NCBI GenBank assembly: GCA_001438205.1
Contig: LICG01000002.1
Location: 1 to 64,000 of the forward strand
Direction: 5' to 3'
From: Cryomorphaceae bacterium BACL7 MAG-120322-bin74
GTDB taxonomy: Bacteria > Bacteroidota > Bacteroidia > Flavobacteriales > Schleiferiaceae
Length of the DNA: 64,000 nucleotides
This document shows positions 1 to 64,000 of this stretch, piece after piece. The notes under the pieces were generated by a model. The model had not been told where the DNA came from and ran no database searches. It was given only the letters and a program-made list of their open reading frames with translations. The position numbers and the translations under genes were made by a program. How positions within the stretch are numbered: the first letter of the stretch is position 1; every line of letters begins with the position of its first letter.

Positions 1-24
1 AATAAAGGCGAAGATATTTTTCAT
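1..24 (-). CDS. Start of a further gene of the surface operon (partial)
   Basis: An ATG on the minus strand at 24-22 overlaps the TGA stop of the PorV/PorQ-family gene in an ATGA arrangement. It reads Met-Lys-Asn-Ile-Phe-Ala-Phe-Ile before the window ends. A Lys followed by hydrophobic residues fits the start of a signal peptide, so the operon probably continues with another exported protein. Nothing more can be said from eight codons. Confidence 0.5.
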
Positions 25-1049
25 GGCTTCCGTGGATAATGTTTGAAGACGAGGCCAAGCGTATTGCGCCACCCGAGGGCATCCGTGCGTTGCACTGCCA
101 TATCTACTCGAATGCCATAGGCGCCAAGTTGACCGCCATCATAGGAAAGCCCCCCCATAGGCCAGGTCTGACCGCGTTGATTGAGGCGACTTCCAAGCCG
201 CATATGGAGACGAGGATTCATTTGATATTCAAGGCCGATACGATAGTTTTCGGCATTGTCATTAGGGTGGACCAGCTGGACAGCAAGTACAATGTGCTGT
301 GTGCCTTGCTTCCAAGGAATGACACTCAGGCCCATGGCAAATTCTGTCGGGAGGGTGTTGGATTCTAGGCCTTCAAGTGGGCTTCGGTTAAATCCAACGG
401 CTTGATACGCCCCCGTTAATGCAGAAGATCCTCCAAAATTCCGGAGAACTACGGCAAAGCGCAAGTCCTTTACGTCTGTGGTATACAAAAAGCCTACATC
501 TGCCGCTGCTGTGTAGGCACTGTAGGCGCCCGTTTGGCTTCCTGTGGTATACACTTCGCCTATGCCCTTTAACGTGAGGCCTAATTGGAATTGCTCGCTC
601 AATCGCTGCGCATAGCTAAGGCCTACAGCACTTTGCGTACTGTAAAGTTGATACCCCGTTCCGCCCGGTTGAAACTCTGTACGTTCAGAAAATCCGGGCG
701 TTTGTAGGTGTTGAATAGCTAAGCCCCAAGCGGCATCTCTTCCTTTTCTAGGTGCCGTGACAAATAACCCAAATTGTTGTGTTCCGCCACTCAGTCCAAG
801 TTGACTCAAGGCGAAGGAGCCTTGTTTTAATGACGCCATGCCGGCGGGATTTTGGCCCATGGAATAGGCATCTCCAGCTAATGCCACGGAGGCCCCCGCC
901 ATGCCGGCGGACCGAACGTTTAGATCGTTTTTCAAGAAAGAAAAGGCGGATTGCCCAGCGCGTTCGCCGCCATAAGAGGGCAACAATTGCCCCGAAGCAG
1001 GAAGGACCATCCCGCTACACAGCGCACATAGGAGGAGGCGCATCTTCAT
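21..1049 (-). CDS. PorV/PorQ-family outer-membrane protein
   Basis: A 342-residue protein with a signal peptide (residues 1-20, ending before Gln). It is followed by the family hallmark near residues 45-73: RSAGMAGASVAL, then NPAGMASL. Alternating beta strands to the C-terminus fit an outer-membrane barrel of the FadL-like PorV/PorQ group. Known PorV proteins act in type IX secretion, shuttling substrates to the attachment machinery; PorQ is related. This copy is the last complete gene of a run containing a protein with a type IX sorting tail and a TonB-dependent receptor, so a role dedicated to those partners is plausible but inferred. Its ATG overlaps the receptor stop (ATGA), which suggests translational coupling. 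Which of PorV, PorQ or a paralogue it is cannot be settled here. Confidence 0.8.
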   Translation of the reverse strand: MKMRLLLCALCSGMVLPASGQLLPSYGGERAGQSAFSFLKNDLNVRSAGMAGASVALAGDAYSMGQNPAGMASLKQGSFALSQLGLSGGTQQFGLFVTAPRKGRDAAWGLAIQHLQTPGFSERTEFQPGGTGYQLYSTQSAVGLSYAQRLSEQFQLGLTLKGIGEVYTTGSQTGAYSAYTAAADVGFLYTTDVKDLRFAVVLRNFGGSSALTGAYQAVGFNRSPLEGLESNTLPTEFAMGLSVIPWKQGTQHIVLAVQLVHPNDNAENYRIGLEYQMNPRLHMRLGSRLNQRGQTWPMGGLSYDGGQLGAYGIRVDMAVQRTDALGWRNTLGLVFKHYPRKP

Positions 1050-3895
1050 AGCTTAAACGTGATGCCATAAAAGATTTGACGGGGGGCTTGATACCTTGAC
1101 GGATCGCGCGGGTCCAGACCACTTTCTTGGGGGCCGTTGAATTCAGGTCGCGGATCACGCCATTCATTGGGCACATCATCGCCATACGCATAAGCACGTC
1201 CCGTAATGGGGTTGATGATTTGTGCATTTTTCCGGTTAAAGAGGTTTTTTACTTCTACTGACAGGGTGATACCGCGTGAAAAAGCTCCGCGCGCGAGGGT
1301 ATAGGACCATTTGCTGTCCCAATTATGCCAAGATTGTGCTTTGGCTGAGAGGTACTGGTCAATTAAAGGGCGGTATTGGGGGCGACCTAAATCATTCACT
1401 CCTGTATATTCATACGGGGTGTAGCGGTAACCAGAAGAGGCATTGTACTGTAGATAACCACTCAAACCGGCTAAGGATAATCGACCTATGCGGAAGGTGC
1501 TGTCTGCACTAAAGAAAAGCCCCCAGTTGGTACTCCAAGGCCGGTCCCAGGCCAAGAAATTTTCGCGGGTTAGCGAGACCTCTCCATTTTGTTCAATTTG
1601 CAAGGCAGACTCGCGTGCGGAGTTGGATTTACCACGTGCCACTTGGAAGCTTCCGTTGCCAAAGAGGCGGAAGTAACGGGCAAAACGGTAATCGACCCCA
1701 AGTTCTAGACCCTGAATTTTGGCGTAATCCTGGTTGATGTACATGGTCTTGGTGACCGGACGTCCCGTTTGGTCTTTAACGATGACGCGACGTGAAACGA
1801 TGTAGTCAAAGCGGTTGTTGTTATAGGCCCCGACGGTGATGCCGAGGTCGCGGTTTAGTGCAGCTTTATAGCCCACTTCATAGGCGACATTAACCTCAGG
1901 ATCCAAGTCAGGATTGCCCAAGAAGCTCAAAAAGCTTCGGTCTTGGTAAACGGGGTCTAGACCCGCATATAAGAAGCGTGGATGCGGTAGACGCATGCTA
2001 TGTCCGTAGTTAAAGTACAATACGTTGTTTGGGGTGACCGGGAAGGAGACATTGATTCTAGGCAAAAGGCGAGCCTTCCAGCGCAAGCCTCCAAGCGCGA
2101 GCGTCTTGTCCATGTAGTCACTGCGAATGGCCGGAATAACAGGCGCAGTGGAGTCTGCAATGGCTCGATCCGCAAAGGTGCCCGGCGCCCAATAATTAAA
2201 GCGTAGTCCAAGGCTAGCCTGGATGCCCTTGTAGTTGATTTGGTCTTCTACAAAAAGCCCCCCCTTCTGGGGATTCACCTTCCAAATGTCATTACTGGAT
2301 CCAATCGAAATGCTGGGGGTACTGAGGCTGTCATTGATCTGAATGGGTGCGCCCACCCAAGGGGCGGTTACGTCTACCCATTGGTATTCATTCCACTGAT
2401 GTTCCCAACCGGTGACTACTTGATGGACGGTTCCGGGATAATAATTGATTTTTCCACGCAACGTGTATTCCTGTGCATAGTGGTCGTGCCACGTGCTGGT
2501 GATCCCTCCATTATTGACAAGCCCATCCCCAGGTCGGATGTAAAAAATGCCGCTAGGGTCATAGGGATTAAACACATCGAGCGGGTAGGAGGCAATATTG
2601 TCCTCATCCAAAATGGCATCGACTGTTGCGCTGCGGAACGGCCTGCCATTGGCATCTGCCCGAAGGTTTGTAAACATTCTGCCCACGCTTAGGGTCAATC
2701 CCACTTTGGGGTTGATTATATGCGTTAGATTGAGGGCGGAAAGGTTGCTATGGTGCGTGTAGGTTGCCGCATTATCCAAATTTTTGCTCCGCGCATATTG
2801 GTATCCAGGGGCTAGGATGGCATCAAAACCAACAATTTGCAGGGTACGTGAATTTTGGTTGATGTTCAGCGAATGCTGATTGGTGATGGTGAGTTTGGTG
2901 CCTCTGCGTAACTGCCAACCAAGTTTGGCTGTATGGGTCCAGCTATTGCTTTGTCGCGGGGCCCACTGGGTTGGATACTCGGGAAAGAGCGATGATTGCA
3001 GTTGGGTTGCCACGTTTGGGAAGTAATCATCCGTGATGTCTGCCGTGGCAGAATTAAAGAGCGTCACTTTGTTCTTCGTTCCCGGAATAGGGAAAGAAAT
3101 ATTCAGTTCCGCTTGGTCAGTATTGAAGCTTGTTGATGGACGCGTGTTATTGGGATTGAGGTAATCACGGGTAATTCTTCCTGAAACTTCTAATCGGTCT
3201 CCTCCTTCGCGAATCTTGGTACTGATTACCCCGGAAGAACCTCCGCCAAATTCTGCAGAGGCACCCCCTGTTGTCACCTTGACACTTTGAATTGCAGAAG
3301 ACTGAACGCGAACCCCAAACCCCGTTCCTGCGAGGGGATCCTGTGCAGAGATGCCATCGACTAGATACTCCGTTTCATACACCCTTGCACCGCGAATTTG
3401 AATCCCGTCATTGGTTTTGGCCACCCCTGCTTGTAGCGAAACGACCTCCTCAACGGAGCGGACATTCATTTGCGCAATGTCTTCGCCCGTAATGGACCGT
3501 TCACTTTTGGCTGATTCAAGATCCACCTGTGCACGTTGGCCAAGGACGGTCACCGTTTGCAAAACGTCTACGGAAGCACTCAATTGGATATTTCGAACCA
3601 GAATTTTGCCGCCCGGAATGCGCAAGCCGTTGATCAACTGGGTTCCATATCCAAGCACCTGGATTTTGATGCTGTAATCACCTGCGGGAACATTGGGGAT
3701 CTGGTATTGGCCATTAAAATCCGTGACAGCGGTCAAGTAGGTACCCACTACAGAAATGCCCACGTTGGGTAGCGTTTCACCTGTTTCGGCATCTTTCACT
3801 ACCCCCTTAAGTATACCCGTTTTTTGCGCAAAACCTGAAAGGCTAAGCACAAAGAACAAGAGGGTCCAAAGGCGTGATTTACCAGGCAAAGTCAT
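1046..3895 (-). CDS. TonB-dependent receptor with carboxypeptidase-like N-terminal domain (receptor 1)
   Basis: A 949-residue outer-membrane receptor. A signal peptide (about 1-23, ending GFAQ) is followed by a carboxypeptidase-regulatory-like domain (about 27-110, with GVVKDAETGETLPNVGISV and DFNGQYQIPNVPAGDYSIK). A plug domain covers about 120-235 (YLVDGISAQDPL), and a long barrel ends in a terminal aromatic-type strand (YGITFKL). Receptors of this class import scarce ligands such as siderophores, oligomers or phosphorylated compounds, using TonB energy. No SusD-like partner lies next to it; instead it sits between a surface lipoprotein (17-base overlap upstream) and the PorV/PorQ gene (4-base overlap downstream). 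The ligand cannot be read from sequence; the neighbouring nuclease-like genes suggest a nucleic-acid or phosphoester product. Confidence 0.88.
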   Translation of the reverse strand: MTLPGKSRLWTLLFFVLSLSGFAQKTGILKGVVKDAETGETLPNVGISVVGTYLTAVTDFNGQYQIPNVPAGDYSIKIQVLGYGTQLINGLRIPGGKILVRNIQLSASVDVLQTVTVLGQRAQVDLESAKSERSITGEDIAQMNVRSVEEVVSLQAGVAKTNDGIQIRGARVYETEYLVDGISAQDPLAGTGFGVRVQSSAIQSVKVTTGGASAEFGGGSSGVISTKIREGGDRLEVSGRITRDYLNPNNTRPSTSFNTDQAELNISFPIPGTKNKVTLFNSATADITDDYFPNVATQLQSSLFPEYPTQWAPRQSNSWTHTAKLGWQLRRGTKLTITNQHSLNINQNSRTLQIVGFDAILAPGYQYARSKNLDNAATYTHHSNLSALNLTHIINPKVGLTLSVGRMFTNLRADANGRPFRSATVDAILDEDNIASYPLDVFNPYDPSGIFYIRPGDGLVNNGGITSTWHDHYAQEYTLRGKINYYPGTVHQVVTGWEHQWNEYQWVDVTAPWVGAPIQINDSLSTPSISIGSSNDIWKVNPQKGGLFVEDQINYKGIQASLGLRFNYWAPGTFADRAIADSTAPVIPAIRSDYMDKTLALGGLRWKARLLPRINVSFPVTPNNVLYFNYGHSMRLPHPRFLYAGLDPVYQDRSFLSFLGNPDLDPEVNVAYEVGYKAALNRDLGITVGAYNNNRFDYIVSRRVIVKDQTGRPVTKTMYINQDYAKIQGLELGVDYRFARYFRLFGNGSFQVARGKSNSARESALQIEQNGEVSLTRENFLAWDRPWSTNWGLFFSADSTFRIGRLSLAGLSGYLQYNASSGYRYTPYEYTGVNDLGRPQYRPLIDQYLSAKAQSWHNWDSKWSYTLARGAFSRGITLSVEVKNLFNRKNAQIINPITGRAYAYGDDVPNEWRDPRPEFNGPQESGLDPRDPSRYQAPRQIFYGITFKL

Positions 3896-5369
3896 TCACT
3901 AAAATTTCTTCCAGCAAGTCTTGCATGGCTTGGTTACTTGAGGCGACGCGATGAAGTTCTACCGAAAAGAAGACTTCATTGATATGGATATTGTTACCGA
4001 GGTATGCGCGCCGTACGGCAACCAAATTATCCCCTTGCCAGCCACTTAATTTGGTCAGCTGCGCCCGATAAAAAGGCTGCGCATCTGCCGAAGCCACTAA
4101 AGGACTGATGCCGATAACGATACTTGCAGGGTGTAGATCAGGATAAAGGCCAGCCACCTGGGGAACTAAGGCAGAATCGGGCACCAACCGAACTTGGCCA
4201 GACGAGGTGACAATCCCATCCATTGGAAAAGCGCCGATGTAGGGGGTAAAGTCTGTGTTCGGCCCAAAAGCGGTGCTGGTCATCAACTTACCCCCTTGGG
4301 TTGTAAAAGACTGCAAAGCAGCAGCCATATGCGCTAACAAGGGTTGGGTTGTCCCTGAAACCGGGTCTAATGCATTGTCGGAATTGGTCACGGCCAACAC
4401 CCGGTCATACTGGGAGAGGATGTGTCGGAAAGTGGGGTTCCAATAGTAGGGCCGCAACTCACCTCCGTTGGCATTTAGGTCAAGAATATCATAACTAACC
4501 GAAATAGAATCTAGCCAACCTTGGTAACTCGCGGTTACCGCAGCCGTTTGACCACTCACCATCAAAAGGTCCGATGTGGGCCGAACCAAGGTGACGGCCA
4601 ATGCCGAGTCAACGGCACTTACCGCTCCGGCTATGTCGGAAATACGCACCTGAAAAATGTTCTCAGCGTTTTCGACCAATCCCTCTATGCCATTAGCTGT
4701 AGGCTGAAGGGCGTTGCCGTAATACAGGGATGCCGTCGTCCCCATCCCGCCCCCAGCATCGGGTTCTAGGACAAACGTGAGCATGGGTTGCTTTGGATCA
4801 ATGGGGATCCAATTGCCCCCGTTAAAGCGGATTTCAGCGCCAGAAATACTTTCATTGCCATCTGGATCCGTTGCGGTCCAGCGGTAGGTTAATACCCCGA
4901 GGGCTTGTCCTAAGGATTGACTTTCTTGGTCAACCTCAGCCACAGGCGGGGCGTTTTTGAGCGGGAAAACCAGTTTGGCGGGGCTTGGGTCTTCTGCCCC
5001 TTGATTGTCAATGGCGCGGATATACAGGGTGATGTCTGCTGTGTCACTTCCCGCAGGAATACTAAATAAAAAGGTGCTATCCTGCGAAGTGGTAAGCTTC
5101 CAATTCAAACTGTCTAGAGAGAGGGCATAGCCTGTGATGTACCCATCGATGTCTGTGCCATACCAACTCATTTGCACCTTAGAATTGAGTCGGTCTGCGC
5201 CGCTGCGTTCAATAGATTTTACGGCCAGATGTGTATCGGGTGCCTGATTTTCTAATGCTTCACCACGTTCACATCCTGAGATCAAAAGCCCCGCCACCCA
5301 TATAGCCGAACTCCATGCGTTCTTGCGGAACGCATGGAGCACATAGCCATAGTCTTGGGTAAGATACAT
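3879..5369 (-). CDS. Surface or periplasmic lipoprotein with Ig-like and GATase-like regions
   Basis: A 496-residue protein with a basic N-terminus, a hydrophobic stretch and a lipobox (LISGC, Cys33), so it should be a lipoprotein. The N-terminal half looks like repeated fibronectin/Ig-like modules (WYGTDIDGYITGYALSLD; YRWTATDPDGNES). The C-terminal half, from about residue 265, resembles a Rossmann-like class I glutamine-amidotransferase or ThuA-type fold (YDILDLN, AVTNSDNALDPVSG, GGKLMTS); this is my reading of the pattern, and I see no clear catalytic Cys. The start at 5369 lies 17 bases after the previous stop. A perfect 12-bp inverted repeat lies inside the signal-peptide codons. The gene overlaps receptor 1 by 17 bases, so the two are probably made together. 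The function is unknown. Confidence 0.7.
   Translation of the reverse strand: MYLTQDYGYVLHAFRKNAWSSAIWVAGLLISGCERGEALENQAPDTHLAVKSIERSGADRLNSKVQMSWYGTDIDGYITGYALSLDSLNWKLTTSQDSTFLFSIPAGSDTADITLYIRAIDNQGAEDPSPAKLVFPLKNAPPVAEVDQESQSLGQALGVLTYRWTATDPDGNESISGAEIRFNGGNWIPIDPKQPMLTFVLEPDAGGGMGTTASLYYGNALQPTANGIEGLVENAENIFQVRISDIAGAVSAVDSALAVTLVRPTSDLLMVSGQTAAVTASYQGWLDSISVSYDILDLNANGGELRPYYWNPTFRHILSQYDRVLAVTNSDNALDPVSGTTQPLLAHMAAALQSFTTQGGKLMTSTAFGPNTDFTPYIGAFPMDGIVTSSGQVRLVPDSALVPQVAGLYPDLHPASIVIGISPLVASADAQPFYRAQLTKLSGWQGDNLVAVRRAYLGNNIHINEVFFSVELHRVASSNQAMQDLLEEILVNDFAW
5311..5339. repeat. Perfect 12-bp inverted repeat within the lipoprotein signal-peptide codons
   Basis: The arms are 5311-5322 (ctccatgcgttc) and 5328-5339, separated by a 5-base loop. 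In the minus-strand mRNA this forms a strong hairpin about 30 bases into the lipoprotein gene and about 50 bases after the previous gene ends. No T-run follows, so it is not a standard intrinsic terminator. It could be a processing or translation-control hairpin, or chance constrained by codons. Confidence 0.75.
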
Positions 5370-5386
5370 GTCCGCGGGAAGGATCC

Positions 5387-7597
5387 TTAATCCACTAAAA
5401 TAATGCGCACCACTTGGCGACGATCACCGGATTGTACTTCGAGCAGATAGGCGCCACGTGAAACAGAGGTAGTCGAAATGTCGGTGGTAGCAAACTGTGT
5501 TTTTCCAGAGGCCATGGGGCGACCCAAAGCATCCCAAAGGGTGTACTGGCTGCCAATAGGAGCCTCTAAAGTGAGGAGGTCGCTCGCTGGATTCGGATAG
5601 GCTCTGAGGGACAATGCTTCGGGGTGGGTTAAGCCAACGCTGCTCTGGGGCAAATCGGTAGAATCCAACGTGACATTGATGCCAATGAAGTCATCATTGT
5701 TTCTTGGGATAACACGGAAATTATTGAAACCATAGAAGCAGATTCCCTCAACAGCCGTCATACTCATGGTGTCGCTTACGACAATGGGACTCACCTCCAT
5801 CATGCCATCCAGGGTGTCATAGATAGGATCGGTGATCAACTGAACAAAGAGGGATGAAAACGAGGTGGCCGATTGGCGACCCGCAAGAACGAGTGCACGG
5901 TTCCAATAGCCTGCATTGGCTGTGTTTGAGACGGCATAATCGCCAAAGCCTAAGTTGGTTTGTGCAACAACCAAGGGCTGCTGAGAAGGGTCCTCAAGGC
6001 GCACATAACAACCTTCCCATTGCTCCCAAGCATAGCCGTATTTTTCGGCAGAGTCAGAAGGATTGACTACGGATGCGACGGGCATGATGCGGTTACCTGT
6101 CTTGCTGATAGAGGCTACATTGAGGCGGGTCATACCATAGTATTCTTCTACGGTTCCGGTTACTTGAACTTCTTCCTCACGGAAGAATTGGGTAATGCCT
6201 GAGCCGACACACCAAATGCCACTCCAAGGGCCCCCGCCTTCATCTTGAATATACAAGAAGCCAAGGTCATGTTGCTTGGTTGAGGCAGTGACAACCCCAG
6301 TGACCGTTACGTTTTGGGTGTTGTAGGGAGAGTTGCCGTTACTGGCTAATGAATATTGAATGTCTTGGATGATCGCACCATTGGCGCGGACTGTATAGTA
6401 GTCCACATTGGGTTGAACTTGCCCAACAGGGGTGGTGGGATAGTAGGAGACATTGCCTTCATTGTCCCAGGCCTTGATGTAGTAACGCACCAAGGTGCCG
6501 AGGAGTTGGCTCGGGAGTACAGCCTCATACTCATCCGTTGAACCTGAGGCCAGGGCCATATTCATTTTAATGAACTGGGTTGGCATCAAGCTAGTATCTG
6601 CGGTGTGGTAGACAAAAACAGAATCCACGCTGCCGTCAAAATCCGTGATATTGCAAACCAAGTCTACGGTTTGGTTGGGTGTTGGGACCATAGGGTCGCG
6701 CTCAAAGTTGGCGATGTAAGGTGGGGCATAGGCAATCACATAATGGGTAGAATCAAAAGGATTTAATTCATAACCGCGTGAACCAGAGCCCACAAGGCAA
6801 CCATTGCCATCATGACGAACGACACCTTTCAGGCTAGAATAGAAGGTTCCAGGAACGGGTGTCATAAAAGAACCAGTTGATTGAGGAGAGTATGGATTCA
6901 CGGTCTGCCATGAAGGAAGCTTTTGTGCCAAGAAGCGATCAGAAACATTGATTTTGTTTCCGTTTCCGTCGACCACATTAAAGCTAATTCGGTTACCAGA
7001 AAAGGGGATGACCTCGGTTACGGTCACGTTATTAAACTCAACAAAACTATTTTCCCATGGCTCACCCGTGGTAAGAATGTTGACACGTAGGGGATCATTG
7101 AGGTCGCCCACGGTGATTTGCGCAGGGGTAGGCGCAGGACGTGATCCAATGACCTGTAGTGAATTTCCATCGATGGCTTCTAGTTGGGTGCCGTTGTTAT
7201 AGGCGCCTACACGGCCCGTAAACTTCACCAAATCACCAGGGAGTAAATATTCTACGTTGGGTAAGGGCAATAGTTGACCTTGCGCATTGGTATACACCCC
7301 CATGCATTCCATTCCGCGGAATGAACCTGCTACACCTTGTGCCACCGTGTCAACTAAGAAAAAGAAAGGGCGGTGACCCCCTTGCACAGAGCCGGACGCC
7401 ACTTCAGACACATCCCCAGGAGTCACGACGATGCCATAGGTCATCACGGTATCCCCCAGATAGGCGGAGGTATCATTACACGCGGAAAGGTCAGCAGCTG
7501 AAACATACTGAATATCCGTGATAGAGGTGTATGTCAGGCCTTGGCCGAAAGCCATCATGCCTGAAAGGGCGAGGGCCCAGGTGAATAATTGTTTCAT
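5387..7597 (-). CDS. Type IX secreted protein with OB-fold-like (DUF5689/YhcR-type) regions
   Basis: From the ATG at 7597 this is a 736-residue protein with a clean signal peptide (MKQLFTWALALSGMMAFGQ). An ATG seven codons upstream (7618) overlaps the preceding stop as ATGA and is a possible alternative start. Two regions resemble OB-fold domains often attached to secreted nucleases: about 35-140 (GIVVTPGDV, LLPGDLVKFTGRVGAYNNG) and about 410-520 (VTVTGVVTAS, EEEVQVTGTVEEYYGMTRL). An Ig-like stretch lies between them. The last 75 residues form a type A sorting domain (LRAYPNPASDLLTLEA, then SRGAYLLEVQSG), so the protein should cross the outer membrane by type IX secretion. I see no nuclease active site, so it may bind nucleic acid or a partner. 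Confidence 0.78.
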   Translation of the reverse strand: MKQLFTWALALSGMMAFGQGLTYTSITDIQYVSAADLSACNDTSAYLGDTVMTYGIVVTPGDVSEVASGSVQGGHRPFFFLVDTVAQGVAGSFRGMECMGVYTNAQGQLLPLPNVEYLLPGDLVKFTGRVGAYNNGTQLEAIDGNSLQVIGSRPAPTPAQITVGDLNDPLRVNILTTGEPWENSFVEFNNVTVTEVIPFSGNRISFNVVDGNGNKINVSDRFLAQKLPSWQTVNPYSPQSTGSFMTPVPGTFYSSLKGVVRHDGNGCLVGSGSRGYELNPFDSTHYVIAYAPPYIANFERDPMVPTPNQTVDLVCNITDFDGSVDSVFVYHTADTSLMPTQFIKMNMALASGSTDEYEAVLPSQLLGTLVRYYIKAWDNEGNVSYYPTTPVGQVQPNVDYYTVRANGAIIQDIQYSLASNGNSPYNTQNVTVTGVVTASTKQHDLGFLYIQDEGGGPWSGIWCVGSGITQFFREEEVQVTGTVEEYYGMTRLNVASISKTGNRIMPVASVVNPSDSAEKYGYAWEQWEGCYVRLEDPSQQPLVVAQTNLGFGDYAVSNTANAGYWNRALVLAGRQSATSFSSLFVQLITDPIYDTLDGMMEVSPIVVSDTMSMTAVEGICFYGFNNFRVIPRNNDDFIGINVTLDSTDLPQSSVGLTHPEALSLRAYPNPASDLLTLEAPIGSQYTLWDALGRPMASGKTQFATTDISTTSVSRGAYLLEVQSGDRRQVVRIILVD

Positions 7598-7614
7598 GAT
7601 AGGGGAGTTATGGG

Positions 7615-9744
7615 TCATTTTAAAACGGTGAATTGGCCGGTATAAAAGTCCCCTGTAACAAGGTCTTCAACGGCGTAAAAGTAGATGCCTCTTGCCAAAA
7701 TTTGGCTTTGGTCGGTAAGTAGATCCCAGGCGTGTTCACCGCCAGAAAATTGACGGTCGGTTGGGGTTTCACCAGCAAATGTTTGAAACCAACGAATATC
7801 CTCTCCACGCCAGTCTGCATGGTGCTCAAATTGGTCCATGATATCTCCCGCAGGGGAGCTGATGGTTATGCGACAATCGCCCGGAAGATTGGCAAAGATG
7901 AGCTTACGGCTTTCTTCTTGGAAGTTTGAAACACCTTCCCATGCAGCCCCTGCATAATAAGGGTTAGGATACACAAAGGGAGGGTAGTTTTTCATGCTCG
8001 GATTGGCCGGGGTTCCTGCAAAAGCCCGCACATCATTGGCCAAAAAGCTGGACTCTAAGGATTCTAATTGGGTGGCGGGATTCCCTTGGTCAAATGCGGT
8101 GATGGCCACAGCATGTTGCCACCCATTAGGCAAGTTTTCTAAGGCATAGTGGTATTGATAGGCCGTGGTATCTCCAGCAAAATAAAGAGGTTCTGGCAGG
8201 GCAATATCTGCCATCCCAGTTTCATAAAACAATCCGTTGCCCTCAATATCGTATTCTGCAGCACGGACAAAATCTTCAGAAAGATTCTGACTTCCCTGTA
8301 CATCAAAGCCGAGCCGACTGAGGTACACGCGGTAACCTTCAAAATCCCTTTTCTGGGTAATTGGGTCTATGCTTTCTTCTGCATTTCTGGACCAGAATAA
8401 GTCAATGCGGTGATCACCTGGTACAGCGCGCATTCTGGGGGCATCAGGCGGACTAGGGAGAATAAAGCGGGTAATCTTCCCATCACCATCTCGGTCTTCG
8501 CCATCATCTAATATGCCGTTAAAATTGATGTCTTCGCCATTGTAGGCAACCTGGGCCCACTGGGCGTTGCCGATAAAGCGTTCTTTTTGTGCAGCGGTAT
8601 TGGCGGCGTTGGGTTGGCCGTCATCTACTTTTTTGCCCAAAACAAAGGCAAAAGCCAAGGTAATTTCATCACCAGGCGCGAAGGCAGAGAAGGGGCCAAC
8701 ACTAACGAGGTCAGAACGATTTCCACTAGCGTTGAGTAATGCTTGAATGTCCATACCCACCCCGTTTTGACAATCAACGCCTGTGGGATCATTCCAGCAG
8801 GGGTTTTGGTTGAGACCTTCGGTCATCTTCACATACCGCTGGGGATCGGATGTTGGAAAAAAGAACAAGGCTTGACCTGAATTATTGAAGATCCATGCAT
8901 TGTAATGGCCCTTGAAGCCAGGAGAAATGTCGGGATGTTTGAATCCAGTCTTGTCTTCAGCTCCCAAGAATTTCTGACCGATGTAAGAGTTGGTTAGCCC
9001 GACGTCGCCTGTGGCATCATAGCAATAGGCCATGTGCAGGCTGTCCAAGAAACCATTTCCCCCCTGAGAATAAAAGGCCGCTCCACCGGACCCGGCAGGG
9101 GTAGCATTCACATTGCGCACCACGGTGTTTGCCCAAAGGGCAATATGCAAGTCATCATAGGTCTCTGGGCCAACATTTTTAATCGTCATATTGGCGATCA
9201 CAAAAAAGTCTGAAAACCGGTAATTCCAATTATAGGTTTCCATCTCAACCGATACGCCCATGGGATTGGTATGCCCACTGATCGGAATAGAGGTACCGGG
9301 AATTAGCAGATTGGCATCCGTAAAGCTGCTCTTAAAGTCTTGGTGAGAAATAGCCTCTGGTCGAAAATTAGGATTGTCACGCAAAGAAGAAATTTCCTGC
9401 ATACCGCCGAGGGTATTGGTAAATTCAAAACCACCTCGGCCTGGCGCATATCCTTGCGGAGCATCATAGGCAGAAGTGCTCACGCGGACCGTGCCACTTC
9501 CATCTATACCGCCAATCCAGATGCCCGATTCAAAAAGATGTTCTGTGCCCGATCCAGCGGGGTATTCTCCCGATGGATTGCCGCTGCCATCTTTATATCC
9601 TCTGAAGGCATTGCCAAACGTACCCATATTGGTCACAGTCATCCGGACGTTGCTCGCGGTGGTGAGTCGCTCCACAAAGTTCTGCCCAAATGCGGAGAAG
9701 GAGAAAGACGCCAACATGGCCAAGGGGAGAATATAGAAACGCAT
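7615..9744 (-). CDS. Large exported protein with fibronectin-like region and calcium-type Asp loop
   Basis: A 709-residue protein with a signal peptide (about 1-20, ending SAFGQ). The long N-terminal beta-rich part (ESGIWIGGIDGSG, HIALWANTVV) resembles exported proteins found beside PorV-like and TonB genes in Bacteroidota and related phyla. Near residues 408-425, the Asp-rich stretch DINFNGILDDGEDRDGDGKI looks like EF-hand/dockerin-type calcium loops. A fibronectin-like region follows (DHRIDLFWSRN). The C-terminus (VYPNPYYAG, then ARGIYFYAVE) resembles the last strands of a type IX sorting or FlgD-like domain, but it is not a textbook CTD. It overlaps both neighbours by 1-4 bases. I do not recognise an enzymatic function; an adhesive or scaffold role is a guess. 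Confidence 0.65.
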   Translation of the reverse strand: MRFYILPLAMLASFSFSAFGQNFVERLTTASNVRMTVTNMGTFGNAFRGYKDGSGNPSGEYPAGSGTEHLFESGIWIGGIDGSGTVRVSTSAYDAPQGYAPGRGGFEFTNTLGGMQEISSLRDNPNFRPEAISHQDFKSSFTDANLLIPGTSIPISGHTNPMGVSVEMETYNWNYRFSDFFVIANMTIKNVGPETYDDLHIALWANTVVRNVNATPAGSGGAAFYSQGGNGFLDSLHMAYCYDATGDVGLTNSYIGQKFLGAEDKTGFKHPDISPGFKGHYNAWIFNNSGQALFFFPTSDPQRYVKMTEGLNQNPCWNDPTGVDCQNGVGMDIQALLNASGNRSDLVSVGPFSAFAPGDEITLAFAFVLGKKVDDGQPNAANTAAQKERFIGNAQWAQVAYNGEDINFNGILDDGEDRDGDGKITRFILPSPPDAPRMRAVPGDHRIDLFWSRNAEESIDPITQKRDFEGYRVYLSRLGFDVQGSQNLSEDFVRAAEYDIEGNGLFYETGMADIALPEPLYFAGDTTAYQYHYALENLPNGWQHAVAITAFDQGNPATQLESLESSFLANDVRAFAGTPANPSMKNYPPFVYPNPYYAGAAWEGVSNFQEESRKLIFANLPGDCRITISSPAGDIMDQFEHHADWRGEDIRWFQTFAGETPTDRQFSGGEHAWDLLTDQSQILARGIYFYAVEDLVTGDFYTGQFTVLK

Positions 9745-11048
9745 TATGGCAGCTTAACGGTTTTGGCTAAGCGTCCTTCCGGCTGCAAAGAGAACAAGAG
9801 AAGCCCTTGTGAGGGCAATGTGTTGGGCAAGCGAAAACGCAGCGCAGTGATCCGACCCTTGGCAATCGTTCTGCCCAAAAGGTCCGCGACTACCCAAGAC
9901 GCACCCATGGCCAGATGATCCACATCCACTATGTAGCCATCTTGGCGATTGCCTAAAACTTGCAGAGGCAGGGCCGCATGTTCTTCCATCGAAACCTGCA
10001 GGCGCGTGACATCAATGTCGACATAGACAGGCAGGTGGTCACTCATTTCGTATAAAGCTGTGAGGACGTTGGCCGGTACAGCATTATTGGTAGGAGCGTT
10101 AATGGCGGCATTAAAATGAAGACCATCATTACCGACAGGAGTCAACGAGCCCGAAACATAGGTCATTTTTGCGCTGCCATTGACGACATCGTCGCTAAAC
10201 AGGACATGGTCAAAACGATCATCCAAACCGCCCCCCGAAAAACAGCCATTATTGGTTGCTCCATCCCGGGTGCTCTGCGAGTGTAGGTTTCTAAACGTAT
10301 AATTGTTGTTCCAGTTTCCAGGCTGGCTTTCAGGGTCGTAAAAACGAAGGCTAGTAGTCGAATAGTTGAGGAGATTTTGAAAGCCTGCTTCCTGGCTTTT
10401 GGGCATATTTAAGTCTCCTGCCAAAAAATAATTATCGCCCACATTGTGGCTTTGCAAGTAACTCATGATGGCCGCTGTTTCTCTATTGCGGTCCGCAATA
10501 TCACTGGAGGAAGAGCCTGCTTTAAGGTGGACAGCAAATACAGTAAATGTGACTGTGTCAGGGTTGATGGCGAGCAGACTGTCCTTGTAGAAAAAACGTT
10601 TTACGTCTATTCCGCGCACAAGATTTTGGTTGCTTACATCTTTGGTAATCAGATCTTGATAGAGCAGCCCGAGCTTGTTTTGGTCGAAGTAAATGCCATT
10701 GGTCAACGAAGAGCCATTGGAAAAGAAGTCGGTCTTTTCCCACCGGGTCTCTCCATTGATATTGAGGGCATAGGTCAAAATGCGCCCATGCGCTGTCGTA
10801 TTATCCCCATTGATTTCGTTGCATACGAATAGATCGGGCTGTGTATACGTGACAATGGTATGCAGATAGGCTTCCTTACTCACGGCATTGTTGCTGGAGC
10901 TTGGGCAATAACTTGTGAAGTTGCGGTAATTCAGCAAGTTATACGTCATGATTCTTATGCGCTCCGGCGCTTGACCCCAAGCGCTATTCCCTATCAGAAA
11001 GAGAGGGATAGCCAAAAAAAAGGGAGGGAAAATATTGCTGCGTCGCAT
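9744..11048 (-). CDS. Secreted endonuclease/exonuclease/phosphatase (EEP) family protein
   Basis: A 434-residue protein with a signal peptide (about 1-26, ending AWGQ) and the EEP (DNase I-like) signature set in order: IMTYNLLNY (about 33-41), a Glu in LFVCNEINGD (about 78), FAVHLKAGSS (about 172), LAGDLNMPK (about 211) and SDHLPVYVDI (about 336). These supply the Asn, Glu, His, Asp-x-Asn and Asp-His residues for metal-dependent phosphodiester hydrolysis. The last 75 residues are beta-rich (VADLLGRTIAKGRI, LPSQGLLLFSL) and look like a weak type IX sorting domain. Substrates in the family range from DNA and RNA to phosphoinositides; extracellular nucleic acid is the likeliest here given the OB-fold protein two genes on. 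The start codon lies 7 bases after TACCTTTA, a near-consensus promoter element (11056-11063). Confidence 0.82.
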   Translation of the reverse strand: MRRSNIFPPFFLAIPLFLIGNSAWGQAPERIRIMTYNLLNYRNFTSYCPSSSNNAVSKEAYLHTIVTYTQPDLFVCNEINGDNTTAHGRILTYALNINGETRWEKTDFFSNGSSLTNGIYFDQNKLGLLYQDLITKDVSNQNLVRGIDVKRFFYKDSLLAINPDTVTFTVFAVHLKAGSSSSDIADRNRETAAIMSYLQSHNVGDNYFLAGDLNMPKSQEAGFQNLLNYSTTSLRFYDPESQPGNWNNNYTFRNLHSQSTRDGATNNGCFSGGGLDDRFDHVLFSDDVVNGSAKMTYVSGSLTPVGNDGLHFNAAINAPTNNAVPANVLTALYEMSDHLPVYVDIDVTRLQVSMEEHAALPLQVLGNRQDGYIVDVDHLAMGASWVVADLLGRTIAKGRITALRFRLPNTLPSQGLLLFSLQPEGRLAKTVKLP

Positions 11049-11110
11049 AACGAGCTAAAGGTACTTCTTGCTGAACCAACATGGTCATCAAAGCCAACTT
11101 TCTTCCAGCT

Positions 11111-14014
11111 TTATAAAGAGAAAGTTAAGCCGGCGCTTAAGCCCCAACCTGGCGCATAACGGCTGAAGATTTGATCCTGCGCACCAAAGGATTTGTAAAC
11201 GCTTAAAACGTTGTCATTCAATAGGTTCATCGCACGCAGTTTAAGGTCAATCCCCTTTTCTTTGCCCACCTTGGTAGTGAAACTCATGTTGAGACTTTGG
11301 AAGGGCTGCGTATAGACATCTGGAAACAAACCAAGGCCTACAATCTGGAGGGTAGATCCTTTTACATTGTAGTACACGCCAAAATTGGTTTTGCTCTCGG
11401 GATGCGTGTAACTGAATCCTCCGTTCAGCACATAGGGACTTTGCCCAGCCATGGCGCGTGTATTTATGACGGTTTGACCATCGCGCTCGTAACTTTTGCG
11501 CGATTGATATTCCACATCACTCATGGTGATCCTTGAGTCAATCACGGTGATGTTGCCATTGAAGAAAAAGTTCTCCAGAGAGGGGCTAAGTGCGGAGAAG
11601 CTTGCATTCCATTCCATTTCTGCGCCGAACATGGTTCCCTGTCCCACATTTCGTGGTTGAAACTCGGTAGACGTTTGTTGCTCTGCAATGCGCACCATTT
11701 CAATGGGATTACGGAAGCCTTTGTAAAATCCACTGATGGAGAACATCTGGCCAGCGTCCATGAATTTTTCCCAGCGTATATCTACATTGTTGATGCGGGT
11801 TTCAACGAGGTTACCAGACCATGCCGCATATTCAAAGAAGGAACCATTGAAGATGCGGTTGGTGATGGGGTCAATGATTTGGGCAAAGGAGAGTTCTTTG
11901 AAAGACGGGCGTGCAATCGTTCGGGTGGCAGAAAAACGCAAGTTCTGACTTTCGTTCAACGAGTACATCACATTCAAGGATGGAAAAAGGTCCAATGAAT
12001 TGAGCACCACGTCATTGGTTAAATTCTTCCCGTTGGTGTAATCACCACTTGCCCACGACTGATCGCGTCCCGTATGGCGCTGGACAAAGTGCTCTACCCG
12101 AAGACCGACGATGGCTTTTGTGCGCAGATTCAAAGAAAATTCTGTATGAACATAAGCATGGGCCGTGTTACTATTAGAGGCGTACTCATTGGGGTTGGGA
12201 TCATTATTGCCTGATTGGTAATAGACGCGATTGGGGTAATTGGGATAAATGTTTTCAGGATTCAGGACTTGGTTCGGGTCATCGTTGCTCCAATTCTGCT
12301 GTCCAAAAAACTGCATATCAAAAAGCAGGATTTCATAGTGCCGCCATTTGAAAGCATCACCGGCGCCATATTTCAATTTAGCTGCTTCATCAAACAACGT
12401 AAACTTCTTCGTCACATCGTACCGGAATGGCACGTTTACTTCTTGCAAATAGCGCCAGATTCTCGAGGGATTGCCACCGGCCCCAGCCTGAAAAAAGGTA
12501 TCAAGCGTTTGATAGGTAAAGGCCGTTTTGCGAATATCAGGATCGGTGGACAAAGACAGGGTGGGGGATATTCGCCAGTCAATCTCGGTCCCTGTTTCGG
12601 GCTTTACAACCGTGCCATTGATTAAAAGATTGGTCAATGATCGCTGATTGTATTCAAGGTTATTGGAAAAGGCTTTATACCCAGATTGCCCTACTGCACT
12701 AGCATCGTTGTCAATCCAAAATTGTCCCGCACGACTTTCGCCATTTTGCAGGTGCATCAAGGTTGCTCGAACTTTCTTTAAGTTCGTCTTATAGGCAAGG
12801 CCCAAAACGCCCCCAATGAGGGTATTGTGTTCACCCAACTGTCCTTGCTGTACGGTGGCATACCGCATCTCATAGACAGAGGGGTCAAGGTAACGTTGGT
12901 ATTCCCCATAGGTGACATCATCGTAGTAGGTATAGTTGCTCTTATAACTGAGAGAAAAGACATACCCCAGTTTGGGTACCTCTCCTGAAGCCTTCGTCCT
13001 ATTTTTCCACTCCCATTGATTGCCGGCGGAGTATCCTACTTTCATATCCAAGAAGGAGCGCTGACGTGTAGCACCTAAAGTGGGATTGAAGCTTTGAACA
13101 AAACGATTCACCTCCGCATCAGAAAAGAAAATAGGGGTCGGAATACTGCTTTGGCGCGCCAAAGCGGGTAAGCGTCGGGTGCCGTCATCAAAGCCCAGAA
13201 AATCTAGCGAGCCTCCTTCGTAACGCAAGAAGGCTGGATTAAGGTTCATGGTAGGAGTAAAGCTGCTGCTGAACGAAATAGAACCTACCTTCTTGTCAGG
13301 AAATGCTTTGGTTTCAATGTTCAATAAACCGCCTGTAAAGTCAGCTGGTTGGTCCGCTGTAAAGGTTTTGCTAACCACAATGTTGTTCACCAAATCCGTT
13401 GGGAAGATATCCATCTGGATCGTGTTTTTATCAGGATCTAGTCCAGGGATATCCATGCCGTTCAGGGTCGTTTTAGAATAACGATCCCCCAATCCACGGA
13501 TGTACACATATTTCCCCCCCTCTACGGTCACGCCAGTCACCCGTTTCGCCGCCTCAACGGCAGTGCCATCTCCAATTTGGGCTATACGCGCAGAAGAAAT
13601 GCCATCGACCATAGCTGCAGATTTGCGCTTCAGGGTGAGTAAGGCGATTTCCGAATTGCGGTTTACTTCCGCTATAATCGTGACTTCGTCCAGCTTCAGG
13701 TTATCCTCAGGAAGAAGGCCCAATTCACCCACAAGCGTGATTTCACCCGCCGTCACTTTTACCTCGATCAATTTGAGGGTCCTGTAGGTGAAGTAAGCCA
13801 CCTCAATGGCATATGTACCAGGTTGTGCATTTAGGCTAAAATGGCCATCAAGATCTGTCGCGGTATTTCCACTTCCACAATTATTGCAGATGACGGCTGC
13901 GCCGATAATGGTTTCCCCTGTTTCCGCATCCAGCACGGTGCCGCGTACCGTTCCAACTTGAGCAAAAGTGGAAAGCGCAAAGAGGAAAAAACAAAGGGAA
14001 ATGATCGCGCGCAT
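11111..14014 (-). CDS. TonB-dependent receptor with carboxypeptidase-like domain (receptor 2)
   Basis: From the ATG at 14014 this is a 967-residue outer-membrane receptor starting MRAIISLCFFLFALSTFAQ. A longer frame to 14065 would begin inside a terminator hairpin and is rejected. A carboxypeptidase-regulatory-like domain (about 22-105, GTVLDAETGETIIGAAV) precedes the plug. The plug has the strongly conserved stretch GKYVYIRGLGDRYSKTTLNG and GLDPDKNTIQMDIFP, followed by the barrel, which ends WGLSAGLTFSL. This receptor type is distinct from SusC and typically lacks a SusD. It follows a beta-helix lipoprotein gene, from which it is separated by an intrinsic terminator, so it depends on readthrough or its own promoter. 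The ligand is unknown; phosphorus-containing compounds are my inference from the adjacent PhoB-like system. Confidence 0.88.
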   Translation of the reverse strand: MRAIISLCFFLFALSTFAQVGTVRGTVLDAETGETIIGAAVICNNCGSGNTATDLDGHFSLNAQPGTYAIEVAYFTYRTLKLIEVKVTAGEITLVGELGLLPEDNLKLDEVTIIAEVNRNSEIALLTLKRKSAAMVDGISSARIAQIGDGTAVEAAKRVTGVTVEGGKYVYIRGLGDRYSKTTLNGMDIPGLDPDKNTIQMDIFPTDLVNNIVVSKTFTADQPADFTGGLLNIETKAFPDKKVGSISFSSSFTPTMNLNPAFLRYEGGSLDFLGFDDGTRRLPALARQSSIPTPIFFSDAEVNRFVQSFNPTLGATRQRSFLDMKVGYSAGNQWEWKNRTKASGEVPKLGYVFSLSYKSNYTYYDDVTYGEYQRYLDPSVYEMRYATVQQGQLGEHNTLIGGVLGLAYKTNLKKVRATLMHLQNGESRAGQFWIDNDASAVGQSGYKAFSNNLEYNQRSLTNLLINGTVVKPETGTEIDWRISPTLSLSTDPDIRKTAFTYQTLDTFFQAGAGGNPSRIWRYLQEVNVPFRYDVTKKFTLFDEAAKLKYGAGDAFKWRHYEILLFDMQFFGQQNWSNDDPNQVLNPENIYPNYPNRVYYQSGNNDPNPNEYASNSNTAHAYVHTEFSLNLRTKAIVGLRVEHFVQRHTGRDQSWASGDYTNGKNLTNDVVLNSLDLFPSLNVMYSLNESQNLRFSATRTIARPSFKELSFAQIIDPITNRIFNGSFFEYAAWSGNLVETRINNVDIRWEKFMDAGQMFSISGFYKGFRNPIEMVRIAEQQTSTEFQPRNVGQGTMFGAEMEWNASFSALSPSLENFFFNGNITVIDSRITMSDVEYQSRKSYERDGQTVINTRAMAGQSPYVLNGGFSYTHPESKTNFGVYYNVKGSTLQIVGLGLFPDVYTQPFQSLNMSFTTKVGKEKGIDLKLRAMNLLNDNVLSVYKSFGAQDQIFSRYAPGWGLSAGLTFSL

Positions 14015-14048
14015 GGATGAACCTTTTAAGGTGCTGCAAAATTCCAAT

Positions 14049-14080
14049 AAAAAAAATGCCCGCACCTTGGTGCGGGCATT
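14049..14080 (-). terminator. Intrinsic terminator after the beta-helix lipoprotein gene
   Basis: The stem arms are 14055-14064 (aatgcccgca) and 14071-14080, optionally extended by two G-C pairs into the loop. On the minus strand the hairpin is followed by eight T (the A-run at 14049-14056). It lies 31 bases after the lipoprotein stop and 35 bases before the receptor 2 start, so it would reduce receptor transcription relative to the lipoprotein. Confidence 0.9.
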
Positions 14081-14110
14081 GACTTAACCATTTGTTAATG
14101 GTTTAGAAAC

Positions 14111-15295
14111 TTACTGGATAATTCCAGCCTGTGCTGCCCATGTCCAGCTGAAGACAGAGGTATTCGCTTTTGGTGTTGTGCCGGCGGTGATGCCCGGGTG
14201 CGTTCCCCCGTTCTTTAAGAAATTAGACACCGTGTCTACATTCAAAACAATGTCCGCATAGAGGACGCCAGGAGCATCCAAACGGTTAATGATTTGGCCA
14301 GGAAGGATGTCCGTGATATAAATGCTTTCTAGACTCACAAGAGAATTGGCATCCGTGTTGATGAGGTCCTCAGATGTCACGTTGTCATCAGAAGCTTGAA
14401 TGTTGCCATTTTTGATGGTGTGGCTCACTGCATAGGTGCCTTCTGGACCGTCCAATTCAAAGCAGTGTCCTTTGGGTGTGATGATCACAAAGTTGTCCAA
14501 TGTGCCCCCCCACGCTTGGTCGGTATCAAAGCCATCGTCGCCCACATTCCAAGAAACTATATTGGTGATGTTGATCATGCCACCCCATACTTCAATGCCA
14601 TCATCTTGGTTAGACACGATTTCAATGTTTTCAATAGTGGTACCTGAGCCCACTCCGCCTAAAGAAAGTCCGTTAATTTCATTGCCTGCACCAATGTTGG
14701 CACCACCGTGACGGATGGAAATGTACTGTAAGACGCCAGAATTATCCGCGTTGTCGGTACCCCCATATAATCCATTGGGGTCCGATGTGGGAATCCCTTC
14801 AATTTGGACCTCATTCACATCGCCAGATGCATTGGAGGCAGAAATAATGCCTTTTCCTAGGATGATCACGCCACCCCAAAGACCGGTAACTGTTGGATCT
14901 AAATTGGGGCTTTTAAAGTCCCCCGAAGCAACTTGGATGGGGGAGATTTCGTCAGCGATTGTGGTAAATATAATCGGTAAAGAAGGAGTCCCTATAGCCA
15001 TAAGTTTTGCACCTCGTGCAATCAACAATGCGGTGGCATTGGCACCTGTTCCTGCCTCTCCTTTGATGATCGTGCCCGCCTCAATAGTCAAGGTTGTACC
15101 ATTTGTAACGGTGATGCGGCCACCCAATTGGTAGATCGTATCCGCATACCATGTTTGGTTAGAAGTAAGGTTGCTAGACACAATTTTTGTCATGTAATCA
15201 CTCGAAGGCGGATCCACGGGGGGAGTGGATTCACATGCGACCAAGCCCATCAGAATAACGGCGCTCAGGGCGGTAAATTTGTACATTGTAGACAT
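14111..15295 (-). CDS. Beta-helix surface lipoprotein
   Basis: A 394-residue protein with a lipoprotein signal (MGLVAC, Cys21; an alternative Met lies three codons in). The body is a repetitive right-handed beta-helix: GGRITVTNGTTLTIEAGTII (about 58-77), then further rungs with WGGVIILGKG, LQYISIRHGG, IENIEIVSNQDDGIEVWGG and GDDGFDTDQAWGG. Asp-Asp-Gly repeats suggest calcium or ligand binding along the helix. No catalytic set of a pectate lyase is evident. Proteins of this kind are found beside TonB-dependent receptors in Bacteroidota, and here receptor 2 follows. It is the first gene of the minus-strand locus, divergent from the two-component system, with a TAnnTTTG element 30 bases upstream. 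The likely role is as a surface ligand-binding partner of the receptor; this is inferred. Confidence 0.75.
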   Translation of the reverse strand: MSTMYKFTALSAVILMGLVACESTPPVDPPSSDYMTKIVSSNLTSNQTWYADTIYQLGGRITVTNGTTLTIEAGTIIKGEAGTGANATALLIARGAKLMAIGTPSLPIIFTTIADEISPIQVASGDFKSPNLDPTVTGLWGGVIILGKGIISASNASGDVNEVQIEGIPTSDPNGLYGGTDNADNSGVLQYISIRHGGANIGAGNEINGLSLGGVGSGTTIENIEIVSNQDDGIEVWGGMINITNIVSWNVGDDGFDTDQAWGGTLDNFVIITPKGHCFELDGPEGTYAVSHTIKNGNIQASDDNVTSEDLINTDANSLVSLESIYITDILPGQIINRLDAPGVLYADIVLNVDTVSNFLKNGGTHPGITAGTTPKANTSVFSWTWAAQAGIIQ

Positions 15296-15324
15296 TCTTT
15301 GATTGGTATTAATGGATTAGGATG

Positions 15325-15332
15325 CAAACGTA
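15325..15332 (-). promoter_or_regulatory. Bacteroidota -7 promoter element for the beta-helix lipoprotein operon
   Basis: The minus strand reads TACGTTTG, a perfect match to the TAnnTTTG consensus, with the start codon at 15295. No good -33 TTTG lies at the usual distance (the nearest TTTG is 28 bases further up), which would fit an activator-dependent promoter. Confidence 0.55.
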
Positions 15333-15408
15333 CCCGGCCTATGTTAGGACAGGTTTAATTCAAAGTGAAGAAATCGACTTAAACCCAAAGGGGTGTATTT
15401 ATTAATAG

Positions 15409-15471
15409 TTTGCTAACAATGGACCAGTCTTTTGTTAAGCCAAGCCAAAAAACTTGTTATGGATTTGTTAA
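15409..15471. promoter_or_regulatory. Phased octamer direct repeats, candidate PhoB-like operator
   Basis: The octamers TTTGCTAA (15409-15416), TTTGTTAA (15431-15438), CTTGTTAT (15453-15460) and TTTGTTAA (15464-15471) lie in the same orientation, starting 22, 22 and 11 bases apart. Direct half-sites with 11-bp spacing are the geometry of E. coli PHO boxes bound by PhoB dimers. The array sits between the divergent response-regulator gene and the surface operon, ending 27 bases before the plus-strand TACTTTTG element. Use by this regulator is inferred. Confidence 0.55.
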
Positions 15472-15497
15472 AACGGATTCAGTCTGCCGCAAAGCGG

Positions 15498-15505
15498 TAC
15501 TTTTG
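15498..15505 (+). promoter_or_regulatory. Bacteroidota -7 promoter element for the two-component system
   Basis: TACTTTTG matches TAnnTTTG exactly and ends 34 bases before the response-regulator ATG at 15540. A short inverted repeat (ccgc aaa gcgg, 15487-15497) lies just upstream. No clear -33 TTTG is present, so the phased octamers may substitute for it through an activator. Confidence 0.55.
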
Positions 15506-15539
15506 ATTAATTCTTAAACGTTTGAATTAGATAGTTGTC

Positions 15540-16220
15540 ATGAGCAAAATCACCATCCTAGTTGTGGACGATGATCCCGACATCCGTGAGTTCATCTCTT
15601 ACAACCTAGCCAAAGAGGGCTTCCATGTCGAGACAGCTAAAAATGGCGCGGACGGTGTGGCGATGTGTAAAAAACATAAACCAGACTTGGTTTTATTGGA
15701 TGTGATGATGCCTGGAATGGATGGTATGCAGGCCTGTGAGGCCATCCGTGCAACGCCAGAAATAGCGCATACGCTTATTGCCTTTTTAAGCGCACGTGGA
15801 GAAGACTATGCACAAGTTGCAGGATTTGACTCAGGTGCAGACGACTACATCACGAAGCCGATTCGTCCAAAAGTATTGGTCAGCCGCATCAAGGCGTTGC
15901 TCCGCAGAAACGCGAAATCAGAAGAAGTGAAATCATCTATTGTTGTGCGGGGGGATTTGACAATTGACCAAGAAAAATATCAAGTTTGCCAAGCAGACCG
16001 CGTTGTCGAGATGCCACGCAAAGAATTTGAACTATTGCAACTGCTGGCCAGCAAGCCAGGGAAGGTATTCTCGCGAGATTCTATCATGGACCGTGTATGG
16101 GGAACGGAGGTCATCGTAGGCGGTCGTACGATCGATGTGCATATCCGCAAAATCAGAGAAAAAATTGGCGATAATCGCATCAAAACGATCAAGGGTGTTG
16201 GGTATAAGTTTGAAGAATAA
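15540..16220 (+). CDS. OmpR/PhoB-family response regulator
   Basis: A 226-residue regulator. The receiver domain (1-120) has the acidic pocket at 10-12, phospho-acceptor Asp54 (LVLLDVMMPG), Ser84 and Lys106 (DDYITKP). A winged-helix DNA-binding domain (about 130-226) has the typical end GGRTIDVHIRKIREKIGDNR and KGVGYKFEE. The kinase gene follows 6 bases later, so they form a cognate pair. The kinase has no periplasmic sensor domain, which is the usual make-up of PhoB/PhoR-like pairs in Flavobacteria; I therefore favour a phosphate-type regulator, with moderate confidence. The gene is divergent from the surface operon and has phased operator-like repeats upstream, consistent with autoregulation and control of that operon. 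Confidence 0.9.
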   Translation: MSKITILVVDDDPDIREFISYNLAKEGFHVETAKNGADGVAMCKKHKPDLVLLDVMMPGMDGMQACEAIRATPEIAHTLIAFLSARGEDYAQVAGFDSGADDYITKPIRPKVLVSRIKALLRRNAKSEEVKSSIVVRGDLTIDQEKYQVCQADRVVEMPRKEFELLQLLASKPGKVFSRDSIMDRVWGTEVIVGGRTIDVHIRKIREKIGDNRIKTIKGVGYKFEE

Positions 16221-16226
16221 AGGCAC

Positions 16227-17297
16227 ATGTTAGATCGGCCTGAACGCATTGCATTTTTTGTCGCGGCCTGCTTGGGGCCGGTCGTTTGGGGAGTCATGTT
16301 TGCCCTATTTGTCCTGGTGCAAACCCCTTCAGGAGGCCTCCCTCTGCCCGTGGCCGAAATCCCTTACCTAGAAATCACCCTGCTCAGCATTTTTGTATCG
16401 AGTGCCGTGGCGTTCCTGGTTGAAGCCCTGGTTCGCCAGTTTTTATATTCTCGTCTTTTGAAGATTTATAAGGTCATTTCTAACCCAGACAAATACAGAA
16501 GTGCCCTTTTGGCTGATGCAGAAGAAATTGGCAAAGTAGAAATGGAAGTGCGCAGCTGGGCCCAACGGACTTCTACGGAAGTGGTCAGCTTGCAGGCCCG
16601 AGACGATGTACGCAGGGAGTTTATCGCCAATTTATCACATGAATTGCGGACCCCCATTTTTAACATTCAAGGCTATATTCTGACCCTATTGGATGGGGTC
16701 AAAGAAGGCAAAACCCGAAAGGAGTACTTAAAGAAGGCCAACCGAAATGTTGAGCGTATGATACGATTGCTCCAAGACATGGATGTTTTGGCCCGATTAG
16801 AATCAAATAAATTGTTGCTAAACCAAGAGGTTTACAGTTTAAAAGAACAGATTGAAGATGCGCTTGAGCAGATGTCTGACCGCCTTTCTCAGAGTGAAAT
16901 TCGGGTCATTTGCGATTTTGATAAAGATGGTGAATATGCCGTGCGAGCAGATCCGGAGAGAATGGACCAAGTCCTCCTCAATTTAATCAGTAACGCCATT
17001 AAATATTCGCGCGAAGAAGATGGGGCGATGCTGAAGATCTCGCTGCAGGATGCGGATAAATATTTCAATATCATCATTGAAGACAATGGTATTGGCATTG
17101 CCAAGGAGGACCTTACCCGCGTTTTTGAAAGATTTTATCGGGCAGATCGAAGCCGAACCCATACCAAAAAAATTAGCGGAACAGGGTTGGGTCTTGCCAT
17201 TGTCAAGCACATTATCGAAGCACACGGCCATTCTATTAAAGTCACCAGTTCCCAAGGTGTGGGAACCGCTTTTTCCTTTTCGATCACCAAGGCCTAA
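16227..17297 (+). CDS. Sensor histidine kinase, PhoR-like
   Basis: A 356-residue membrane kinase. Two membrane segments (about 8-31 and 47-69) are separated by only some 15 residues, so there is almost no extracytoplasmic sensor domain. A linker leads to the dimerisation box FIANLSHELRTP (His138), then the ATPase domain with the N box (NLISNAIKYS), DNGIGI, the F box (VFERFYRADRSR) and GTGLGLAIVKHI. It should autophosphorylate and pass phosphate to the adjacent regulator. A kinase lacking a periplasmic sensor probably senses through partner proteins, as E. coli PhoR does with PstSCAB-PhoU; no pst genes are in the window. The call of two-component kinase is firm, the PhoR assignment tentative. 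Confidence 0.9.
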   Translation: MLDRPERIAFFVAACLGPVVWGVMFALFVLVQTPSGGLPLPVAEIPYLEITLLSIFVSSAVAFLVEALVRQFLYSRLLKIYKVISNPDKYRSALLADAEEIGKVEMEVRSWAQRTSTEVVSLQARDDVRREFIANLSHELRTPIFNIQGYILTLLDGVKEGKTRKEYLKKANRNVERMIRLLQDMDVLARLESNKLLLNQEVYSLKEQIEDALEQMSDRLSQSEIRVICDFDKDGEYAVRADPERMDQVLLNLISNAIKYSREEDGAMLKISLQDADKYFNIIIEDNGIGIAKEDLTRVFERFYRADRSRTHTKKISGTGLGLAIVKHIIEAHGHSIKVTSSQGVGTAFSFSITKA

Positions 17298-17332
17298 GTG
17301 CACCTGAGCTGCGCAATCCGTACCTTTCGGTT

Positions 17333-18283
17333 ATGGATGATGCAATCGAAGGGCGTCTCAAGGCGCTGAAAGAAAAGTATGCTGCTTCGGGTCAGGAGCT
17401 CTTGGACTTTTTGGACGGTTTATTGGAAGCAGATTATCTTACCTATTGGGATTATATCCGCCTCGATAGCCTGTTGAGTTTACAACAGCCACGAACATCG
17501 CACCATGATGAGTCCATTTTCATCATGTACCACCAAATCACAGAACTGTACTTCAAGATGGTCCTTCATGAGCTGGATCCATTGATAGAGGCCGCACCCG
17601 CCTCGCAAGAAGCGTTAACCGAATCCATCCGTCGTTGTAATCGCTATTTTGGAGCACTTGAGCACAGCTTTGGTGTCATGGTGGATGGCATGGACCGTGC
17701 GCAGTTCTTACGCTTTCGCATGGCGCTCATTCCCGCCAGTGGATTCCAATCCGGCCAATACAGAATGATCGAGTTGGGAAGTGCTAAATTGAATGACCTT
17801 GTCCATCTGGATCAGCGTGCTGCTATGGCCGACGAAAAAGACGTCGACATACTGTTAAATGCCATTTATTGGCTACGTGGGGCTACGCTCGAAAAGGATG
17901 GCCAAAAAACCCTCACGCTGGTCCAGTTTGAAAAGAAATACGGCGAAGTCTTTAAAAAACGTGCGCAGCAGAGCCGTGGAAAAACCCTTTCAGATCAGGC
18001 CAAGCAATTATTTGAATCAGGACATCTTTCCGATGATTTAAAAAATGCCTTCCGTGCCTTTGATCAATATGTCAACGTCTTATGGCCATTGCAGCATTAT
18101 CGCTCCGCGGTACGCTATTTGGCAAAACAGCCTACTGACGCCCGCGCTACGGGAGGGACCAATTGGCAGAAATATCTACCCCCCCGCTTTCAGAAGCGCA
18201 TCTTTTTCCCCTTTTTATGGGATGAAAAAGAGCAAGAAGAATGGGGAAAGTCCTTTGTGGACCGTTATGTGAGTGAAGAATAA
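17333..18283 (+). CDS. kynA: Tryptophan 2,3-dioxygenase
   Basis: A 316-residue heme dioxygenase that would open the indole ring of tryptophan to N-formylkynurenine, the first step of the kynurenine route. Family motifs are clear: LDSLLSLQQPRT (46-57), HHDESIFIMYHQITELYFKM (about 59-78), FLRFRMALIPASGFQSGQYR (about 125-144) and the C-terminal QHYRSAVRYL with ATGGTNWQKYLPPRF. His254 in QHYRSAV is the probable proximal heme ligand. Next-step genes such as kynurenine formamidase or kynureninase do not lie beside it. The ATG follows TACCTTTC, one base off the -7 consensus, by only 4 bases, so a leaderless transcript is possible, although readthrough from the kinase gene 35 bases upstream is also likely. 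Confidence 0.92.
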   Translation: MDDAIEGRLKALKEKYAASGQELLDFLDGLLEADYLTYWDYIRLDSLLSLQQPRTSHHDESIFIMYHQITELYFKMVLHELDPLIEAAPASQEALTESIRRCNRYFGALEHSFGVMVDGMDRAQFLRFRMALIPASGFQSGQYRMIELGSAKLNDLVHLDQRAAMADEKDVDILLNAIYWLRGATLEKDGQKTLTLVQFEKKYGEVFKKRAQQSRGKTLSDQAKQLFESGHLSDDLKNAFRAFDQYVNVLWPLQHYRSAVRYLAKQPTDARATGGTNWQKYLPPRFQKRIFFPFLWDEKEQEEWGKSFVDRYVSEE

Positions 18284-18330
18284 ATTCTGTCTTGATTCCG
18301 CATGATGGCAGGGTGTGTTGATGCGAATAG

Positions 18331-18340
18331 GAGAATTCTC
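18331..18340. repeat. 10-bp perfect palindrome gagaattctc upstream of the M23 peptidase gene
   Basis: A perfect 10-bp palindrome in the 168-base gap between the dioxygenase and peptidase genes, about 110 bases before the peptidase ATG. It could be a small operator, but a 10-bp palindrome alone is weak evidence. Confidence 0.3.
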
Positions 18341-18427
18341 AATGCACTATGTTTCAGAAAATAACCCCCGTTGAAAAGTCACACCAATAACTTGAGAACA
18401 ACCTATGGCCATCACGAATGTGGGCCG

Positions 18428-18435
18428 TAGTTTTG
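18428..18435 (+). promoter_or_regulatory. Candidate -7 promoter element for the M23 peptidase gene
   Basis: TAGTTTTG matches TAnnTTTG and ends 16 bases before the ATG at 18452, implying a very short leader of roughly 10 bases. No good -33 element is visible. Confidence 0.4.
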
Positions 18436-18451
18436 AACTTTCCCCTTTTCC

Positions 18452-19732
18452 ATGGCCACTGCAAAGTCTTCTAAGAAACATACGCGTCGTCGCCTCAAGG
18501 CAGGCGCTTTTGGGCTGCTTGCGGTCACCTTGCTCTTTTTCTTGGTCCGATTTTGTAGCCAAAGCCAACCTAAAGATGCTTTTGTTGATGGCGGAGAAGC
18601 GGTGGATCCCGGGAGTTTGTACGGATTTTCGCTAGCGGATTTTGCGCCCACACGACATGTGGTCAAAGAGGGGCAAGCCTTTGGGCAGGTCATGGATGAG
18701 CTGGGCGTCCCCTATCCAAAGGTGGCGAACTTACTTTCTCTTTCTAAAGATGTTTTTAATCCGAGACGCTGGCGTGCAGGCGATGCCTATTGGGTATTCC
18801 GGACGGCGGACAGTTCAGCAGCGGCGCATTATTTTATTTACGAATCTTCTCAGACCGAGTACTTAATTTTTGGGTTAGATAGTCTCTATGTAGAAGCGGT
18901 TGAACGCCCCACCAAGATTGTGCAGCGTGCAGTCGCTGGATCTATTGAATCCTCCTTGTATGAGACTTTGGCGGATCAAAATGTATCGCCCGCCGTGGCG
19001 GTTCGATTGAGCGAAGTGTATGCTTGGACCATTGACTTCTTTCGCTTGCAAAAGGGCGACCGCTTTGAAGTCATTTTTGAGGAGCGCTATGTGGATGACA
19101 CCTCATTTGTAGGAACCGGCCGCATTTTGGGCGCGCGCTTTGTGCACAACAACAAGCCCTATTATGCATTCCGTTTTGAAGATGAAGCCAGTGGAATTCG
19201 GGACTTTTATTCAGAAGAAGGAGAAGGGCTAAAGCGCATGTTCCTAAAGGCCCCATTAGAATTTGCGCGTATCACTTCGCGCTATTCAAAAAATCGTTTT
19301 CATCCTGTGCAAAAAAGATGGAAAGCGCATCTGGGAACGGATTATGCCGCACCTACGGGCACCCCTATTTTAGCTACGGCTGGAGGTCAAGTTATTGCCG
19401 CAACGTATACCAGCGCCAATGGCAATTATGTCAAAATTCGCCACAACGGGACATATACCACCCAGTATCTGCATATGAGCCGAATTGCCAAGGGCATGCG
19501 CCCTGGTACCCGCGTAGAACAGGGGCAAGTCATCGGCTATGTGGGATCAACGGGGCTAGCTACCGGACCGCATGTTTGCTACCGGTTTTGGAAAAATGGC
19601 AAACAAGTCGATCCCTTGCGTGAGCCTATGCAGCGGACTGAGCCATTGCCTGCAAAACTCTGGGCATCATATGAGGCACAAATGAAGCCGCTAAAAGCAC
19701 AAATTGACGCATTAGCGGCAATGGCGGAATAA
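18452..19732 (+). CDS. Membrane-anchored M23 family metallopeptidase
   Basis: A 426-residue protein with a basic N-terminus and one membrane segment (about 18-34), so it should be anchored in the inner membrane facing the periplasm. A LysM/OapA-like linker region follows (HVVKEGQAFGQVMDELGV). The C-terminal LytM/M23 domain (about 285-400) keeps the zinc ligands: His and Asp in HLGTDYAAPTG (about 293-297), and His in YLHMSRI (about 340) and HVCYRFWKNG (about 373). Such enzymes cut peptidoglycan cross-bridges or, when inactive, activate amidases; with all ligands present this one is probably active. It ends 29 bases before the convergent leuS stop with no evident terminator between. Confidence 0.9.
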   Translation: MATAKSSKKHTRRRLKAGAFGLLAVTLLFFLVRFCSQSQPKDAFVDGGEAVDPGSLYGFSLADFAPTRHVVKEGQAFGQVMDELGVPYPKVANLLSLSKDVFNPRRWRAGDAYWVFRTADSSAAAHYFIYESSQTEYLIFGLDSLYVEAVERPTKIVQRAVAGSIESSLYETLADQNVSPAVAVRLSEVYAWTIDFFRLQKGDRFEVIFEERYVDDTSFVGTGRILGARFVHNNKPYYAFRFEDEASGIRDFYSEEGEGLKRMFLKAPLEFARITSRYSKNRFHPVQKRWKAHLGTDYAAPTGTPILATAGGQVIAATYTSANGNYVKIRHNGTYTTQYLHMSRIAKGMRPGTRVEQGQVIGYVGSTGLATGPHVCYRFWKNGKQVDPLREPMQRTEPLPAKLWASYEAQMKPLKAQIDALAAMAE

Positions 19733-19761
19733 AGCTTTACCCTTCTTGGCGTCAGGTTATG

Positions 19762-22515
19762 TTACCCAATGACGACATTGACAATACGTCCGGGGACCAC
19801 AATGATTTTACGTATAATTTTGCCTTCAACGTATCCTTCCGTTTTTTCATGGGACCGAATCAAAGACTCCACCTCCGCAGGAGGGGTGCCTTGAGGAACA
19901 TGCACAAAGAAGCGCGTCTTGCCATTAAATTGTACGGGGTATTGTTGGTTGTCCTCCACAAGGTATTCGGCTTTAAGCACAGGGAAGGGGGCCTGGCTGA
20001 TGCCGTGCATCTCCCCTAAGGTTTCCCACATTTCTTCCGCCAAATGGGGGGCCAATGGCGAGAGCAATACAGCAAAGTCTTTCAACGTTTGAGTGCTTAG
20101 TTGTGAGAGACTGGACCACTCGTTCACAGCAATCATCATGGCGCTGACCGTCGTGTTAAAGGAAAGGGTAGACATGTCCTTTTCTACTTTCTCAATCAGC
20201 TTGTGGAGGGTTTTTAATTCCCCTTTGTCGGCAGGTGCATCTGCACGCTTGCTCAATAGGCGGGTCACCTTGCGCAAGAACCCTGTCACGCCACTAAGGC
20301 CTTTGGTGTCCCAGGGCTTGGCTTGCTCGAGTGGGCCGAGGAACATCTCATACAAGCGCAGCGCATCAGCTCCATGTTCGGCGCAAATTGCATCGGGGTT
20401 GATGACGTTGTGCTTTGATTTAGACATCTTCTCTACCTCGCGCTCTAGCAGGATAGGCCCTTCTTTGGGTTCAAATAGGGCGTCGGAAAAAGCCGGCATC
20501 CAGTCTTTGAATTCCTGGGTATTCAACGTGTCATCCCCAAGAACCAAAGACACATCCACATGGATCTTTTGCGTTTTGCGCCCATTGACCGCATCGGCAC
20601 TAACAAATGTTTGTGTACCCTCTAGACGATGAACAAAGGCTGAAACACCTTGGATCATGCCTTGATTAATCAATTTCTTGAATGGCTCAGCCATAGGGAT
20701 GCAGCCAATGTCATGAAGGAAATGGCTCCAGAATCTGGCGTAGAGCAAGTGTCCGGTGCCGTGTTCACTGCCCCCAACATAGACATCTACCTGTCCCCAG
20801 TAGTCCATTTTTTCCCGATCTGCAAAGCGTGCAGGGTTTTGTGGGTCCATGTAGCGAAGAAAGTACCACGAGCTACCCGCCCATCCAGGCATGGTCGTCG
20901 TTTCGAGCGGAAGGCCTTCGGCGGATTGCCAGCCTTGTGCACGGGCTAAGGGGGGCTCGCCATCTTCGGTGGGCAGATAAGCATCGACGGTTGGCAGAAC
21001 CAAAGGCAGTTGGTCTAAAGGCAAGGTCTCAGGGACCCCCTCACGGTAGACAATGGGAATGGGCTCCCCCCAATAGCGTTGGCGACCAAAAACGGCATCG
21101 CGCAAACGATACTGAATGCGTCTTTCTCCTAGATTGCGTGAGGCCAATGATTGTATGGCCTGCTCAATGGCATCAGAAACCTCCAGTCCATTTAGAAAAT
21201 CTGAATGAATCAAGGTGCCCTCCTTTGCATCATGCGAGGCTACTTGCACATCTCCACCGGCTACTACTTCGACAATGGGTAGCCCAAAATGAAGGGCAAA
21301 GGCGTGGTCGCGGCTATCATGTGCTGGGACAGCCATAATGGCACCGGTTCCATACCCCATCAAGACATAATCGCTGGTCCAAAGGGGAATAGGGGCGCCT
21401 GTGAAGGGATGGGTGGCAAAGGCGCCCGTAAAGGCCCCTCCAATGGTTTTTGTATCCGCTTGGCGTTCGCGCTCACTGCGTCGAGACGCCTGTTCGCGGT
21501 AGGCCATCACTTCGTTTCGTTGCGCTTGGCTCGTCAGCACATCCAGCAATGGATGCTCCGGAGCGACCACCATAAAGGTGACCCCAAATAAGGTGTCAGG
21601 GCGCGTCGTAAATACCTCTAAGGCTGATTCAGAAAGGCTAGGTAAGGCAAAACGGACGCGTGCCCCTTGACTGCGTCCGATCCAGTTGCGTTGTGTCTCT
21701 TTGATACTGTCAGACCAATCAAGGGTGTCCAGCCCATCCAATAACTTTTGGGCGTAGGCAGAGATTCGAAGGCTCCATTGGAGCATGGGCTTCTGAACGA
21801 CAGGATGACCACCGCGCTCCGAGCGGCCATCAACCACTTCGTCATTGGCCAATACCGTGCCCAATGCGGGGCACCAGTTGACCACAGAGTCAGAACGAAA
21901 GGCCATGCGATAATGTTGCAACAATTCTTCACGCTGTTTGCTGTCCATGTTGGCCCATTCCTGCGCGGTGCAAGAAGGTTCTCCATGATGGGCGGCATGA
22001 AGGTCTTTGGTACCGTTTTTGGCTAAATGGGCTACCAAGCGTTCTATGCCCTCTGCCTTTTGGGTGGACACATTGAACCAACTATGGAATAGTTGAACAA
22101 AAATCCACTGCGTCCAGCCATAGTAATCTGCTTGACAGGTGCGGACTTCTCGACTCCAATCAAAACTGAATCCAATGCGGTCTAATTGCTCGCGATAGCG
22201 TTGAATATTCGTTTCCGTTGTAATGGCTGGGTGCTGGCCTGTTTGGATGGCATACTGCTCTGCGGGGAGACCAAAGGCATCATATCCCATGGGATGGAGC
22301 ACGTTATAGCCGCGGTGCCGCATGTAGCGTGCCAAAATATCACTTGCAATGTAGCCTAATGGGTGGCCCACATGCAGCCCTGCCCCAGAAGGATAAGGAA
22401 ACATATCCAAGACATAAAACTTGGGTTTTTCACTCGGAAAGGCAGCAGCAAAGGGTTGCTCAGCCTTCCAGCGTGCTTGCCATTTGGCATCTAATTCAGC
22501 GGGCCGGTACTCCAT
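19762..22515 (-). CDS. leuS: Leucyl-tRNA synthetase
   Basis: A 917-residue class I synthetase that charges tRNA-Leu in the cytoplasm. The HIGH-type motif is at about 47-53 (LHVGHPLGY), followed by DAFGLPAEQYAIQTG. The CP1 editing domain lies in the middle (GTGAIMAVPAHDSRDHAFA). The catalytic half has PGWAGSSWYFLRYMDP, and KMSKSKHNVI is at about 694. A tRNA-binding anticodon domain and a short C-terminal domain complete it. An insert of about 60 residues precedes KMSKS (from INQGMIQG to KEGPILLE), as is common in this phylum. The gene is divergent from ftsX and has TACTTTTG just 5 bases before its ATG, predicting a leaderless message. Confidence 0.97.
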   Translation of the reverse strand: MEYRPAELDAKWQARWKAEQPFAAAFPSEKPKFYVLDMFPYPSGAGLHVGHPLGYIASDILARYMRHRGYNVLHPMGYDAFGLPAEQYAIQTGQHPAITTETNIQRYREQLDRIGFSFDWSREVRTCQADYYGWTQWIFVQLFHSWFNVSTQKAEGIERLVAHLAKNGTKDLHAAHHGEPSCTAQEWANMDSKQREELLQHYRMAFRSDSVVNWCPALGTVLANDEVVDGRSERGGHPVVQKPMLQWSLRISAYAQKLLDGLDTLDWSDSIKETQRNWIGRSQGARVRFALPSLSESALEVFTTRPDTLFGVTFMVVAPEHPLLDVLTSQAQRNEVMAYREQASRRSERERQADTKTIGGAFTGAFATHPFTGAPIPLWTSDYVLMGYGTGAIMAVPAHDSRDHAFALHFGLPIVEVVAGGDVQVASHDAKEGTLIHSDFLNGLEVSDAIEQAIQSLASRNLGERRIQYRLRDAVFGRQRYWGEPIPIVYREGVPETLPLDQLPLVLPTVDAYLPTEDGEPPLARAQGWQSAEGLPLETTTMPGWAGSSWYFLRYMDPQNPARFADREKMDYWGQVDVYVGGSEHGTGHLLYARFWSHFLHDIGCIPMAEPFKKLINQGMIQGVSAFVHRLEGTQTFVSADAVNGRKTQKIHVDVSLVLGDDTLNTQEFKDWMPAFSDALFEPKEGPILLEREVEKMSKSKHNVINPDAICAEHGADALRLYEMFLGPLEQAKPWDTKGLSGVTGFLRKVTRLLSKRADAPADKGELKTLHKLIEKVEKDMSTLSFNTTVSAMMIAVNEWSSLSQLSTQTLKDFAVLLSPLAPHLAEEMWETLGEMHGISQAPFPVLKAEYLVEDNQQYPVQFNGKTRFFVHVPQGTPPAEVESLIRSHEKTEGYVEGKIIRKIIVVPGRIVNVVIG

Positions 22516-22520
22516 GTCGG

Positions 22521-22528
22521 CAAAAGTA
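22521..22528 (-). promoter_or_regulatory. leuS -7 promoter element, leaderless arrangement
   Basis: The minus strand reads TACTTTTG, exactly TAnnTTTG, with only 5 bases before the leuS ATG. A TTTG lies 25 bases further upstream (22557-22554). Transcription should start at or next to the A of ATG. Confidence 0.65.
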
Positions 22529-22607
22529 CGGAGCCCAAGGCGATACGCAGGGACAAAAAGCCGAAAAGCCCCCTAGATTCTGCCGTCTAACAACCCCATC
22601 ATTTCCA

Positions 22608-22615
22608 TAGATTTG
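22608..22615 (+). promoter_or_regulatory. ftsX -7 promoter element, leaderless arrangement
   Basis: TAGATTTG matches TAnnTTTG and is followed by only 4 bases (cact) before the ftsX ATG at 22620. This predicts a leaderless message for the ftsX-DUF3098-uppP-truB operon. Confidence 0.6.
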
Positions 22616-22619
22616 CACT

Positions 22620-23504
22620 ATGAGCCGTCCAAAAGGGGAAGATCAATTTAATCGTAAGCGCTTGCGCTACTCCTACCTGTCCGTGGTCGTCAGTATTGGC
22701 CTCGTTCTTTTTGTCCTCGGTGTCATGATGACCTTGCTGTATCAGGCGCGTACTTTGACCGAAGAACTCAAGGAGAATTTTACGTTTACCCTCTTCTTGA
22801 CCCCTGAAGCAACGGAAGCTGAGCGTGAGGCGCTCCAAACAGAATGGTCAATGGCGCCAGAAGTGCGTCAAATTGTCTTTGTGAGCAAAGAAGAGGCGGC
22901 AGCTAAATTTCAAAAGGAACTCGGAGAGGACTTTGTTGAATTTTTAGGCTACAATCCTTTGAGTGATGCCCTTGATTTGAAGCTAAATGCCGCTTATGTG
23001 ACCCCAGAGGTATTAGATGATCTCCAAAATCGCTTACTCAAGGGGAAGATTGTAGAAGACATGGTCTATGACCGCGACTTGATCTCGGCGATTCATAAAA
23101 ACATTGGCAGAATCACTTCTGCGATGTTGGCATCGGCTTTTATTTTACTCTTGGTATCCATGGCCTTGATCAATAGCTCCATTCGCTTGTCCATTTATGC
23201 CCGAAGGTTTTCAATCAAAACCATGCAATTGGTGGGCGCAACCAAGGTCTTTATCCATCGCCCATTTTTGCGCCAAGGATTGCGACTTGGCATCATGGGC
23301 GGAATTTTTGCTGCCCTCTTGTTAGCCGTTCTTTTTCAATGTACACGACAGGTCTACCCTGAATTAGCTATTTCTTTACCTTGGAGTCTATGGGTCATGG
23401 AAGTACTGGCTATGACCGTTGTAGGACTTCTGCTTACCGCAGGTAGTACGGCGATGGCGGTGCGCCGATATCTTGCATTAAAAACGAATCAACTCTACGA
23501 ATAA
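22620..23504 (+). CDS. ftsX: Cell division protein FtsX
   Basis: A 294-residue inner-membrane protein of the FtsEX ABC-type complex, which activates peptidoglycan hydrolases at the division site. An N-terminal membrane segment (about 20-42, SVVVSIGLVLFVLGVMMTLL) is followed by the periplasmic domain (about 45-160, FTLFLTPEATEAEREAL and VSKEEAAAKFQ). A C-terminal membrane region has the family motifs SSIRLSIYARRFSIKTMQLV GATK and three hydrophobic helices. The ATPase partner FtsE is not adjacent, as is usual in this phylum. Its stop overlaps the next ATG by one base (TAATG), making it the first gene of a four-gene operon. Confidence 0.95.
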   Translation: MSRPKGEDQFNRKRLRYSYLSVVVSIGLVLFVLGVMMTLLYQARTLTEELKENFTFTLFLTPEATEAEREALQTEWSMAPEVRQIVFVSKEEAAAKFQKELGEDFVEFLGYNPLSDALDLKLNAAYVTPEVLDDLQNRLLKGKIVEDMVYDRDLISAIHKNIGRITSAMLASAFILLLVSMALINSSIRLSIYARRFSIKTMQLVGATKVFIHRPFLRQGLRLGIMGGIFAALLLAVLFQCTRQVYPELAISLPWSLWVMEVLAMTVVGLLLTAGSTAMAVRRYLALKTNQLYE

Positions 23505-23731
23505 TGTCTCAAAACAGCTTTTTATTTGACAAAACTAGCTACCTCCTATTTGGAATGGGTTTGGCTCTTATCGTTCTAGGATTTGTCCTCATGTCGGGTG
23601 GTGGATCAGAAGATCCTATGGTCTATAATCCTGAACTTTTTAGTGCACGCCGCATTATCTGGGCACCGCTGTTCATTGTGATGGGTTTTGTCGTCGAAGT
23701 GGTCGCCATCTTACGTCGTCCAAAGCAATGA
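23504..23731 (+). CDS. DUF3098 small membrane protein
   Basis: A 75-residue protein with two membrane helices (about 12-28, YLLFGMGLALIVLGFVLM, and 49-66, IIWAPLFIVMGFVVEVVA) joined by a loop containing GGGSEDPMVYNPELFS. This matches DUF3098, a small Bacteroidota family regularly found between ftsX and uppP. The function is not established; position suggests a role with FtsX or undecaprenyl recycling. It overlaps ftsX by one base and uppP by four (ATGA). Confidence 0.85.
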   Translation: MSQNSFLFDKTSYLLFGMGLALIVLGFVLMSGGGSEDPMVYNPELFSARRIIWAPLFIVMGFVVEVVAILRRPKQ

Positions 23732-24528
23732 ACGCAGATCTTTGGAATGCCATTATTTTAGGAATTCTGCAAGGCTTAACCGAATTCCTTCCTGTGAGCT
23801 CATCGGGTCATTTAGAATTAGGTAGGGCTATTCTGGGTACCACGTGGGACACCAATAGCAACATGATGTTTACCGTCGCCGTGCATGGCGCCACGGCTTT
23901 GGCAACCGTGGTCACTTTTCAAAAGGACATCCGAAACATTATCAGGGGCTTCTTTAAAGGATCCACAGAAGAACGTCACTTTGCGCTGGCTATTCTTATT
24001 TCCATGGTTCCGGCGGCATTCGTGGGTTTGTTTTTTAATGATGTGATCGAGATGCTGTTTGACCAAAACATCTTCATGGTGGCCGTCATGTTAATTATAA
24101 CGGGATTGTTGCTCTTTCTTGCGGATCGTGCCAAAAAGACCCATAAAAAAGTATCCTATGTAGATGCCGCGGTTATTGGAATTGCACAGGCCATTGCTAT
24201 TCTTCCGGGCATCAGCCGTTCCGGTGCTACGATCAGCACCTCGGTGCTCTTAGGGATTGACCGCGACCAAGCGGCTCGTTTTAGTTTCTTAATGGTAGTT
24301 CCCTTGATTTTGGGTAAAATGATTATGGATTCGCGCGATCTATTTGCCATGCCTCAGCAAGAGCAAGAAGCGCATCTGCTTCCCTTGCTGGCAGGATTTT
24401 TGGCAGCATTTGTTACCGGCCTATGGGCGTGCAAGCTGATGATCAACTTGGTTAAAAAAGCGAAACTCTCAGGCTTTGCCATCTACTGTATTGCAGTTGG
24501 AACACTGGCTGCCTTTTGGGTGCTGTGA
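23728..24528 (+). CDS. uppP: Undecaprenyl-diphosphatase (UppP/BacA)
   Basis: A 266-residue polytopic inner-membrane enzyme that dephosphorylates undecaprenyl diphosphate so the lipid carrier can be reused in cell-wall synthesis. Both signature motifs are present: GLTEFLPVSSSGHLEL (about 16-31, with the catalytic Glu and Ser) and LPGISRSGATIS (about 152-163, with the active Arg). About eight hydrophobic helices fit the family, and the length is typical. Over-production in other bacteria gives bacitracin resistance. It overlaps the DUF3098 gene (ATGA) and ends 2 bases before the truB ATG. Confidence 0.97.
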   Translation: MNADLWNAIILGILQGLTEFLPVSSSGHLELGRAILGTTWDTNSNMMFTVAVHGATALATVVTFQKDIRNIIRGFFKGSTEERHFALAILISMVPAAFVGLFFNDVIEMLFDQNIFMVAVMLIITGLLLFLADRAKKTHKKVSYVDAAVIGIAQAIAILPGISRSGATISTSVLLGIDRDQAARFSFLMVVPLILGKMIMDSRDLFAMPQQEQEAHLLPLLAGFLAAFVTGLWACKLMINLVKKAKLSGFAIYCIAVGTLAAFWVL

Positions 24529-24530
24529 GT

Positions 24531-25235
24531 ATGAACATACCCCCTGATGTCGATACTTTACAGGCGGGCTGGGTCTTTGCCGTTGACAAACCTTTGACCT
24601 GGACCTCTTTTGATGTGGTGGCCAAAGTCCGAAATGCGCTGAAGCAGCGTTATGGAGTTAAAGTCAAAATAGGCCATGCTGGAACCTTAGATCCGCTCGC
24701 TACAGGCGTGCTGGTTTTATGTGTCGGGAAGGCGACCAAAACCATTCCTCACTGGATGGAAACGGCTAAAGGGTATCGTGCTACTATCACTTTTGGGGCA
24801 TCCACAGCAAGCTATGATGCCGAAACAGAGGTGATCGCTTCTGGCGCGGAGGTTCCCGCATGGACCGAGGAGATCTGGGAAGAGATTCACCAACTTTTTA
24901 CGGGTGTAATTGCGCAGATTCCGCCGGCCTTTAGTGCCATTCGTATTGATGGAAAACGTGCCTATGCTGAAGCCCGAAAAGGGAATGAGATCAACATTCC
25001 AGCCCGGGATATTACCATCCACAGTCTAGATTTTATTTCTGCTGAAGGCCCCATCTGGACAGTGGATATTACTTGTAGCAAGGGAACCTACATTCGAAGT
25101 GTAGCCCATGATTTTGGAACACATCTCGGTTGTGGTGCGTACTTAAGTGGGTTGATTCGGACGGGCGTAGGGGATTTCACCCTTGCAGAAGCACACCCCC
25201 TAGACATGGTACTGTCTGCCCTCAAAAAGACCTGA
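24531..25235 (+). CDS. truB: tRNA pseudouridine(55) synthase TruB
   Basis: A 234-residue enzyme that converts U55 of tRNA to pseudouridine. The catalytic motif is KIGHAGTLDPLATGVL, with Asp54 as nucleophile. AFSAIRIDGKRAYAEARKG and CSKGTYIRSVAHDFG are the other family blocks. I chose the ATG at 24531, just after the uppP stop; a TTG five codons upstream is less likely. The protein lacks a C-terminal PUA domain, as expected for shorter TruB forms. It is the last gene of the ftsX operon, with 97 bases before queA. Confidence 0.96.
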   Translation: MNIPPDVDTLQAGWVFAVDKPLTWTSFDVVAKVRNALKQRYGVKVKIGHAGTLDPLATGVLVLCVGKATKTIPHWMETAKGYRATITFGASTASYDAETEVIASGAEVPAWTEEIWEEIHQLFTGVIAQIPPAFSAIRIDGKRAYAEARKGNEINIPARDITIHSLDFISAEGPIWTVDITCSKGTYIRSVAHDFGTHLGCGAYLSGLIRTGVGDFTLAEAHPLDMVLSALKKT

Positions 25236-25294
25236 TTCCCCTTTTGCTTTTTAGGCCATTTAGGACCTTTGGAGCAGGAACTTTTGCTAAACAC

Positions 25295-25326
25295 TTGACA
25301 ACCCCCTATTCAAAAGGGTATCTTTG
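25295..25326 (+). promoter_or_regulatory. queA promoter with TTGACA and TATCTTTG, leaderless arrangement
   Basis: TTGACA at 25295-25300 is followed after 18 bases by TATCTTTG (25319-25326), a perfect TAnnTTTG. The ATG at 25333 is only 6 bases further on. This is the most complete promoter in the window and predicts transcription starting at or within two bases of the start codon. Confidence 0.7.
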
Positions 25327-25332
25327 CCGCCT

Positions 25333-26388
25333 ATGAAAATGAAGCTCTCCCATTTTGCCTATGATTTGCCAGAGGCGCAAATCGCGCAATACCCCACCGA
25401 TTACCGTGATGATGCGCGCATGATGGTGGTCCACCGCGCGACCGGAAAAATTGAACATAAGCACTTTAGGGACATCCTCGATTACTTCAGCGAAGGGGAT
25501 TTGATGGTCATGAACAATACCAAGGTTTTTCCTGCCCGCATGTGGGGAAACAAAGAAAAAACCGGTGCATTGATCGAGGTCTTTTTGTTGCGTGAACTTA
25601 ACGCAGAGAGCCGTCTATGGGATGTTTTGGTGGATCCTGCCCGTAAGATTCGGATTGGCAATAAATTATATTTTGGTGATGATGACAGCCTAGTGGCTGA
25701 GGTTATTGACAATACGACCTCACGCGGTCGCACCTTGCGCTTTTTGTACGATGGTAGCTATGAAGAGTTCCGTCAGAAATTAAAAGAAATGGGAGAAACC
25801 CCATTGCCAAACTATGTGCAACGTCCGTTGGAGCCAGAAGATGCAGAACGCTATCAGAGCATCTTTGCCAAGGTAGAAGGCGCTGTAGCTGCGCCTGTTG
25901 CGTCACTGCACTTTAGCAAACACTTGCTCAAGCGCATGGAAATTAAAGGCATTGAAACGACTGAAATAACCATGCACGTGGGCCTTGGCACCTTCCGACT
26001 AGTGGAGGTAGAAGATTTGTCCAAACATAAAATGGAATCCGAGCAGTTCTGGCTCTATCAAGACACGGCTGAAAAAATCAACGCTGCCAAAGCAAATAAA
26101 AAGCGCGTTGTGGCAGTGGGCACCTCGGTAATCCGTTCCATGGAGAGCTCAACCATCACAGACAATCGTGTTAAGCCGACAGAGGGTTGGACCAGTAAGT
26201 TTTTGTTCCCTCCCTATGAGTTTACGACTGCGGATGCCTTAATTACAAATTTCCACGGTCCACAAAGCACCATGCTTATGTTGACCAGCGCTTTTGCGGG
26301 GCATGATTTGACAATGGACATCTACAAAATTGCAGTCAAAGAGGGCTATCGTTTCCTATGCTACGGTGATGCCTTGTTAATTATCTAA
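25333..26388 (+). CDS. queA: S-adenosylmethionine:tRNA ribosyltransferase-isomerase QueA
   Basis: A 351-residue enzyme that moves the ribosyl part of AdoMet onto preQ1 in tRNA, giving epoxyqueuosine. Family blocks are [14 protein letters not shown] near the start, [18 protein letters not shown] (about 56-73), [31 protein letters not shown] and [14 protein letters not shown]. It ends with the conserved [14 protein letters not shown] and [13 protein letters not shown] chose ATG 25333 (MKMKLSHF) over an in-frame TTG three codons upstream because the promoter element overlaps the latter. The last step of this pathway (queG) is also in the window at 52,117. Confidence 0.97.
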
Positions 26389-26428
26389 TGGAATAGATTT
26401 GACCCCCTAGGTCAGATGACACAAAAAT

Positions 26429-26460
26429 AAAAAAGCCCGGAGGTATGTCCGGGCTTTTTT
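26429..26460. terminator. Bidirectional intrinsic terminator between queA and the convergent barrel gene
   Basis: The stem is agcccgga (26434-26441) with tccgggct (26448-26455) around a 6-base loop. It is flanked by an A-run on the left (26429-26434) and a T-run on the right (26455-26460), so it can stop transcription from both sides. Confidence 0.92.
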
Positions 26461-26490
26461 ATGAGCAATAGCGTCAGATGTCTGCACATG

Positions 26491-27294
26491 TTAACGGCGG
26501 CGGCGGCGGCGTTTTTTTGACTTCTTTTTGGTCGGGGTTGCGCTAGGCTTTTGGGTAATAGCGCTCTGGAAGATACTGCTTCCAAATAAGTAACTTAGCT
26601 TAAAGCCGAGTAAGCCGCCAAGGGTAGGGTAGCGGTCATTTTGAATACTAAAATCAGCCACAACATCCCCAGACAAAGGATCAATATATTGGGTAATGGT
26701 AGGGCGATCCCAGTTGATGTGACGTTGGGCTATACCCGCATAAACATCTAACATAATTTGGTCTGATGGACGTCCTTGAAAGCCAAAAACGAGGCCAATA
26801 TCCGTAAAACGTTTTGTGGCTCTCCCTGTGGCACCATTGACATCATATCCTTTGGAGTATGGGCGATAATGATAATCAAAGCCCAGGTAATAGCCGTCAT
26901 TAAAAGCATTGCCCTCTGGGAAAACTTTAAAGGACGCGTAGTGACTTAGGTTGAGCAGACTTCTCTCGGCCATATCATAGAAGTCTTCATTGCCATAGAT
27001 CAATTCATCAAGGGAATTGTTCGTGGTAATCCCTAGCCCAGCCTCAAGGCTTAGGTAATCATTGAACTTCATTTCGTAGCCCAGGGGCATCTCGCCAATG
27101 AAAAAAGGCAAGAAATTGTACTTTAATGCATGCGAATAGGAGGCATTGGTACTGATTTTGTTAGTTGAAGAGGTGTAGACCTCACCCGTCTCCACGTTGC
27201 GTTTCTTCACCACGACGGTTTGCCCAAAGGCAGTTCCAGTGCCCACTAAGGCCATGGAGCAAAAGCAAAAAAAGGAAAGTCGTACTGTCTTCAT
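26491..27294 (-). CDS. Outer-membrane beta-barrel protein with an Arg/Lys-rich C-terminal tail
   Basis: From the ATG at 27294 (MKTVRLSFFCFCSMALV) this is a 267-residue protein with a signal peptide cut near TAFGQ. The body is a run of amphipathic strands (HALKYNFLPFFIGEMPLGYE, YLSLEAGLGITT, YYLGFDYHYRPYSKG, TDIGLVFGFQGRP, GLLGFKLSYLFG), typical of small outer-membrane barrels of about eight strands. After what looks like the last strand come about 20 more residues ending KKKSKKRRRRRR. The six Arg codons come from a CGG-type trinucleotide repeat. A polycationic end after the last strand is unusual, since the C-terminal residue normally forms the assembly signal. The function is unknown. Confidence 0.65.
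   Translation of the reverse strand: MKTVRLSFFCFCSMALVGTGTAFGQTVVVKKRNVETGEVYTSSTNKISTNASYSHALKYNFLPFFIGEMPLGYEMKFNDYLSLEAGLGITTNNSLDELIYGNEDFYDMAERSLLNLSHYASFKVFPEGNAFNDGYYLGFDYHYRPYSKGYDVNGATGRATKRFTDIGLVFGFQGRPSDQIMLDVYAGIAQRHINWDRPTITQYIDPLSGDVVADFSIQNDRYPTLGGLLGFKLSYLFGSSIFQSAITQKPSATPTKKKSKKRRRRRR
26495..26511. repeat. CGG trinucleotide repeat coding for a poly-Arg tail
   Basis: Five CGG units plus two bases lie at the very end of the barrel gene and encode consecutive Arg residues on the minus strand. Simple repeats of this kind can change length by slippage and so vary the tail. Confidence 0.9.
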
Positions 27295-27336
27295 GAATGC
27301 ATCGTTTCTTTGCAAATATTCCAAAACCCTGCCACA

Positions 27337-28902
27337 ATGCGTTCATTTCGGTACATATTTCTTTTTTTTCTGACGACAAGTACGGCAATATGGGCACAGT
27401 TACCCTCATATGAATTGCAATGGGGAAGTCCCTATCGATACCGCGAGGTCTATACCCAAGACATTTTGGACATGGACAGCACAAGTTTCTACACCGTAGG
27501 CAGCCACTACGCTATCCTCTCTACAAATCGATGGTTTTTTGCCAAATATGACCGAGCATCCGCACGTCAAATGTGGCAGTCTGAAATGGATCAGATCATC
27601 TATAAAGGCGATCGGACAGAACTTATTTCGACCCATATCGTCGAAGGAGAATTCTATATTTTTTTACAAGCATACAACCGACAATCGGATGAAAAGATCT
27701 TGCTTTTACAAATTCTTGATGCCAATGGAGACCCAAAAGAGCTGAAAGTGGTCGAAAAACTGGAGGCAAATCGAAAATACAAGGGCAGCTTTAAGATTTC
27801 TTTTTCGCAGGATCAAAGGACCTTCATGATTTTTTCAAATCCCGATTATAGCATTCGAGACAACGAAAAGTTCTCTGTGTCCGTGTATAACATCGACCTT
27901 ACCCTCAAATGGGCAAAAGATATTGAGCTGGATGTATTGGACCGCTACTTCAGTTTGTACCGTTCAGATGTCACGAACCATGGGGATGTCTTCTTTATGG
28001 GCAAAAAAACGCCCGAAAGAAATAAAGGCGAACGTTGGGTATGGGGCCAATCCAACGAAGAATTCATGGCGTACCGCATGAGCGGGTCCAGTGATGAAGT
28101 GGTCCAAATGGATCTTGGGTTGCAAAATGTATTTGTGACCAACATGGGGATGGAGCTTGACTTTGGCCATAACACGATGGCTATTGCCGGATTTTACTCC
28201 GAACAGGGGTTTAATCGGGCTTCTATGAAGGGGATGTTTTACATCACGTTAGATCAGGCGTCAGCCAATGTAACCTCGACCCATCTATCCCCCTTCTCGG
28301 CAGCATTTTTAGATGAATTCATGAGTACGGGTAGGGCGCAACGTGGGGCAGAAATTCGGGAAGACTTTGTCTTCCGGCAGTTTTTGCATCGACCTGACGG
28401 AGGCGCCTTCGTCGTGGCGGAGGACTATGAAATGCAAGTAGTGACAACTCAAACAAGAAATGGACAGGTCACCAACTACTATTACTACTACAATGACATC
28501 ATTGCATTCGGCATTTCTGACACAGGGGAAATTGAATGGTCCGGCCATGTTCCTAAACGTCAGTTCTCAAAAAATGATGGTGGACGCGCTTCAGGTTATT
28601 TGCCTGTGGTGGATGGCAAGCAGCTCCATCTGATTTTTAATGACCATCGTGCGAATACCAAAAAATTTGGTGTGCGCCGGCCGAACATTATGCGCAACGC
28701 GAACACGTCCCAAGTCGTGGCCGTCACGATTACTGCGGAGGCAGAAATGCTCTACACCCCCCTCTATATGAATGCCAAAGAAAAAGTTCTCACATTACCA
28801 AAACGAAGCGCCAGCAATGAGCGCATTCAGGGCGAAGCAGTTTTGTATTCTTTCCGAAAAAACAAGGTCCAATTCGGCTCTTTATTACGCCAGCACCCAT
28901 GA
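27337..28902 (+). CDS. Exported protein of unknown function
   Basis: From the ATG at 27337 (MRSFRYIFLFFLTTSTAIWAQ) this is a 521-residue protein with a signal peptide. I do not recognise the family. The sequence is rich in beta strands with repeated blocks of similar style (SFYTVGSHYAILSTNRWFFA, EFYIFLQAYNRQSDEKILLL, TFMIFSNPDYS), which resembles a beta-propeller-like or other repeat fold; this is a guess. There is no lipobox, no type IX sorting tail and no clear membrane segment after the signal, so a periplasmic location is likely. It is divergent from the barrel gene (42 bases between start codons), and its stop overlaps the rlmN ATG (ATGA), so the two are translated together. Confidence 0.75.
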   Translation: MRSFRYIFLFFLTTSTAIWAQLPSYELQWGSPYRYREVYTQDILDMDSTSFYTVGSHYAILSTNRWFFAKYDRASARQMWQSEMDQIIYKGDRTELISTHIVEGEFYIFLQAYNRQSDEKILLLQILDANGDPKELKVVEKLEANRKYKGSFKISFSQDQRTFMIFSNPDYSIRDNEKFSVSVYNIDLTLKWAKDIELDVLDRYFSLYRSDVTNHGDVFFMGKKTPERNKGERWVWGQSNEEFMAYRMSGSSDEVVQMDLGLQNVFVTNMGMELDFGHNTMAIAGFYSEQGFNRASMKGMFYITLDQASANVTSTHLSPFSAAFLDEFMSTGRAQRGAEIREDFVFRQFLHRPDGGAFVVAEDYEMQVVTTQTRNGQVTNYYYYYNDIIAFGISDTGEIEWSGHVPKRQFSKNDGGRASGYLPVVDGKQLHLIFNDHRANTKKFGVRRPNIMRNANTSQVVAVTITAEAEMLYTPLYMNAKEKVLTLPKRSASNERIQGEAVLYSFRKNKVQFGSLLRQHP

Positions 28903-29981
28903 GTGAACAAGTGGATATTCGGACCTTATCGAAGGAAGGCCTTCAGTCTCTTTTAGCAAGCTGGGGAGAACCGGCCTACCGCGCTACTCAAGTGTATGAC
29001 TGGATTTGGGCAAAAGGCGTGCACCAGTTTTCGGACATGCGCAACCTCCCCAAAACCTTGCTTACGCGGATGGAAGCGGAGTGCATCATTCATCCGGTAG
29101 AGGTCACCCATGTCCAGCATTCAGAGGATGGAACCATTAAAAACGCGGTCAAGTTGCCGGATGGACTAATCGTCGAATCCGTGCTGATTCCTACAGAAAA
29201 GCGCATCACCGCTTGTGTGAGTTCTCAGGTGGGCTGTAGTCTGAACTGCGCTTTTTGTGCTACAGCGCGTTTAAAACGCATGCGGAACTTGGCGCCGGAT
29301 GAAATCTATGATCAAGTTCGGGCCATTCACCAACAGGGTCTAGAACACTTTGGCCGCCCCTTGACCAATATTGTCTTCATGGGAATGGGTGAGCCTTTGA
29401 TGAATTATAATAATGTGCTCACGGCCATTGAAAAGATCACCCAGCCCGAAGGATTGGGATTGTCGCCAAAGCGCATTACCCTATCGACCGTGGGCTTGCC
29501 CAAGATGATCAAAAAGCTCGCAGATGATGGCGTCAAATTTAATCTGGCGGTCAGCTTGCATTCTGCACGCGACAGTGTGCGATCTAAGATCATGCCTATC
29601 AATGATGCTGCACCCATTGCAGAATTGCGCGATTCCTTGGATTATTGGTATAAGGCCACCAAGCGTCGCATCACCTTTGAATATGTCGTGTGGAAAGGAA
29701 TCAACGACGCAAAGGAAGACATCCAAGCGTTGGTGGGATTGTGTAAGCGTATTCCTTGCAAAGTCAATTTGATCGAGTACAACGCCATTGGCGACCCCAA
29801 CTTTCAACAAGCAGATCCCGAAGTCATTGAAGCCTATGTGGAAGCCCTGACGCGCATCGGCGTGACCGCTAAAGTGCGCCATTCAAGAGGAAAGGACATT
29901 GATGCCGCCTGTGGTCAATTAGCGAATAAAACATCGCCTGAAGCATTAGAAAGTACAGATTCGGAAGCGAACCTGCTATAA
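28899..29981 (+). CDS. rlmN: 23S rRNA (adenine(2503)-C2)-methyltransferase RlmN
   Basis: A 360-residue radical AdoMet enzyme that methylates A2503 of 23S rRNA and A37 of some tRNAs. The cluster motif CSLNCAFC (about 112-119) is intact, preceded by ACVSSQVG and followed by ATARLKRMRNL. NIVFMGMGEPLMNYNNV, ITLSTVGLPKMIKKL and LAVSLHSARDSVR are characteristic blocks. A C-terminal Cys in DAACGQLANK should be the methyl-carrying or resolving residue. The enzyme is soluble and of normal length. It is translationally coupled to the unknown exported protein upstream, an odd partner. Confidence 0.97.
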   Translation: MSEQVDIRTLSKEGLQSLLASWGEPAYRATQVYDWIWAKGVHQFSDMRNLPKTLLTRMEAECIIHPVEVTHVQHSEDGTIKNAVKLPDGLIVESVLIPTEKRITACVSSQVGCSLNCAFCATARLKRMRNLAPDEIYDQVRAIHQQGLEHFGRPLTNIVFMGMGEPLMNYNNVLTAIEKITQPEGLGLSPKRITLSTVGLPKMIKKLADDGVKFNLAVSLHSARDSVRSKIMPINDAAPIAELRDSLDYWYKATKRRITFEYVVWKGINDAKEDIQALVGLCKRIPCKVNLIEYNAIGDPNFQQADPEVIEAYVEALTRIGVTAKVRHSRGKDIDAACGQLANKTSPEALESTDSEANLL

Positions 29982-30010
29982 AAGGAACCCCCACTCCGGC
30001 AAAGCCGCCG

Positions 30011-30018
30011 TAATTTTG
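30011..30018 (+). promoter_or_regulatory. mrp operon -7 promoter element, leaderless arrangement
   Basis: TAATTTTG matches TAnnTTTG exactly and is followed by 6 bases before the ATG at 30025. No strong -33 is seen in the GC-rich bases upstream. It lies 29 bases after the rlmN stop. Confidence 0.55.
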
Positions 30019-30024
30019 TCATCT

Positions 30025-31164
30025 ATGGTTACACGTAAACAAGTAGAGGAATCCCTTTCAGCCGTTGCCAACGCATCAGGCAAGGGATTGTTGATGGCTT
30101 CAGAAGGGCTGCGCAATGTCCAAATCATGGGTTCGGAAGTGATACTGGATGTCGTATCAGATAGCCCAGTCTTACACCAAAAGAAAAAATTGGAGGTAGA
30201 AGTGCTCAAGGCCATCCATGCTCGAATAGACCCCAAACTTAAAGTAACCATTCATTTAATTGTGGAGGCCCCCGAGGCCCCTGAAGCTAATTTGCTTCGA
30301 GGCAAGGCAATACCGGGCATTGCCCATGTGGTGGCCATTGCTTCAGGTAAAGGGGGTGTGGGTAAGTCTACCGTGACGGCCAACCTGGCGGTCAGCCTTG
30401 CCGCTATGGGCTTTAGGGTGGGTATCCTCGATGCAGATATATATGGACCCAGTATGCCTCTGATGATGGATGTTGTCAGTGATCGACCTGGTGCCATAGA
30501 AATAGACGGAGTGCGTAAGATGGAGCCAGTGGAATCCTATGGCGTCAAAGTCATGTCCATAGGATTTTTTGCCAATATGGATCAAGCCGTGGTTTGGCGC
30601 GGCCCTATGGCCACCAAGGCCCTCAATCAGATGCTCCAAGAGACCCATTGGGGCGAATTGGATTTTCTCCTCTTGGACTTGCCTCCAGGAACGGGTGATA
30701 TTCACCTGAGCATGGTGCAAGCTTTACCTATCACAGGTGCAGTGGTTGTTTCTACTCCCCAAAAAGTCGCCTTGGCAGATGCCAGAAAGGGGGTGGGCAT
30801 GTTTCAGATGGAGGCCATCCAAGTACCTGTCCTAGGCATAGTCGAAAACATGGCGTATTTCACCCCAGATGAACTTCCAGCGATGAAGTATTATCTCTTT
30901 GGCAAGGAAGGCGCACAGCAGTTAGCCTACCAATTGGAGGTGCCGTTTTTGGGTGAGATTCCTCTGGTACAAAGTATCCGTGAAGCGGGGGATGTGGGCC
31001 ACCCGGCAGCACTTCAGCCGCAAGGGCCTGTTCCTGCCGCTTTTACCTTGGTTGCACAAAACATGGTTCAGTCACTTACGGATCGAGTGGCCAACTTTCC
31101 GCCCACAGAAGCCGTGCGCATCACGACCATGGCGGGATGTAAAACAACTCCCAGAAAGGCATGA
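30025..31164 (+). CDS. mrp: Mrp/NBP35-family iron-sulfur carrier ATPase
   Basis: A 379-residue cytoplasmic P-loop protein thought to load Fe-S clusters onto target enzymes. An N-terminal MIP18/DUF59 domain (1-85) precedes the deviant Walker A ASGKGGVGKSTVTANLA (106-122), with DADIYGPSMPLMM and LLDLPPGTGDIHLSM as the other nucleotide motifs. The CxxC that binds a bridging cluster in many homologues is absent around ENMAYFTPDELPAMKYYLFG, as I expect for Bacteroidota forms. The ATG at 30025 is preferred over a TTG at 30016, which overlaps the promoter element. It heads an operon with a NifU-like carrier and KorAB, so these carriers probably serve the Fe-S oxidoreductase. Confidence 0.92.
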   Translation: MVTRKQVEESLSAVANASGKGLLMASEGLRNVQIMGSEVILDVVSDSPVLHQKKKLEVEVLKAIHARIDPKLKVTIHLIVEAPEAPEANLLRGKAIPGIAHVVAIASGKGGVGKSTVTANLAVSLAAMGFRVGILDADIYGPSMPLMMDVVSDRPGAIEIDGVRKMEPVESYGVKVMSIGFFANMDQAVVWRGPMATKALNQMLQETHWGELDFLLLDLPPGTGDIHLSMVQALPITGAVVVSTPQKVALADARKGVGMFQMEAIQVPVLGIVENMAYFTPDELPAMKYYLFGKEGAQQLAYQLEVPFLGEIPLVQSIREAGDVGHPAALQPQGPVPAAFTLVAQNMVQSLTDRVANFPPTEAVRITTMAGCKTTPRKA

Positions 31165-31397
31165 GCGATCTAGAACACCGCGTTATGCGCGCATTGGATG
31201 AAATTCGCCCTTTCTTACAAAATGATGGAGGAGATATTCAACTCTCCCATATTTCAGACAAGGGGGTAGTAGAAATCACCCTCCTGGGCGCCTGTGCGGG
31301 ATGTTCGGTCAACAAGATGACCCTCAAAAATGGGGTTGAAACCACTATCAAAAAACACGCGCCCGAGATTCACTCCGTGGTGCATAGTCATGGATAA
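31161..31397 (+). CDS. NifU-like C-terminal domain protein, Fe-S scaffold or carrier
   Basis: A 78-residue stand-alone NifU C-terminal (Nfu-type) domain. The cluster-binding CxxC is Cys45 and Cys48 in LLGACAGCSVNKMTLKNGVE. FLQNDGGDIQL near the start is the other hallmark. Such small proteins carry or transfer [4Fe-4S] clusters. It overlaps mrp by four bases and the korA start by eight, a strong sign that the four genes work together. It is not evidence of nitrogen fixation. Confidence 0.93.
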   Translation: MSDLEHRVMRALDEIRPFLQNDGGDIQLSHISDKGVVEITLLGACAGCSVNKMTLKNGVETTIKKHAPEIHSVVHSHG

Positions 31398-33210
31398 TAC
31401 GAGGCAACATCTAGTCGTTCTGCTCGCTGGGGATTCCGGTGACGGGATCCAATTATTGGGGACGCAACTGATTCGTGCCGCGGCACAAAGCGGTCAGGAT
31501 GTTCGGACATTAAGTGATTTCCCGGCAGAGATACGCGCCCCTCAAGGGACGGTATCGGGTGTTTCGGGTTTCCAGTTTCAAATGGCCGCTGAGGCCATCT
31601 TTGATCCAGGAGATGCGGCCGATGTCTTTGTTGCCTTCAATGTGGCGGGGTGGATCAAACACAAGCACAAACTCAAGGCGGGTGGATTGCTCATAGCTTC
31701 AAGCGATGGGTTTGATGCGCGTTCTTTGGCCCTTGCGGGATTGGCTCCTGATGAAGACCCCTTGGAAGAAGCGCGCGCCGATGTTCAGGTCCTGGATATT
31801 GACGTCAAAAAACTCACGTCCGAGGCATTGAAATCCATTGACCTGTCGGGAAAAGAAAAAGCCCGCGCAAAAAACATGACCCTATTGGGCATGCTGACTT
31901 GGCTCTATGGACAAGATGCGGAGGCCATGGAAGTGGATTTACAACGTCAATTTAAGGGAACTGTTGGCGAGGCAAATCGGGCTGCATTTCGCGCGGGGTT
32001 CCATTTAGCAGAAACAGCGGAATGGAGTGCCTACCGTCGCGAGGTCGCAAGTAAGAAAGCCGCACCGGGTACCTACAAAACCTTATCCGGCAGCCAAGGA
32101 ATTGCGCTCGGTATCGCGGCGACTGCACGTCAACTGGGTCGTCAAGTCTTATATGCTGGATATCCCATCACGCCGGCATCCGATATTTTACATGAACTGG
32201 CGCGACTGCGCCCCGAAGGGGTAGTGCCTTTTCAGGCAGAGGATGAAATCGCCTCGATCACGGCAGCGCTGGGCGCCAGCTTTGCCGGAAACCTAGGCAT
32301 CACCGCGTCTTCAGGCCCAGGCATTAGCCTTAAAGGTGAGGGCCTTGGGCTAGCCGTCATGCTCGAACTTCCGTTGGTCGTGATCAATGTGCAGAGGGGC
32401 GGGCCAAGTACAGGTCTACCTACCAAAATGGAGCAGTCAGACTTATTCCAAGCTTTGTATGGTCGGCACGGGGAAGCCCCCATGCCTGTGATGGCCATAA
32501 AGCGCACAGGCGAAGCGATGGAGGACGTATTGCTCGCAGCCAAAATGGCGGTGGAAGCGATGACGCCGGTGATACTGCTTTCAGATGCCTACATCGCCAA
32601 CAGTGCGGAGCCCTTCCGTTTGCCGTCCATAGATACCTTGCCCACCATCGATGCGCCCTCAGGCGCTGCTGATCGGGCGCCTTATGCCCGAGACGCACAG
32701 GGGGTCCGTCCTTGGATTACGCCAGGTACGGCAGCGGGCATGCACCGCATTGGCGGCCTAGAGTCTGAGGCAGATACAGGGCACGTTTCTTATGATGCAA
32801 AAAACCATCAGAACATGGTGGATGCTCGCGCTGACAAAGTCAACCAAGTAACGCGCTTTTACGGCCCACTCAGTGTGGAGGTGGGGGAGCACACCGGAAA
32901 ACTGCTCGTTATCGGCTGGGGTAGCACCTTTGGTGCGCTGCGAACCGCGGTGGAGAAGCTCCACAAAGAGGGCAAGTCCATCACGCATCTGCACCTCAAA
33001 CACCTTTTCCCGTTGCACCCAGACGTGTATGAGTTTATCAAAGGATTTGGGCATACCGTTGTGGTAGAAATGAACCAAGGTCAACTGGTACAGGTATTGC
33101 GCAGTCAGACCCAAGCCCCTATGTCCTTCATTGGACAAACGAGCGGTCAACCTTTTGGTGCAGACTTTCTCTATGCACAGTTGAACACCCTAAGCACCCA
33201 GAAGGCATGA
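31390..33210 (+). CDS. korA: 2-oxoacid:ferredoxin oxidoreductase, fused gamma-alpha subunit
   Basis: From the ATG at 31390 this is a 606-residue subunit. The N-terminal gamma domain (about 1-195) starts LVVLLAGDSGDGIQLLGTQL and contains DFPAEIRAPQGTVSGVSGFQ. The alpha (pyrimidine-binding) domain starts near 215 (GSQGIALGIAATARQLGRQV) with AGYPITPASDILHELA, EDEIASITAALGASFAG and ITASSGPGISLKGEGLGLA. The C-terminal part has VIGWGSTFGALRTAVEKL. With KorB it would decarboxylate 2-oxoglutarate (or another 2-oxoacid) to the acyl-CoA while reducing ferredoxin. The substrate cannot be fixed from sequence; 2-oxoglutarate is usual for this fused type in aerobes. The start overlaps the NifU-like gene by eight bases. 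Confidence 0.92.
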   Translation: MDNTRQHLVVLLAGDSGDGIQLLGTQLIRAAAQSGQDVRTLSDFPAEIRAPQGTVSGVSGFQFQMAAEAIFDPGDAADVFVAFNVAGWIKHKHKLKAGGLLIASSDGFDARSLALAGLAPDEDPLEEARADVQVLDIDVKKLTSEALKSIDLSGKEKARAKNMTLLGMLTWLYGQDAEAMEVDLQRQFKGTVGEANRAAFRAGFHLAETAEWSAYRREVASKKAAPGTYKTLSGSQGIALGIAATARQLGRQVLYAGYPITPASDILHELARLRPEGVVPFQAEDEIASITAALGASFAGNLGITASSGPGISLKGEGLGLAVMLELPLVVINVQRGGPSTGLPTKMEQSDLFQALYGRHGEAPMPVMAIKRTGEAMEDVLLAAKMAVEAMTPVILLSDAYIANSAEPFRLPSIDTLPTIDAPSGAADRAPYARDAQGVRPWITPGTAAGMHRIGGLESEADTGHVSYDAKNHQNMVDARADKVNQVTRFYGPLSVEVGEHTGKLLVIGWGSTFGALRTAVEKLHKEGKSITHLHLKHLFPLHPDVYEFIKGFGHTVVVEMNQGQLVQVLRSQTQAPMSFIGQTSGQPFGADFLYAQLNTLSTQKA

Positions 33211-34169
33211 ACGGAAAAGACTTTCTTTCAGACCAAGAAGTGCGCTGGTGCCCTGGTTGTGGGGACTATTCTGTGTTGAAGCAATTCACAGAAGTATTGG
33301 CCTCCCTTGAAGCAGATCCTGCCAATACGGTCGTGGTTTCGGGGATTGGCTGTTCTAGCCGGCTGCCTTATTACGTCAACACCTACGGGATTCATAGTCT
33401 GCATGGCCGTGCGCCCTCCGTCGCAACGGGAATCAAGTTGGCCAACCCTTCCTTAGATGTGTGGATCATTACCGGCGATGGGGATGCGCTGAGCATTGGG
33501 GGCAACCATTTATTACATGTGCTGCGCCGCAATGTTCAAGTGCCTATTTTGTTATTCAACAATGAAATCTATGGCTTGACCAAAGGCCAGTATTCGCCTA
33601 CGAGCCGCGCCGGGGCATTGTCCAAATCTACTCCTCTAGGGAGCATTGACTATCCCTTGAATCCCCAGACGTTGGCCCTCGGAGCTGGCGCCACTTTTGT
33701 CGCGCGCAGTATGGACCGAAATCCTACCCATCTGCGTCAAATACTGATGCTGGCCAAAAGCCATGAAGGCAGCGCATTGGTAGAGATTTACCAAAATTGC
33801 AACGTCTTCAATGATGGCGTGTTTGAAGCATTTACGGACAAAAAAATGCAAAGCGATCATGCGATTTTCTTGACGCATGGGGAGCCCCTAGTGTTTGGCT
33901 CCCATAGGGACAAAGGGCTCGTCCTTTCGGGTAGTCAAGTCCAGGTGGTCTCTTTGACGGACCGTTCTGCCAGTGAATGCTGGATCCATGATGAAAGAGA
34001 CCCCATGAAGGCCTATGCGCTGGCCCGCATGACCGGTGACCTACGTCCCTTTGGCGTTTTTTATCGCGAGGACCGTTCGGTATTTGAAAAGCAAGTCCAT
34101 AGAGCCTTATCTGAGACCCGCTCTCTAGAGGAGGTTTTGGCCATGGGCCGAACATGGAAAGTGGACTAA
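33207..34169 (+). CDS. korB: 2-oxoacid:ferredoxin oxidoreductase, beta subunit
   Basis: A 320-residue thiamine-diphosphate-binding subunit. It begins with RWCPGCGDYSVLKQF (Cys15 and Cys18), followed by VVSGIGCSSRLPYYVNTYGI with a further Cys, giving the usual ligands for one [4Fe-4S] cluster. GRAPSVATGIKLANP and WIITGDGDALSIGGNHLLH form the diphosphate-binding motif, with LLFNNEIYGLTKGQYSPTS after it. It overlaps korA by four bases (ATGA). No ferredoxin gene is in the operon, so the electron acceptor is encoded elsewhere. A weak hairpin (34196-34209) followed by a T-rich stretch may end the transcript. Confidence 0.94.
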   Translation: MNGKDFLSDQEVRWCPGCGDYSVLKQFTEVLASLEADPANTVVVSGIGCSSRLPYYVNTYGIHSLHGRAPSVATGIKLANPSLDVWIITGDGDALSIGGNHLLHVLRRNVQVPILLFNNEIYGLTKGQYSPTSRAGALSKSTPLGSIDYPLNPQTLALGAGATFVARSMDRNPTHLRQILMLAKSHEGSALVEIYQNCNVFNDGVFEAFTDKKMQSDHAIFLTHGEPLVFGSHRDKGLVLSGSQVQVVSLTDRSASECWIHDERDPMKAYALARMTGDLRPFGVFYREDRSVFEKQVHRALSETRSLEEVLAMGRTWKVD

Positions 34170-34195
34170 ACCGCCCCTTGTCGCCATGTGCCTGT

Positions 34196-34219
34196 AGGCT
34201 CTGTAGCCTTCTATCTTTG
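34196..34219 (+). terminator. Weak hairpin after korB
   Basis: aggct (34196-34200) pairs with agcct (34205-34209) around a 4-base loop, followed by a T-rich stretch. The 5-bp stem is short, so this is only a possible terminator. Confidence 0.3.
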
Positions 34220-34232
34220 AGCCCTACCTTTG
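34212..34232 (+). promoter_or_regulatory. Two tandem TAnnTTTG elements upstream of the YebC-family gene
   Basis: TATCTTTG (34212-34219) and TACCTTTG (34225-34232) both match the -7 consensus, 13 bases apart. The YebC-family ATG is at 34279, so the leader would be about 40 bases, containing an imperfect hairpin (34238-34244 with 34249-34255). The -33 elements are not clear. Confidence 0.45.
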
Positions 34233-34278
34233 TGTAAGGAGGGGACTACCTCTCCCACGTTAAACCATTTCCACTTGT

Positions 34279-35007
34279 ATGGGACGCGCATTTGAATACC
34301 GGAAAGCACGCAAAATGAAACGTTGGTCTTCTATGGCCAAAGTATTCACCCGCATCACCAAGGACATCATTATGGCCGTGAAAGAAAGCGGTCCCAGTCC
34401 TGATGCCAATAGCCGCCTCAAGGCGTTGATGCAGAATGCCCGTGATGCCAATATGCCCAAGGAGAATGTGGAACGCGCCATCAAACGTGCACACAGCAAA
34501 GACCAGGCAGACTACAAGGAAATGGTCTATGAAGGGTATGCCCCACATGGCATCGCCGTCTTGGTAGAAACCGCCACCGATAATACGACCCGCACGGTGG
34601 GTAATGTGCGCTCCTATTTTAACAAATGCAATGGCAGCTTGAGCACAAGTGGCAGCGTAGAGTTTCTGTTTGACCGCAAGTGCTTTTTTAAAATGGAGAA
34701 AGGCGCGTTGGACTTGGAGGAATTTGAGTTTGAAATGATCGACTTTGGCGTGGAAGAAATTTTTGAAGAGCAGGATGAAGAGAAGGGCATTGACCTGATC
34801 ATGATCTACGCTCCTTTTGCAGAATATGGCGCCATCACCAAAGCGCTAGAAGAAAAAAACATGGACATTCTGAACTCAGGCTTTGAGCGCATCCCTTTGG
34901 ACACCAAAACACTGAACGAAGAACAGCAAGCCGAGGTGGAAAAGCTGATTGAAAAAATCGAGGAGGACGAAGATGTCCAAGCCGTTTACCATACCATGGC
35001 AGGATGA
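34279..35007 (+). CDS. YebC/PmpR-family protein
   Basis: A 242-residue protein with the family start MGRAFEYRKARKMKRW, then AKVFTRITKDIIMAVKESGP (about 20-39), NMPKENVERAIKRA and YEGYAPHGIAVLVETATDN. It is known as a DNA-binding regulator in some bacteria, and members were more recently linked to relief of ribosome stalling at proline-rich stretches; both roles are family knowledge, not visible here. The acidic C-terminal half is typical. Its stop overlaps the S9 peptidase ATG (ATGA), so the peptidase is probably made from the same message. Confidence 0.93.
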   Translation: MGRAFEYRKARKMKRWSSMAKVFTRITKDIIMAVKESGPSPDANSRLKALMQNARDANMPKENVERAIKRAHSKDQADYKEMVYEGYAPHGIAVLVETATDNTTRTVGNVRSYFNKCNGSLSTSGSVEFLFDRKCFFKMEKGALDLEEFEFEMIDFGVEEIFEEQDEEKGIDLIMIYAPFAEYGAITKALEEKNMDILNSGFERIPLDTKTLNEEQQAEVEKLIEKIEEDEDVQAVYHTMAG

Positions 35008-37979
35008 GAAAGTTAGGGGTTCTACTGATAGCACTTTGGTCCATATCGGTGTTTGGACAATCATCTTCCGTAGAATCTTCTCAAAAACGTCCGTTGACAC
35101 ATGCGGATTATGACCAATGGGAAAGCATCAAAAGCTACGGCGTGGACGCTATGGGTGATTTGGCTTTTGCCATTGTCACGCCCCAAGAAGGAGATGGATA
35201 CCTCGGGGTATACCAATTGGCTTCGGGCCAAGAAATAGCCCGCATTCCAAGGGTGACCCGCGCAGATTGGCTTCCTAATACTGTATGCCTCCTTGTCAAG
35301 CAGGACCCTCCGGAAGCAGAAATACGCCAACTAAAACTGAAAAAAACAAAGAAAGAGGACTTGCCCCAAGCGCAGGCTTACCTGCTGACCTTTGCTTCGG
35401 GAGCGGCTACGGGCATAGCACGTATCGACACATTAGGTGCGATCAACCGGTGGGGCATTCAGGAAGGATACGATGAAAAAGAAGTCATCAAGGATGAGAT
35501 CATCCTTGAACGACCGGCCAAAGACAAGGAGAAACCAAGTGTGGACTTTCTCTCAATCCTGATGGATTATGATGTTTTAGAGGAAAATGACACCATGGAA
35601 TTTGTCATGGGCTCATTGGACATAGACACCGTCATGTCGTTCAAACGCGTTTTGGATTGGGGCTTCCCAAAACAGGAACAAAACCTGTATGCTTCTTGGT
35701 ACGTTATAACAGAGAACGAAGCAAGCAAGTTGGCGGAGCTACACTGGGGCCACCCTGAGATTGCAGAAACAGCCATGGAATTTTCGAATATTTCCTTTGC
35801 CTTCAGTGGGATTATCTACCATAAAAAGGACCGAAAGGACCAGGAATACCCCTCGATGTGGTACCGCGATGGTGCCCCCGAGGGCCGAACCCCCCAGCTC
35901 ATTGCGGAATTCAACAGCCCTGGCCTCCCCCCAGGCTATGGTCCTTATGCCGGTGGGCGTTCACATACCTACCGCGCGAATATCCAAACAGGGGCCGCTG
36001 ACTATGCTTATCCCGTCCAGGTGACCCAAACGGTCAAGGCACCCGAATGGAACGATTCTACCACTTTGCCAGAAGAGCGTGCAAAGTTGGATGTTTGGAC
36101 TTGGCATGATGACCAAATCCAACCCCTTCAGACGAAACGTAAACGCGATTTGGAGAACCCAACTCTGTGGATGACGTGGCACCCCAATGAGGGCCTTAAA
36201 TCTCTATCTACGCATGATTATCCTGAAGCAGTCATCACCAGCCATAGCACAGGAGGCTATGTCATCCGCTACACACAAGAGCCGCATGAGTACCAATACA
36301 GTTGGGATGTACAAATACCCTATGACGTAGAAGTGGTCAATGTCCATACGGGCCAAAGTGTCTTACTTGGAAAAAACTTACCCTTAGCGGGTGCCCCACA
36401 GGTCAACCCACAGGGGACGGCCATCACCTTCTACGACTTGATACAGCGTGCTTGGTTTATGCAGCCAATTGAGCAGTTGATTGCGGACAAAACCCATCCA
36501 GGCATGGGCTTTCAGTTGGGAGCTCCTGTCAGAATTCCGATTCCGCATCCCGTGTATGATCAAGAGCATGACAGCCCGTCGCATCCTAATCCCTATGGCG
36601 CGCCTGGCTGGACAAGCACGGGTTTTTTTGTGGTGTATGATGCTTTTGACATTTGGGGATATTCTCTTCAAGGCGAGCTTCGTCAGCTAACGGAAGGTGG
36701 ACGCAAAGGGGAAACGCGGTACCGAATAGTCAATCCAGAGGCGCAGCCTACGCCCTATGTTGATCAAGTGGACCAAAGTCTTATTGTTCGCATATTCCAT
36801 GAGCCTACCAAAGCCGCCGGATTGGCCGTTCTCCGCTTCAAAAGTCAATGGAACGCATATGCCGCAACGTCTGAACCTGGGGGCAACAGCCTCAGAGGCA
36901 CCATGGGAATTATGGGGAGCAATGTACTGTTTGAACCCGTGACCTGGGGCGACTTTTCAGAGCAAGGTTATAAGCTTTCCATGGGGGGCGAAAAAATGCT
37001 CTTCTTGCGTGAAAACGTAGCTATGTGCCCTAGCCTATTCGTCTATGATTACAGTCATGTAACATCATCTGCAGATTTTAACCTACTGCAACTTACCCAT
37101 CTCAACAGCCAGCAAGACGGGGTCATTTGGCCCGAAGTGCGCATGGTTACCTATCGCGCCATGAGGAAGAATTTACAGGGCTTGCTTTATACACCCGAAG
37201 GTGCGCAAGGAAAGGCGAGCTTGCCTTTGGTGGTCTATTTCTACGAAACCTATTCTGACCAATTGCACGACTATAAAACGCCTGCGCCGTCCGCCTCCAC
37301 AGTCAATATTTCATGGTTCTGTAGCAATGGGTATGCAGTCTTTATTCCAGACATCGTCTACCGTGATGGGCATCCTGGCCAGAGCGCGCTCGAGTGCATT
37401 AACAAGGGCGTCGCCGCTGCGCTGAAAGCTGATTTACGCTTGGATGAAAAGCGCATGGGCTTGCAGGGGCAAAGCTGGGGCGGATATCAAACGGCCTACC
37501 TCGTCACCCAAACCGACCGCTATGTCTGTGGCATGGCCGGGGCACCCGTGAGCAATATGTTCTCAGCCTATGGGGGTATTCGCTACGGCAGCGGTATGTC
37601 GCGCCAGTTTCAGTACGAGAAAACCCAATCACGCATTGGCGCCACCCCTTGGGAAAAGGAAAAACTTTATCGCGAAAATTCGCCCGTTTTCTTTGCGGAC
37701 AAGGTGGAAACCCCCTTGCTTATTATGCACAATGACAGTGACGGGGCCGTCCCCTATACCCAAGGTATTGAATACTTCATGGCGCTCAAACGCTTGCAAA
37801 AACCTGTCTGGATGTTGGTGTACAACGAGGAGGAACACAACTTGGTGCGTCGGGCCAATCGAAAAGACCTTTCGCAGCGCATGGGGGAATTCTTTGACCA
37901 TTACCTCAAAGGAGCCACCCAGCCCGATTGGATGGCACAGGGTCGTCCCATCACGGAAAAGCCCGTCAATGCAAAATGA
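35004..37979 (+). CDS. S9-family (prolyl oligopeptidase-like) serine peptidase, exported
   Basis: A 991-residue protein with a signal peptide (about 1-19, MRKLGVLLIALWSISVFGQ). A long N-terminal beta-propeller-like region is followed by an alpha/beta-hydrolase domain from about residue 715 (YTPEGAQGKASLPLVVYFYE). The catalytic triad is recognisable: Ser in GLQGQSWGGYQTAY (about 823), Asp in HNDSDGAVPYTQG (about 913) and His in EEEHNLVRRANRKD (about 945). Enzymes of this group cut oligopeptides in the periplasm or at the surface, dipeptidyl-peptidase-like ones from the N-terminus. There is no type IX tail. It is translationally coupled to the YebC-family gene, an adjacency without obvious functional link. 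Confidence 0.9.
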   Translation: MRKLGVLLIALWSISVFGQSSSVESSQKRPLTHADYDQWESIKSYGVDAMGDLAFAIVTPQEGDGYLGVYQLASGQEIARIPRVTRADWLPNTVCLLVKQDPPEAEIRQLKLKKTKKEDLPQAQAYLLTFASGAATGIARIDTLGAINRWGIQEGYDEKEVIKDEIILERPAKDKEKPSVDFLSILMDYDVLEENDTMEFVMGSLDIDTVMSFKRVLDWGFPKQEQNLYASWYVITENEASKLAELHWGHPEIAETAMEFSNISFAFSGIIYHKKDRKDQEYPSMWYRDGAPEGRTPQLIAEFNSPGLPPGYGPYAGGRSHTYRANIQTGAADYAYPVQVTQTVKAPEWNDSTTLPEERAKLDVWTWHDDQIQPLQTKRKRDLENPTLWMTWHPNEGLKSLSTHDYPEAVITSHSTGGYVIRYTQEPHEYQYSWDVQIPYDVEVVNVHTGQSVLLGKNLPLAGAPQVNPQGTAITFYDLIQRAWFMQPIEQLIADKTHPGMGFQLGAPVRIPIPHPVYDQEHDSPSHPNPYGAPGWTSTGFFVVYDAFDIWGYSLQGELRQLTEGGRKGETRYRIVNPEAQPTPYVDQVDQSLIVRIFHEPTKAAGLAVLRFKSQWNAYAATSEPGGNSLRGTMGIMGSNVLFEPVTWGDFSEQGYKLSMGGEKMLFLRENVAMCPSLFVYDYSHVTSSADFNLLQLTHLNSQQDGVIWPEVRMVTYRAMRKNLQGLLYTPEGAQGKASLPLVVYFYETYSDQLHDYKTPAPSASTVNISWFCSNGYAVFIPDIVYRDGHPGQSALECINKGVAAALKADLRLDEKRMGLQGQSWGGYQTAYLVTQTDRYVCGMAGAPVSNMFSAYGGIRYGSGMSRQFQYEKTQSRIGATPWEKEKLYRENSPVFFADKVETPLLIMHNDSDGAVPYTQGIEYFMALKRLQKPVWMLVYNEEEHNLVRRANRKDLSQRMGEFFDHYLKGATQPDWMAQGRPITEKPVNAK

Positions 37980-38054
37980 GCTTTTGCTCGTGACTTCCGT
38001 CACATTCTGCTCAAAATACCCGCACGAAATTTGTGCTACTTAAAAACAACGAAG

Positions 38055-38333
38055 ATGACTATCAACGAAGCCATTAATCACTCCGACGCTACCATCGTAG
38101 ACGTCCGTACCGAAGGAGAATTTGCGGGAGGCAATGTCCCCGGATCTCTGAATATCCCTTTGAATACCGTCCCAGACCATGTGGAAGAATTCAAAACCAT
38201 GTCCCAGCCCATCGTTTTATGCTGCATGTCTGGAAACCGCAGTGGACAAGCCTTGATGTTTCTTCAAGCCCAGGGCGTAGAAGGTCTCTATAACGGAGGT
38301 GGCTACAGCGAGGTGCTCATTCATAAAATGTAA
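38055..38333 (+). CDS. Single-domain rhodanese
   Basis: A 92-residue cytoplasmic rhodanese starting MTINEAINHSDATIVDVRTE. The active loop is CCMSGNRSG, with Cys57 as the persulfide-forming residue. Such proteins carry sulfane sulfur to acceptors such as cyanide, thioredoxin or thiolation systems. A longer frame from 38031 lacks an ATG and is not needed. The gene ends 3 bases before a second rhodanese gene (ATG at 38337), which is followed 3 bases later by thioredoxin, making a compact thiol/sulfane-sulfur operon. Confidence 0.92.
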   Translation: MTINEAINHSDATIVDVRTEGEFAGGNVPGSLNIPLNTVPDHVEEFKTMSQPIVLCCMSGNRSGQALMFLQAQGVEGLYNGGGYSEVLIHKM

Positions 38334-38336
38334 TTG

Positions 38337-39059
38337 ATGGGTTTATTTTCAGCATTATTCGGACCTAAACAGGATCCGAAAGCTTGGGTGGCGCGCGGCG
38401 CCAAAATAGTGGACGTGCGCACAGCAGGTGAATTTTCCAATGGTCATGCCCCTAAAGCGATCAATGCCCCGCTCGATACATTGGCTACATTGCCTAAGAA
38501 AATCAAAGACAAAGACACAGAAATCGTGGTGTGTTGTGCGAGCGGTATGCGCTCTGCTGCTGCCAAACAAAACTTAGAAAAAATGGGATATACACGGGTA
38601 TTAAATGCAGGACCTTGGACCAAGCTTCGCGCTGTCGTGGGACTAGCCTTCCTTTCGCTCACTTTTGCCACCACTACGGCCTGCGGTCAATCCAATGAAC
38701 CCGTTTCGGCCCCTGTCTCTGCCACGACAGTTCAGCCTGAAAATTTAGATGTACCCGTTTTCCAGGTGGCCTTTGAAGGTCATGCTTTGGTTGATGTGCG
38801 TACGGATGCAGAAGTTGCGCAGGGCTTTATTCCAGGCGCATCGCATATAGACTTTTATTCAGAAGACTTCATGGCGCAAGTTGAAGCCCAATATGGCCAA
38901 GACAAGGAGCAGCCTGTCTATCTGTATTGCCGATCAGGCGGCCGGAGCGGCAAGGCGTTGAGCCAATTAAAGAGCGCTGGCTTCACGAATGTGCACCACT
39001 TAGTTGGCGGCTTTAATGCCTGGCAGTCAGCAGAAGGCACCGCTATAGCCAAGCCCTGA
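38337..39059 (+). CDS. Double rhodanese split by a membrane segment
   Basis: A 240-residue protein. Rhodanese domain 1 covers about 15-96 (AKIVDVRTAGEFSNGHAP, active loop CASGMRS with Cys67). A hydrophobic segment at about 98-115 (LRAVVGLAFLSLTFATTTAC) ends in a lipobox-like TTAC-GQ. A Ser/Pro/Val/Thr linker leads to rhodanese domain 2, about 140-235 (HALVDVRTDAEVAQGF, active loop CRSGGRSG with Cys198). There is no Met at the segment, so the two halves form one reading frame rather than two genes. The predicted topology puts one catalytic domain in the cytoplasm and one in the periplasm. If the lipobox were cut, the second half would become a lipoprotein. Thioredoxin follows after 3 bases. 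Confidence 0.85.
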   Translation: MGLFSALFGPKQDPKAWVARGAKIVDVRTAGEFSNGHAPKAINAPLDTLATLPKKIKDKDTEIVVCCASGMRSAAAKQNLEKMGYTRVLNAGPWTKLRAVVGLAFLSLTFATTTACGQSNEPVSAPVSATTVQPENLDVPVFQVAFEGHALVDVRTDAEVAQGFIPGASHIDFYSEDFMAQVEAQYGQDKEQPVYLYCRSGGRSGKALSQLKSAGFTNVHHLVGGFNAWQSAEGTAIAKP

Positions 39060-39062
39060 CGC

Positions 39063-39374
39063 ATGATAGAAACCACAAAGTTTGGTGCATTGGTTTCAGG
39101 TGAACAACCTGTACTCGTAGACTTTTTTGCGACTTGGTGCGGACCCTGCAAAGCATTGGCCCCCATCTTGGTGGACGTGGCAAAACAACTTGATGGCGCC
39201 GTTCGCGTGGTCAAAATGGATGTTGACCAAAATCCGGCTATTGCGCAAAACTATCAGGTGCAAGGGGTTCCGACCTTGGTACTCTTCTCAAAAGGAAAAA
39301 TTGCCTGGAGACAGTCGGGCGTGCTAACAGCGACGGCCATCGTGCAACATGTGAGAAATCACTTGTCTACCTGA
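39063..39374 (+). CDS. Thioredoxin
   Basis: A 103-residue thioredoxin without a signal peptide, so cytoplasmic. The redox motif is ATWCGPCK (Cys26 and Cys29), with the cis-Pro in QGVPTLVLFSKG. It should reduce disulfides or take up persulfide sulfur from rhodaneses; the two rhodanese genes directly upstream make the latter attractive. Its 3' end overlaps the convergent SPOR-like gene by 16 bases. Confidence 0.95.
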   Translation: MIETTKFGALVSGEQPVLVDFFATWCGPCKALAPILVDVAKQLDGAVRVVKMDVDQNPAIAQNYQVQGVPTLVLFSKGKIAWRQSGVLTATAIVQHVRNHLST

Positions 39375-39802
39375 ACATCTGGCGCGCGCACCACAAAGGC
39401 TTGTGGGAAGCTTCTTCGCCAAATTTTGAGTTCGTGCTCTGCGGCAAGACGAATAGGGTAGAGCCCCACAGAGACTTTAAAATTGGGCTCGTCAAAATGA
39501 AGAAGCACCGCAGCATTTCCCAAGGAATCTTGTAGCCGTCCATACCATTGGGTCGCTTCCGATCTTTTGCCACTAAAAACTTGAATGGTATAGCGTTCCA
39601 TGTCCATGGAACGTCCCTGTACAACCCCTGCAGCAAGGGTAGTCCTATATTTGCTCCATGCAGAATCTATCACAGAACCAGAGAGGAGAACAATCGAATC
39701 TTGCGTCTGCGCTTCACTCCACACAACAGAAAGTGGTTTGTCCCATGTTAGGGAGAGCAAAGGGAGGGCAAGGACGCCACAAAAAAGGGTAAGTGCCTTC
39801 AT
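39359..39802 (-). CDS. Exported SPOR-like domain protein
   Basis: A 147-residue protein with a signal peptide (about 1-17, MKALTLFCGVLALPLLS). The second half resembles a SPOR peptidoglycan-binding domain: MERYTIQVFSGKRSEATQWY (about 68-87), then VLLHFDEPNFKVSVGLYPIR and a final strand FVVRAP. SPOR domains bind denuded glycan strands at division sites. It is monocistronic, convergent with thioredoxin (16-base overlap) and divergent from the respiratory operon. Confidence 0.75.
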   Translation of the reverse strand: MKALTLFCGVLALPLLSLTWDKPLSVVWSEAQTQDSIVLLSGSVIDSAWSKYRTTLAAGVVQGRSMDMERYTIQVFSGKRSEATQWYGRLQDSLGNAAVLLHFDEPNFKVSVGLYPIRLAAEHELKIWRRSFPQAFVVRAPDVQVDK

Positions 39803-39904
39803 GCCACAAAGGTCTATAATTCCTGCGAGTTTCTGCTTATTTAGACCGATTTTAAATTATGAATAACCTTATAGGAAAGCTTAATACGTCAAAGCGCTGT
39901 GTCG

Positions 39905-39912
39905 TATTTTTG
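39905..39912 (+). promoter_or_regulatory. -7 promoter element of the act-cox respiratory operon
   Basis: TATTTTTG matches TAnnTTTG and ends 20 bases before the actA ATG at 39933, giving an expected leader of about 15 bases. No clear -33 element is seen in the AT-rich stretch upstream. Confidence 0.5.
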
Positions 39913-39932
39913 TCGCGCCTTAATGGGCTCCT

Positions 39933-41240
39933 ATGAACCGCAGTAAACCGCCTTTTCGCATGCGCTTCTTCGCAACAAAATTATTCCGCGTACTGACTAT
40001 CGCATTGATGGTTAGCGCCTTAACCAATCCGCTACAGGCGGATGTGGACGCCGAGCTCGGCAAAAAACTCTTCAAAGCCAACTGTGCCTCCTGCCACAAA
40101 TTGGACAAGAAATTGGTCGGCCCTGCGCTTGCAGGGGTGACAGATCGACATTCAGAGGCCTGGTTGCTCTCTTGGGTTCGCAATAACGCAGCGCTTCGTG
40201 CAAGTGGAGATGCAGAGGCAAATGCGATTTTTGAGGAGTATGGTGGTTCCGTTATGGCGGCCTTCGAAAACTTATCTGATGATGACATCAAGAGCATCTT
40301 GGCATACACCCAAACGCCGCCTGCAGCACCTGCTTCAGGTAACTTGGATGTTGTGCCCGCGCCTGCGGCAGAGGTGAAGACGGACAACACCACCTTGTTG
40401 GTCATTCTCGGGACCTTCTTAGTCCTCTTTATTTTCTTATTGTTGCGCATTCGCAATACTTTGAAAGAAGTGAATGGCGATGTAGGGACGACGGTGGTGC
40501 AAGACGCGAATGCCTTAACACGCTGGTTGATGGGCAACAAGCGCTTTATGACGGGCTTCACTGTCGTGGTGACCGTTGCCTTCTTGTATCAACTTTTCTG
40601 GTACCTCATGGGAATTGGCGTTGAGCAGAATTATCAGCCTGTTCAACCTATTGCTTTCTCGCACAAAATTCACGCCGGCGACAACCAAGTGGATTGTAAT
40701 TATTGCCACAGCAGTGCACGTTCATCCAAGACATCGGGTATCCCCTCTACCAATGTGTGTATGAACTGCCACATGTACATTGACGGTTCAGAAATTGTCA
40801 ATGAAGCGGGGCAACTCAAATATGCAGGGGAGGGTTCTCCAGAAATTGCGAAGATTTATGCCGCGATTGGCTGGGATGCAGACAACCGAACCTATATCGA
40901 AGACTACGAGCAAATGCCTGTTAAATGGATTCGCTTGCATAACCTACCGGACTTAGCCTACTTCAACCACGCTCAACACGTGACTGCAGGCCAGGTACAA
41001 TGTCAAACATGCCATGGCCCCGTGGAAGAAATGGACGTGATGTACCAATACTCCGAATTGACGATGGGTTGGTGTATCAATTGTCACCGCGAGACAGAAG
41101 TCAAGACGGCAAATGGGTACTATGCTGAATCAGAGGAGGGTACTCAGACAATCAACGAGCGCCTCGCAGAGAAGTTTCATGATGATAAGATCACGGTTGA
41201 AAAAATCGGCGGTCTTGAATGCGGCAAGTGCCACTATTAA
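39933..41240 (+). CDS. actA: Alternative complex III multiheme cytochrome c subunit ActA with extra N-terminal cytochrome domain
   Basis: A 435-residue membrane-bound cytochrome with six CXXCH heme sites. The first, CASCH (51-55), lies in a separate class I-like cytochrome c domain after a signal anchor (about 13-36), with a possible Met ligand in GGSVMAAFENLSDDD. Two membrane helices follow (about 150-172, TTLLVILGTFLVLFIFLLL, and 208-230). Then come five sites typical of ActA: CNYCH (about 255), CMNCH (276), CQTCH (357), CINCH (381) and CGKCH (430). ActA carries electrons from the quinol site outward. The extra N-terminal heme domain makes it a six-heme form. It is the first gene of the operon, 9 bases before actB. 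Confidence 0.93.
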   Translation: MNRSKPPFRMRFFATKLFRVLTIALMVSALTNPLQADVDAELGKKLFKANCASCHKLDKKLVGPALAGVTDRHSEAWLLSWVRNNAALRASGDAEANAIFEEYGGSVMAAFENLSDDDIKSILAYTQTPPAAPASGNLDVVPAPAAEVKTDNTTLLVILGTFLVLFIFLLLRIRNTLKEVNGDVGTTVVQDANALTRWLMGNKRFMTGFTVVVTVAFLYQLFWYLMGIGVEQNYQPVQPIAFSHKIHAGDNQVDCNYCHSSARSSKTSGIPSTNVCMNCHMYIDGSEIVNEAGQLKYAGEGSPEIAKIYAAIGWDADNRTYIEDYEQMPVKWIRLHNLPDLAYFNHAQHVTAGQVQCQTCHGPVEEMDVMYQYSELTMGWCINCHRETEVKTANGYYAESEEGTQTINERLAEKFHDDKITVEKIGGLECGKCHY

Positions 41241-41249
41241 AACAAGCAA

Positions 41250-44200
41250 ATGGCAACGGATAAAGTCTATTGGAAAGGGTTTGATGAGCTGGCGAACACA
41301 GAAGTTTCCCAGCGATTGGCTCAAAATGAATTTGCCGGGGAAATCCCCGTGGAACAATTCCTTGGCGACGAGAAATTGATGGGCTCGGCCCAAACATCAC
41401 GTCGTGACTTCTTAAAATACTTAGGCTTTTCAACAGCCGCTGCAACACTTGCAGCATGTGAAGCGCCTATCGTAGAGAGCATACCGTATGTCGTAAAGCC
41501 AGATAGCCTGACGCCAGGCATGCCCACCTACTATGCCACAGCGTATGCTGATGGACAAGATTTCGCTTCTGTTTTGGTAAAGACTCGCGAAGGTCGCCCT
41601 ATCAAAATTGAACCAGGTGATGCGGGCCGCTTTAACCGTGGAACCAATGGCCGTGCGCAAGCAAGCGTCCTTTCGTTATACGATTCAGCACGTCTTCGCC
41701 AGCCGGTAAAGGCAGGAGCTGAAACGAACTGGGAAACGATTCAGGCAGACTTACAGCAGGCAGTAGCGTCTTCTGTAGCGGAAGGCAAGCAATTTGTGCT
41801 TATCACGGGTAGTGTTTTCAGCCCCTCATTCAAGTCCGTTATTTCTGCCCTTCGCCAGAATTACAACAATTTTGTTCACGTCGAAGTGGACGCTGTATCC
41901 TCTTCCGAGGTCCTTGACGTGTGGGAAGCATTGACAGGCGTTCGTGCTTTGCCATCCTATGCGCTCAGTAATGCAGATTTAGTCGTCTCTTTTGGCGAGG
42001 ATTTCTTGTCGGGATCCACGGCTCAACAACTTTCCAAGGCATTTGCGGATCGCCGCAAGCCGGGTAAAGGAATGTTGCGTCATATCCAGGTTGAGTCCAA
42101 TATGAGCCTTAGCGGGGCCAATGCGGACAAGCGCATAAAAATCAAGCCTTCTCAAGTGGGCAGCGCTTTGGCTTATGTGTACAATCAGGTTTCTGGTAAC
42201 AATGTAACCGTTGGGAATCTTTCAGAGGACGTAAAAGGTTTGTTGAAGGGTATCTCAGCTGAGTTGTCTTCGGCAAAAGGTCGCTCTATTGTCATGGTAG
42301 GCGGTAATTCTGGGGCTAATGCACATTTATGTGCTGCTATCAATTCGGCATTAGGAAACATTGGCAGCACTTTACGCCCTGACCTTCCCGTCTTTATCTG
42401 TTCTGGCAATGACAATGTCATGGCCAATGCAATGGCGGATATGGCAGAAGGTTCGGTAGGTGCGCTAGTACTCGTCGGCGTAAACCCCGCCTACAACCGT
42501 GTTGGTTTTGCGGAAGCTTTAGGTAAAGTAGCTTACAGCCTAAGCTTGTGCGACCGCCTAGATGAAACCGCTAGCCTGACCAGTGCAGCTGCCCCTATTC
42601 CGCACTATTTGGAGGCTTGGGCTGATTTTACACCTACTATCTCAGAACTAGCCCTAGCGCAACCTACCATTCGTCCTTTGTTTAACAGCAAATCCGCTTT
42701 GGAAGTGTTGGGTGCGTTGACAGGAAATACACAATCCTCCAAAGATTGGATAAAAGGCACCGTAGCTGGATTTGGGCTTTCATGGTCTCAAACCTTGCAT
42801 GACGGCGGTGCATCGCTCAGCAATAACGTTTCTATTAGCTTGTCTGAGACAAGTGCAAAAGCTTTGGCTGGCGCAGGGGAAGCAGCTAGCGTTGCCGCGG
42901 AGGTTGTAGAAGGCGATTTTGAATTGGCACTTTATCAGAAGACGGTAGGTGCTGGTTCCCAGTCCAACAACCCTTGGTTGCATGAATTACCCGACCCAAT
43001 TACCCGTGCGGCATGGGACAACTACATTACCATCAGCGCAAAGGACGCCTTGGCGATCGGGATTGTTAACGAAACCCAATCCAATGGCGCTTTAAACGGC
43101 AGTCTTGTGACGCTAAAGGCGGGCAATCTCATCTTGCAAAATGTTCCTGCCCTGATCCAACCAGGTCAAGCACAAGGCACAATTGGCTTAGCTGTAGGTT
43201 ACGGACGCAGCGCATCAGGTCGTGTGTCTGATGGTCTCGGTGTAAATGCCTATGCATTAAACCTTCACCAAGGCTTCGGGGCCATCCGTATTGAAGTTGA
43301 GGCGGGTGAGCATGAGTTTGCGTCCACGCAATTAGGCAATACGATGATGGGCCGTAAGATTGTGAATGAGGTTACTTTGGCGGATTTCATGACAGATCCT
43401 TCTGGCGCTTCATGGAATGAAAAGCCCACCTACCACACGTTGGATGGCATAAAGACAGCGGATGAGTCTAACCTATGGACCAACCATGACCATGAATCAA
43501 TGCACATGTGGAACATGAGCATTGACCTTAATAGCTGTACTGGATGTGGTGCATGTGTGATTGCTTGCCACATGGAGAACAACGTTCCCGTAGTAGGTAA
43601 AGCAGAGATTCGCAACTTCCGTGATATGCATTGGTTGCGCATTGACCGTTACTATTCTACGGATATGACGGAAGCGCGTGCCGAAGAAGAAAATATTGGT
43701 GCGATTGGCAAGTATGCTGCGATGGAAGTCCCAGGCGAAAGCCCAGAAGTGGTATTCCAACCCGTCATGTGTCAGCACTGTAACCACGCGCCATGTGAAA
43801 CGGTTTGCCCAGTAGGGGCGACCGTGCATTCACGCGAAGGCCTAAACCATATGGCGTATAACCGTTGTATCGGTACACGTTATTGTGCGAACAACTGTCC
43901 GTATAAGGTGCGTCGTTTTAACTGGTTCAATTACCAGAAGAATGAGCGCTTTACCGATGTCAACCCCGCCCAAGATGACTACGGTCGCATGGTACTCAAT
44001 CCTGACGTGACGGTACGTTCACGCGGTGTGATGGAAAAATGCACCATGTGTATACAGCGTATTCAATACGGCAAACTTGAAGCGAAGAAAGCAGGTCAGC
44101 CTGTGGCGGATGGGGCTTTCACAACCGCATGTGCTCAAGCATGTGATACGGGTGCTATCACCTTCGGTGACGTCAATACTTCTGGTAGTGCCGTCCAAGT

Positions 44201-44294
44201 GGCTAAGAATGATGCACGTTCATACCACCTCTTGGAGGAAGTAGGAACGCAACCTTCTGTATTCTATCAAACCAAAGTTCGCAACCGCGCCTAA
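41250..44294 (+). CDS. actB: Alternative complex III iron-sulfur subunit ActB
   Basis: A 1014-residue subunit with a Tat motif [12 protein letters not shown] (49-60) ending in a lipobox-like TLAAC (Cys70), so it is probably exported folded and may be lipid-anchored. The long middle (about 75-740) is related to molybdopterin oxidoreductases, but the family member in this complex carries no molybdenum cofactor. The C-terminal ferredoxin part has four Cys groups: [15 protein letters not shown] (about 762), [37 protein letters not shown] and CTMCIQRI with [10 protein letters not shown] (about 961). These fit three [4Fe-4S] clusters and one [3Fe-4S] cluster, as known for ActB. It passes electrons within the quinol:cytochrome c/oxidase supercomplex. 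Confidence 0.95.
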   Translation: [1014 protein letters not shown]

Positions 44295-44308
44295 TACCCT
44301 AGTATAGT

Positions 44309-45697
44309 ATGCATTACGAATCCAATGTACGCGAGCCACTCATTTTAGGTAATAAGTCCTATAAGGACATCACCATCGATGTGGCACGCCCAGTAGAAAC
44401 GGCCGCCCCCAAAGCTTGGTGGATCGTATTTTCCATTTCACTCGTCATGTTCCTTTGGGGTGTAGGATGTATCATGTATACAATCGGAACGGGTATCGGT
44501 GTTTGGGGTTTGAACAAAACGGTCGGTTGGGCCTGGGACATCACCAACTTCGTATGGTGGGTAGGTATTGGTCACGCTGGCACCCTGATATCAGCAGTAC
44601 TCTTATTGTTCCGTCAGAAGTGGCGCATGGCCATTAACCGTTCTGCGGAAGCCATGACCATTTTCTCGGTGATTCAGGCAGGATTATTTCCTTTGATCCA
44701 CATGGGGCGTATCTGGTTGGGCTACTGGGTATTCCCATTTCCGAACCAGTATGGTTCACTTTGGGTCAACTTTAACTCACCGCTTCTGTGGGATGTTTTT
44801 GCGATTTCAACGTATTTGACGGTTTCCACCGTTTTCTGGTATACGGGCTTGATCCCTGATTTTGCCATGATTCGTGACCGGGCAATCAATCCCGTTCAGA
44901 AGCACATTTACCGAATTCTCTCTTTTGGATGGGGAGGAAAGGCAAAAGCATGGCAGCGCTTTGAGGAAGTGTCATTGGTATTGGCAGGTCTTGCTACACC
45001 ATTGGTTCTATCCGTGCATACCATCGTATCCATGGACTTTGCTACGTCGGTTATCCCGGGCTGGCATACCACGATCTTCCCGCCCTACTTTGTGGCAGGC
45101 GCGATCTTCTCTGGATTTGCCATGGTGCAAACCCTGTTGTTGATCGTTCGTAGGATCTTTAAGATGGAGGACTACATCACAATTCAACACATTGAGATGA
45201 TGAACATCGTGATCATGGTGACGGGCTCGATTGTAGGCGTTGCCTATATCACGGAGTTGTTCATTGCATGGTACTCTGGTGTAGAATATGAGCAATACGC
45301 CTTCCTCAACCGAGCAACAGGACCTTATTGGTGGGCCTACTGGTCTATGATGACCTGCAACGTATTCTCTCCGCAATTCATGTGGTTTAAGAAGTTGCGT
45401 ACCAATTTGATCTTCACCTTCTTGATTTCGATTGTCGTAAACATCGGCATGTGGTTTGAGCGTTTCGTTATCATCGTAACCTCCTTACACCGTGATTACC
45501 TGCCCTCTAGCTGGGGCATGTTCTCGCCCACATTTGTGGACATCGGCATCTTTATTGGAACCATCGGCTTCTTCTTTGTCTTGTTCCTCCTTTATGCACG
45601 CACCTTCCCGGTAATTGCACAAGCTGAATTAAAGACTATCCTTAAATCATCTGGCGAATCCCAGAAAAAACACCACGATCCTCATGGCGCACACTGA
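44309..45697 (+). CDS. actC: Alternative complex III quinol-binding membrane subunit ActC
   Basis: A 462-residue NrfD/PsrC-like polytopic protein with about ten membrane helices (for example FSISLVMFLWGVGCIMYTIG near 50). Family marks include FVWWVGIGHAGTLISAVLLL and HTIVSMDFATSVIPGWHTTI. ActC binds quinol on the periplasmic side next to ActB. The C-terminus is His-rich (KKHHDPHGAH). Its last 14 bases overlap the actD start, so the stoichiometry is probably set by coupling. Confidence 0.95.
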   Translation: MHYESNVREPLILGNKSYKDITIDVARPVETAAPKAWWIVFSISLVMFLWGVGCIMYTIGTGIGVWGLNKTVGWAWDITNFVWWVGIGHAGTLISAVLLLFRQKWRMAINRSAEAMTIFSVIQAGLFPLIHMGRIWLGYWVFPFPNQYGSLWVNFNSPLLWDVFAISTYLTVSTVFWYTGLIPDFAMIRDRAINPVQKHIYRILSFGWGGKAKAWQRFEEVSLVLAGLATPLVLSVHTIVSMDFATSVIPGWHTTIFPPYFVAGAIFSGFAMVQTLLLIVRRIFKMEDYITIQHIEMMNIVIMVTGSIVGVAYITELFIAWYSGVEYEQYAFLNRATGPYWWAYWSMMTCNVFSPQFMWFKKLRTNLIFTFLISIVVNIGMWFERFVIIVTSLHRDYLPSSWGMFSPTFVDIGIFIGTIGFFFVLFLLYARTFPVIAQAELKTILKSSGESQKKHHDPHGAH

Positions 45698-46202
45698 GCA
45701 TACTCCGGTTGTACGCGCGCTTTACCTAGATGACGATGTCGTCTTGGGTGCGGTTAAATCCTTGCGCGATAAAGGCATTAAGGTGAAGGAGGTCTATTCT
45801 CCTTTCCCTATCCACGGTTTGGATAAAGTAATGGGCTTAAAAGAGACCCGTATTGCGATGGCAGCATTCATGTATGGTTTGTTTGGGTTGACGGTTGCCA
45901 TCCTGATCACGTCGTATATGATGAACATGGATTGGCCTCAAAACATCGGGGGTAAGCCTTCGATGACATGGGGCATGAATATGCCAGCTTTTGTTCCTAT
46001 TATGTTTGAATTAACGGTGTTCTTCGCGGCGCACTTGATGGTTTGGACATTTATGGTCATTAATAAACTTTACCCAGGTGCTGCACCACAGAATCCAGAT
46101 CCACGTACGACAGACCATCATTTCATGATTGAAGTCGCTGCAGGCGAGGGGGTTGTAGATGCCTTAAAAGAAACGGGTGCTATTGAAATTGTTGAAGCTT
46201 AA
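45684..46202 (+). CDS. actD: Alternative complex III subunit ActD (DUF3341)
   Basis: A 172-residue protein with a cytoplasmic N-terminal domain (VRALYLDDDVVLGAVKSLRD, EVYSPFPIHGLDKVMGL) and two membrane helices (about 53-76 and 100-125). The PFPIHGLD stretch is the DUF3341 hallmark. ActD is a structural membrane subunit of the complex. It overlaps actC by 14 bases and lies 4 bases before actE. Confidence 0.94.
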   Translation: MAHTEHTPVVRALYLDDDVVLGAVKSLRDKGIKVKEVYSPFPIHGLDKVMGLKETRIAMAAFMYGLFGLTVAILITSYMMNMDWPQNIGGKPSMTWGMNMPAFVPIMFELTVFFAAHLMVWTFMVINKLYPGAAPQNPDPRTTDHHFMIEVAAGEGVVDALKETGAIEIVEA

Positions 46203-46206
46203 TCTC

Positions 46207-46794
46207 ATGAAGAAATCCATCCTTCTGACTGCCCTTGTTGCCACCGCATTTGTGTCGGCGTGCAATGGGGATAAGTCAACTCCAGGTTATACGTTCATGG
46301 ACGACATGTACCGTTCTCCTTCTTTGGAAACCTATGCGGCCGCTGAAAACACAGCGCAAGGAACGGAAGCCCAACTCCCAGTGGAGGGAACGGTTGCGCG
46401 TGGTTATGTGCCGTATGACTTGCCTAACAGCAATGAAGGGTACGAAGCTTCCAAGAATAATGCGGCAGTCCCCGCATACTTTGCGGAGCTCAATGCGGAA
46501 GATGGCAAGGAGTTGTATAGCATTTTCTGTTCTCATTGCCATGGGGACAAAGGAGATGGCAATGGCATCCTTATGGAACGTGAAAAAATCTTGGGTATTC
46601 CGAGCTATGGTGCAGACCGCTTACCGGACATCACGCCAGGTTCGATTTATCACGTTATCATGTATGGTAAAAACAATATGGGTTCACACGCTTCACAGTT
46701 AACGTATGATGAGCGTTGGAAAATCATTCAATACGTGATGAAGCTTCGTCAAGATCAATCTGCAACGGCTGCTCCAGCAGAGCCCGCCGCTTAA
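46207..46794 (+). CDS. actE: Alternative complex III monoheme cytochrome c lipoprotein ActE
   Basis: From the ATG at 46207 this is a 195-residue lipoprotein (MKKSILLTALVATAFVSAC, Cys19) with one heme site, CSHCH, in LYSIFCSHCHGDKGDGNG (about 104-121). GSIYHVIMYGKNNMGSHASQ supplies the likely Met ligand, and WKIIQYVMKLRQ ends the fold. In the known complex, ActE carries the exit heme toward cytochrome c or the oxidase. A longer frame from 46177 overlaps actD and lacks a signal at its start. Confidence 0.93.
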   Translation: MKKSILLTALVATAFVSACNGDKSTPGYTFMDDMYRSPSLETYAAAENTAQGTEAQLPVEGTVARGYVPYDLPNSNEGYEASKNNAAVPAYFAELNAEDGKELYSIFCSHCHGDKGDGNGILMEREKILGIPSYGADRLPDITPGSIYHVIMYGKNNMGSHASQLTYDERWKIIQYVMKLRQDQSATAAPAEPAA

Positions 46795-46799
46795 TTCAA

Positions 46800-48185
46800 A
46801 TGCCAACTACGATGTTTGTTTTTACGAAAAAAGCCAAAATCCTTTCCGCAGCCCTGACCATAGTAGGTTTTGTGATGATGGTCATTGGTTTCAATACCAG
46901 CGGACATGCCACAGAAGGCGCAGAAAACCACGGTACAGAAGTGCATGCAGTAGAAGGGCATGGTGGGCATGAAGCAGCAGCACATGCAGTTGAAAATCAT
47001 GGAGCGCCTACTCATGCGGAAGAAGCGCATGCAGAAGAAGCGCATGCAGAGCAAGGAGCTGCTGAGCATGGTGGACATGAAGATCATGGTGCTGCCAATC
47101 GCCCTTGGGCTGCCTTTTTGGTTAATACGATCTTCTTCCTCGGAATTGGCATCGGAACCTTGTTTTTCTTAGCTATTCAGTATGCCGCACAAGCAGGTTG
47201 GTCTGCAGGTATCCTTCGCGTAATGGAAGCGGTTGCCCTCTTTGTGGGAATCCCCTTACTTGGCATGGTGTTCTTGGCCGTTACCGGCAATATGGACATG
47301 CACCACATCTGGCTTTGGATGCAAGATGGCATTATGGATCCAGCGAGCCCTCATTATGATGCATTGATCGCAGGCAAAGAAGGGTATCTAAATGACATAT
47401 TCTTTACGGGTCGCACCCTTGCCTATTTGGTTATTTGGGCTGGCGCGGCTTTCTTGTTTCGCCGAAATAGCTTAAAAGAAGACATGTTGCCCGAGGGACA
47501 AACCAAGTTCTTCACACAACGCAAATTGGCTGCTACGTTTATTGTGCTCTATGCCGTCACAAGTTCTACTAGTGCGTGGGACTGGATTATGTCTATTGAT
47601 ACGCATTGGTTCTCAACCCTATTTGGTTGGTACACTTTTGCAGGTATGTTTGTGACTGCTTTGACGGTGTTGAATGTGCTGGTCATGTACTTGCGGGTCA
47701 ATGACTATTTGCCATGGGTGAATGAGAACCACCAACATGACTTAGGTAAATTCATGTTTGCATTCTCTGTATTCTGGACCTACCTATGGTTCTCGCAGTA
47801 TATGTTGATTTGGTATTCAAACATTCCAGAGGAGGTGCCTTACTATATGGCGCGCTTCGGTGAATTCAAGCCATTGTTCATCACTATGCTGGCACTCAAC
47901 TTTATTATGCCTGTATTGGTGTTGATGTCACGTGATTCGAAGCGCATCATGGGCTTTATCCTGCTCGCTGCGATATTTGTTTTAGCGGGTCACTGGCTAG
48001 ATCACTACATTATGATCATGCCAGGAAGCGTAGGGTACCATTATGGTTTTGGTTGGGTTGAATTAGGTGGTTTCTTGTTCTACGCGGGAATCTTCCTTTA
48101 TGTTGTACAGCGCAATCTGGCTGCAGCCCCTCTTCGAATGAAGAACCATGCGCTCATCCATGAAAGTAAATTGTTCCACCAATAA
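46800..48185 (+). CDS. actF: Alternative complex III membrane subunit ActF with His-rich N-terminal segment
   Basis: From the ATG at 46800 this is a 461-residue polytopic subunit, related to ActC. After a first membrane helix (about 12-31) comes a 61-residue low-complexity segment (36-96) with 13 His and many Glu/Ala, partly encoded by 15-bp tandem repeats. About ten further helices follow, with conserved blocks MDMHHIWLWMQDG, TSSTSAWDWIMSIDTHWFST and GYHYGFGWVELGGFLFYAG. In this family the conserved His/Asp/Arg residues are thought to contribute to proton handling. The His-rich stretch is presumably exposed outside the inner membrane and could bind metal. The gene lies 5 bases after actE and 12 bases before coxB. 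Confidence 0.93.
   Translation: MPTTMFVFTKKAKILSAALTIVGFVMMVIGFNTSGHATEGAENHGTEVHAVEGHGGHEAAAHAVENHGAPTHAEEAHAEEAHAEQGAAEHGGHEDHGAANRPWAAFLVNTIFFLGIGIGTLFFLAIQYAAQAGWSAGILRVMEAVALFVGIPLLGMVFLAVTGNMDMHHIWLWMQDGIMDPASPHYDALIAGKEGYLNDIFFTGRTLAYLVIWAGAAFLFRRNSLKEDMLPEGQTKFFTQRKLAATFIVLYAVTSSTSAWDWIMSIDTHWFSTLFGWYTFAGMFVTALTVLNVLVMYLRVNDYLPWVNENHQHDLGKFMFAFSVFWTYLWFSQYMLIWYSNIPEEVPYYMARFGEFKPLFITMLALNFIMPVLVLMSRDSKRIMGFILLAAIFVLAGHWLDHYIMIMPGSVGYHYGFGWVELGGFLFYAGIFLYVVQRNLAAAPLRMKNHALIHESKLFHQ
47013..47057. repeat. 15-bp tandem repeat coding His-Ala-Glu-Glu-Ala units in actF
   Basis: catgcggaagaagcg (47013-47027) is followed by catgcagaagaagcg (47028-47042) and a degenerate third copy starting at 47043. 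They extend the His-rich N-terminal segment of ActF in frame. Such repeats may vary in number between strains. Confidence 0.85.
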
Positions 48186-48197
48186 TATTCCTTTGAT

Positions 48198-49223
48198 ATG
48201 ACCGGTCTTTTGATGGTTATTGTGCTTTTCCTTGCGGTATATGCCGCCGCGCAAATTATGCGTGTGTATGAGCTTTCGGCTAAAGTCCGTGAAGCTCGTG
48301 AATATGAGGTAACGGACAAAGACAACAACACCCAAGGACGATTGATGCTGCTTTTCGGCATTGCCTTGTTGGGTTCATTTGTATGGATGGTTTTTGCCTG
48401 GGACAAACTCGCATTGCCAAAGCCTGCTTCCCTTCATGGAGTTGAGGTGGATAAGCTTTGGGACATCTCAATGGGCTTGATCGTCTTCATGTTTTTTATT
48501 ATTCAACCTGTACTTTTTTACTTTGCGTATAGGTATCGAGGGAATTCAAAGAACAAAGCAGTTTTCTATGCGCACAACAGCAAATTGGAATTCATTTGGA
48601 CGGTTGTTCCTGCGGTAGTCTTAGCCGTGTTAATCATTTATGGTATGACGACTTGGGCCAACACCATGAATCCAACCAATGACGAGGAACCCATTGTGAT
48701 TGAACTTTACGCAAAGCAATTTGCCTGGACAGCCCGCTATTCTGGGGAGGACAATGCCCTAGGTTATGCAAATGTTCGCCTTGTAAAAGGGGCCAATGTT
48801 CTGGGAGTCGACACGGGACACGTCCATGCTGGAGATGATTTCATTGCGACAGAAATTCACTTACCCGTGGGTCGCCCGATCCTATTTCGTTTCCGGGCTC
48901 AAGACGTGATTCACTCCGCGTTTATGCCACATTTCCGTGCACAAATGAACTGCGTACCAGGTATGGAAACACATTTCCAGTTTACTCCTACGGTTACATC
49001 GACAGAAATGCGTCAAGATCCGTCTGTTCAAGAGAGAGTAAAACGGATTAATACGCTTAGACAAGGCAAAGGATTGGAATTATATGAATACAACTACCTC
49101 CTGCTTTGTAATAAAATTTGTGGCTCTGCCCACTACAATATGCAGATGAACATTGTTGTGGAAACGCAAGCGGAATATGATGCTTGGGTGAAAGAACAAA
49201 AGACCATCGCTGAAACACTCTAA
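48198..49223 (+). CDS. coxB: Cytochrome c oxidase subunit II
   Basis: A 341-residue subunit with an N-terminal helix (about 3-20) plus two further membrane segments (about 50-70 and 89-112), then the CuA domain. The binuclear copper ligands are His in HSAFMPHFRAQM (about 236) and the block CNKICGSAHYNM (about 303-314, two Cys, His, Met), all intact. It accepts electrons from cytochrome c or directly from the act complex and passes them to subunit I. It follows actF by 12 bases and precedes coxA by 27. Confidence 0.95.
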   Translation: MTGLLMVIVLFLAVYAAAQIMRVYELSAKVREAREYEVTDKDNNTQGRLMLLFGIALLGSFVWMVFAWDKLALPKPASLHGVEVDKLWDISMGLIVFMFFIIQPVLFYFAYRYRGNSKNKAVFYAHNSKLEFIWTVVPAVVLAVLIIYGMTTWANTMNPTNDEEPIVIELYAKQFAWTARYSGEDNALGYANVRLVKGANVLGVDTGHVHAGDDFIATEIHLPVGRPILFRFRAQDVIHSAFMPHFRAQMNCVPGMETHFQFTPTVTSTEMRQDPSVQERVKRINTLRQGKGLELYEYNYLLLCNKICGSAHYNMQMNIVVETQAEYDAWVKEQKTIAETL

Positions 49224-49250
49224 TCAAGGACGTTTATAAAGGGAAACCCT

Positions 49251-51035
49251 ATGGCTTCGCACGACCACGCTAACGACCACGCTCACGACCACGAGCATCA
49301 CGTAGAAAACTTCTGGCAGAAGTACATCTTCTCCATGGACCATAAAATGATTGGAAAGCAATTTCTCATCACGGGTATGTTCATGGGTGTTGTAGGTGTC
49401 TTTATGTCTATGCTGTTCCGACTTCAACTGGCGTGGCCAGATGAGAAGTTTGCCATCCTCGAAACCTTCTTGGGCAAATGGGCCCCGGAAGGCCAAATGG
49501 ATCCAAACATGTACTTGGCGCTCGTGACCATTCACGGAACCATCATGGTCTTCTTTGTGTTGACGGCGGGCTTATCGGGTACGTTCTCAAATTTGCTTAT
49601 TCCATTGCAAATTGGTGCGCGTGACATGGCATCAGGCTTTTTGAACATGCTTTCGTATTGGTTCTTTGCTGCGTCATCTATCATTATGTTGGTCTCTTTA
49701 TTTGTAGAGACAGGCCCCGCATCTGGTGGATGGACGGTGTATCCTCCGTTGAGTGCCTTGCCTCAGGCTATGCCGGGGTCGGGTACAGGAATGACCTTGT
49801 GGTTGGTTTCCATGACCTTATTCATTGCGGGCTCATTATTGGGCTCCTTGAATTACATCGTGACCATTATCAACCTTCGGACGAAGGGCATGGCGATGAC
49901 GCGCTTGCCTCTGACAATCTGGGCGTTCTTGGTAACGGCCATCTTGGGTGTGCTGTCTTTTCCAGTTCTATTGAGTGCTGCATTGCTCTTGATGTTTGAC
50001 CGTCTTTTAGGAACAAGCTTCTACTTGTCCGATATCATGGTGGCAGGCGAGTTGTTGCACAACGAAGGAGGTAGCCCCGTATTGTACGAGCATCTTTTCT
50101 GGTTCCTCGGTCACCCTGAGGTATATATCATTTTGTTGCCTGCCTTAGGGATTACTTCTGAGGTCATTGCCACCAACTCCCGCAAACCCATCTTTGGATA
50201 CCGCGCGATGATCGGTTCCATTTTGGCTATTGCCTTCTTATCCTTCATCGTTTGGGGGCACCATATGTTCATTACAGGAATGAATCCATTCCTGGGTTCG
50301 GTCTTCACCTTTACTACGTTGTTAATTGCCATTCCTTCTGCGGTAAAAGCATTTAACTACATCACCACATTGTGGAAAGGAAATATTCAATTCACCCCTG
50401 CCATGTTGTTCTCGATTGGCTTGGTGAGCACCTTCGTTGCGGGGGGTTTGACAGGAATCATTTTGGGTGACTCTGCGTTGGACATCAATGTGCATGACAC
50501 GTATTTCGTAGTGGCACACTTCCATATCGTGATGGGATTATCAGCCATATTTGGCATGTTTGCAGGTGTATATCATTGGTTCCCGAAGATGTATCGCCGC
50601 ATGATGAATAAGTCGATGGGGTATATTCACTTTTGGTTGACGTTTATTTCAGCCTATGGTGTCTTCTTCCCGATGCACTTTACAGGCTTAGCTGGATTAC
50701 CACGTCGTTACTACAGCAATGCAGAATTCCCCATTTTTGATGAGTTACAAGACATCAACGTGATCATTACGCTCTTTGCCATCCTTGGCGGCTTAGCGCA
50801 GTTGATCTTCTTCTTCAACTTCTTCTATTCTATGTGGAGAGGCCCAAAGGCACCGAAGAATCCATGGAAGTCAAACACGTTGGAGTGGACGACGCCTGTA
50901 GAGCATATGCACGGAAACTGGCCTGGAGAAATCCCCGCTGTACACCGTTGGGCGTATGACTACAGCAAGCCAGGTTATGATGAGGACTTTGTGCCGCAAG
51001 ACGTGCCTTTAAAGGACGGCGAAATCGGACACTAA
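49251..51035 (+). CDS. coxA: Cytochrome c oxidase subunit I
   Basis: A 594-residue heme-copper oxidase subunit with about twelve helices. Metal ligands: a low-spin heme His in ALVTIHGTIMVFFV (about 93), the CuB His and cross-linked Tyr in LFWFLGHPEVYIILLP (about 285), the His pair in WGHHMFITG (about 340) and HDTYFVVAHFHIVMG (about 415-429), with the last His residues binding both hemes. The N-terminus is His-rich (HDHANDHAHDHEHH), encoded by 12-bp repeats. This subunit reduces oxygen and pumps protons. Subunits III and IV and assembly factors are not in the window; a terminator follows directly. Confidence 0.97.
   Translation: MASHDHANDHAHDHEHHVENFWQKYIFSMDHKMIGKQFLITGMFMGVVGVFMSMLFRLQLAWPDEKFAILETFLGKWAPEGQMDPNMYLALVTIHGTIMVFFVLTAGLSGTFSNLLIPLQIGARDMASGFLNMLSYWFFAASSIIMLVSLFVETGPASGGWTVYPPLSALPQAMPGSGTGMTLWLVSMTLFIAGSLLGSLNYIVTIINLRTKGMAMTRLPLTIWAFLVTAILGVLSFPVLLSAALLLMFDRLLGTSFYLSDIMVAGELLHNEGGSPVLYEHLFWFLGHPEVYIILLPALGITSEVIATNSRKPIFGYRAMIGSILAIAFLSFIVWGHHMFITGMNPFLGSVFTFTTLLIAIPSAVKAFNYITTLWKGNIQFTPAMLFSIGLVSTFVAGGLTGIILGDSALDINVHDTYFVVAHFHIVMGLSAIFGMFAGVYHWFPKMYRRMMNKSMGYIHFWLTFISAYGVFFPMHFTGLAGLPRRYYSNAEFPIFDELQDINVIITLFAILGGLAQLIFFFNFFYSMWRGPKAPKNPWKSNTLEWTTPVEHMHGNWPGEIPAVHRWAYDYSKPGYDEDFVPQDVPLKDGEIGH
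49262..49297. repeat. 12-bp tandem repeat coding the His-rich N-terminus of CoxA
   Basis: cgaccacgctaa, cgaccacgctca and cgaccacgagca follow one another directly, three copies with one to three differences. They encode alternating His and Asp/Ala at the extreme N-terminus of CoxA. Confidence 0.85.
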
Positions 51036-51055
51036 GGAATTGTTGAAAGACTTTG

Positions 51056-51083
51056 AAAGGGCCGCCCCATAGGGTGGCCCTTT
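51056..51083 (+). terminator. Intrinsic terminator of the act-cox operon
   Basis: A 12-bp stem, 51056-51067 with 51072-51083 (one G-T wobble), around the loop cata. It starts 21 bases after the coxA stop and is followed by a T-rich stretch that also contains the ruvB promoter element. The first bases after the stem are not a pure T-run, so termination may be partial. Confidence 0.75.
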
Positions 51084-51088
51084 CCATT

Positions 51089-51096
51089 TACATTTG
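51089..51096 (+). promoter_or_regulatory. ruvB -7 promoter element, leaderless arrangement
   Basis: TACATTTG matches TAnnTTTG and is followed by only four T before the ATG at 51101. It lies 5 bases beyond the coxA terminator stem, so terminator and promoter abut. A leaderless message is predicted. Confidence 0.6.
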
Positions 51097-51100
51097 TTTT

Positions 51101-52120
51101 ATGGACCGTTTTATGGAGGAAGATCTTACTGTGCCCGAACAAGAAGTGGATCAGCGGCTTCGGCCAGCGCGCTTTGATGATTTTGCTGGCCAAGATAAAG
51201 TGCTCGAAAACCTGAAAATTTTTGTGCAAGCCGCCCGTCAACGTGGGGAGGCCATGGACCATGTTTTGTTACATGGCCCACCCGGATTAGGTAAGACCAC
51301 CTTGGCGCATATTCTGGCTAATGAATTGGGCAGCCAGCTGCGGATGACCTCAGGCCCAGTGCTGGACAAGCCAGGCGACCTCGCGGGCCTCCTAACCTCT
51401 CTGGAAGAAAATGACGTGCTGTTTATAGATGAGATACATCGCTTGAGCCCTGTGGTCGAAGAATATTTGTATTCGGCGATGGAGGATTTTAGCATCGATA
51501 TCATGATCGAAAGTGGTCCATCGGCTAGAAGTGTCCAGATTGGGCTTAAGCCCTTCACTCTCGTAGGTGCTACCACCCGTTCTGGTATGCTGACAGCCCC
51601 TCTCAGGGCGCGTTTTGGCATTTCTGTACGACTGGAGTACTACAAGGTCGAACTATTGAGTACCATCGTAGAAAGGTCCTCGACGATATTAAATATTGAG
51701 GTAGAACCAAATGCTGCTATTGAAGTGGCCCGCAGAAGTCGAGGAACACCGCGTATTGCCAACGCTTTACTGCGGCGATTGCGGGACTTTGCCCAAGTAA
51801 AAGGCAAAGGAATTGTCGATTTCGAAATTGCCCAGTTTGGCATGGATGCTTTAAATGTAGATGCCCATGGCTTGGATGAGATGGACAATAAGATTCTTAG
51901 TGCCTTGATTGATAAGTTCAAGGGCGGGCCGGTGGGCTTAAGCACTTTGGCAACGGCTGTTTCTGAACAGGCAGAAACCCTTGAAGAGGTTTATGAGCCC
52001 TATCTGATTCAAGAAGGATACTTGGCGCGCACCCCCCGGGGGCGTGTAGCGATGGACAAAGCCTATACCCATTTAGGCCGGAAGTCACCTAGTCAGACAG
52101 GGCTCTTTGACCAGTCATGA
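51101..52120 (+). CDS. ruvB: Holliday junction helicase motor subunit RuvB
   Basis: From the ATG at 51101 this is a 339-residue AAA+ ATPase that drives branch migration with RuvA. It begins [20 protein letters not shown]; Walker A is [13 protein letters not shown] (58-70), Walker [11 protein letters not shown] (about 105), sensor 1 [10 protein letters not shown], then the arginine finger [10 protein letters not shown]. The C-terminal winged helix is present ([18 protein letters not shown]). A longer frame to 51053 would start within the terminator hairpin and is rejected. Its stop overlaps the queG ATG (ATGA). Confidence 0.97.
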
Positions 52121-53040
52121 GTCCAAGTCAGGCGACGCAATATTTGAAGAAGGAGGCTGAGCGACTGGGCTTTCAAGCCTGTCGTGTGGCAAAAGCGGAC
52201 TTTCTAAGTGCGGAGGCCCCAAAACTAGATGCATGGCTCGCTAAGGGCTACCATGGTTCTATGGCCTACATGGAAAATCATTATGACAAACGCCTCGATC
52301 CTCGAAAGCTGGTTCCGGGGGCAAAGACGGTGGTGTCATTGGCCTTTAATTATTTTCCTGCGAAAGACCTCGCATTGGATGACAGCCCCAGGATTGCCAA
52401 GTATGCGTACGGTCAAGATTACCATCACGTCGTTAAAGACCGTTTGTTTGCTTTGTTGGCTGTTTTGCGCGACCAAATAGGCGATATTCAAGGGCGTTGT
52501 TTTGTAGATAGCGCTCCTGTGATGGAGAGAGCTTGGGCCCAACGTAGTGGTGTAGGCTGGGTGGGCAAAAACAGTTTGCTTCTGCGCAAAAATGAGGGTA
52601 GCTTTTTCTTCTTGGCGGAATTGATTGTCGATTACCCATTTATGGAAGACCTGCCAGTTGCAGACCATTGCGGAACGTGCACCCGTTGTATCGATGCATG
52701 CCCTACAGGGGCGATTATAGCCCCCGAAGTGATAGATAGTCATCGCTGTATCTCCCACATGACCATAGAGCTACATGGGGCCTTGCCAGCAGAACATAAA
52801 GAGGCGATAAACCCCTGGGTTTTTGGATGTGATATCTGTCAAGATGTATGCCCATGGAACCGACATGCAAAGCCGCACCAAGAAAAACAATTGGAGCCCA
52901 ATGCATGGTCCGATTGGACCGCAGAAAATTGGATGGAACTCACAGAAGAAACCTTTACCCAAGTTTTTGGAAAAAGTGCGCTAACCCGACCTGGTTTAGC
53001 AGGCATTCAACGGAATATACGCGGGGCTTTCGGCGATTGA
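52117..53040 (+). CDS. queG: Epoxyqueuosine reductase QueG
   Basis: A 307-residue cobalamin and Fe-S enzyme that reduces epoxyqueuosine to queuosine in tRNA, the last step after QueA. Two ferredoxin-type cluster motifs are intact: [16 protein letters not shown] (about 185-200) and [14 protein letters not shown] (about 238-251). Upstream family blocks include [37 protein letters not shown] and VGKNSLLL. The protein is of the short type without a C-terminal HEAT domain. It is coupled to ruvB by a 4-base overlap and ends 21 bases before a convergent gene with no clear terminator. Confidence 0.96.
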
Positions 53041-53061
53041 TTCATGCGCGCGGCCAAAGGT

Positions 53062-53919
53062 CTACCAGACGGAAATCTGAGCAGGCTGAAGCACGCGATA
53101 GTTGCTTCGGTCATAGAGAATGACCACCCACATACACCCTTTCGGATCCCAAGAGGGGTCCAGTGTTTTACTTGCGCTGCCAGAAAAAACCTGACCAGCA
53201 GCAGTACTGGAGGCAGAGACCTCGATTCCGGTGGGCCCAAGGGGTGCAGCCCGTAACACATTGTGGTGCACGTATACGCTATCTCGGGTGTTATTCGGCA
53301 TTAACTGAGGCGACACCATGCCCGTTTCTTTTAAATAGACGGCAACACCGAGTGCAGAAGTCTGGGCATTTTCTAGGTGAGCTTCATAGTATACGAGTGC
53401 CTGTCGGGTGGCAGAATCATAGGCTGCACTTAAGGTGAAAAGTGCTTCTGGTGAAAGGCTTAATTCTAGCGAAGCAAGACCAGCCCAAGCGGTGTAGGTC
53501 TTTTGATGCGCCGATGGGTAGTCCATACGTTGTACCATGCCCATAGGCATAGCAAAGATGCCAAATAGGTCCGCGATGTCATCCCCTTCAGGGGTCGTGA
53601 AGTCAGTGGGGTAATTCGCATTGACCCCAGTAAAATTTGAAGGGCCTGCATGAAGGGCAATGGGAATAATCAAGGAAGGACCATACAAACTGTCCAATGC
53701 GCGTATGGCCTTTGATGCTTTGGGGCAATTCTTACAGCGATGCCCTGTAAAGTCTTCAATCAAGACGGCACGCGTGGTTTGCACAAGGGTATCCCCAAGT
53801 ACAACGGTAGAAGTATCAATAGGAGTAGGATTTTCCTTAAAAGGATCTGTGATGACATCGCAGCTTGGGGTAATGAACCAAGCGGCTAAAAGGAAAATCA
53901 AAAGGAGAAGGCGATGCAT
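53062..53919 (-). CDS. Omp28-like thioredoxin-fold lipoprotein
   Basis: A 285-residue lipoprotein (MHRLLLLIFLLAAWFITPSC, Cys20) with a CxxC in the Omp28-like setting LIEDFTGHRCKNCPKASKAI (Cys62 and Cys65) and a possible cis-Pro in FAMPMGMVQR. Omp28-related proteins are outer-membrane-associated in Bacteroidota, with a thioredoxin-like fold followed by a beta-rich domain. A second large region (ELSLSPEALFTLSAAYDSAT) fits that pattern. Its role may be thiol oxidation or reduction of exported proteins; this is family-level inference. It overlaps the DUF6029-like gene by one base (TAATG) and is the last gene of a three-gene operon. Confidence 0.8.
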   Translation of the reverse strand: MHRLLLLIFLLAAWFITPSCDVITDPFKENPTPIDTSTVVLGDTLVQTTRAVLIEDFTGHRCKNCPKASKAIRALDSLYGPSLIIPIALHAGPSNFTGVNANYPTDFTTPEGDDIADLFGIFAMPMGMVQRMDYPSAHQKTYTAWAGLASLELSLSPEALFTLSAAYDSATRQALVYYEAHLENAQTSALGVAVYLKETGMVSPQLMPNNTRDSVYVHHNVLRAAPLGPTGIEVSASSTAAGQVFSGSASKTLDPSWDPKGCMWVVILYDRSNYRVLQPAQISVW

Positions 53920-55589
53920 TATAGACGTGTCGTTAAGGAGAAGCTCAAACCGCTAGAAGGGGGGACCACGCGACATACACCTCCAACACAGAAAATACCT
54001 TGCTGTTGACGTCCGTAACCAATCTGCACTCTGGTGGGACCATTAAAGTGTATCAGAGAAACGATGGGGTAATGAATCCTTCGGCTTTCTGTAGGATGGC
54101 CATAATTGTAAATGTCCTGAACGGCCAAAGTCCAATCGGATGAAATAGTCCATTCCGCAAGGCCCATGGCCATGTCGCCTCTAAAGCCATCCGCCAGCGC
54201 CCACTGAAATTCTGTCCGCAGTGTTTGGCCTTTAGGAAGTTTCACCTGATTCTCCCATACCAATACCCTCACGGGAATGATGGAATCCGTTCCTGGAGCC
54301 TCTAATAAGGTAATATCTCCAACGCCATCATTCAGGACAGTTTTGTTGTATTGTAAGGCAAAAAAGGTGAGTTGCGTTTTGTAGGTTTTTGAAAATTTAC
54401 GCGCAAGAGAAGCGTTGACATCACGGAAGTACACGATATTCCCCATGGCAAATGGCTGAGAGGTGTACCCCTGTGTTCCCTTCAACCCTCGGGTACCATC
54501 CGACAAGGTGTCTTTTTGAATGCTATGGGCCAATGAGGTGTTGAGACTCAGCTGCGTGCCATATTTGCCTCCTAATTTGCTTCCGCGCGGGATCATGTAA
54601 TTCATCTCAAACTGACCGCCCATTTCGCCATTTACTTGGGTCGCATAGGGGTAGAGCGCAGCAAGGGCATACGTATGTGGCTTGGTCGTTGGCGGTAAGA
54701 AGTTGATAAATAGATCAAACTGTTGGCCGTCTCGGTTTGACCGAAAGCTCATGTTGTCAATCCGCTTGACGGAAGCCAATATGCCCAGCCCCTTCTTGCT
54801 GAAGCTCAGGGTGCTCAGGAAAGCCGTTCCGGGGCGGTAGATATAGCCATTGTCGTAGCTAGGGTCATTGATTTTGTATGCGTATTCCGTATTCCAGCTC
54901 CAACCCTTAAAATTCACGTTTGCACGCGTAGCCCAGGCCCCTACATTATTAGGTAGGTTCAGGATGGGGTCAAAACTTTTCTGGTATTTGCTGACAAAGC
55001 TCCCGCCAAGGGTTGCGAATACGTTCTTTTCTGTTAATTGAGGTAAAAATTCGTTGATGCGCCATTCGCCATCTATGCCACGCACAATGCCATCTCCTTT
55101 GCCAAAATATAGTCTTTGACGACCTAGGACACCTTTGATGGTCAATCCATGGCCCATATCCGTGATGATACGGACACCGTCCATGGCGTTATCCAATCCT
55201 AGCCCGCGTTCTTCATAGGAACGGAAGATGAGTCCAGAACCGAACTGCTCATAAAAATTGCCAACGGTTATATCCCATCGGTCGCGTTGCACCCGGGCAT
55301 AGCGATAGGAAATTCCTTCGCCACGATAACCCGGAGGAAAGCCCAGCATGACATTTTGATAATTCTCGTAACGTATTCCCGCTTGGAAGTCGCCATCTGT
55401 ATAGGTGAACAAGGCAAAACCTTGACCCAAAAGACGTTCGTCGGGGTAGAACTCCCCGCTAGGATCTAATACCTCGTCCCGCAAGTACCATTGTGCATCG
55501 CTTTGAATGATGGCACGTAAGGTGCTTTGTTGCGCCCACGAACTAGAGGCAAGCAGAAGTGACGCGAAGAGGTAGACCTTTCTCAACAT
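53919..55589 (-). CDS. DUF6029-like outer-membrane beta-barrel protein
   Basis: A 556-residue protein with a signal peptide (about 1-19, ending SSWAQ) and amphipathic strands along its full length (FALFTYTDGDFQAGIRYENY, TVGNFYEQFGSGLIFRSYEE, AVQDIYNYGHP, RVQIGYGRQ). It ends GLSFSLTTRL, a barrel-like C-terminus. The N-terminal block with YEQFGSGLIFRSYEERGLG resembles DUF6029, a Bacteroidota family of unknown function. It lies 4 bases after the TlpA-like gene and overlaps the Omp28-like gene by one base, so it may work with these two thioredoxin-fold proteins. Confidence 0.72.
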   Translation of the reverse strand: MLRKVYLFASLLLASSSWAQQSTLRAIIQSDAQWYLRDEVLDPSGEFYPDERLLGQGFALFTYTDGDFQAGIRYENYQNVMLGFPPGYRGEGISYRYARVQRDRWDITVGNFYEQFGSGLIFRSYEERGLGLDNAMDGVRIITDMGHGLTIKGVLGRQRLYFGKGDGIVRGIDGEWRINEFLPQLTEKNVFATLGGSFVSKYQKSFDPILNLPNNVGAWATRANVNFKGWSWNTEYAYKINDPSYDNGYIYRPGTAFLSTLSFSKKGLGILASVKRIDNMSFRSNRDGQQFDLFINFLPPTTKPHTYALAALYPYATQVNGEMGGQFEMNYMIPRGSKLGGKYGTQLSLNTSLAHSIQKDTLSDGTRGLKGTQGYTSQPFAMGNIVYFRDVNASLARKFSKTYKTQLTFFALQYNKTVLNDGVGDITLLEAPGTDSIIPVRVLVWENQVKLPKGQTLRTEFQWALADGFRGDMAMGLAEWTISSDWTLAVQDIYNYGHPTESRRIHYPIVSLIHFNGPTRVQIGYGRQQQGIFCVGGVCRVVPPSSGLSFSLTTRL

Positions 55590-55593
55590 GACT

Positions 55594-56088
55594 TCAATCT
55601 AGGGTTTCTCCTGCGGCTAGGCGTTCTACTTTATGCGCCAATTCCTCTTCTTCACCGGGAACGTATTTATTGGCTTGCCAGACAATGGTTCCTTTTGCAT
55701 CTAGCAGAAAAGTATGCGGAACATTGTTGACCCCCATCGCGCGGCGCAAGTTTGAATTTGGATCTAGGTATACATCATAGCCCCATCCCTGCCCAGCTGC
55801 AAATGGTGCGACTTTGTTCATAGTGCGTGCGTCATCAATAGAGATGGCTAAGACGCGGACGCCAGTTTCTTCCAAATCAAGGTAGTAATCATGAAAGGCA
55901 TTGAGCTCACTGATGCAAGGTTTGCACCAGGTGGCCCAAAAGCTTACAATCATTGGGCCATCATTGTTTTGCAATGTTGCAGCATCAAAAGACTGGCCTT
56001 GGAGGTTCTGAATGTCAGCTTTTGGAAGACCTTGAGACCATAATGCGGTCGAAAGCGCTAATAGAAAAAGGGTAGAGAGATGCTTCAT
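55594..56088 (-). CDS. TlpA/ResA-like exported thioredoxin
   Basis: A 164-residue protein with a signal peptide (about 1-19, MKHLSTLFLLALSTALWSQ). The redox motif is SFWATWCKPCISEL (Cys55 and Cys58), and the cis-Pro is in VNNVPHTFLLDAKG. The fold matches periplasmic reductants that keep cytochrome or outer-membrane protein thiols reduced. Its ATG lies 6 bases past the T-run of the preceding terminator, so transcription must come from readthrough or from a start within the hairpin. The DUF6029-like and Omp28-like genes follow in the same operon. Confidence 0.88.
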   Translation of the reverse strand: MKHLSTLFLLALSTALWSQGLPKADIQNLQGQSFDAATLQNNDGPMIVSFWATWCKPCISELNAFHDYYLDLEETGVRVLAISIDDARTMNKVAPFAAGQGWGYDVYLDPNSNLRRAMGVNNVPHTFLLDAKGTIVWQANKYVPGEEEELAHKVERLAAGETLD

Positions 56089-56093
56089 AGGAG

Positions 56094-56128
56094 AAATAAA
56101 AATCCGGAGAGCTTTCGCCCTCCGGATT
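56094..56128 (-). terminator. Intrinsic terminator after the Omp28/type IX gene
   Basis: The stem arms are aatccggag (56101-56109) and ctccggatt (56120-56128) around a 10-base loop, followed on the minus strand by TTTTTATTT. It lies between the type IX secreted Omp28-like gene and the TlpA-like gene and leaves no separate promoter space for the latter. Confidence 0.85.
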
Positions 56129-56145
56129 GTAAAAATAAAGGATCC

Positions 56146-58095
56146 TTAGTGAGCAACAGAGATACGTACCGTCTGGAGCGCACCGTCAATGTTCACATGT
56201 GCCATGTAAAGGCCATTAGGAAGCGTCGCAACAGGAACCTCAATAGCATGCTGGCCGGCGGCCAAAACTTCTACAGGAAGGTTCATGATTTGCTGACCTG
56301 CAACATTGTACACCGCTACCGCTACCGCTGCTTCTTGGTTCAATGTTAAGTCTAAAGTAGCGACTGTATTGGCTGGATTCGGGAAGGCAACCAAAGAAGC
56401 AGGGGCAGCCTCATCAACACCCAAGGCGTTGTTAGATACCCAAATGTTGTCTAGGTACAAGCTGTTGCCATACGCAGAAGTTCCTTCGAACTTGAGGACC
56501 AATTCACTTGCTGTAGCAAATTGCGCCAAGCTAATTTGGTTGGTAGCCCACTGGCTCGCCTGTGGATACAAACGTGCAGTTTGGGCAACAGTGGTAGCCA
56601 AGCTGCTCCCCGCCTTGTCAAAAATGTTGGTCCAAGTTGTACCACAATCCGTAGAGGCAAATACTTTCAGGCCATCTGCCTCACCTGCATATTGACAATA
56701 GGCATGCTGGAAGTACAATTTAGGCGCAGTCAAGGTGCTGATGTTCACTTTCTGCGTAGTGACAGACATGATGGCACCGGATGCAATGGCGTAGTAGTCG
56801 TAACGCAATGATTTTGCAGACTGACCCCAGCCACCTATATCATACCCTACGCCCGCGACAGACTTGTCCACTACATATAGGCGTGGAGCTGAAGCAGTGT
56901 TGTATCCCATGATCATATCAGATGGAATAGAACCAATCGTGGCGCCTTCCATGTCCTCTGTTTTGGGCGAAGGCTGTGGGGTTGAACTAAGCACGGAAAT
57001 ATTCACTGGCGCTGAGCTGTTGTTCATGCCATTGTAGTCACCAGAGCCATTCGGGCTAGAAATGGTAGCGACTAAAATGTTGCTGCCTCCAGAAAGCGTT
57101 GCTTGCGGGAAGGCGACAGTCGCTGTTTGACCGGTAGTAAGATTGCCCGTCCAACTCTGTGTCACCGGGGTTCCGCCATTAATGGTATAGCCAACCGTAG
57201 CGGAAGTTAAAGCAACAGAACCGGCGTTTTCTATGACAACAGAAGGGGTGACCGTTGCATCACACAATCCGTTGGTGCTCGCATTCAAAGCAGTTACACC
57301 TGCGTCGGCCAAGCCGGAAACAGATTGAGGTGCTGAGTAGGCGGCATTCTTTACATCTTTGCTGCTATTGTCCTGAACAAAGGCAACGACCGCAATCTCA
57401 CCCAAATTGGCGATATACGTTGGCAAAGCAACGGCAAAAGTGAAAGTCTGTGATTGGCCAGCGGTCCAAGCGTCTGCCAAAGCAGTACCATTCGCATTAG
57501 GAAGCATTTTGCGCATTAAACTGAAAAAATCTTTTTCACCGTTTGAACCTGGCGCAACAGGATAGTTTATTTCTTCTTCCACAATGACGGTGTGCAGTTT
57601 CAATGAGCCCGCTGAGCCAGAAGTAAAGGAACTGGTTCCTGGATTGTTTACGTTGACGGCAATCAAGATGGAGTCATAGCCAGACGTGAGCTGGTGTGTT
57701 ACGGAAACGGCCAGAGGAGAAGAAACGCCATAGCGGTTGTCAATAGACGTTTGCGTAACGTTTGCTGGAGCGCCAGAATACGCAGAGCCTGTAGGTGCAA
57801 CCCCATCCATGGCTGCCCAGGGCACACCGTTAACAGAGTAATAAGAAACACGTGTCGCTGCATCCGCAGGATTCGCAGCATTCATGGGATCAACACCGGG
57901 CCATGACGTCTGGTATTTGATAGAGATAGCCTTTGTTGTGTTGCTCGAAAGCAAGGAATTAAAAGCGGGGTTTTGAGAGGCACATGGTCCACATGAAGCT
58001 TGGGTAAACTCTTCGAATAACACCAAACGCGTAGCCTGCGCATGAGCGTTAGACATGCCAAAGAGCAGGGCGAGAACAAGGGTACAGTTTTTCAT
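56146..58095 (-). CDS. Type IX secreted Omp28-like thioredoxin-fold protein
   Basis: A 649-residue protein with a signal peptide (MKNCTLVLALLFGMSNAHAQ). The Omp28-like redox domain follows at once (LFEEFTQASCGPCASQNPAF, Cys35 and Cys38; cis-Pro region VNGVPWAAMDG). An Ig/CARDB-like module lies at about 265-370 (VTPSVVIENAGSVALTSATV), then a jelly-roll-like domain (about 375-550, LKFEGTSAYGNSLYLDNIWV). A type IX type A sorting domain ends the protein (ASLVAFPNPANTVATLDL, then LPNGLYMAHVNIDG). The protein should therefore be a secreted or surface thiol oxidoreductase. A TAACTTTC element (58142-58135) lies 39 bases upstream, and a terminator follows the stop. Confidence 0.85.
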   Translation of the reverse strand: MKNCTLVLALLFGMSNAHAQATRLVLFEEFTQASCGPCASQNPAFNSLLSSNTTKAISIKYQTSWPGVDPMNAANPADAATRVSYYSVNGVPWAAMDGVAPTGSAYSGAPANVTQTSIDNRYGVSSPLAVSVTHQLTSGYDSILIAVNVNNPGTSSFTSGSAGSLKLHTVIVEEEINYPVAPGSNGEKDFFSLMRKMLPNANGTALADAWTAGQSQTFTFAVALPTYIANLGEIAVVAFVQDNSSKDVKNAAYSAPQSVSGLADAGVTALNASTNGLCDATVTPSVVIENAGSVALTSATVGYTINGGTPVTQSWTGNLTTGQTATVAFPQATLSGGSNILVATISSPNGSGDYNGMNNSSAPVNISVLSSTPQPSPKTEDMEGATIGSIPSDMIMGYNTASAPRLYVVDKSVAGVGYDIGGWGQSAKSLRYDYYAIASGAIMSVTTQKVNISTLTAPKLYFQHAYCQYAGEADGLKVFASTDCGTTWTNIFDKAGSSLATTVAQTARLYPQASQWATNQISLAQFATASELVLKFEGTSAYGNSLYLDNIWVSNNALGVDEAAPASLVAFPNPANTVATLDLTLNQEAAVAVAVYNVAGQQIMNLPVEVLAAGQHAIEVPVATLPNGLYMAHVNIDGALQTVRISVAH

Positions 58096-58134
58096 TTGAT
58101 GGTTGTAGAGTTAACAAGAAATTTTTTTCCTTGC

Positions 58135-58196
58135 GAAAGTTAATCAATATGTGGAGTGCTGTTGCAATTCGCCCTGTATAATCTTCAGTACCTTTG
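58135..58196. promoter_or_regulatory. Divergent promoter region with back-to-back TTG elements
   Basis: Rightward: TTG at 58162-58164 and TACCTTTG at 58189-58196 (24 bases between), upstream of the small type IX gene. Leftward: TTG (58167-58165) and TAACTTTC (58142-58135, one base off consensus), upstream of the Omp28-like gene. The two -33-type elements meet in the sequence ttgcaa, so the two promoters may compete. Confidence 0.45.
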
Positions 58197-58222
58197 AATA
58201 AAGTTATAATCCTGTGATTCTG

Positions 58223-58921
58223 ATGAAACGCATCCTTTTTCTTGTAGCCTTTGGCTTTTCATTTTCGCTCTTCGCTCAAAACATCACGCTCATCTCCATA
58301 GGCTATGGAAATGCAAATAGCCGTACGGAAAGCTTGGCAGAAGCCCATGTAAATCTGCAGAATAATGCGTCGACGGCTGAAAGCTACCTATTGAAGCGTG
58401 TGCAAGTGGGCTCCACCGGGTTAGTTGACTCCAATTATTTCTGTTGGGATCTATGTTATCCTACATGGGTCAACCAAAGTCAAGGCACCGTAATGATCAA
58501 TCCAGGGGCTGTTGCGTATGATTTTAGTGGGTACGCCTATGTGATGGATACTGCGGCCAATGGCCAGGATACAGTTTGGTACACTTTTGAAAACATTGCG
58601 GACAGTACGGATTTTTTAACGGTCCCCGTGATCTACTTCTTTTCACCCACGATGGGTCAAGATGAGTCAACCTTGAGCCCCAATAAAATTTATCCAAACC
58701 CAAATGCAACAGGGTGTGTTACCATGGAATTTACTCCATTCAGCGCCGCCAGTTCTATTGAGGTTTTGGATGTTTTGGGCCGCATTCAGGCAATTGTTGA
58801 GGTGCCTGCGCAGGGGACAAAGGTTGTTTGGCAAACAGACCAAGTGCAAAGCGGCCTGTATCTCCTTAGACGCCGGATGGGTCATTCGCAGGAAAACTTG
58901 GGGAAAGTCCTCATCCAGTAA
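58223..58921 (+). CDS. Small type IX secreted protein of unknown function
   Basis: From the ATG at 58223 (MKRILFLVAFGFSFSLFAQ) this is a 232-residue protein; a GTG three codons upstream is possible but less likely. The first 150 residues form a beta-rich domain with two Cys close together (YFCWDLCYPTW), which may form a disulfide. The C-terminus is a type A sorting domain (NKIYPNPNATGCVTMEF, then QSGLYLLRRRMG). The protein is therefore a probable secreted or surface-attached product of the type IX system, whose translocon gene sprA lies just downstream. The function is not recognisable. Confidence 0.82.
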   Translation: MKRILFLVAFGFSFSLFAQNITLISIGYGNANSRTESLAEAHVNLQNNASTAESYLLKRVQVGSTGLVDSNYFCWDLCYPTWVNQSQGTVMINPGAVAYDFSGYAYVMDTAANGQDTVWYTFENIADSTDFLTVPVIYFFSPTMGQDESTLSPNKIYPNPNATGCVTMEFTPFSAASSIEVLDVLGRIQAIVEVPAQGTKVVWQTDQVQSGLYLLRRRMGHSQENLGKVLIQ

Positions 58922-58957
58922 CATACCTAAAGCGTCCTTCGCGGCGTTATCCCACGT

Positions 58958-59533
58958 ATGTTTCATCATTTTGTAGGTAAACTCATTGAAAAATCTCCGG
59001 CCCATGCCATTCTGCAATGCGGAGGCGTGGGCTATTATTTTCATATTTCCTTGACGACCTATGGTCAGTTGCCTGACGCGCCTGAGGTAAAGCTTTTGGC
59101 TCACGCGGTTTACCGTGAAGATGCGCAATTGCTCTTTGGATTTGCCACAGCGGCTGAGCGGGATGTTTTTTTACTCCTCTTGGGGGTCTCCGGTGTTGGG
59201 GCCAATACGGCGAGAATGATATTGTCGGCCCTTCAGCCAGCTGAAGCGATACAAGCCATAGCCTCAGGAAATAGCGGACTTCTTCAGCGTATTAAAGGCA
59301 TTGGTGCAAAAACGGCACAACGCATTGTCGTTGACTTGCGTGACAAGGTGGGGAAGGTAGATGCCAGTGCGATTGGGGGAGAAACCGGGTCAGTCCGTGG
59401 CGAATCCATTCAAGCATTGGTCGTTTTAGGTTTTCCGCGCACTGCAGTGGAGAAATCGGTAGCCAGTATTGTGGCAAACACCCCAGAAGCCACTGTAGAA
59501 TCTGTCGTCAAACAGGCTTTAGCTCAACTCTAA
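58958..59533 (+). CDS. ruvA: Holliday junction-binding subunit RuvA
   Basis: A 191-residue DNA-binding protein that tetramerises on four-way junctions and recruits RuvB. The N-terminal OB fold begins HHFVGKLIEKSPAHAIL. Two helix-hairpin-helix motifs follow: LLLGVSGVGANTARMILSAL (about 75-94) and RIKGIGAKTAQRIVVDLRDK (about 111-130). The C-terminal RuvB-contacting domain is short but present (ESIQALVVLGFPRTAVEKSV). The stop overlaps the sprA ATG by one base (TAATG), so the repair and secretion genes are co-translated. ruvB is about 7 kb upstream in another operon. Confidence 0.96.
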   Translation: MFHHFVGKLIEKSPAHAILQCGGVGYYFHISLTTYGQLPDAPEVKLLAHAVYREDAQLLFGFATAAERDVFLLLLGVSGVGANTARMILSALQPAEAIQAIASGNSGLLQRIKGIGAKTAQRIVVDLRDKVGKVDASAIGGETGSVRGESIQALVVLGFPRTAVEKSVASIVANTPEATVESVVKQALAQL

Positions 59534-62500
59534 TGAATTTTGGTCAGCGCCTCCTCATGGCGGCATTGGCCGTCCTAGGGGTCTTTCCGTCCTTTGGTCA
59601 GGTGCGCGATAGTGCGCAGGCAGGAAATGGTTGGTCGATGCCAGGTCTCACGACTCCGACGAACATACGGACCGAGGTAACCTATGACCCCATCACAGGC
59701 TTTTATATTCAGCAGAAATACATTGGGAATGTACCGCTAGGTGCCCCCATTTATATGTCGCCAGCCGAGTACCGACAAATGGTCTATGGCCAGCAAGAGG
59801 CACAAGGTTGGCAAAGAAGGTGGGCAGCAGGCAGCGCCGCGGACCAACGCGAAGGCGCGAGCATGGTGCCTGATATGTCGATTTCCAATCCCACGATTAA
59901 GGATATTTTTGGTTCGGAGGAGTTAGAGATCAGGCCCCAAGGCACCGCTGAAATCCGTTTTGGATTGCGCTATCAGCACATAAAGAATCCCATAGTTCCG
60001 GAGCGAAACCGCAAAACACTTGCATTTGATTTTGATCAGAAAATGCAGGTCAATGCTACGGGAAAGCTCGGGGATCGACTTGACATGCAAATCAACTATG
60101 ACACCGAGGCGACGTTTGCATTTGAAAACAAAATGAAGCTCGACTTCAAAGGAACGGAGGATGATATTGTCAAGGCTTTAGAAATGGGCAATGTGTCCCT
60201 GCCAACAGGGGGTAGTTTGATTACCGGCGCGCAGAGTTTGTTTGGACTCAAGGGTCAATTCCAATTTGGAAATACAACGGTCACCACGGTCATGGCGGAG
60301 CAGCGCAGCCAAAGCCAAAATTTGAATATCCAAGGCGGAGCAACTACACAAGAGTTTATCATCCAAGGCGATAACTACGAGGCAAACCGTCACTTCTTTT
60401 TGAGCCAATACTTCCGTGACCATTATGAGCAGTGGTTGAGCACCTTGCCCGTTATTCAGTCGTCTGTTCAAATTTCCCGTGTAGAAGTTTGGGTGACCAA
60501 CCGACGCAGCACGCCCACGGAGGTGCGCAATTTGATCGCCTTTACGGACTTAGGGGAGGGGCAAAGCAAGGCATGGCGTTCCACCGCCAACAACCGTTCA
60601 GGAGATGTGATTTTCCCAGGAGCCACCTCGGACCCCTTACCCAGTAACCGGGTCAATAGCATAGATCCAGAAGAGCTTGTGGTCCGCTTCCCGGGTGTAC
60701 GCGATGCAGCCAATGCAGGCAATTTGCTTACCTCGGCAGGATATAACGCCAACGTAGAATATGCAGAGTTGACCAATGCCCGAAAATTGCAACCGAATGA
60801 ATTCTCGTTTCATCCGCAGCTGGGCTACATGACCCTGAATACGGCACTCAACCAAGATGAAGTGTTGGCCGTGGCCTATCAATACACGGCCAATGGAAGG
60901 ACATATCAGGTGGGGGAATTCTCCAATGATGGCATTGTCGCCCCGAAGTCTTTGGTCTTGAAATTGCTCAAGCATACATTGCTCAATGTCAAGTCACCCT
61001 TGTGGGATTTGATGATGAAAAACGTATATAGTCTGAATGCATTTCAGCTTTCACCTGAAGATTTCCGCCTTGAAGTCTTGTATCGCAATGATGCGACCGG
61101 GCTTCCGATCCCCTTCTTGCCCAAAAGCACAGTGAAAGACAAATTATTGATCCAGGTGTTGGATTTGGATCATGTCAACAGCAACAATGATCCTTTTCCC
61201 GATGGACTCTTTGACTATGTCGAAGGGGTAACGGTCCTCAGTCAAACGGGCCGCGTCATCTTACCCGTCCTGGAGCCCTTTGGGTCAGCCCTCGAACGCG
61301 CGCTTTCGAACGAAGATGAAAAGAAGCGCTATGTTTTTCAGCAACTCTATGATTCAACTGTCTTCCGGGCCCAAGAGCAAACCCAATTAAACAAATATGT
61401 CCTCCGGGGCCGCTATAAGAGTGCGGGGGGATCGCTCATTCAGCTCAATGCCTTCAATATTCCCCGAGGCTCTATCTCTGTGACGGCAGGAGGCAGCAAG
61501 TTGATCGAGAACCAAGATTTTACCGTGGACTATGCCGTGGGACAGGTGCGCATTCTCAATGAAAGCCTGTTGCAGTCCGGCATGCCTATTCGTGTGAGCT
61601 TTGAGAACAATACGTTGTTCAACATGCAAGCCAAGACCTTTGCAGGGACGACCGTTGAACATAAAATTTCCCGTGATTGGACCATTGGAGGGTCATTATT
61701 GCGTCTTTCGGAGCGGCCACTTACACAAAAAGTAAACGCGGGGGATGAGCCTATTTCGAACCGAATTTGGGGGCTCAATACCCAGTACCAAAAAAACCTG
61801 CCGGCGCTCACCCGCTTCTTGGATGGCCTTCCATTTATCTCTACCAATGCGGCTTCAAGGGTCCAGGTGCAAGCCGAGTTTGCCCAGTTGATTCCAGGCT
61901 CCCCACGTGGTATCAAAATCAATGGCGAGGCTACCACGTATTTGGATGATTTTGAGACCAGCCAAACGACGATTGATCTGCGGGGCACGACGACTTGGAC
62001 GCTGGCTTCCGCGCCCGAGGGTCAATCCAAACTCTTTCCGGAAGCGGCGCTGGCAAATGACTGGACCTACAATGCCAACCGTGCCCGTATGAGCTGGTAC
62101 ATCATTGATCCGAGCTTCTTTGCTTCTACATCGCAAACACCCGAAAACATTCGGAACAATCCCACCATCACTTCGGACCACCGCCAACGCATGGTTCCCT
62201 TGGCGGAGGTCTTTCCCAACATCCCGCTTCAACCGGGCATGGCTAGAAATATTGCCATGTTTGATCTTCAGTTTGATCCAACGGAGCGCGGTCCTTACAA
62301 TTTTGACGTGGAGGGTTTCGCCGGGTATTCAAAAGGTTTAGAGCCGGATGGGCGATTGAAGGATCCCAAATCCCGTTGGGCGGGCATCATGCGTCAGCTT
62401 ACCATCAACAATTTTGAAGAACAAAACATTGAGTTCATCCAGTTTTGGGTGATAGATCCTTTTATGGACGACCCTACAGCAGAAGGAGGCGATCTCTATT

Positions 62501-64000
62501 TTCATCTAGGAAACCTGTCAGAGGATATTCTCAAGGATGGTCGTCAGAGTTTTGAAAACGGACTTTCGCCGAGCGGAATGCGCATCGATGTAGATTCTAG
62601 TGTTTGGGGGTACACCTCCAAATATCAGCCTGTGGTCGATGCCTTTGACAATGACCCCAATGCCCGAATTTTTCAGGATGTCGGTTTGGATGGTCTGCCC
62701 GACACGGATGAAGGCGGCTGGGTGGGAACGACGGGTCAATCCTACTTAAGTACCTTGGCAGCGGTCTATGGAGCCGGTTCTGCGGTGTATCAAGCGGCGG
62801 CCAGCGATCCTGCAGGGGACAATTTTCGCTATTATCGAGGACCCTACCAAGACAGTATCGAGGCAGATATTTTACAGCGTTATCGCTACTTCAATAATCC
62901 TGATGGCAATTCGCAGACCACCCTGATCAATGGCTTGCCAGCCACCTATACCAACCTCCCTGACAAGGAAGATGTCAACCGCGATGCCACGTTGAACAAG
63001 GCAGAGCAGTACTTCCAGTATCGTATCTCTATGCGTCCAGAAGACTTGGTGATAGGCAAGAATCATATCGCCGATATCTATGAAACCACCACAGATTTAT
63101 TGCCCGACCAAACCCGAAAGCCCGTCCGCTGGATCCAGTTCAAAATACCCGTCTTTGACCCAGATGACCGAGTCAATGGCGCGACGGATTTTAGGTCTAT
63201 TCGCTTTTTGCGAATGGTCCTGAAAGGATGGGATGCACCCACCGTCATGCGTTTTGCCCGCTTGGATTTGGTTAGAGGCGAATGGCGGCGATATCGTTTC
63301 TCTTTGGAGGAATCCCGTGAATTGATTCCTGTTGACGCCAGCGATGAAACCAGCTTTATTATGAATGCGGTAAACCTTGAAGAAAACGGCGGCCGTCAAC
63401 CTATTCCCTATGTTTTGCCCCCGGGTATTGAGCGCCAAGTGCTTTTAGGCAACACCTCCTTAGTGCAGCAGAATGAACAATCCCTCTCCATGAAGGCCTG
63501 TGGCCTGCGGGATGGGGATGCCCGTGCGGTATTCAAAAATACCACCATTGATATGCGTATGAACAAGCGTTTGCGCTTGTTTGCACATGCTGAGGCGGGG
63601 GATGCTGCGCAGCCATTAAACGATGGTGATGTTCGCCTATTTATCCGAATGGGGAATGATTACAGCCAAAACTATTACGAGTACGAAGTGCCGCTGAAAG
63701 TAACGGCCTATGGAAGCACTGACCCGGGAGTTATTTGGCCCATTGAAAATGAAATTGACTTAGCCTTCGACGCCTGGACATCCCTCAAGTTGGAGCGCGA
63801 TGCAGCGGTTCGCGACAACCCTGCGCTGCAATCCAATGTGCCCTATGAAAAGATCTATGGTGAAGGGGTCATTCGGGTAGTAGGTGTCCCCAATTTGGGC
63901 AATGTGCGCACGGTGATGATGGGGATTCGCAATCCTAAAAAACGAAGTTCTGCAAGTGCTGATGACGGGTTAGATAAATGTGCCGAAGTATGGGTCAATG
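59533..64000 (+). CDS. sprA: Type IX secretion outer-membrane translocon SprA/Sov (partial)
   Basis: An open frame runs from the ATG at 59533 to the window end (1489 codons), so the C-terminal part is missing. After a signal peptide (about 1-23, ending PSFGQ) come the family blocks LTTPTNIRTEVTYDPITGFY (about 40-59), SMVPDMSISNPTIKDIFGSE, the repeated ADPERNRKT-like PIVPERNRKTLAFDFDQKMQ and VNATGKLGDRLDMQINYDTE. Very large outer-membrane proteins of this kind (typically above 2000 residues) form the huge 36-strand barrel through which type IX substrates leave the cell. The exported proteins with sorting tails elsewhere in this window are its expected cargo, and PorV its partner. It is coupled to ruvA by a one-base overlap. 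Confidence 0.95.
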   Translation, partial: MNFGQRLLMAALAVLGVFPSFGQVRDSAQAGNGWSMPGLTTPTNIRTEVTYDPITGFYIQQKYIGNVPLGAPIYMSPAEYRQMVYGQQEAQGWQRRWAAGSAADQREGASMVPDMSISNPTIKDIFGSEELEIRPQGTAEIRFGLRYQHIKNPIVPERNRKTLAFDFDQKMQVNATGKLGDRLDMQINYDTEATFAFENKMKLDFKGTEDDIVKALEMGNVSLPTGGSLITGAQSLFGLKGQFQFGNTTVTTVMAEQRSQSQNLNIQGGATTQEFIIQGDNYEANRHFFLSQYFRDHYEQWLSTLPVIQSSVQISRVEVWVTNRRSTPTEVRNLIAFTDLGEGQSKAWRSTANNRSGDVIFPGATSDPLPSNRVNSIDPEELVVRFPGVRDAANAGNLLTSAGYNANVEYAELTNARKLQPNEFSFHPQLGYMTLNTALNQDEVLAVAYQYTANGRTYQVGEFSNDGIVAPKSLVLKLLKHTLLNVKSPLWDLMMKNVYSLNAFQLSPEDFRLEVLYRNDATGLPIPFLPKSTVKDKLLIQVLDLDHVNSNNDPFPDGLFDYVEGVTVLSQTGRVILPVLEPFGSALERALSNEDEKKRYVFQQLYDSTVFRAQEQTQLNKYVLRGRYKSAGGSLIQLNAFNIPRGSISVTAGGSKLIENQDFTVDYAVGQVRILNESLLQSGMPIRVSFENNTLFNMQAKTFAGTTVEHKISRDWTIGGSLLRLSERPLTQKVNAGDEPISNRIWGLNTQYQKNLPALTRFLDGLPFISTNAASRVQVQAEFAQLIPGSPRGIKINGEATTYLDDFETSQTTIDLRGTTTWTLASAPEGQSKLFPEAALANDWTYNANRARMSWYIIDPSFFASTSQTPENIRNNPTITSDHRQRMVPLAEVFPNIPLQPGMARNIAMFDLQFDPTERGPYNFDVEGFAGYSKGLEPDGRLKDPKSRWAGIMRQLTINNFEEQNIEFIQFWVIDPFMDDPTAEGGDLYFHLGNLSEDILKDGRQSFENGLSPSGMRIDVDSSVWGYTSKYQPVVDAFDNDPNARIFQDVGLDGLPDTDEGGWVGTTGQSYLSTLAAVYGAGSAVYQAAASDPAGDNFRYYRGPYQDSIEADILQRYRYFNNPDGNSQTTLINGLPATYTNLPDKEDVNRDATLNKAEQYFQYRISMRPEDLVIGKNHIADIYETTTDLLPDQTRKPVRWIQFKIPVFDPDDRVNGATDFRSIRFLRMVLKGWDAPTVMRFARLDLVRGEWRRYRFSLEESRELIPVDASDETSFIMNAVNLEENGGRQPIPYVLPPGIERQVLLGNTSLVQQNEQSLSMKACGLRDGDARAVFKNTTIDMRMNKRLRLFAHAEAGDAAQPLNDGDVRLFIRMGNDYSQNYYEYEVPLKVTAYGSTDPGVIWPIENEIDLAFDAWTSLKLERDAAVRDNPALQSNVPYEKIYGEGVIRVVGVPNLGNVRTVMMGIRNPKKRSSASADDGLDKCAEVWVN

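Follow-up and report, generated by a model that had tools for sequence, protein, structure and literature searches.

The window, a stretch of 64,000 nucleotides, starts at the first base of its contig, C2, in a 1.74 Mb genome. Eight genes lie on the minus strand, running from 15295 down to 21; neighbouring genes overlap or lie no more than about 60 bp apart, and a response regulator/kinase pair is divergent from them (15540–17297). The initial annotation had read this arrangement as one candidate phosphate-responsive locus for cutting extracellular nucleic acids and importing the products. Coordinates and domain checks placed every gene that it named, and we confirm that observation while finding the interpretation built on it partly supported. 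The genes are as follows:

15540–16220, plus strand: PhoB-type response regulator, assigned by synteny and below the equivalog cut-off
16227–17297, plus strand: PhoR-type histidine kinase, assigned by synteny and below the equivalog cut-off
14111–15295, minus strand: LP394, lipoprotein of a PhoBR/PUSIV-like module, Fjoh_0546 'FII' type (pectin-lyase-like)
11111–14065, minus strand: TBDR984, receptor of the PhoBR/PUSIV-like module, homologue of the Fjoh_0545 type, TonB receptor family above cut-off
9744–11048, minus strand: EEP434, secreted endonuclease/exonuclease/phosphatase-fold enzyme, gene 1 of the nuclease operon
7615–9744, minus strand: P709, highly conserved secreted protein with a predicted N-terminal beta-supersandwich, a calcium-type loop and an Fn3-like region
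5387–7618, minus strand: OB743, T9SS-tailed; its OB-fold-like regions are akin to the N-terminal part of ExeM/NucH nucleases
3879–5369, minus strand: LP496, lipoprotein with two predicted Fn3-like domains and a class I glutamine-amidotransferase-like domain
1046–3895, minus strand: TBDR949, TonB-dependent receptor, TonB receptor family above cut-off
21–1049, minus strand: PorV/PorQ-family barrel, candidate T9SS cargo shuttle (NF033709, 109 bits against a cut-off of 90)

The stretch consists of two joined modules: PhoB/PhoR with LP394 and TBDR984, and a nuclease operon of EEP-P709-OB743-LP496-TBDR949-PorV plus a seventh gene. Among the named loci, PhoBR adjoins the nuclease operon only in the window's genus-like group (15 loci by automatic count), with LP394 in 3 of these. 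Elsewhere in the Schleiferiaceae, whose members include Phaeocystidibacter luteus, Thermaurantimonas aggregans and Schleiferia thermophila, LP394-TBDR984 stands divergent from PhoB-PhoR at a separate place (12 loci outside the window's genus). Since LP394, TBDR984 and PhoBR are conserved as their own module and meet the operon only in the window's group, we ruled out one locus with one function; half of the parts first listed fall outside the nuclease system.

By homology and shared synteny, the first module corresponds to the phoBR operon, or PUSIV, of Flavobacterium johnsoniae (Fjoh_0541–0546), in which phosphate depletion strongly raises expression of both the receptor and the lipoprotein (PMC8115612). 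In both, the genes for a TonB receptor and an FII-type lipoprotein are transcribed divergently from a PhoB-PhoR pair, and the same layout recurs in the 12 Schleiferiaceae loci and in two Flavobacteriaceae loci, L299 and L303, where the set also includes a glycosyltransferase-like gene and matches Fjoh_0541–0546. The order of the two genes differs (LP-TBDR in the window, TBDR-LP in F. johnsoniae), and the likeness covers only 11111–17297, as the nuclease operon is no part of PUSIV. The regulators miss the equivalog cut-offs (PhoB 216 of 296 bits, PhoR 212 of 334 bits), although their synteny marks them as PhoBR of the F. johnsoniae type. The PusCD systems PUSI and PUSII (PMC8115612) likewise combine a TonB receptor with phosphodiesterases and a phosphate link, but the window's eight proteins include no SusD homologue (domain checks of LP394 and LP496 found no SusD family) and have T9SS-secreted parts and PorV instead.

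We examined the promoters for PhoB-box-like repeats. Upstream of LP394 homologues lies a box of the form TTAACA-N5-TTAACA, and the window holds these features:

15342–15359, minus strand: candidate PhoB box ATTAAACCTGTCCTAACA upstream of LP394, 9.4 bits on a motif learnt from other Schleiferiaceae
15325–15332, minus strand: Bacteroidota-type −7 element TACGTTTG, 9 bp after the candidate box
15454–15470, plus strand: another box-like direct repeat, TTGTTA-N5-TTGTTA, oriented towards the regulator gene, 12 of 12
14055–14080, minus strand: intrinsic-terminator-like hairpin between LP394 and TBDR984, with an 11-bp stem and a T run

A matrix trained solely on LP394-promoter sites, applied to regions upstream of EEP, scores above the 95th percentile of 192 control promoters in 11 of 44 loci that carry no regulator gene (p=3e-4) and in 4 of 12 in the PhoBR-bearing group. 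The matrix also finds, within the top 1% (p <= 0.01), the promoters of receptors from the same family in four Flavobacteriaceae loci, two of which are of the PUSIV type. The pairing of a box (8 bits or more) with a −7 element behind it occurs in 14 of 60 EEP regions and 2 of 195 controls, mostly at spacings of 19–21 and 30 bp, an arrangement that was noticed before it was counted. These box tests are exploratory, and related loci do not count as independent cases. Most EEP promoters have no clear box, and a genome-wide search with the exact pattern gave few matches, mainly LP394 promoters, and was uninformative about the regulon. The EEP operon of Schleiferiaceae is probably under at least partial PhoB control, and in the window's genus, where it directly follows the PhoBR/PUSIV-like module, it may share that module's transcript; no terminator-like hairpin is listed between TBDR984 and EEP. 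A phosphate link has two indirect supports, the adjoining module and the box motif.

The nuclease operon itself is deeply conserved. EEP homologues lead to the identical six genes in identical order in nearly all family members, and across 80 named loci the successive pairs are kept far above chance: EEP-P709 in 59/60, P709-OB743 in 78/78, OB743-LP496 in 67/68, LP496-TBDR949 in 62/63, TBDR949-PorV in 47/55 and PorV-seventh gene in 47/47. The conserved neighbourhood across Bacteroidota that the initial annotation had put forward for checking is real. The seventh gene, beside PorV, encodes a beta-propeller-like lipoprotein of about 400 residues, and 29 of 34 homologues show NHL-like repeats. The window's genome has the gene at the first bases of another contig, C10, indicating that the operon was broken by assembly. 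Two Flavobacteriaceae EEP homologues (L043 and L044) were set aside as not of the same system, their neighbours, including uvrA and a lysine-decarboxylase-family gene, being unrelated.

P709 occurs at E < 1e-50 in 110 of 395 sampled Bacteroidota genomes, many of them outside the window's taxonomic order. There the sequence P709-OB743-LP496-TBDR949-PorV-lipoprotein is kept and EEP does not stand upstream; the upstream neighbours outside the order are mostly housekeeping genes, with LysM/SLT in 6 of 42 proteins. Three loci (L144, L152, L156) have, in place of EEP, a gene reading like polyphosphate kinase that immediately precedes P709 on the same strand, and six (L119, L123, L132, L143, L148, L151) carry just P709-OB743-LP496-TBDR949, with EEP, PorV and the seventh gene not adjoining. 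Literature searches found no description of the set from EEP to the seventh gene, which is common to many Bacteroidota and apparently undescribed.

Outside the window's order, 22 of 36 loci carry a phosphodiesterase directly after the seventh gene (12 EEP, 8 PLD, 2 NPP) and 14 have no enzyme there. Among 440 other ORFs the same enzyme classes account for 3 (Fisher p about 2e-25, without correction for relatedness of the loci). At this one position three unrelated phosphodiesterase folds, EEP, two-HKD PLD and nucleotide pyrophosphatase, replace one another, which makes the phosphodiester cutting claimed initially probable, most likely on nucleic acids. Both HKD motifs are intact in 9 of 9 PLD enzymes, and these proteins also bear a DUF5689/OB region and a T9SS tail. 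Their nearest solved relatives are the mitochondrial cardiolipin hydrolases (Zucchini/PLD6) and the Nuc endonuclease. Zucchini and PLD6 are RNA nucleases, although the name cardiolipin hydrolase that such enzymes also carry is a point against a nucleic-acid reading. The NPP is closest to ENPP1 and venom phosphodiesterase, with the lipid-type ENPP2/6/7 ranking lower. The nearest characterised relatives of the three folds are mostly nucleic-acid or nucleotide enzymes. In the window's genus, the seventh gene of one locus is followed by a 1301-residue T9SS protein (L204:3618-7523) with Lamin-tail, three DUF5689, OB-fold and plastocyanin-like domains. Some loci (L224, L239, L240) have two candidate enzymes or large OB/DUF5689 proteins in succession behind the seventh gene.

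EEP434 matches PF22669 below that family's cut-off, but its EEP nuclease residues N37, E78, H174, D212, N214, D280, D337 and H338 are invariant in 17 homologues, in agreement with the complete catalytic motifs reported earlier. These homologues match MnuA (10/17), ExeM/NucH (7/17) and sphingomyelinase (1/17), the nearest named families being the MnuA and ExeM/NucH nucleases, and 14 of the 17 have a T9SS tail. OB743, first described as a type IX secreted protein with OB-fold-like regions, carries a Por_Secre_tail above cut-off; its OB fold reaches 20 of 27 bits, below the Pfam cut-off. It matches the N-terminal region of ExeM/NucH extracellular nucleases at E=1e-13, but with 51 of 300 bits it lies far below the cut-off of NF033681. 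Those nucleases combine an OB region with an EEP enzyme in one protein, whereas the window has OB and EEP as separate T9SS-tailed proteins with five conserved partners.

P709 is 57–86% identical to its homologues and keeps the calcium-type loop GED.NFNG.LD.GED.DG.G.IT. The window's protein matches no Pfam family, with one weak match among 45 members, and a sequence search of solved structures found no convincing relative of it and none of LP496. In a predicted model (pLDDT 82.7), the N-terminal domain of P709 resembles the supersandwich of GH94/GH116-type enzymes (Z 19.4 over 255 residues, rmsd 3.3), that is, of sugar phosphorylases and glycosidases. LP496, likewise outside any Pfam family, is modelled (pLDDT 88.3) with Fn3-like domains and a GATase-like domain (Z 14.1) that resembles a glycosidase accessory domain. 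These matches speak to fold, not function. TBDR949 is unusually conserved (56–88% identity in 16 homologues), and the P709/receptor core is far better conserved than the enzyme. Median net charges of −35 for P709, −32 for OB743 and −24 for LP496 mark strongly acidic proteins, which is odd for, and does not favour, direct binding of DNA. The receptor's basic charge was ruled out as a sign of DNA because it is not conserved.

Type IX cargo status is indicated by the OB743 tail, the tails of the EEP homologues and the presence of SprA in 40 of 40 P709 carriers, including the window's own genome. The translocon gene sprA begins at 59644, near the window end, and extends beyond 64000.

Surface secretion and the TonB receptors fit the design of cutting outside and importing that the initial annotation had suggested. 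EEP and OB743, perhaps with P709, would be secreted by the type IX system, the PorV-like barrel perhaps serving as shuttle for the cargo. The secreted enzymes would work beside the surface lipoproteins, possibly in a complex, and hydrolyse phosphodiesters outside the cell, and the resulting oligo- or mononucleotides would enter through the TonB-driven receptor TBDR949. An outer-membrane machine of this kind, acting on extracellular phosphodiesters, most likely DNA or RNA, and in Schleiferiaceae probably at least partly under PhoB control, is in our estimate slightly better than an even bet, and phosphate-linked scavenging of nucleic acids at the surface is the best reading we can infer. Counting against it are the 14 of 36 loci whose seventh gene has no enzyme beside it and the 18 of 77 named loci with no EEP upstream.

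The same surface machine could act on another substrate, such as the head groups of phospholipids or a phosphorylated glycan (teichoic-acid-like or phosphomannan), with TBDR949 importing the glycan or glycerophosphate part. The acidic surface proteins and the sugar-enzyme-like fold of P709 leave room for other phosphodiester polymers, the LP496 domain points the same way, and the EEP, PLD and NPP folds each include lipid-acting members. However, the nearest characterised relatives of the enzymes act mostly on nucleic acids or nucleotides, OB regions are present and the cluster's conserved genes include no glycosidase, and we regard this substrate class as rather unlikely. We find it very doubtful that P709, LP496, PorV and the receptor form a general T9SS surface-display platform with the nuclease as one interchangeable cargo and no nutrient role. 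A type IX system in every one of the 40 carriers, an enzyme position that varies or stands empty and a core conserved beyond its enzyme would suit such a platform, but it does not predict that all enzymes at that position belong to three phosphodiesterase folds. Were nucleic-acid scavenging correct, its seven ordered genes, with a P709 outside Pfam and swapping nuclease-like enzymes, would offer a genetic handle on the consumption of environmental DNA by Bacteroidota. These are prominent DNA degraders in sediments (PMC8289736), and our literature searches found no description of an outer-membrane route for this consumption. The PhoBR link makes a phosphorus role directly testable, and a parallel in Riemerella does the same for DNA uptake.

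In Riemerella anatipestifer, natural transformation depends on the pair RA0C_RS04915/04920, a CarboxypepD_reg protein of the outer membrane and a surface protein with DUF5689 (PMC8459023), and it is reduced in tonB mutants (PMC8383284). The operon might be the functional match of this pair, an outer-membrane apparatus for pilus-free competence, possibly feeding, whose nuclease would trim DNA or release it so that it can enter by a TonB-driven route; we consider this quite unlikely. It would agree with a shared make-up of CarboxypepD_reg barrel and OB-type surface protein, with the DUF5689 domain carried by the PLD versions and, in the window's genus, by the gene that follows the seventh, and with a divergent secreted EEP-type gene, not mentioned in the passages of PMC8459023 consulted, beside relatives of the pair in 7 of 8 Flavobacteriaceae/Weeksellaceae genomes (L289–L296; exception L292). 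DprA, present in 39 of 40, is nearly universal and was discarded as not discriminating. Against the match, OB743 lacks homology to RA0C_RS04920 (hhalign E 0.13; DUF5689 in 1 of 16 OB743 homologues, E 0.006), and the receptors align over 181 columns, the regulatory domain and plug alone, and not over the barrel. It is unlikely, in our view, that the operon represents a phylum-wide, pilus-independent, TonB-driven machine for nucleic-acid uptake in which nucleases are interchangeable and which would serve for feeding, perhaps also for transformation, in Bacteroidota without the Riemerella-type pair. Strong relatives of the Riemerella-type receptor and strong P709 never occur in the same sampled genome, but this mutual exclusion tracks a few deep clades, and because homology between the proteins stops at the plug and regulatory domain, we treat the resemblance as an analogy in make-up.
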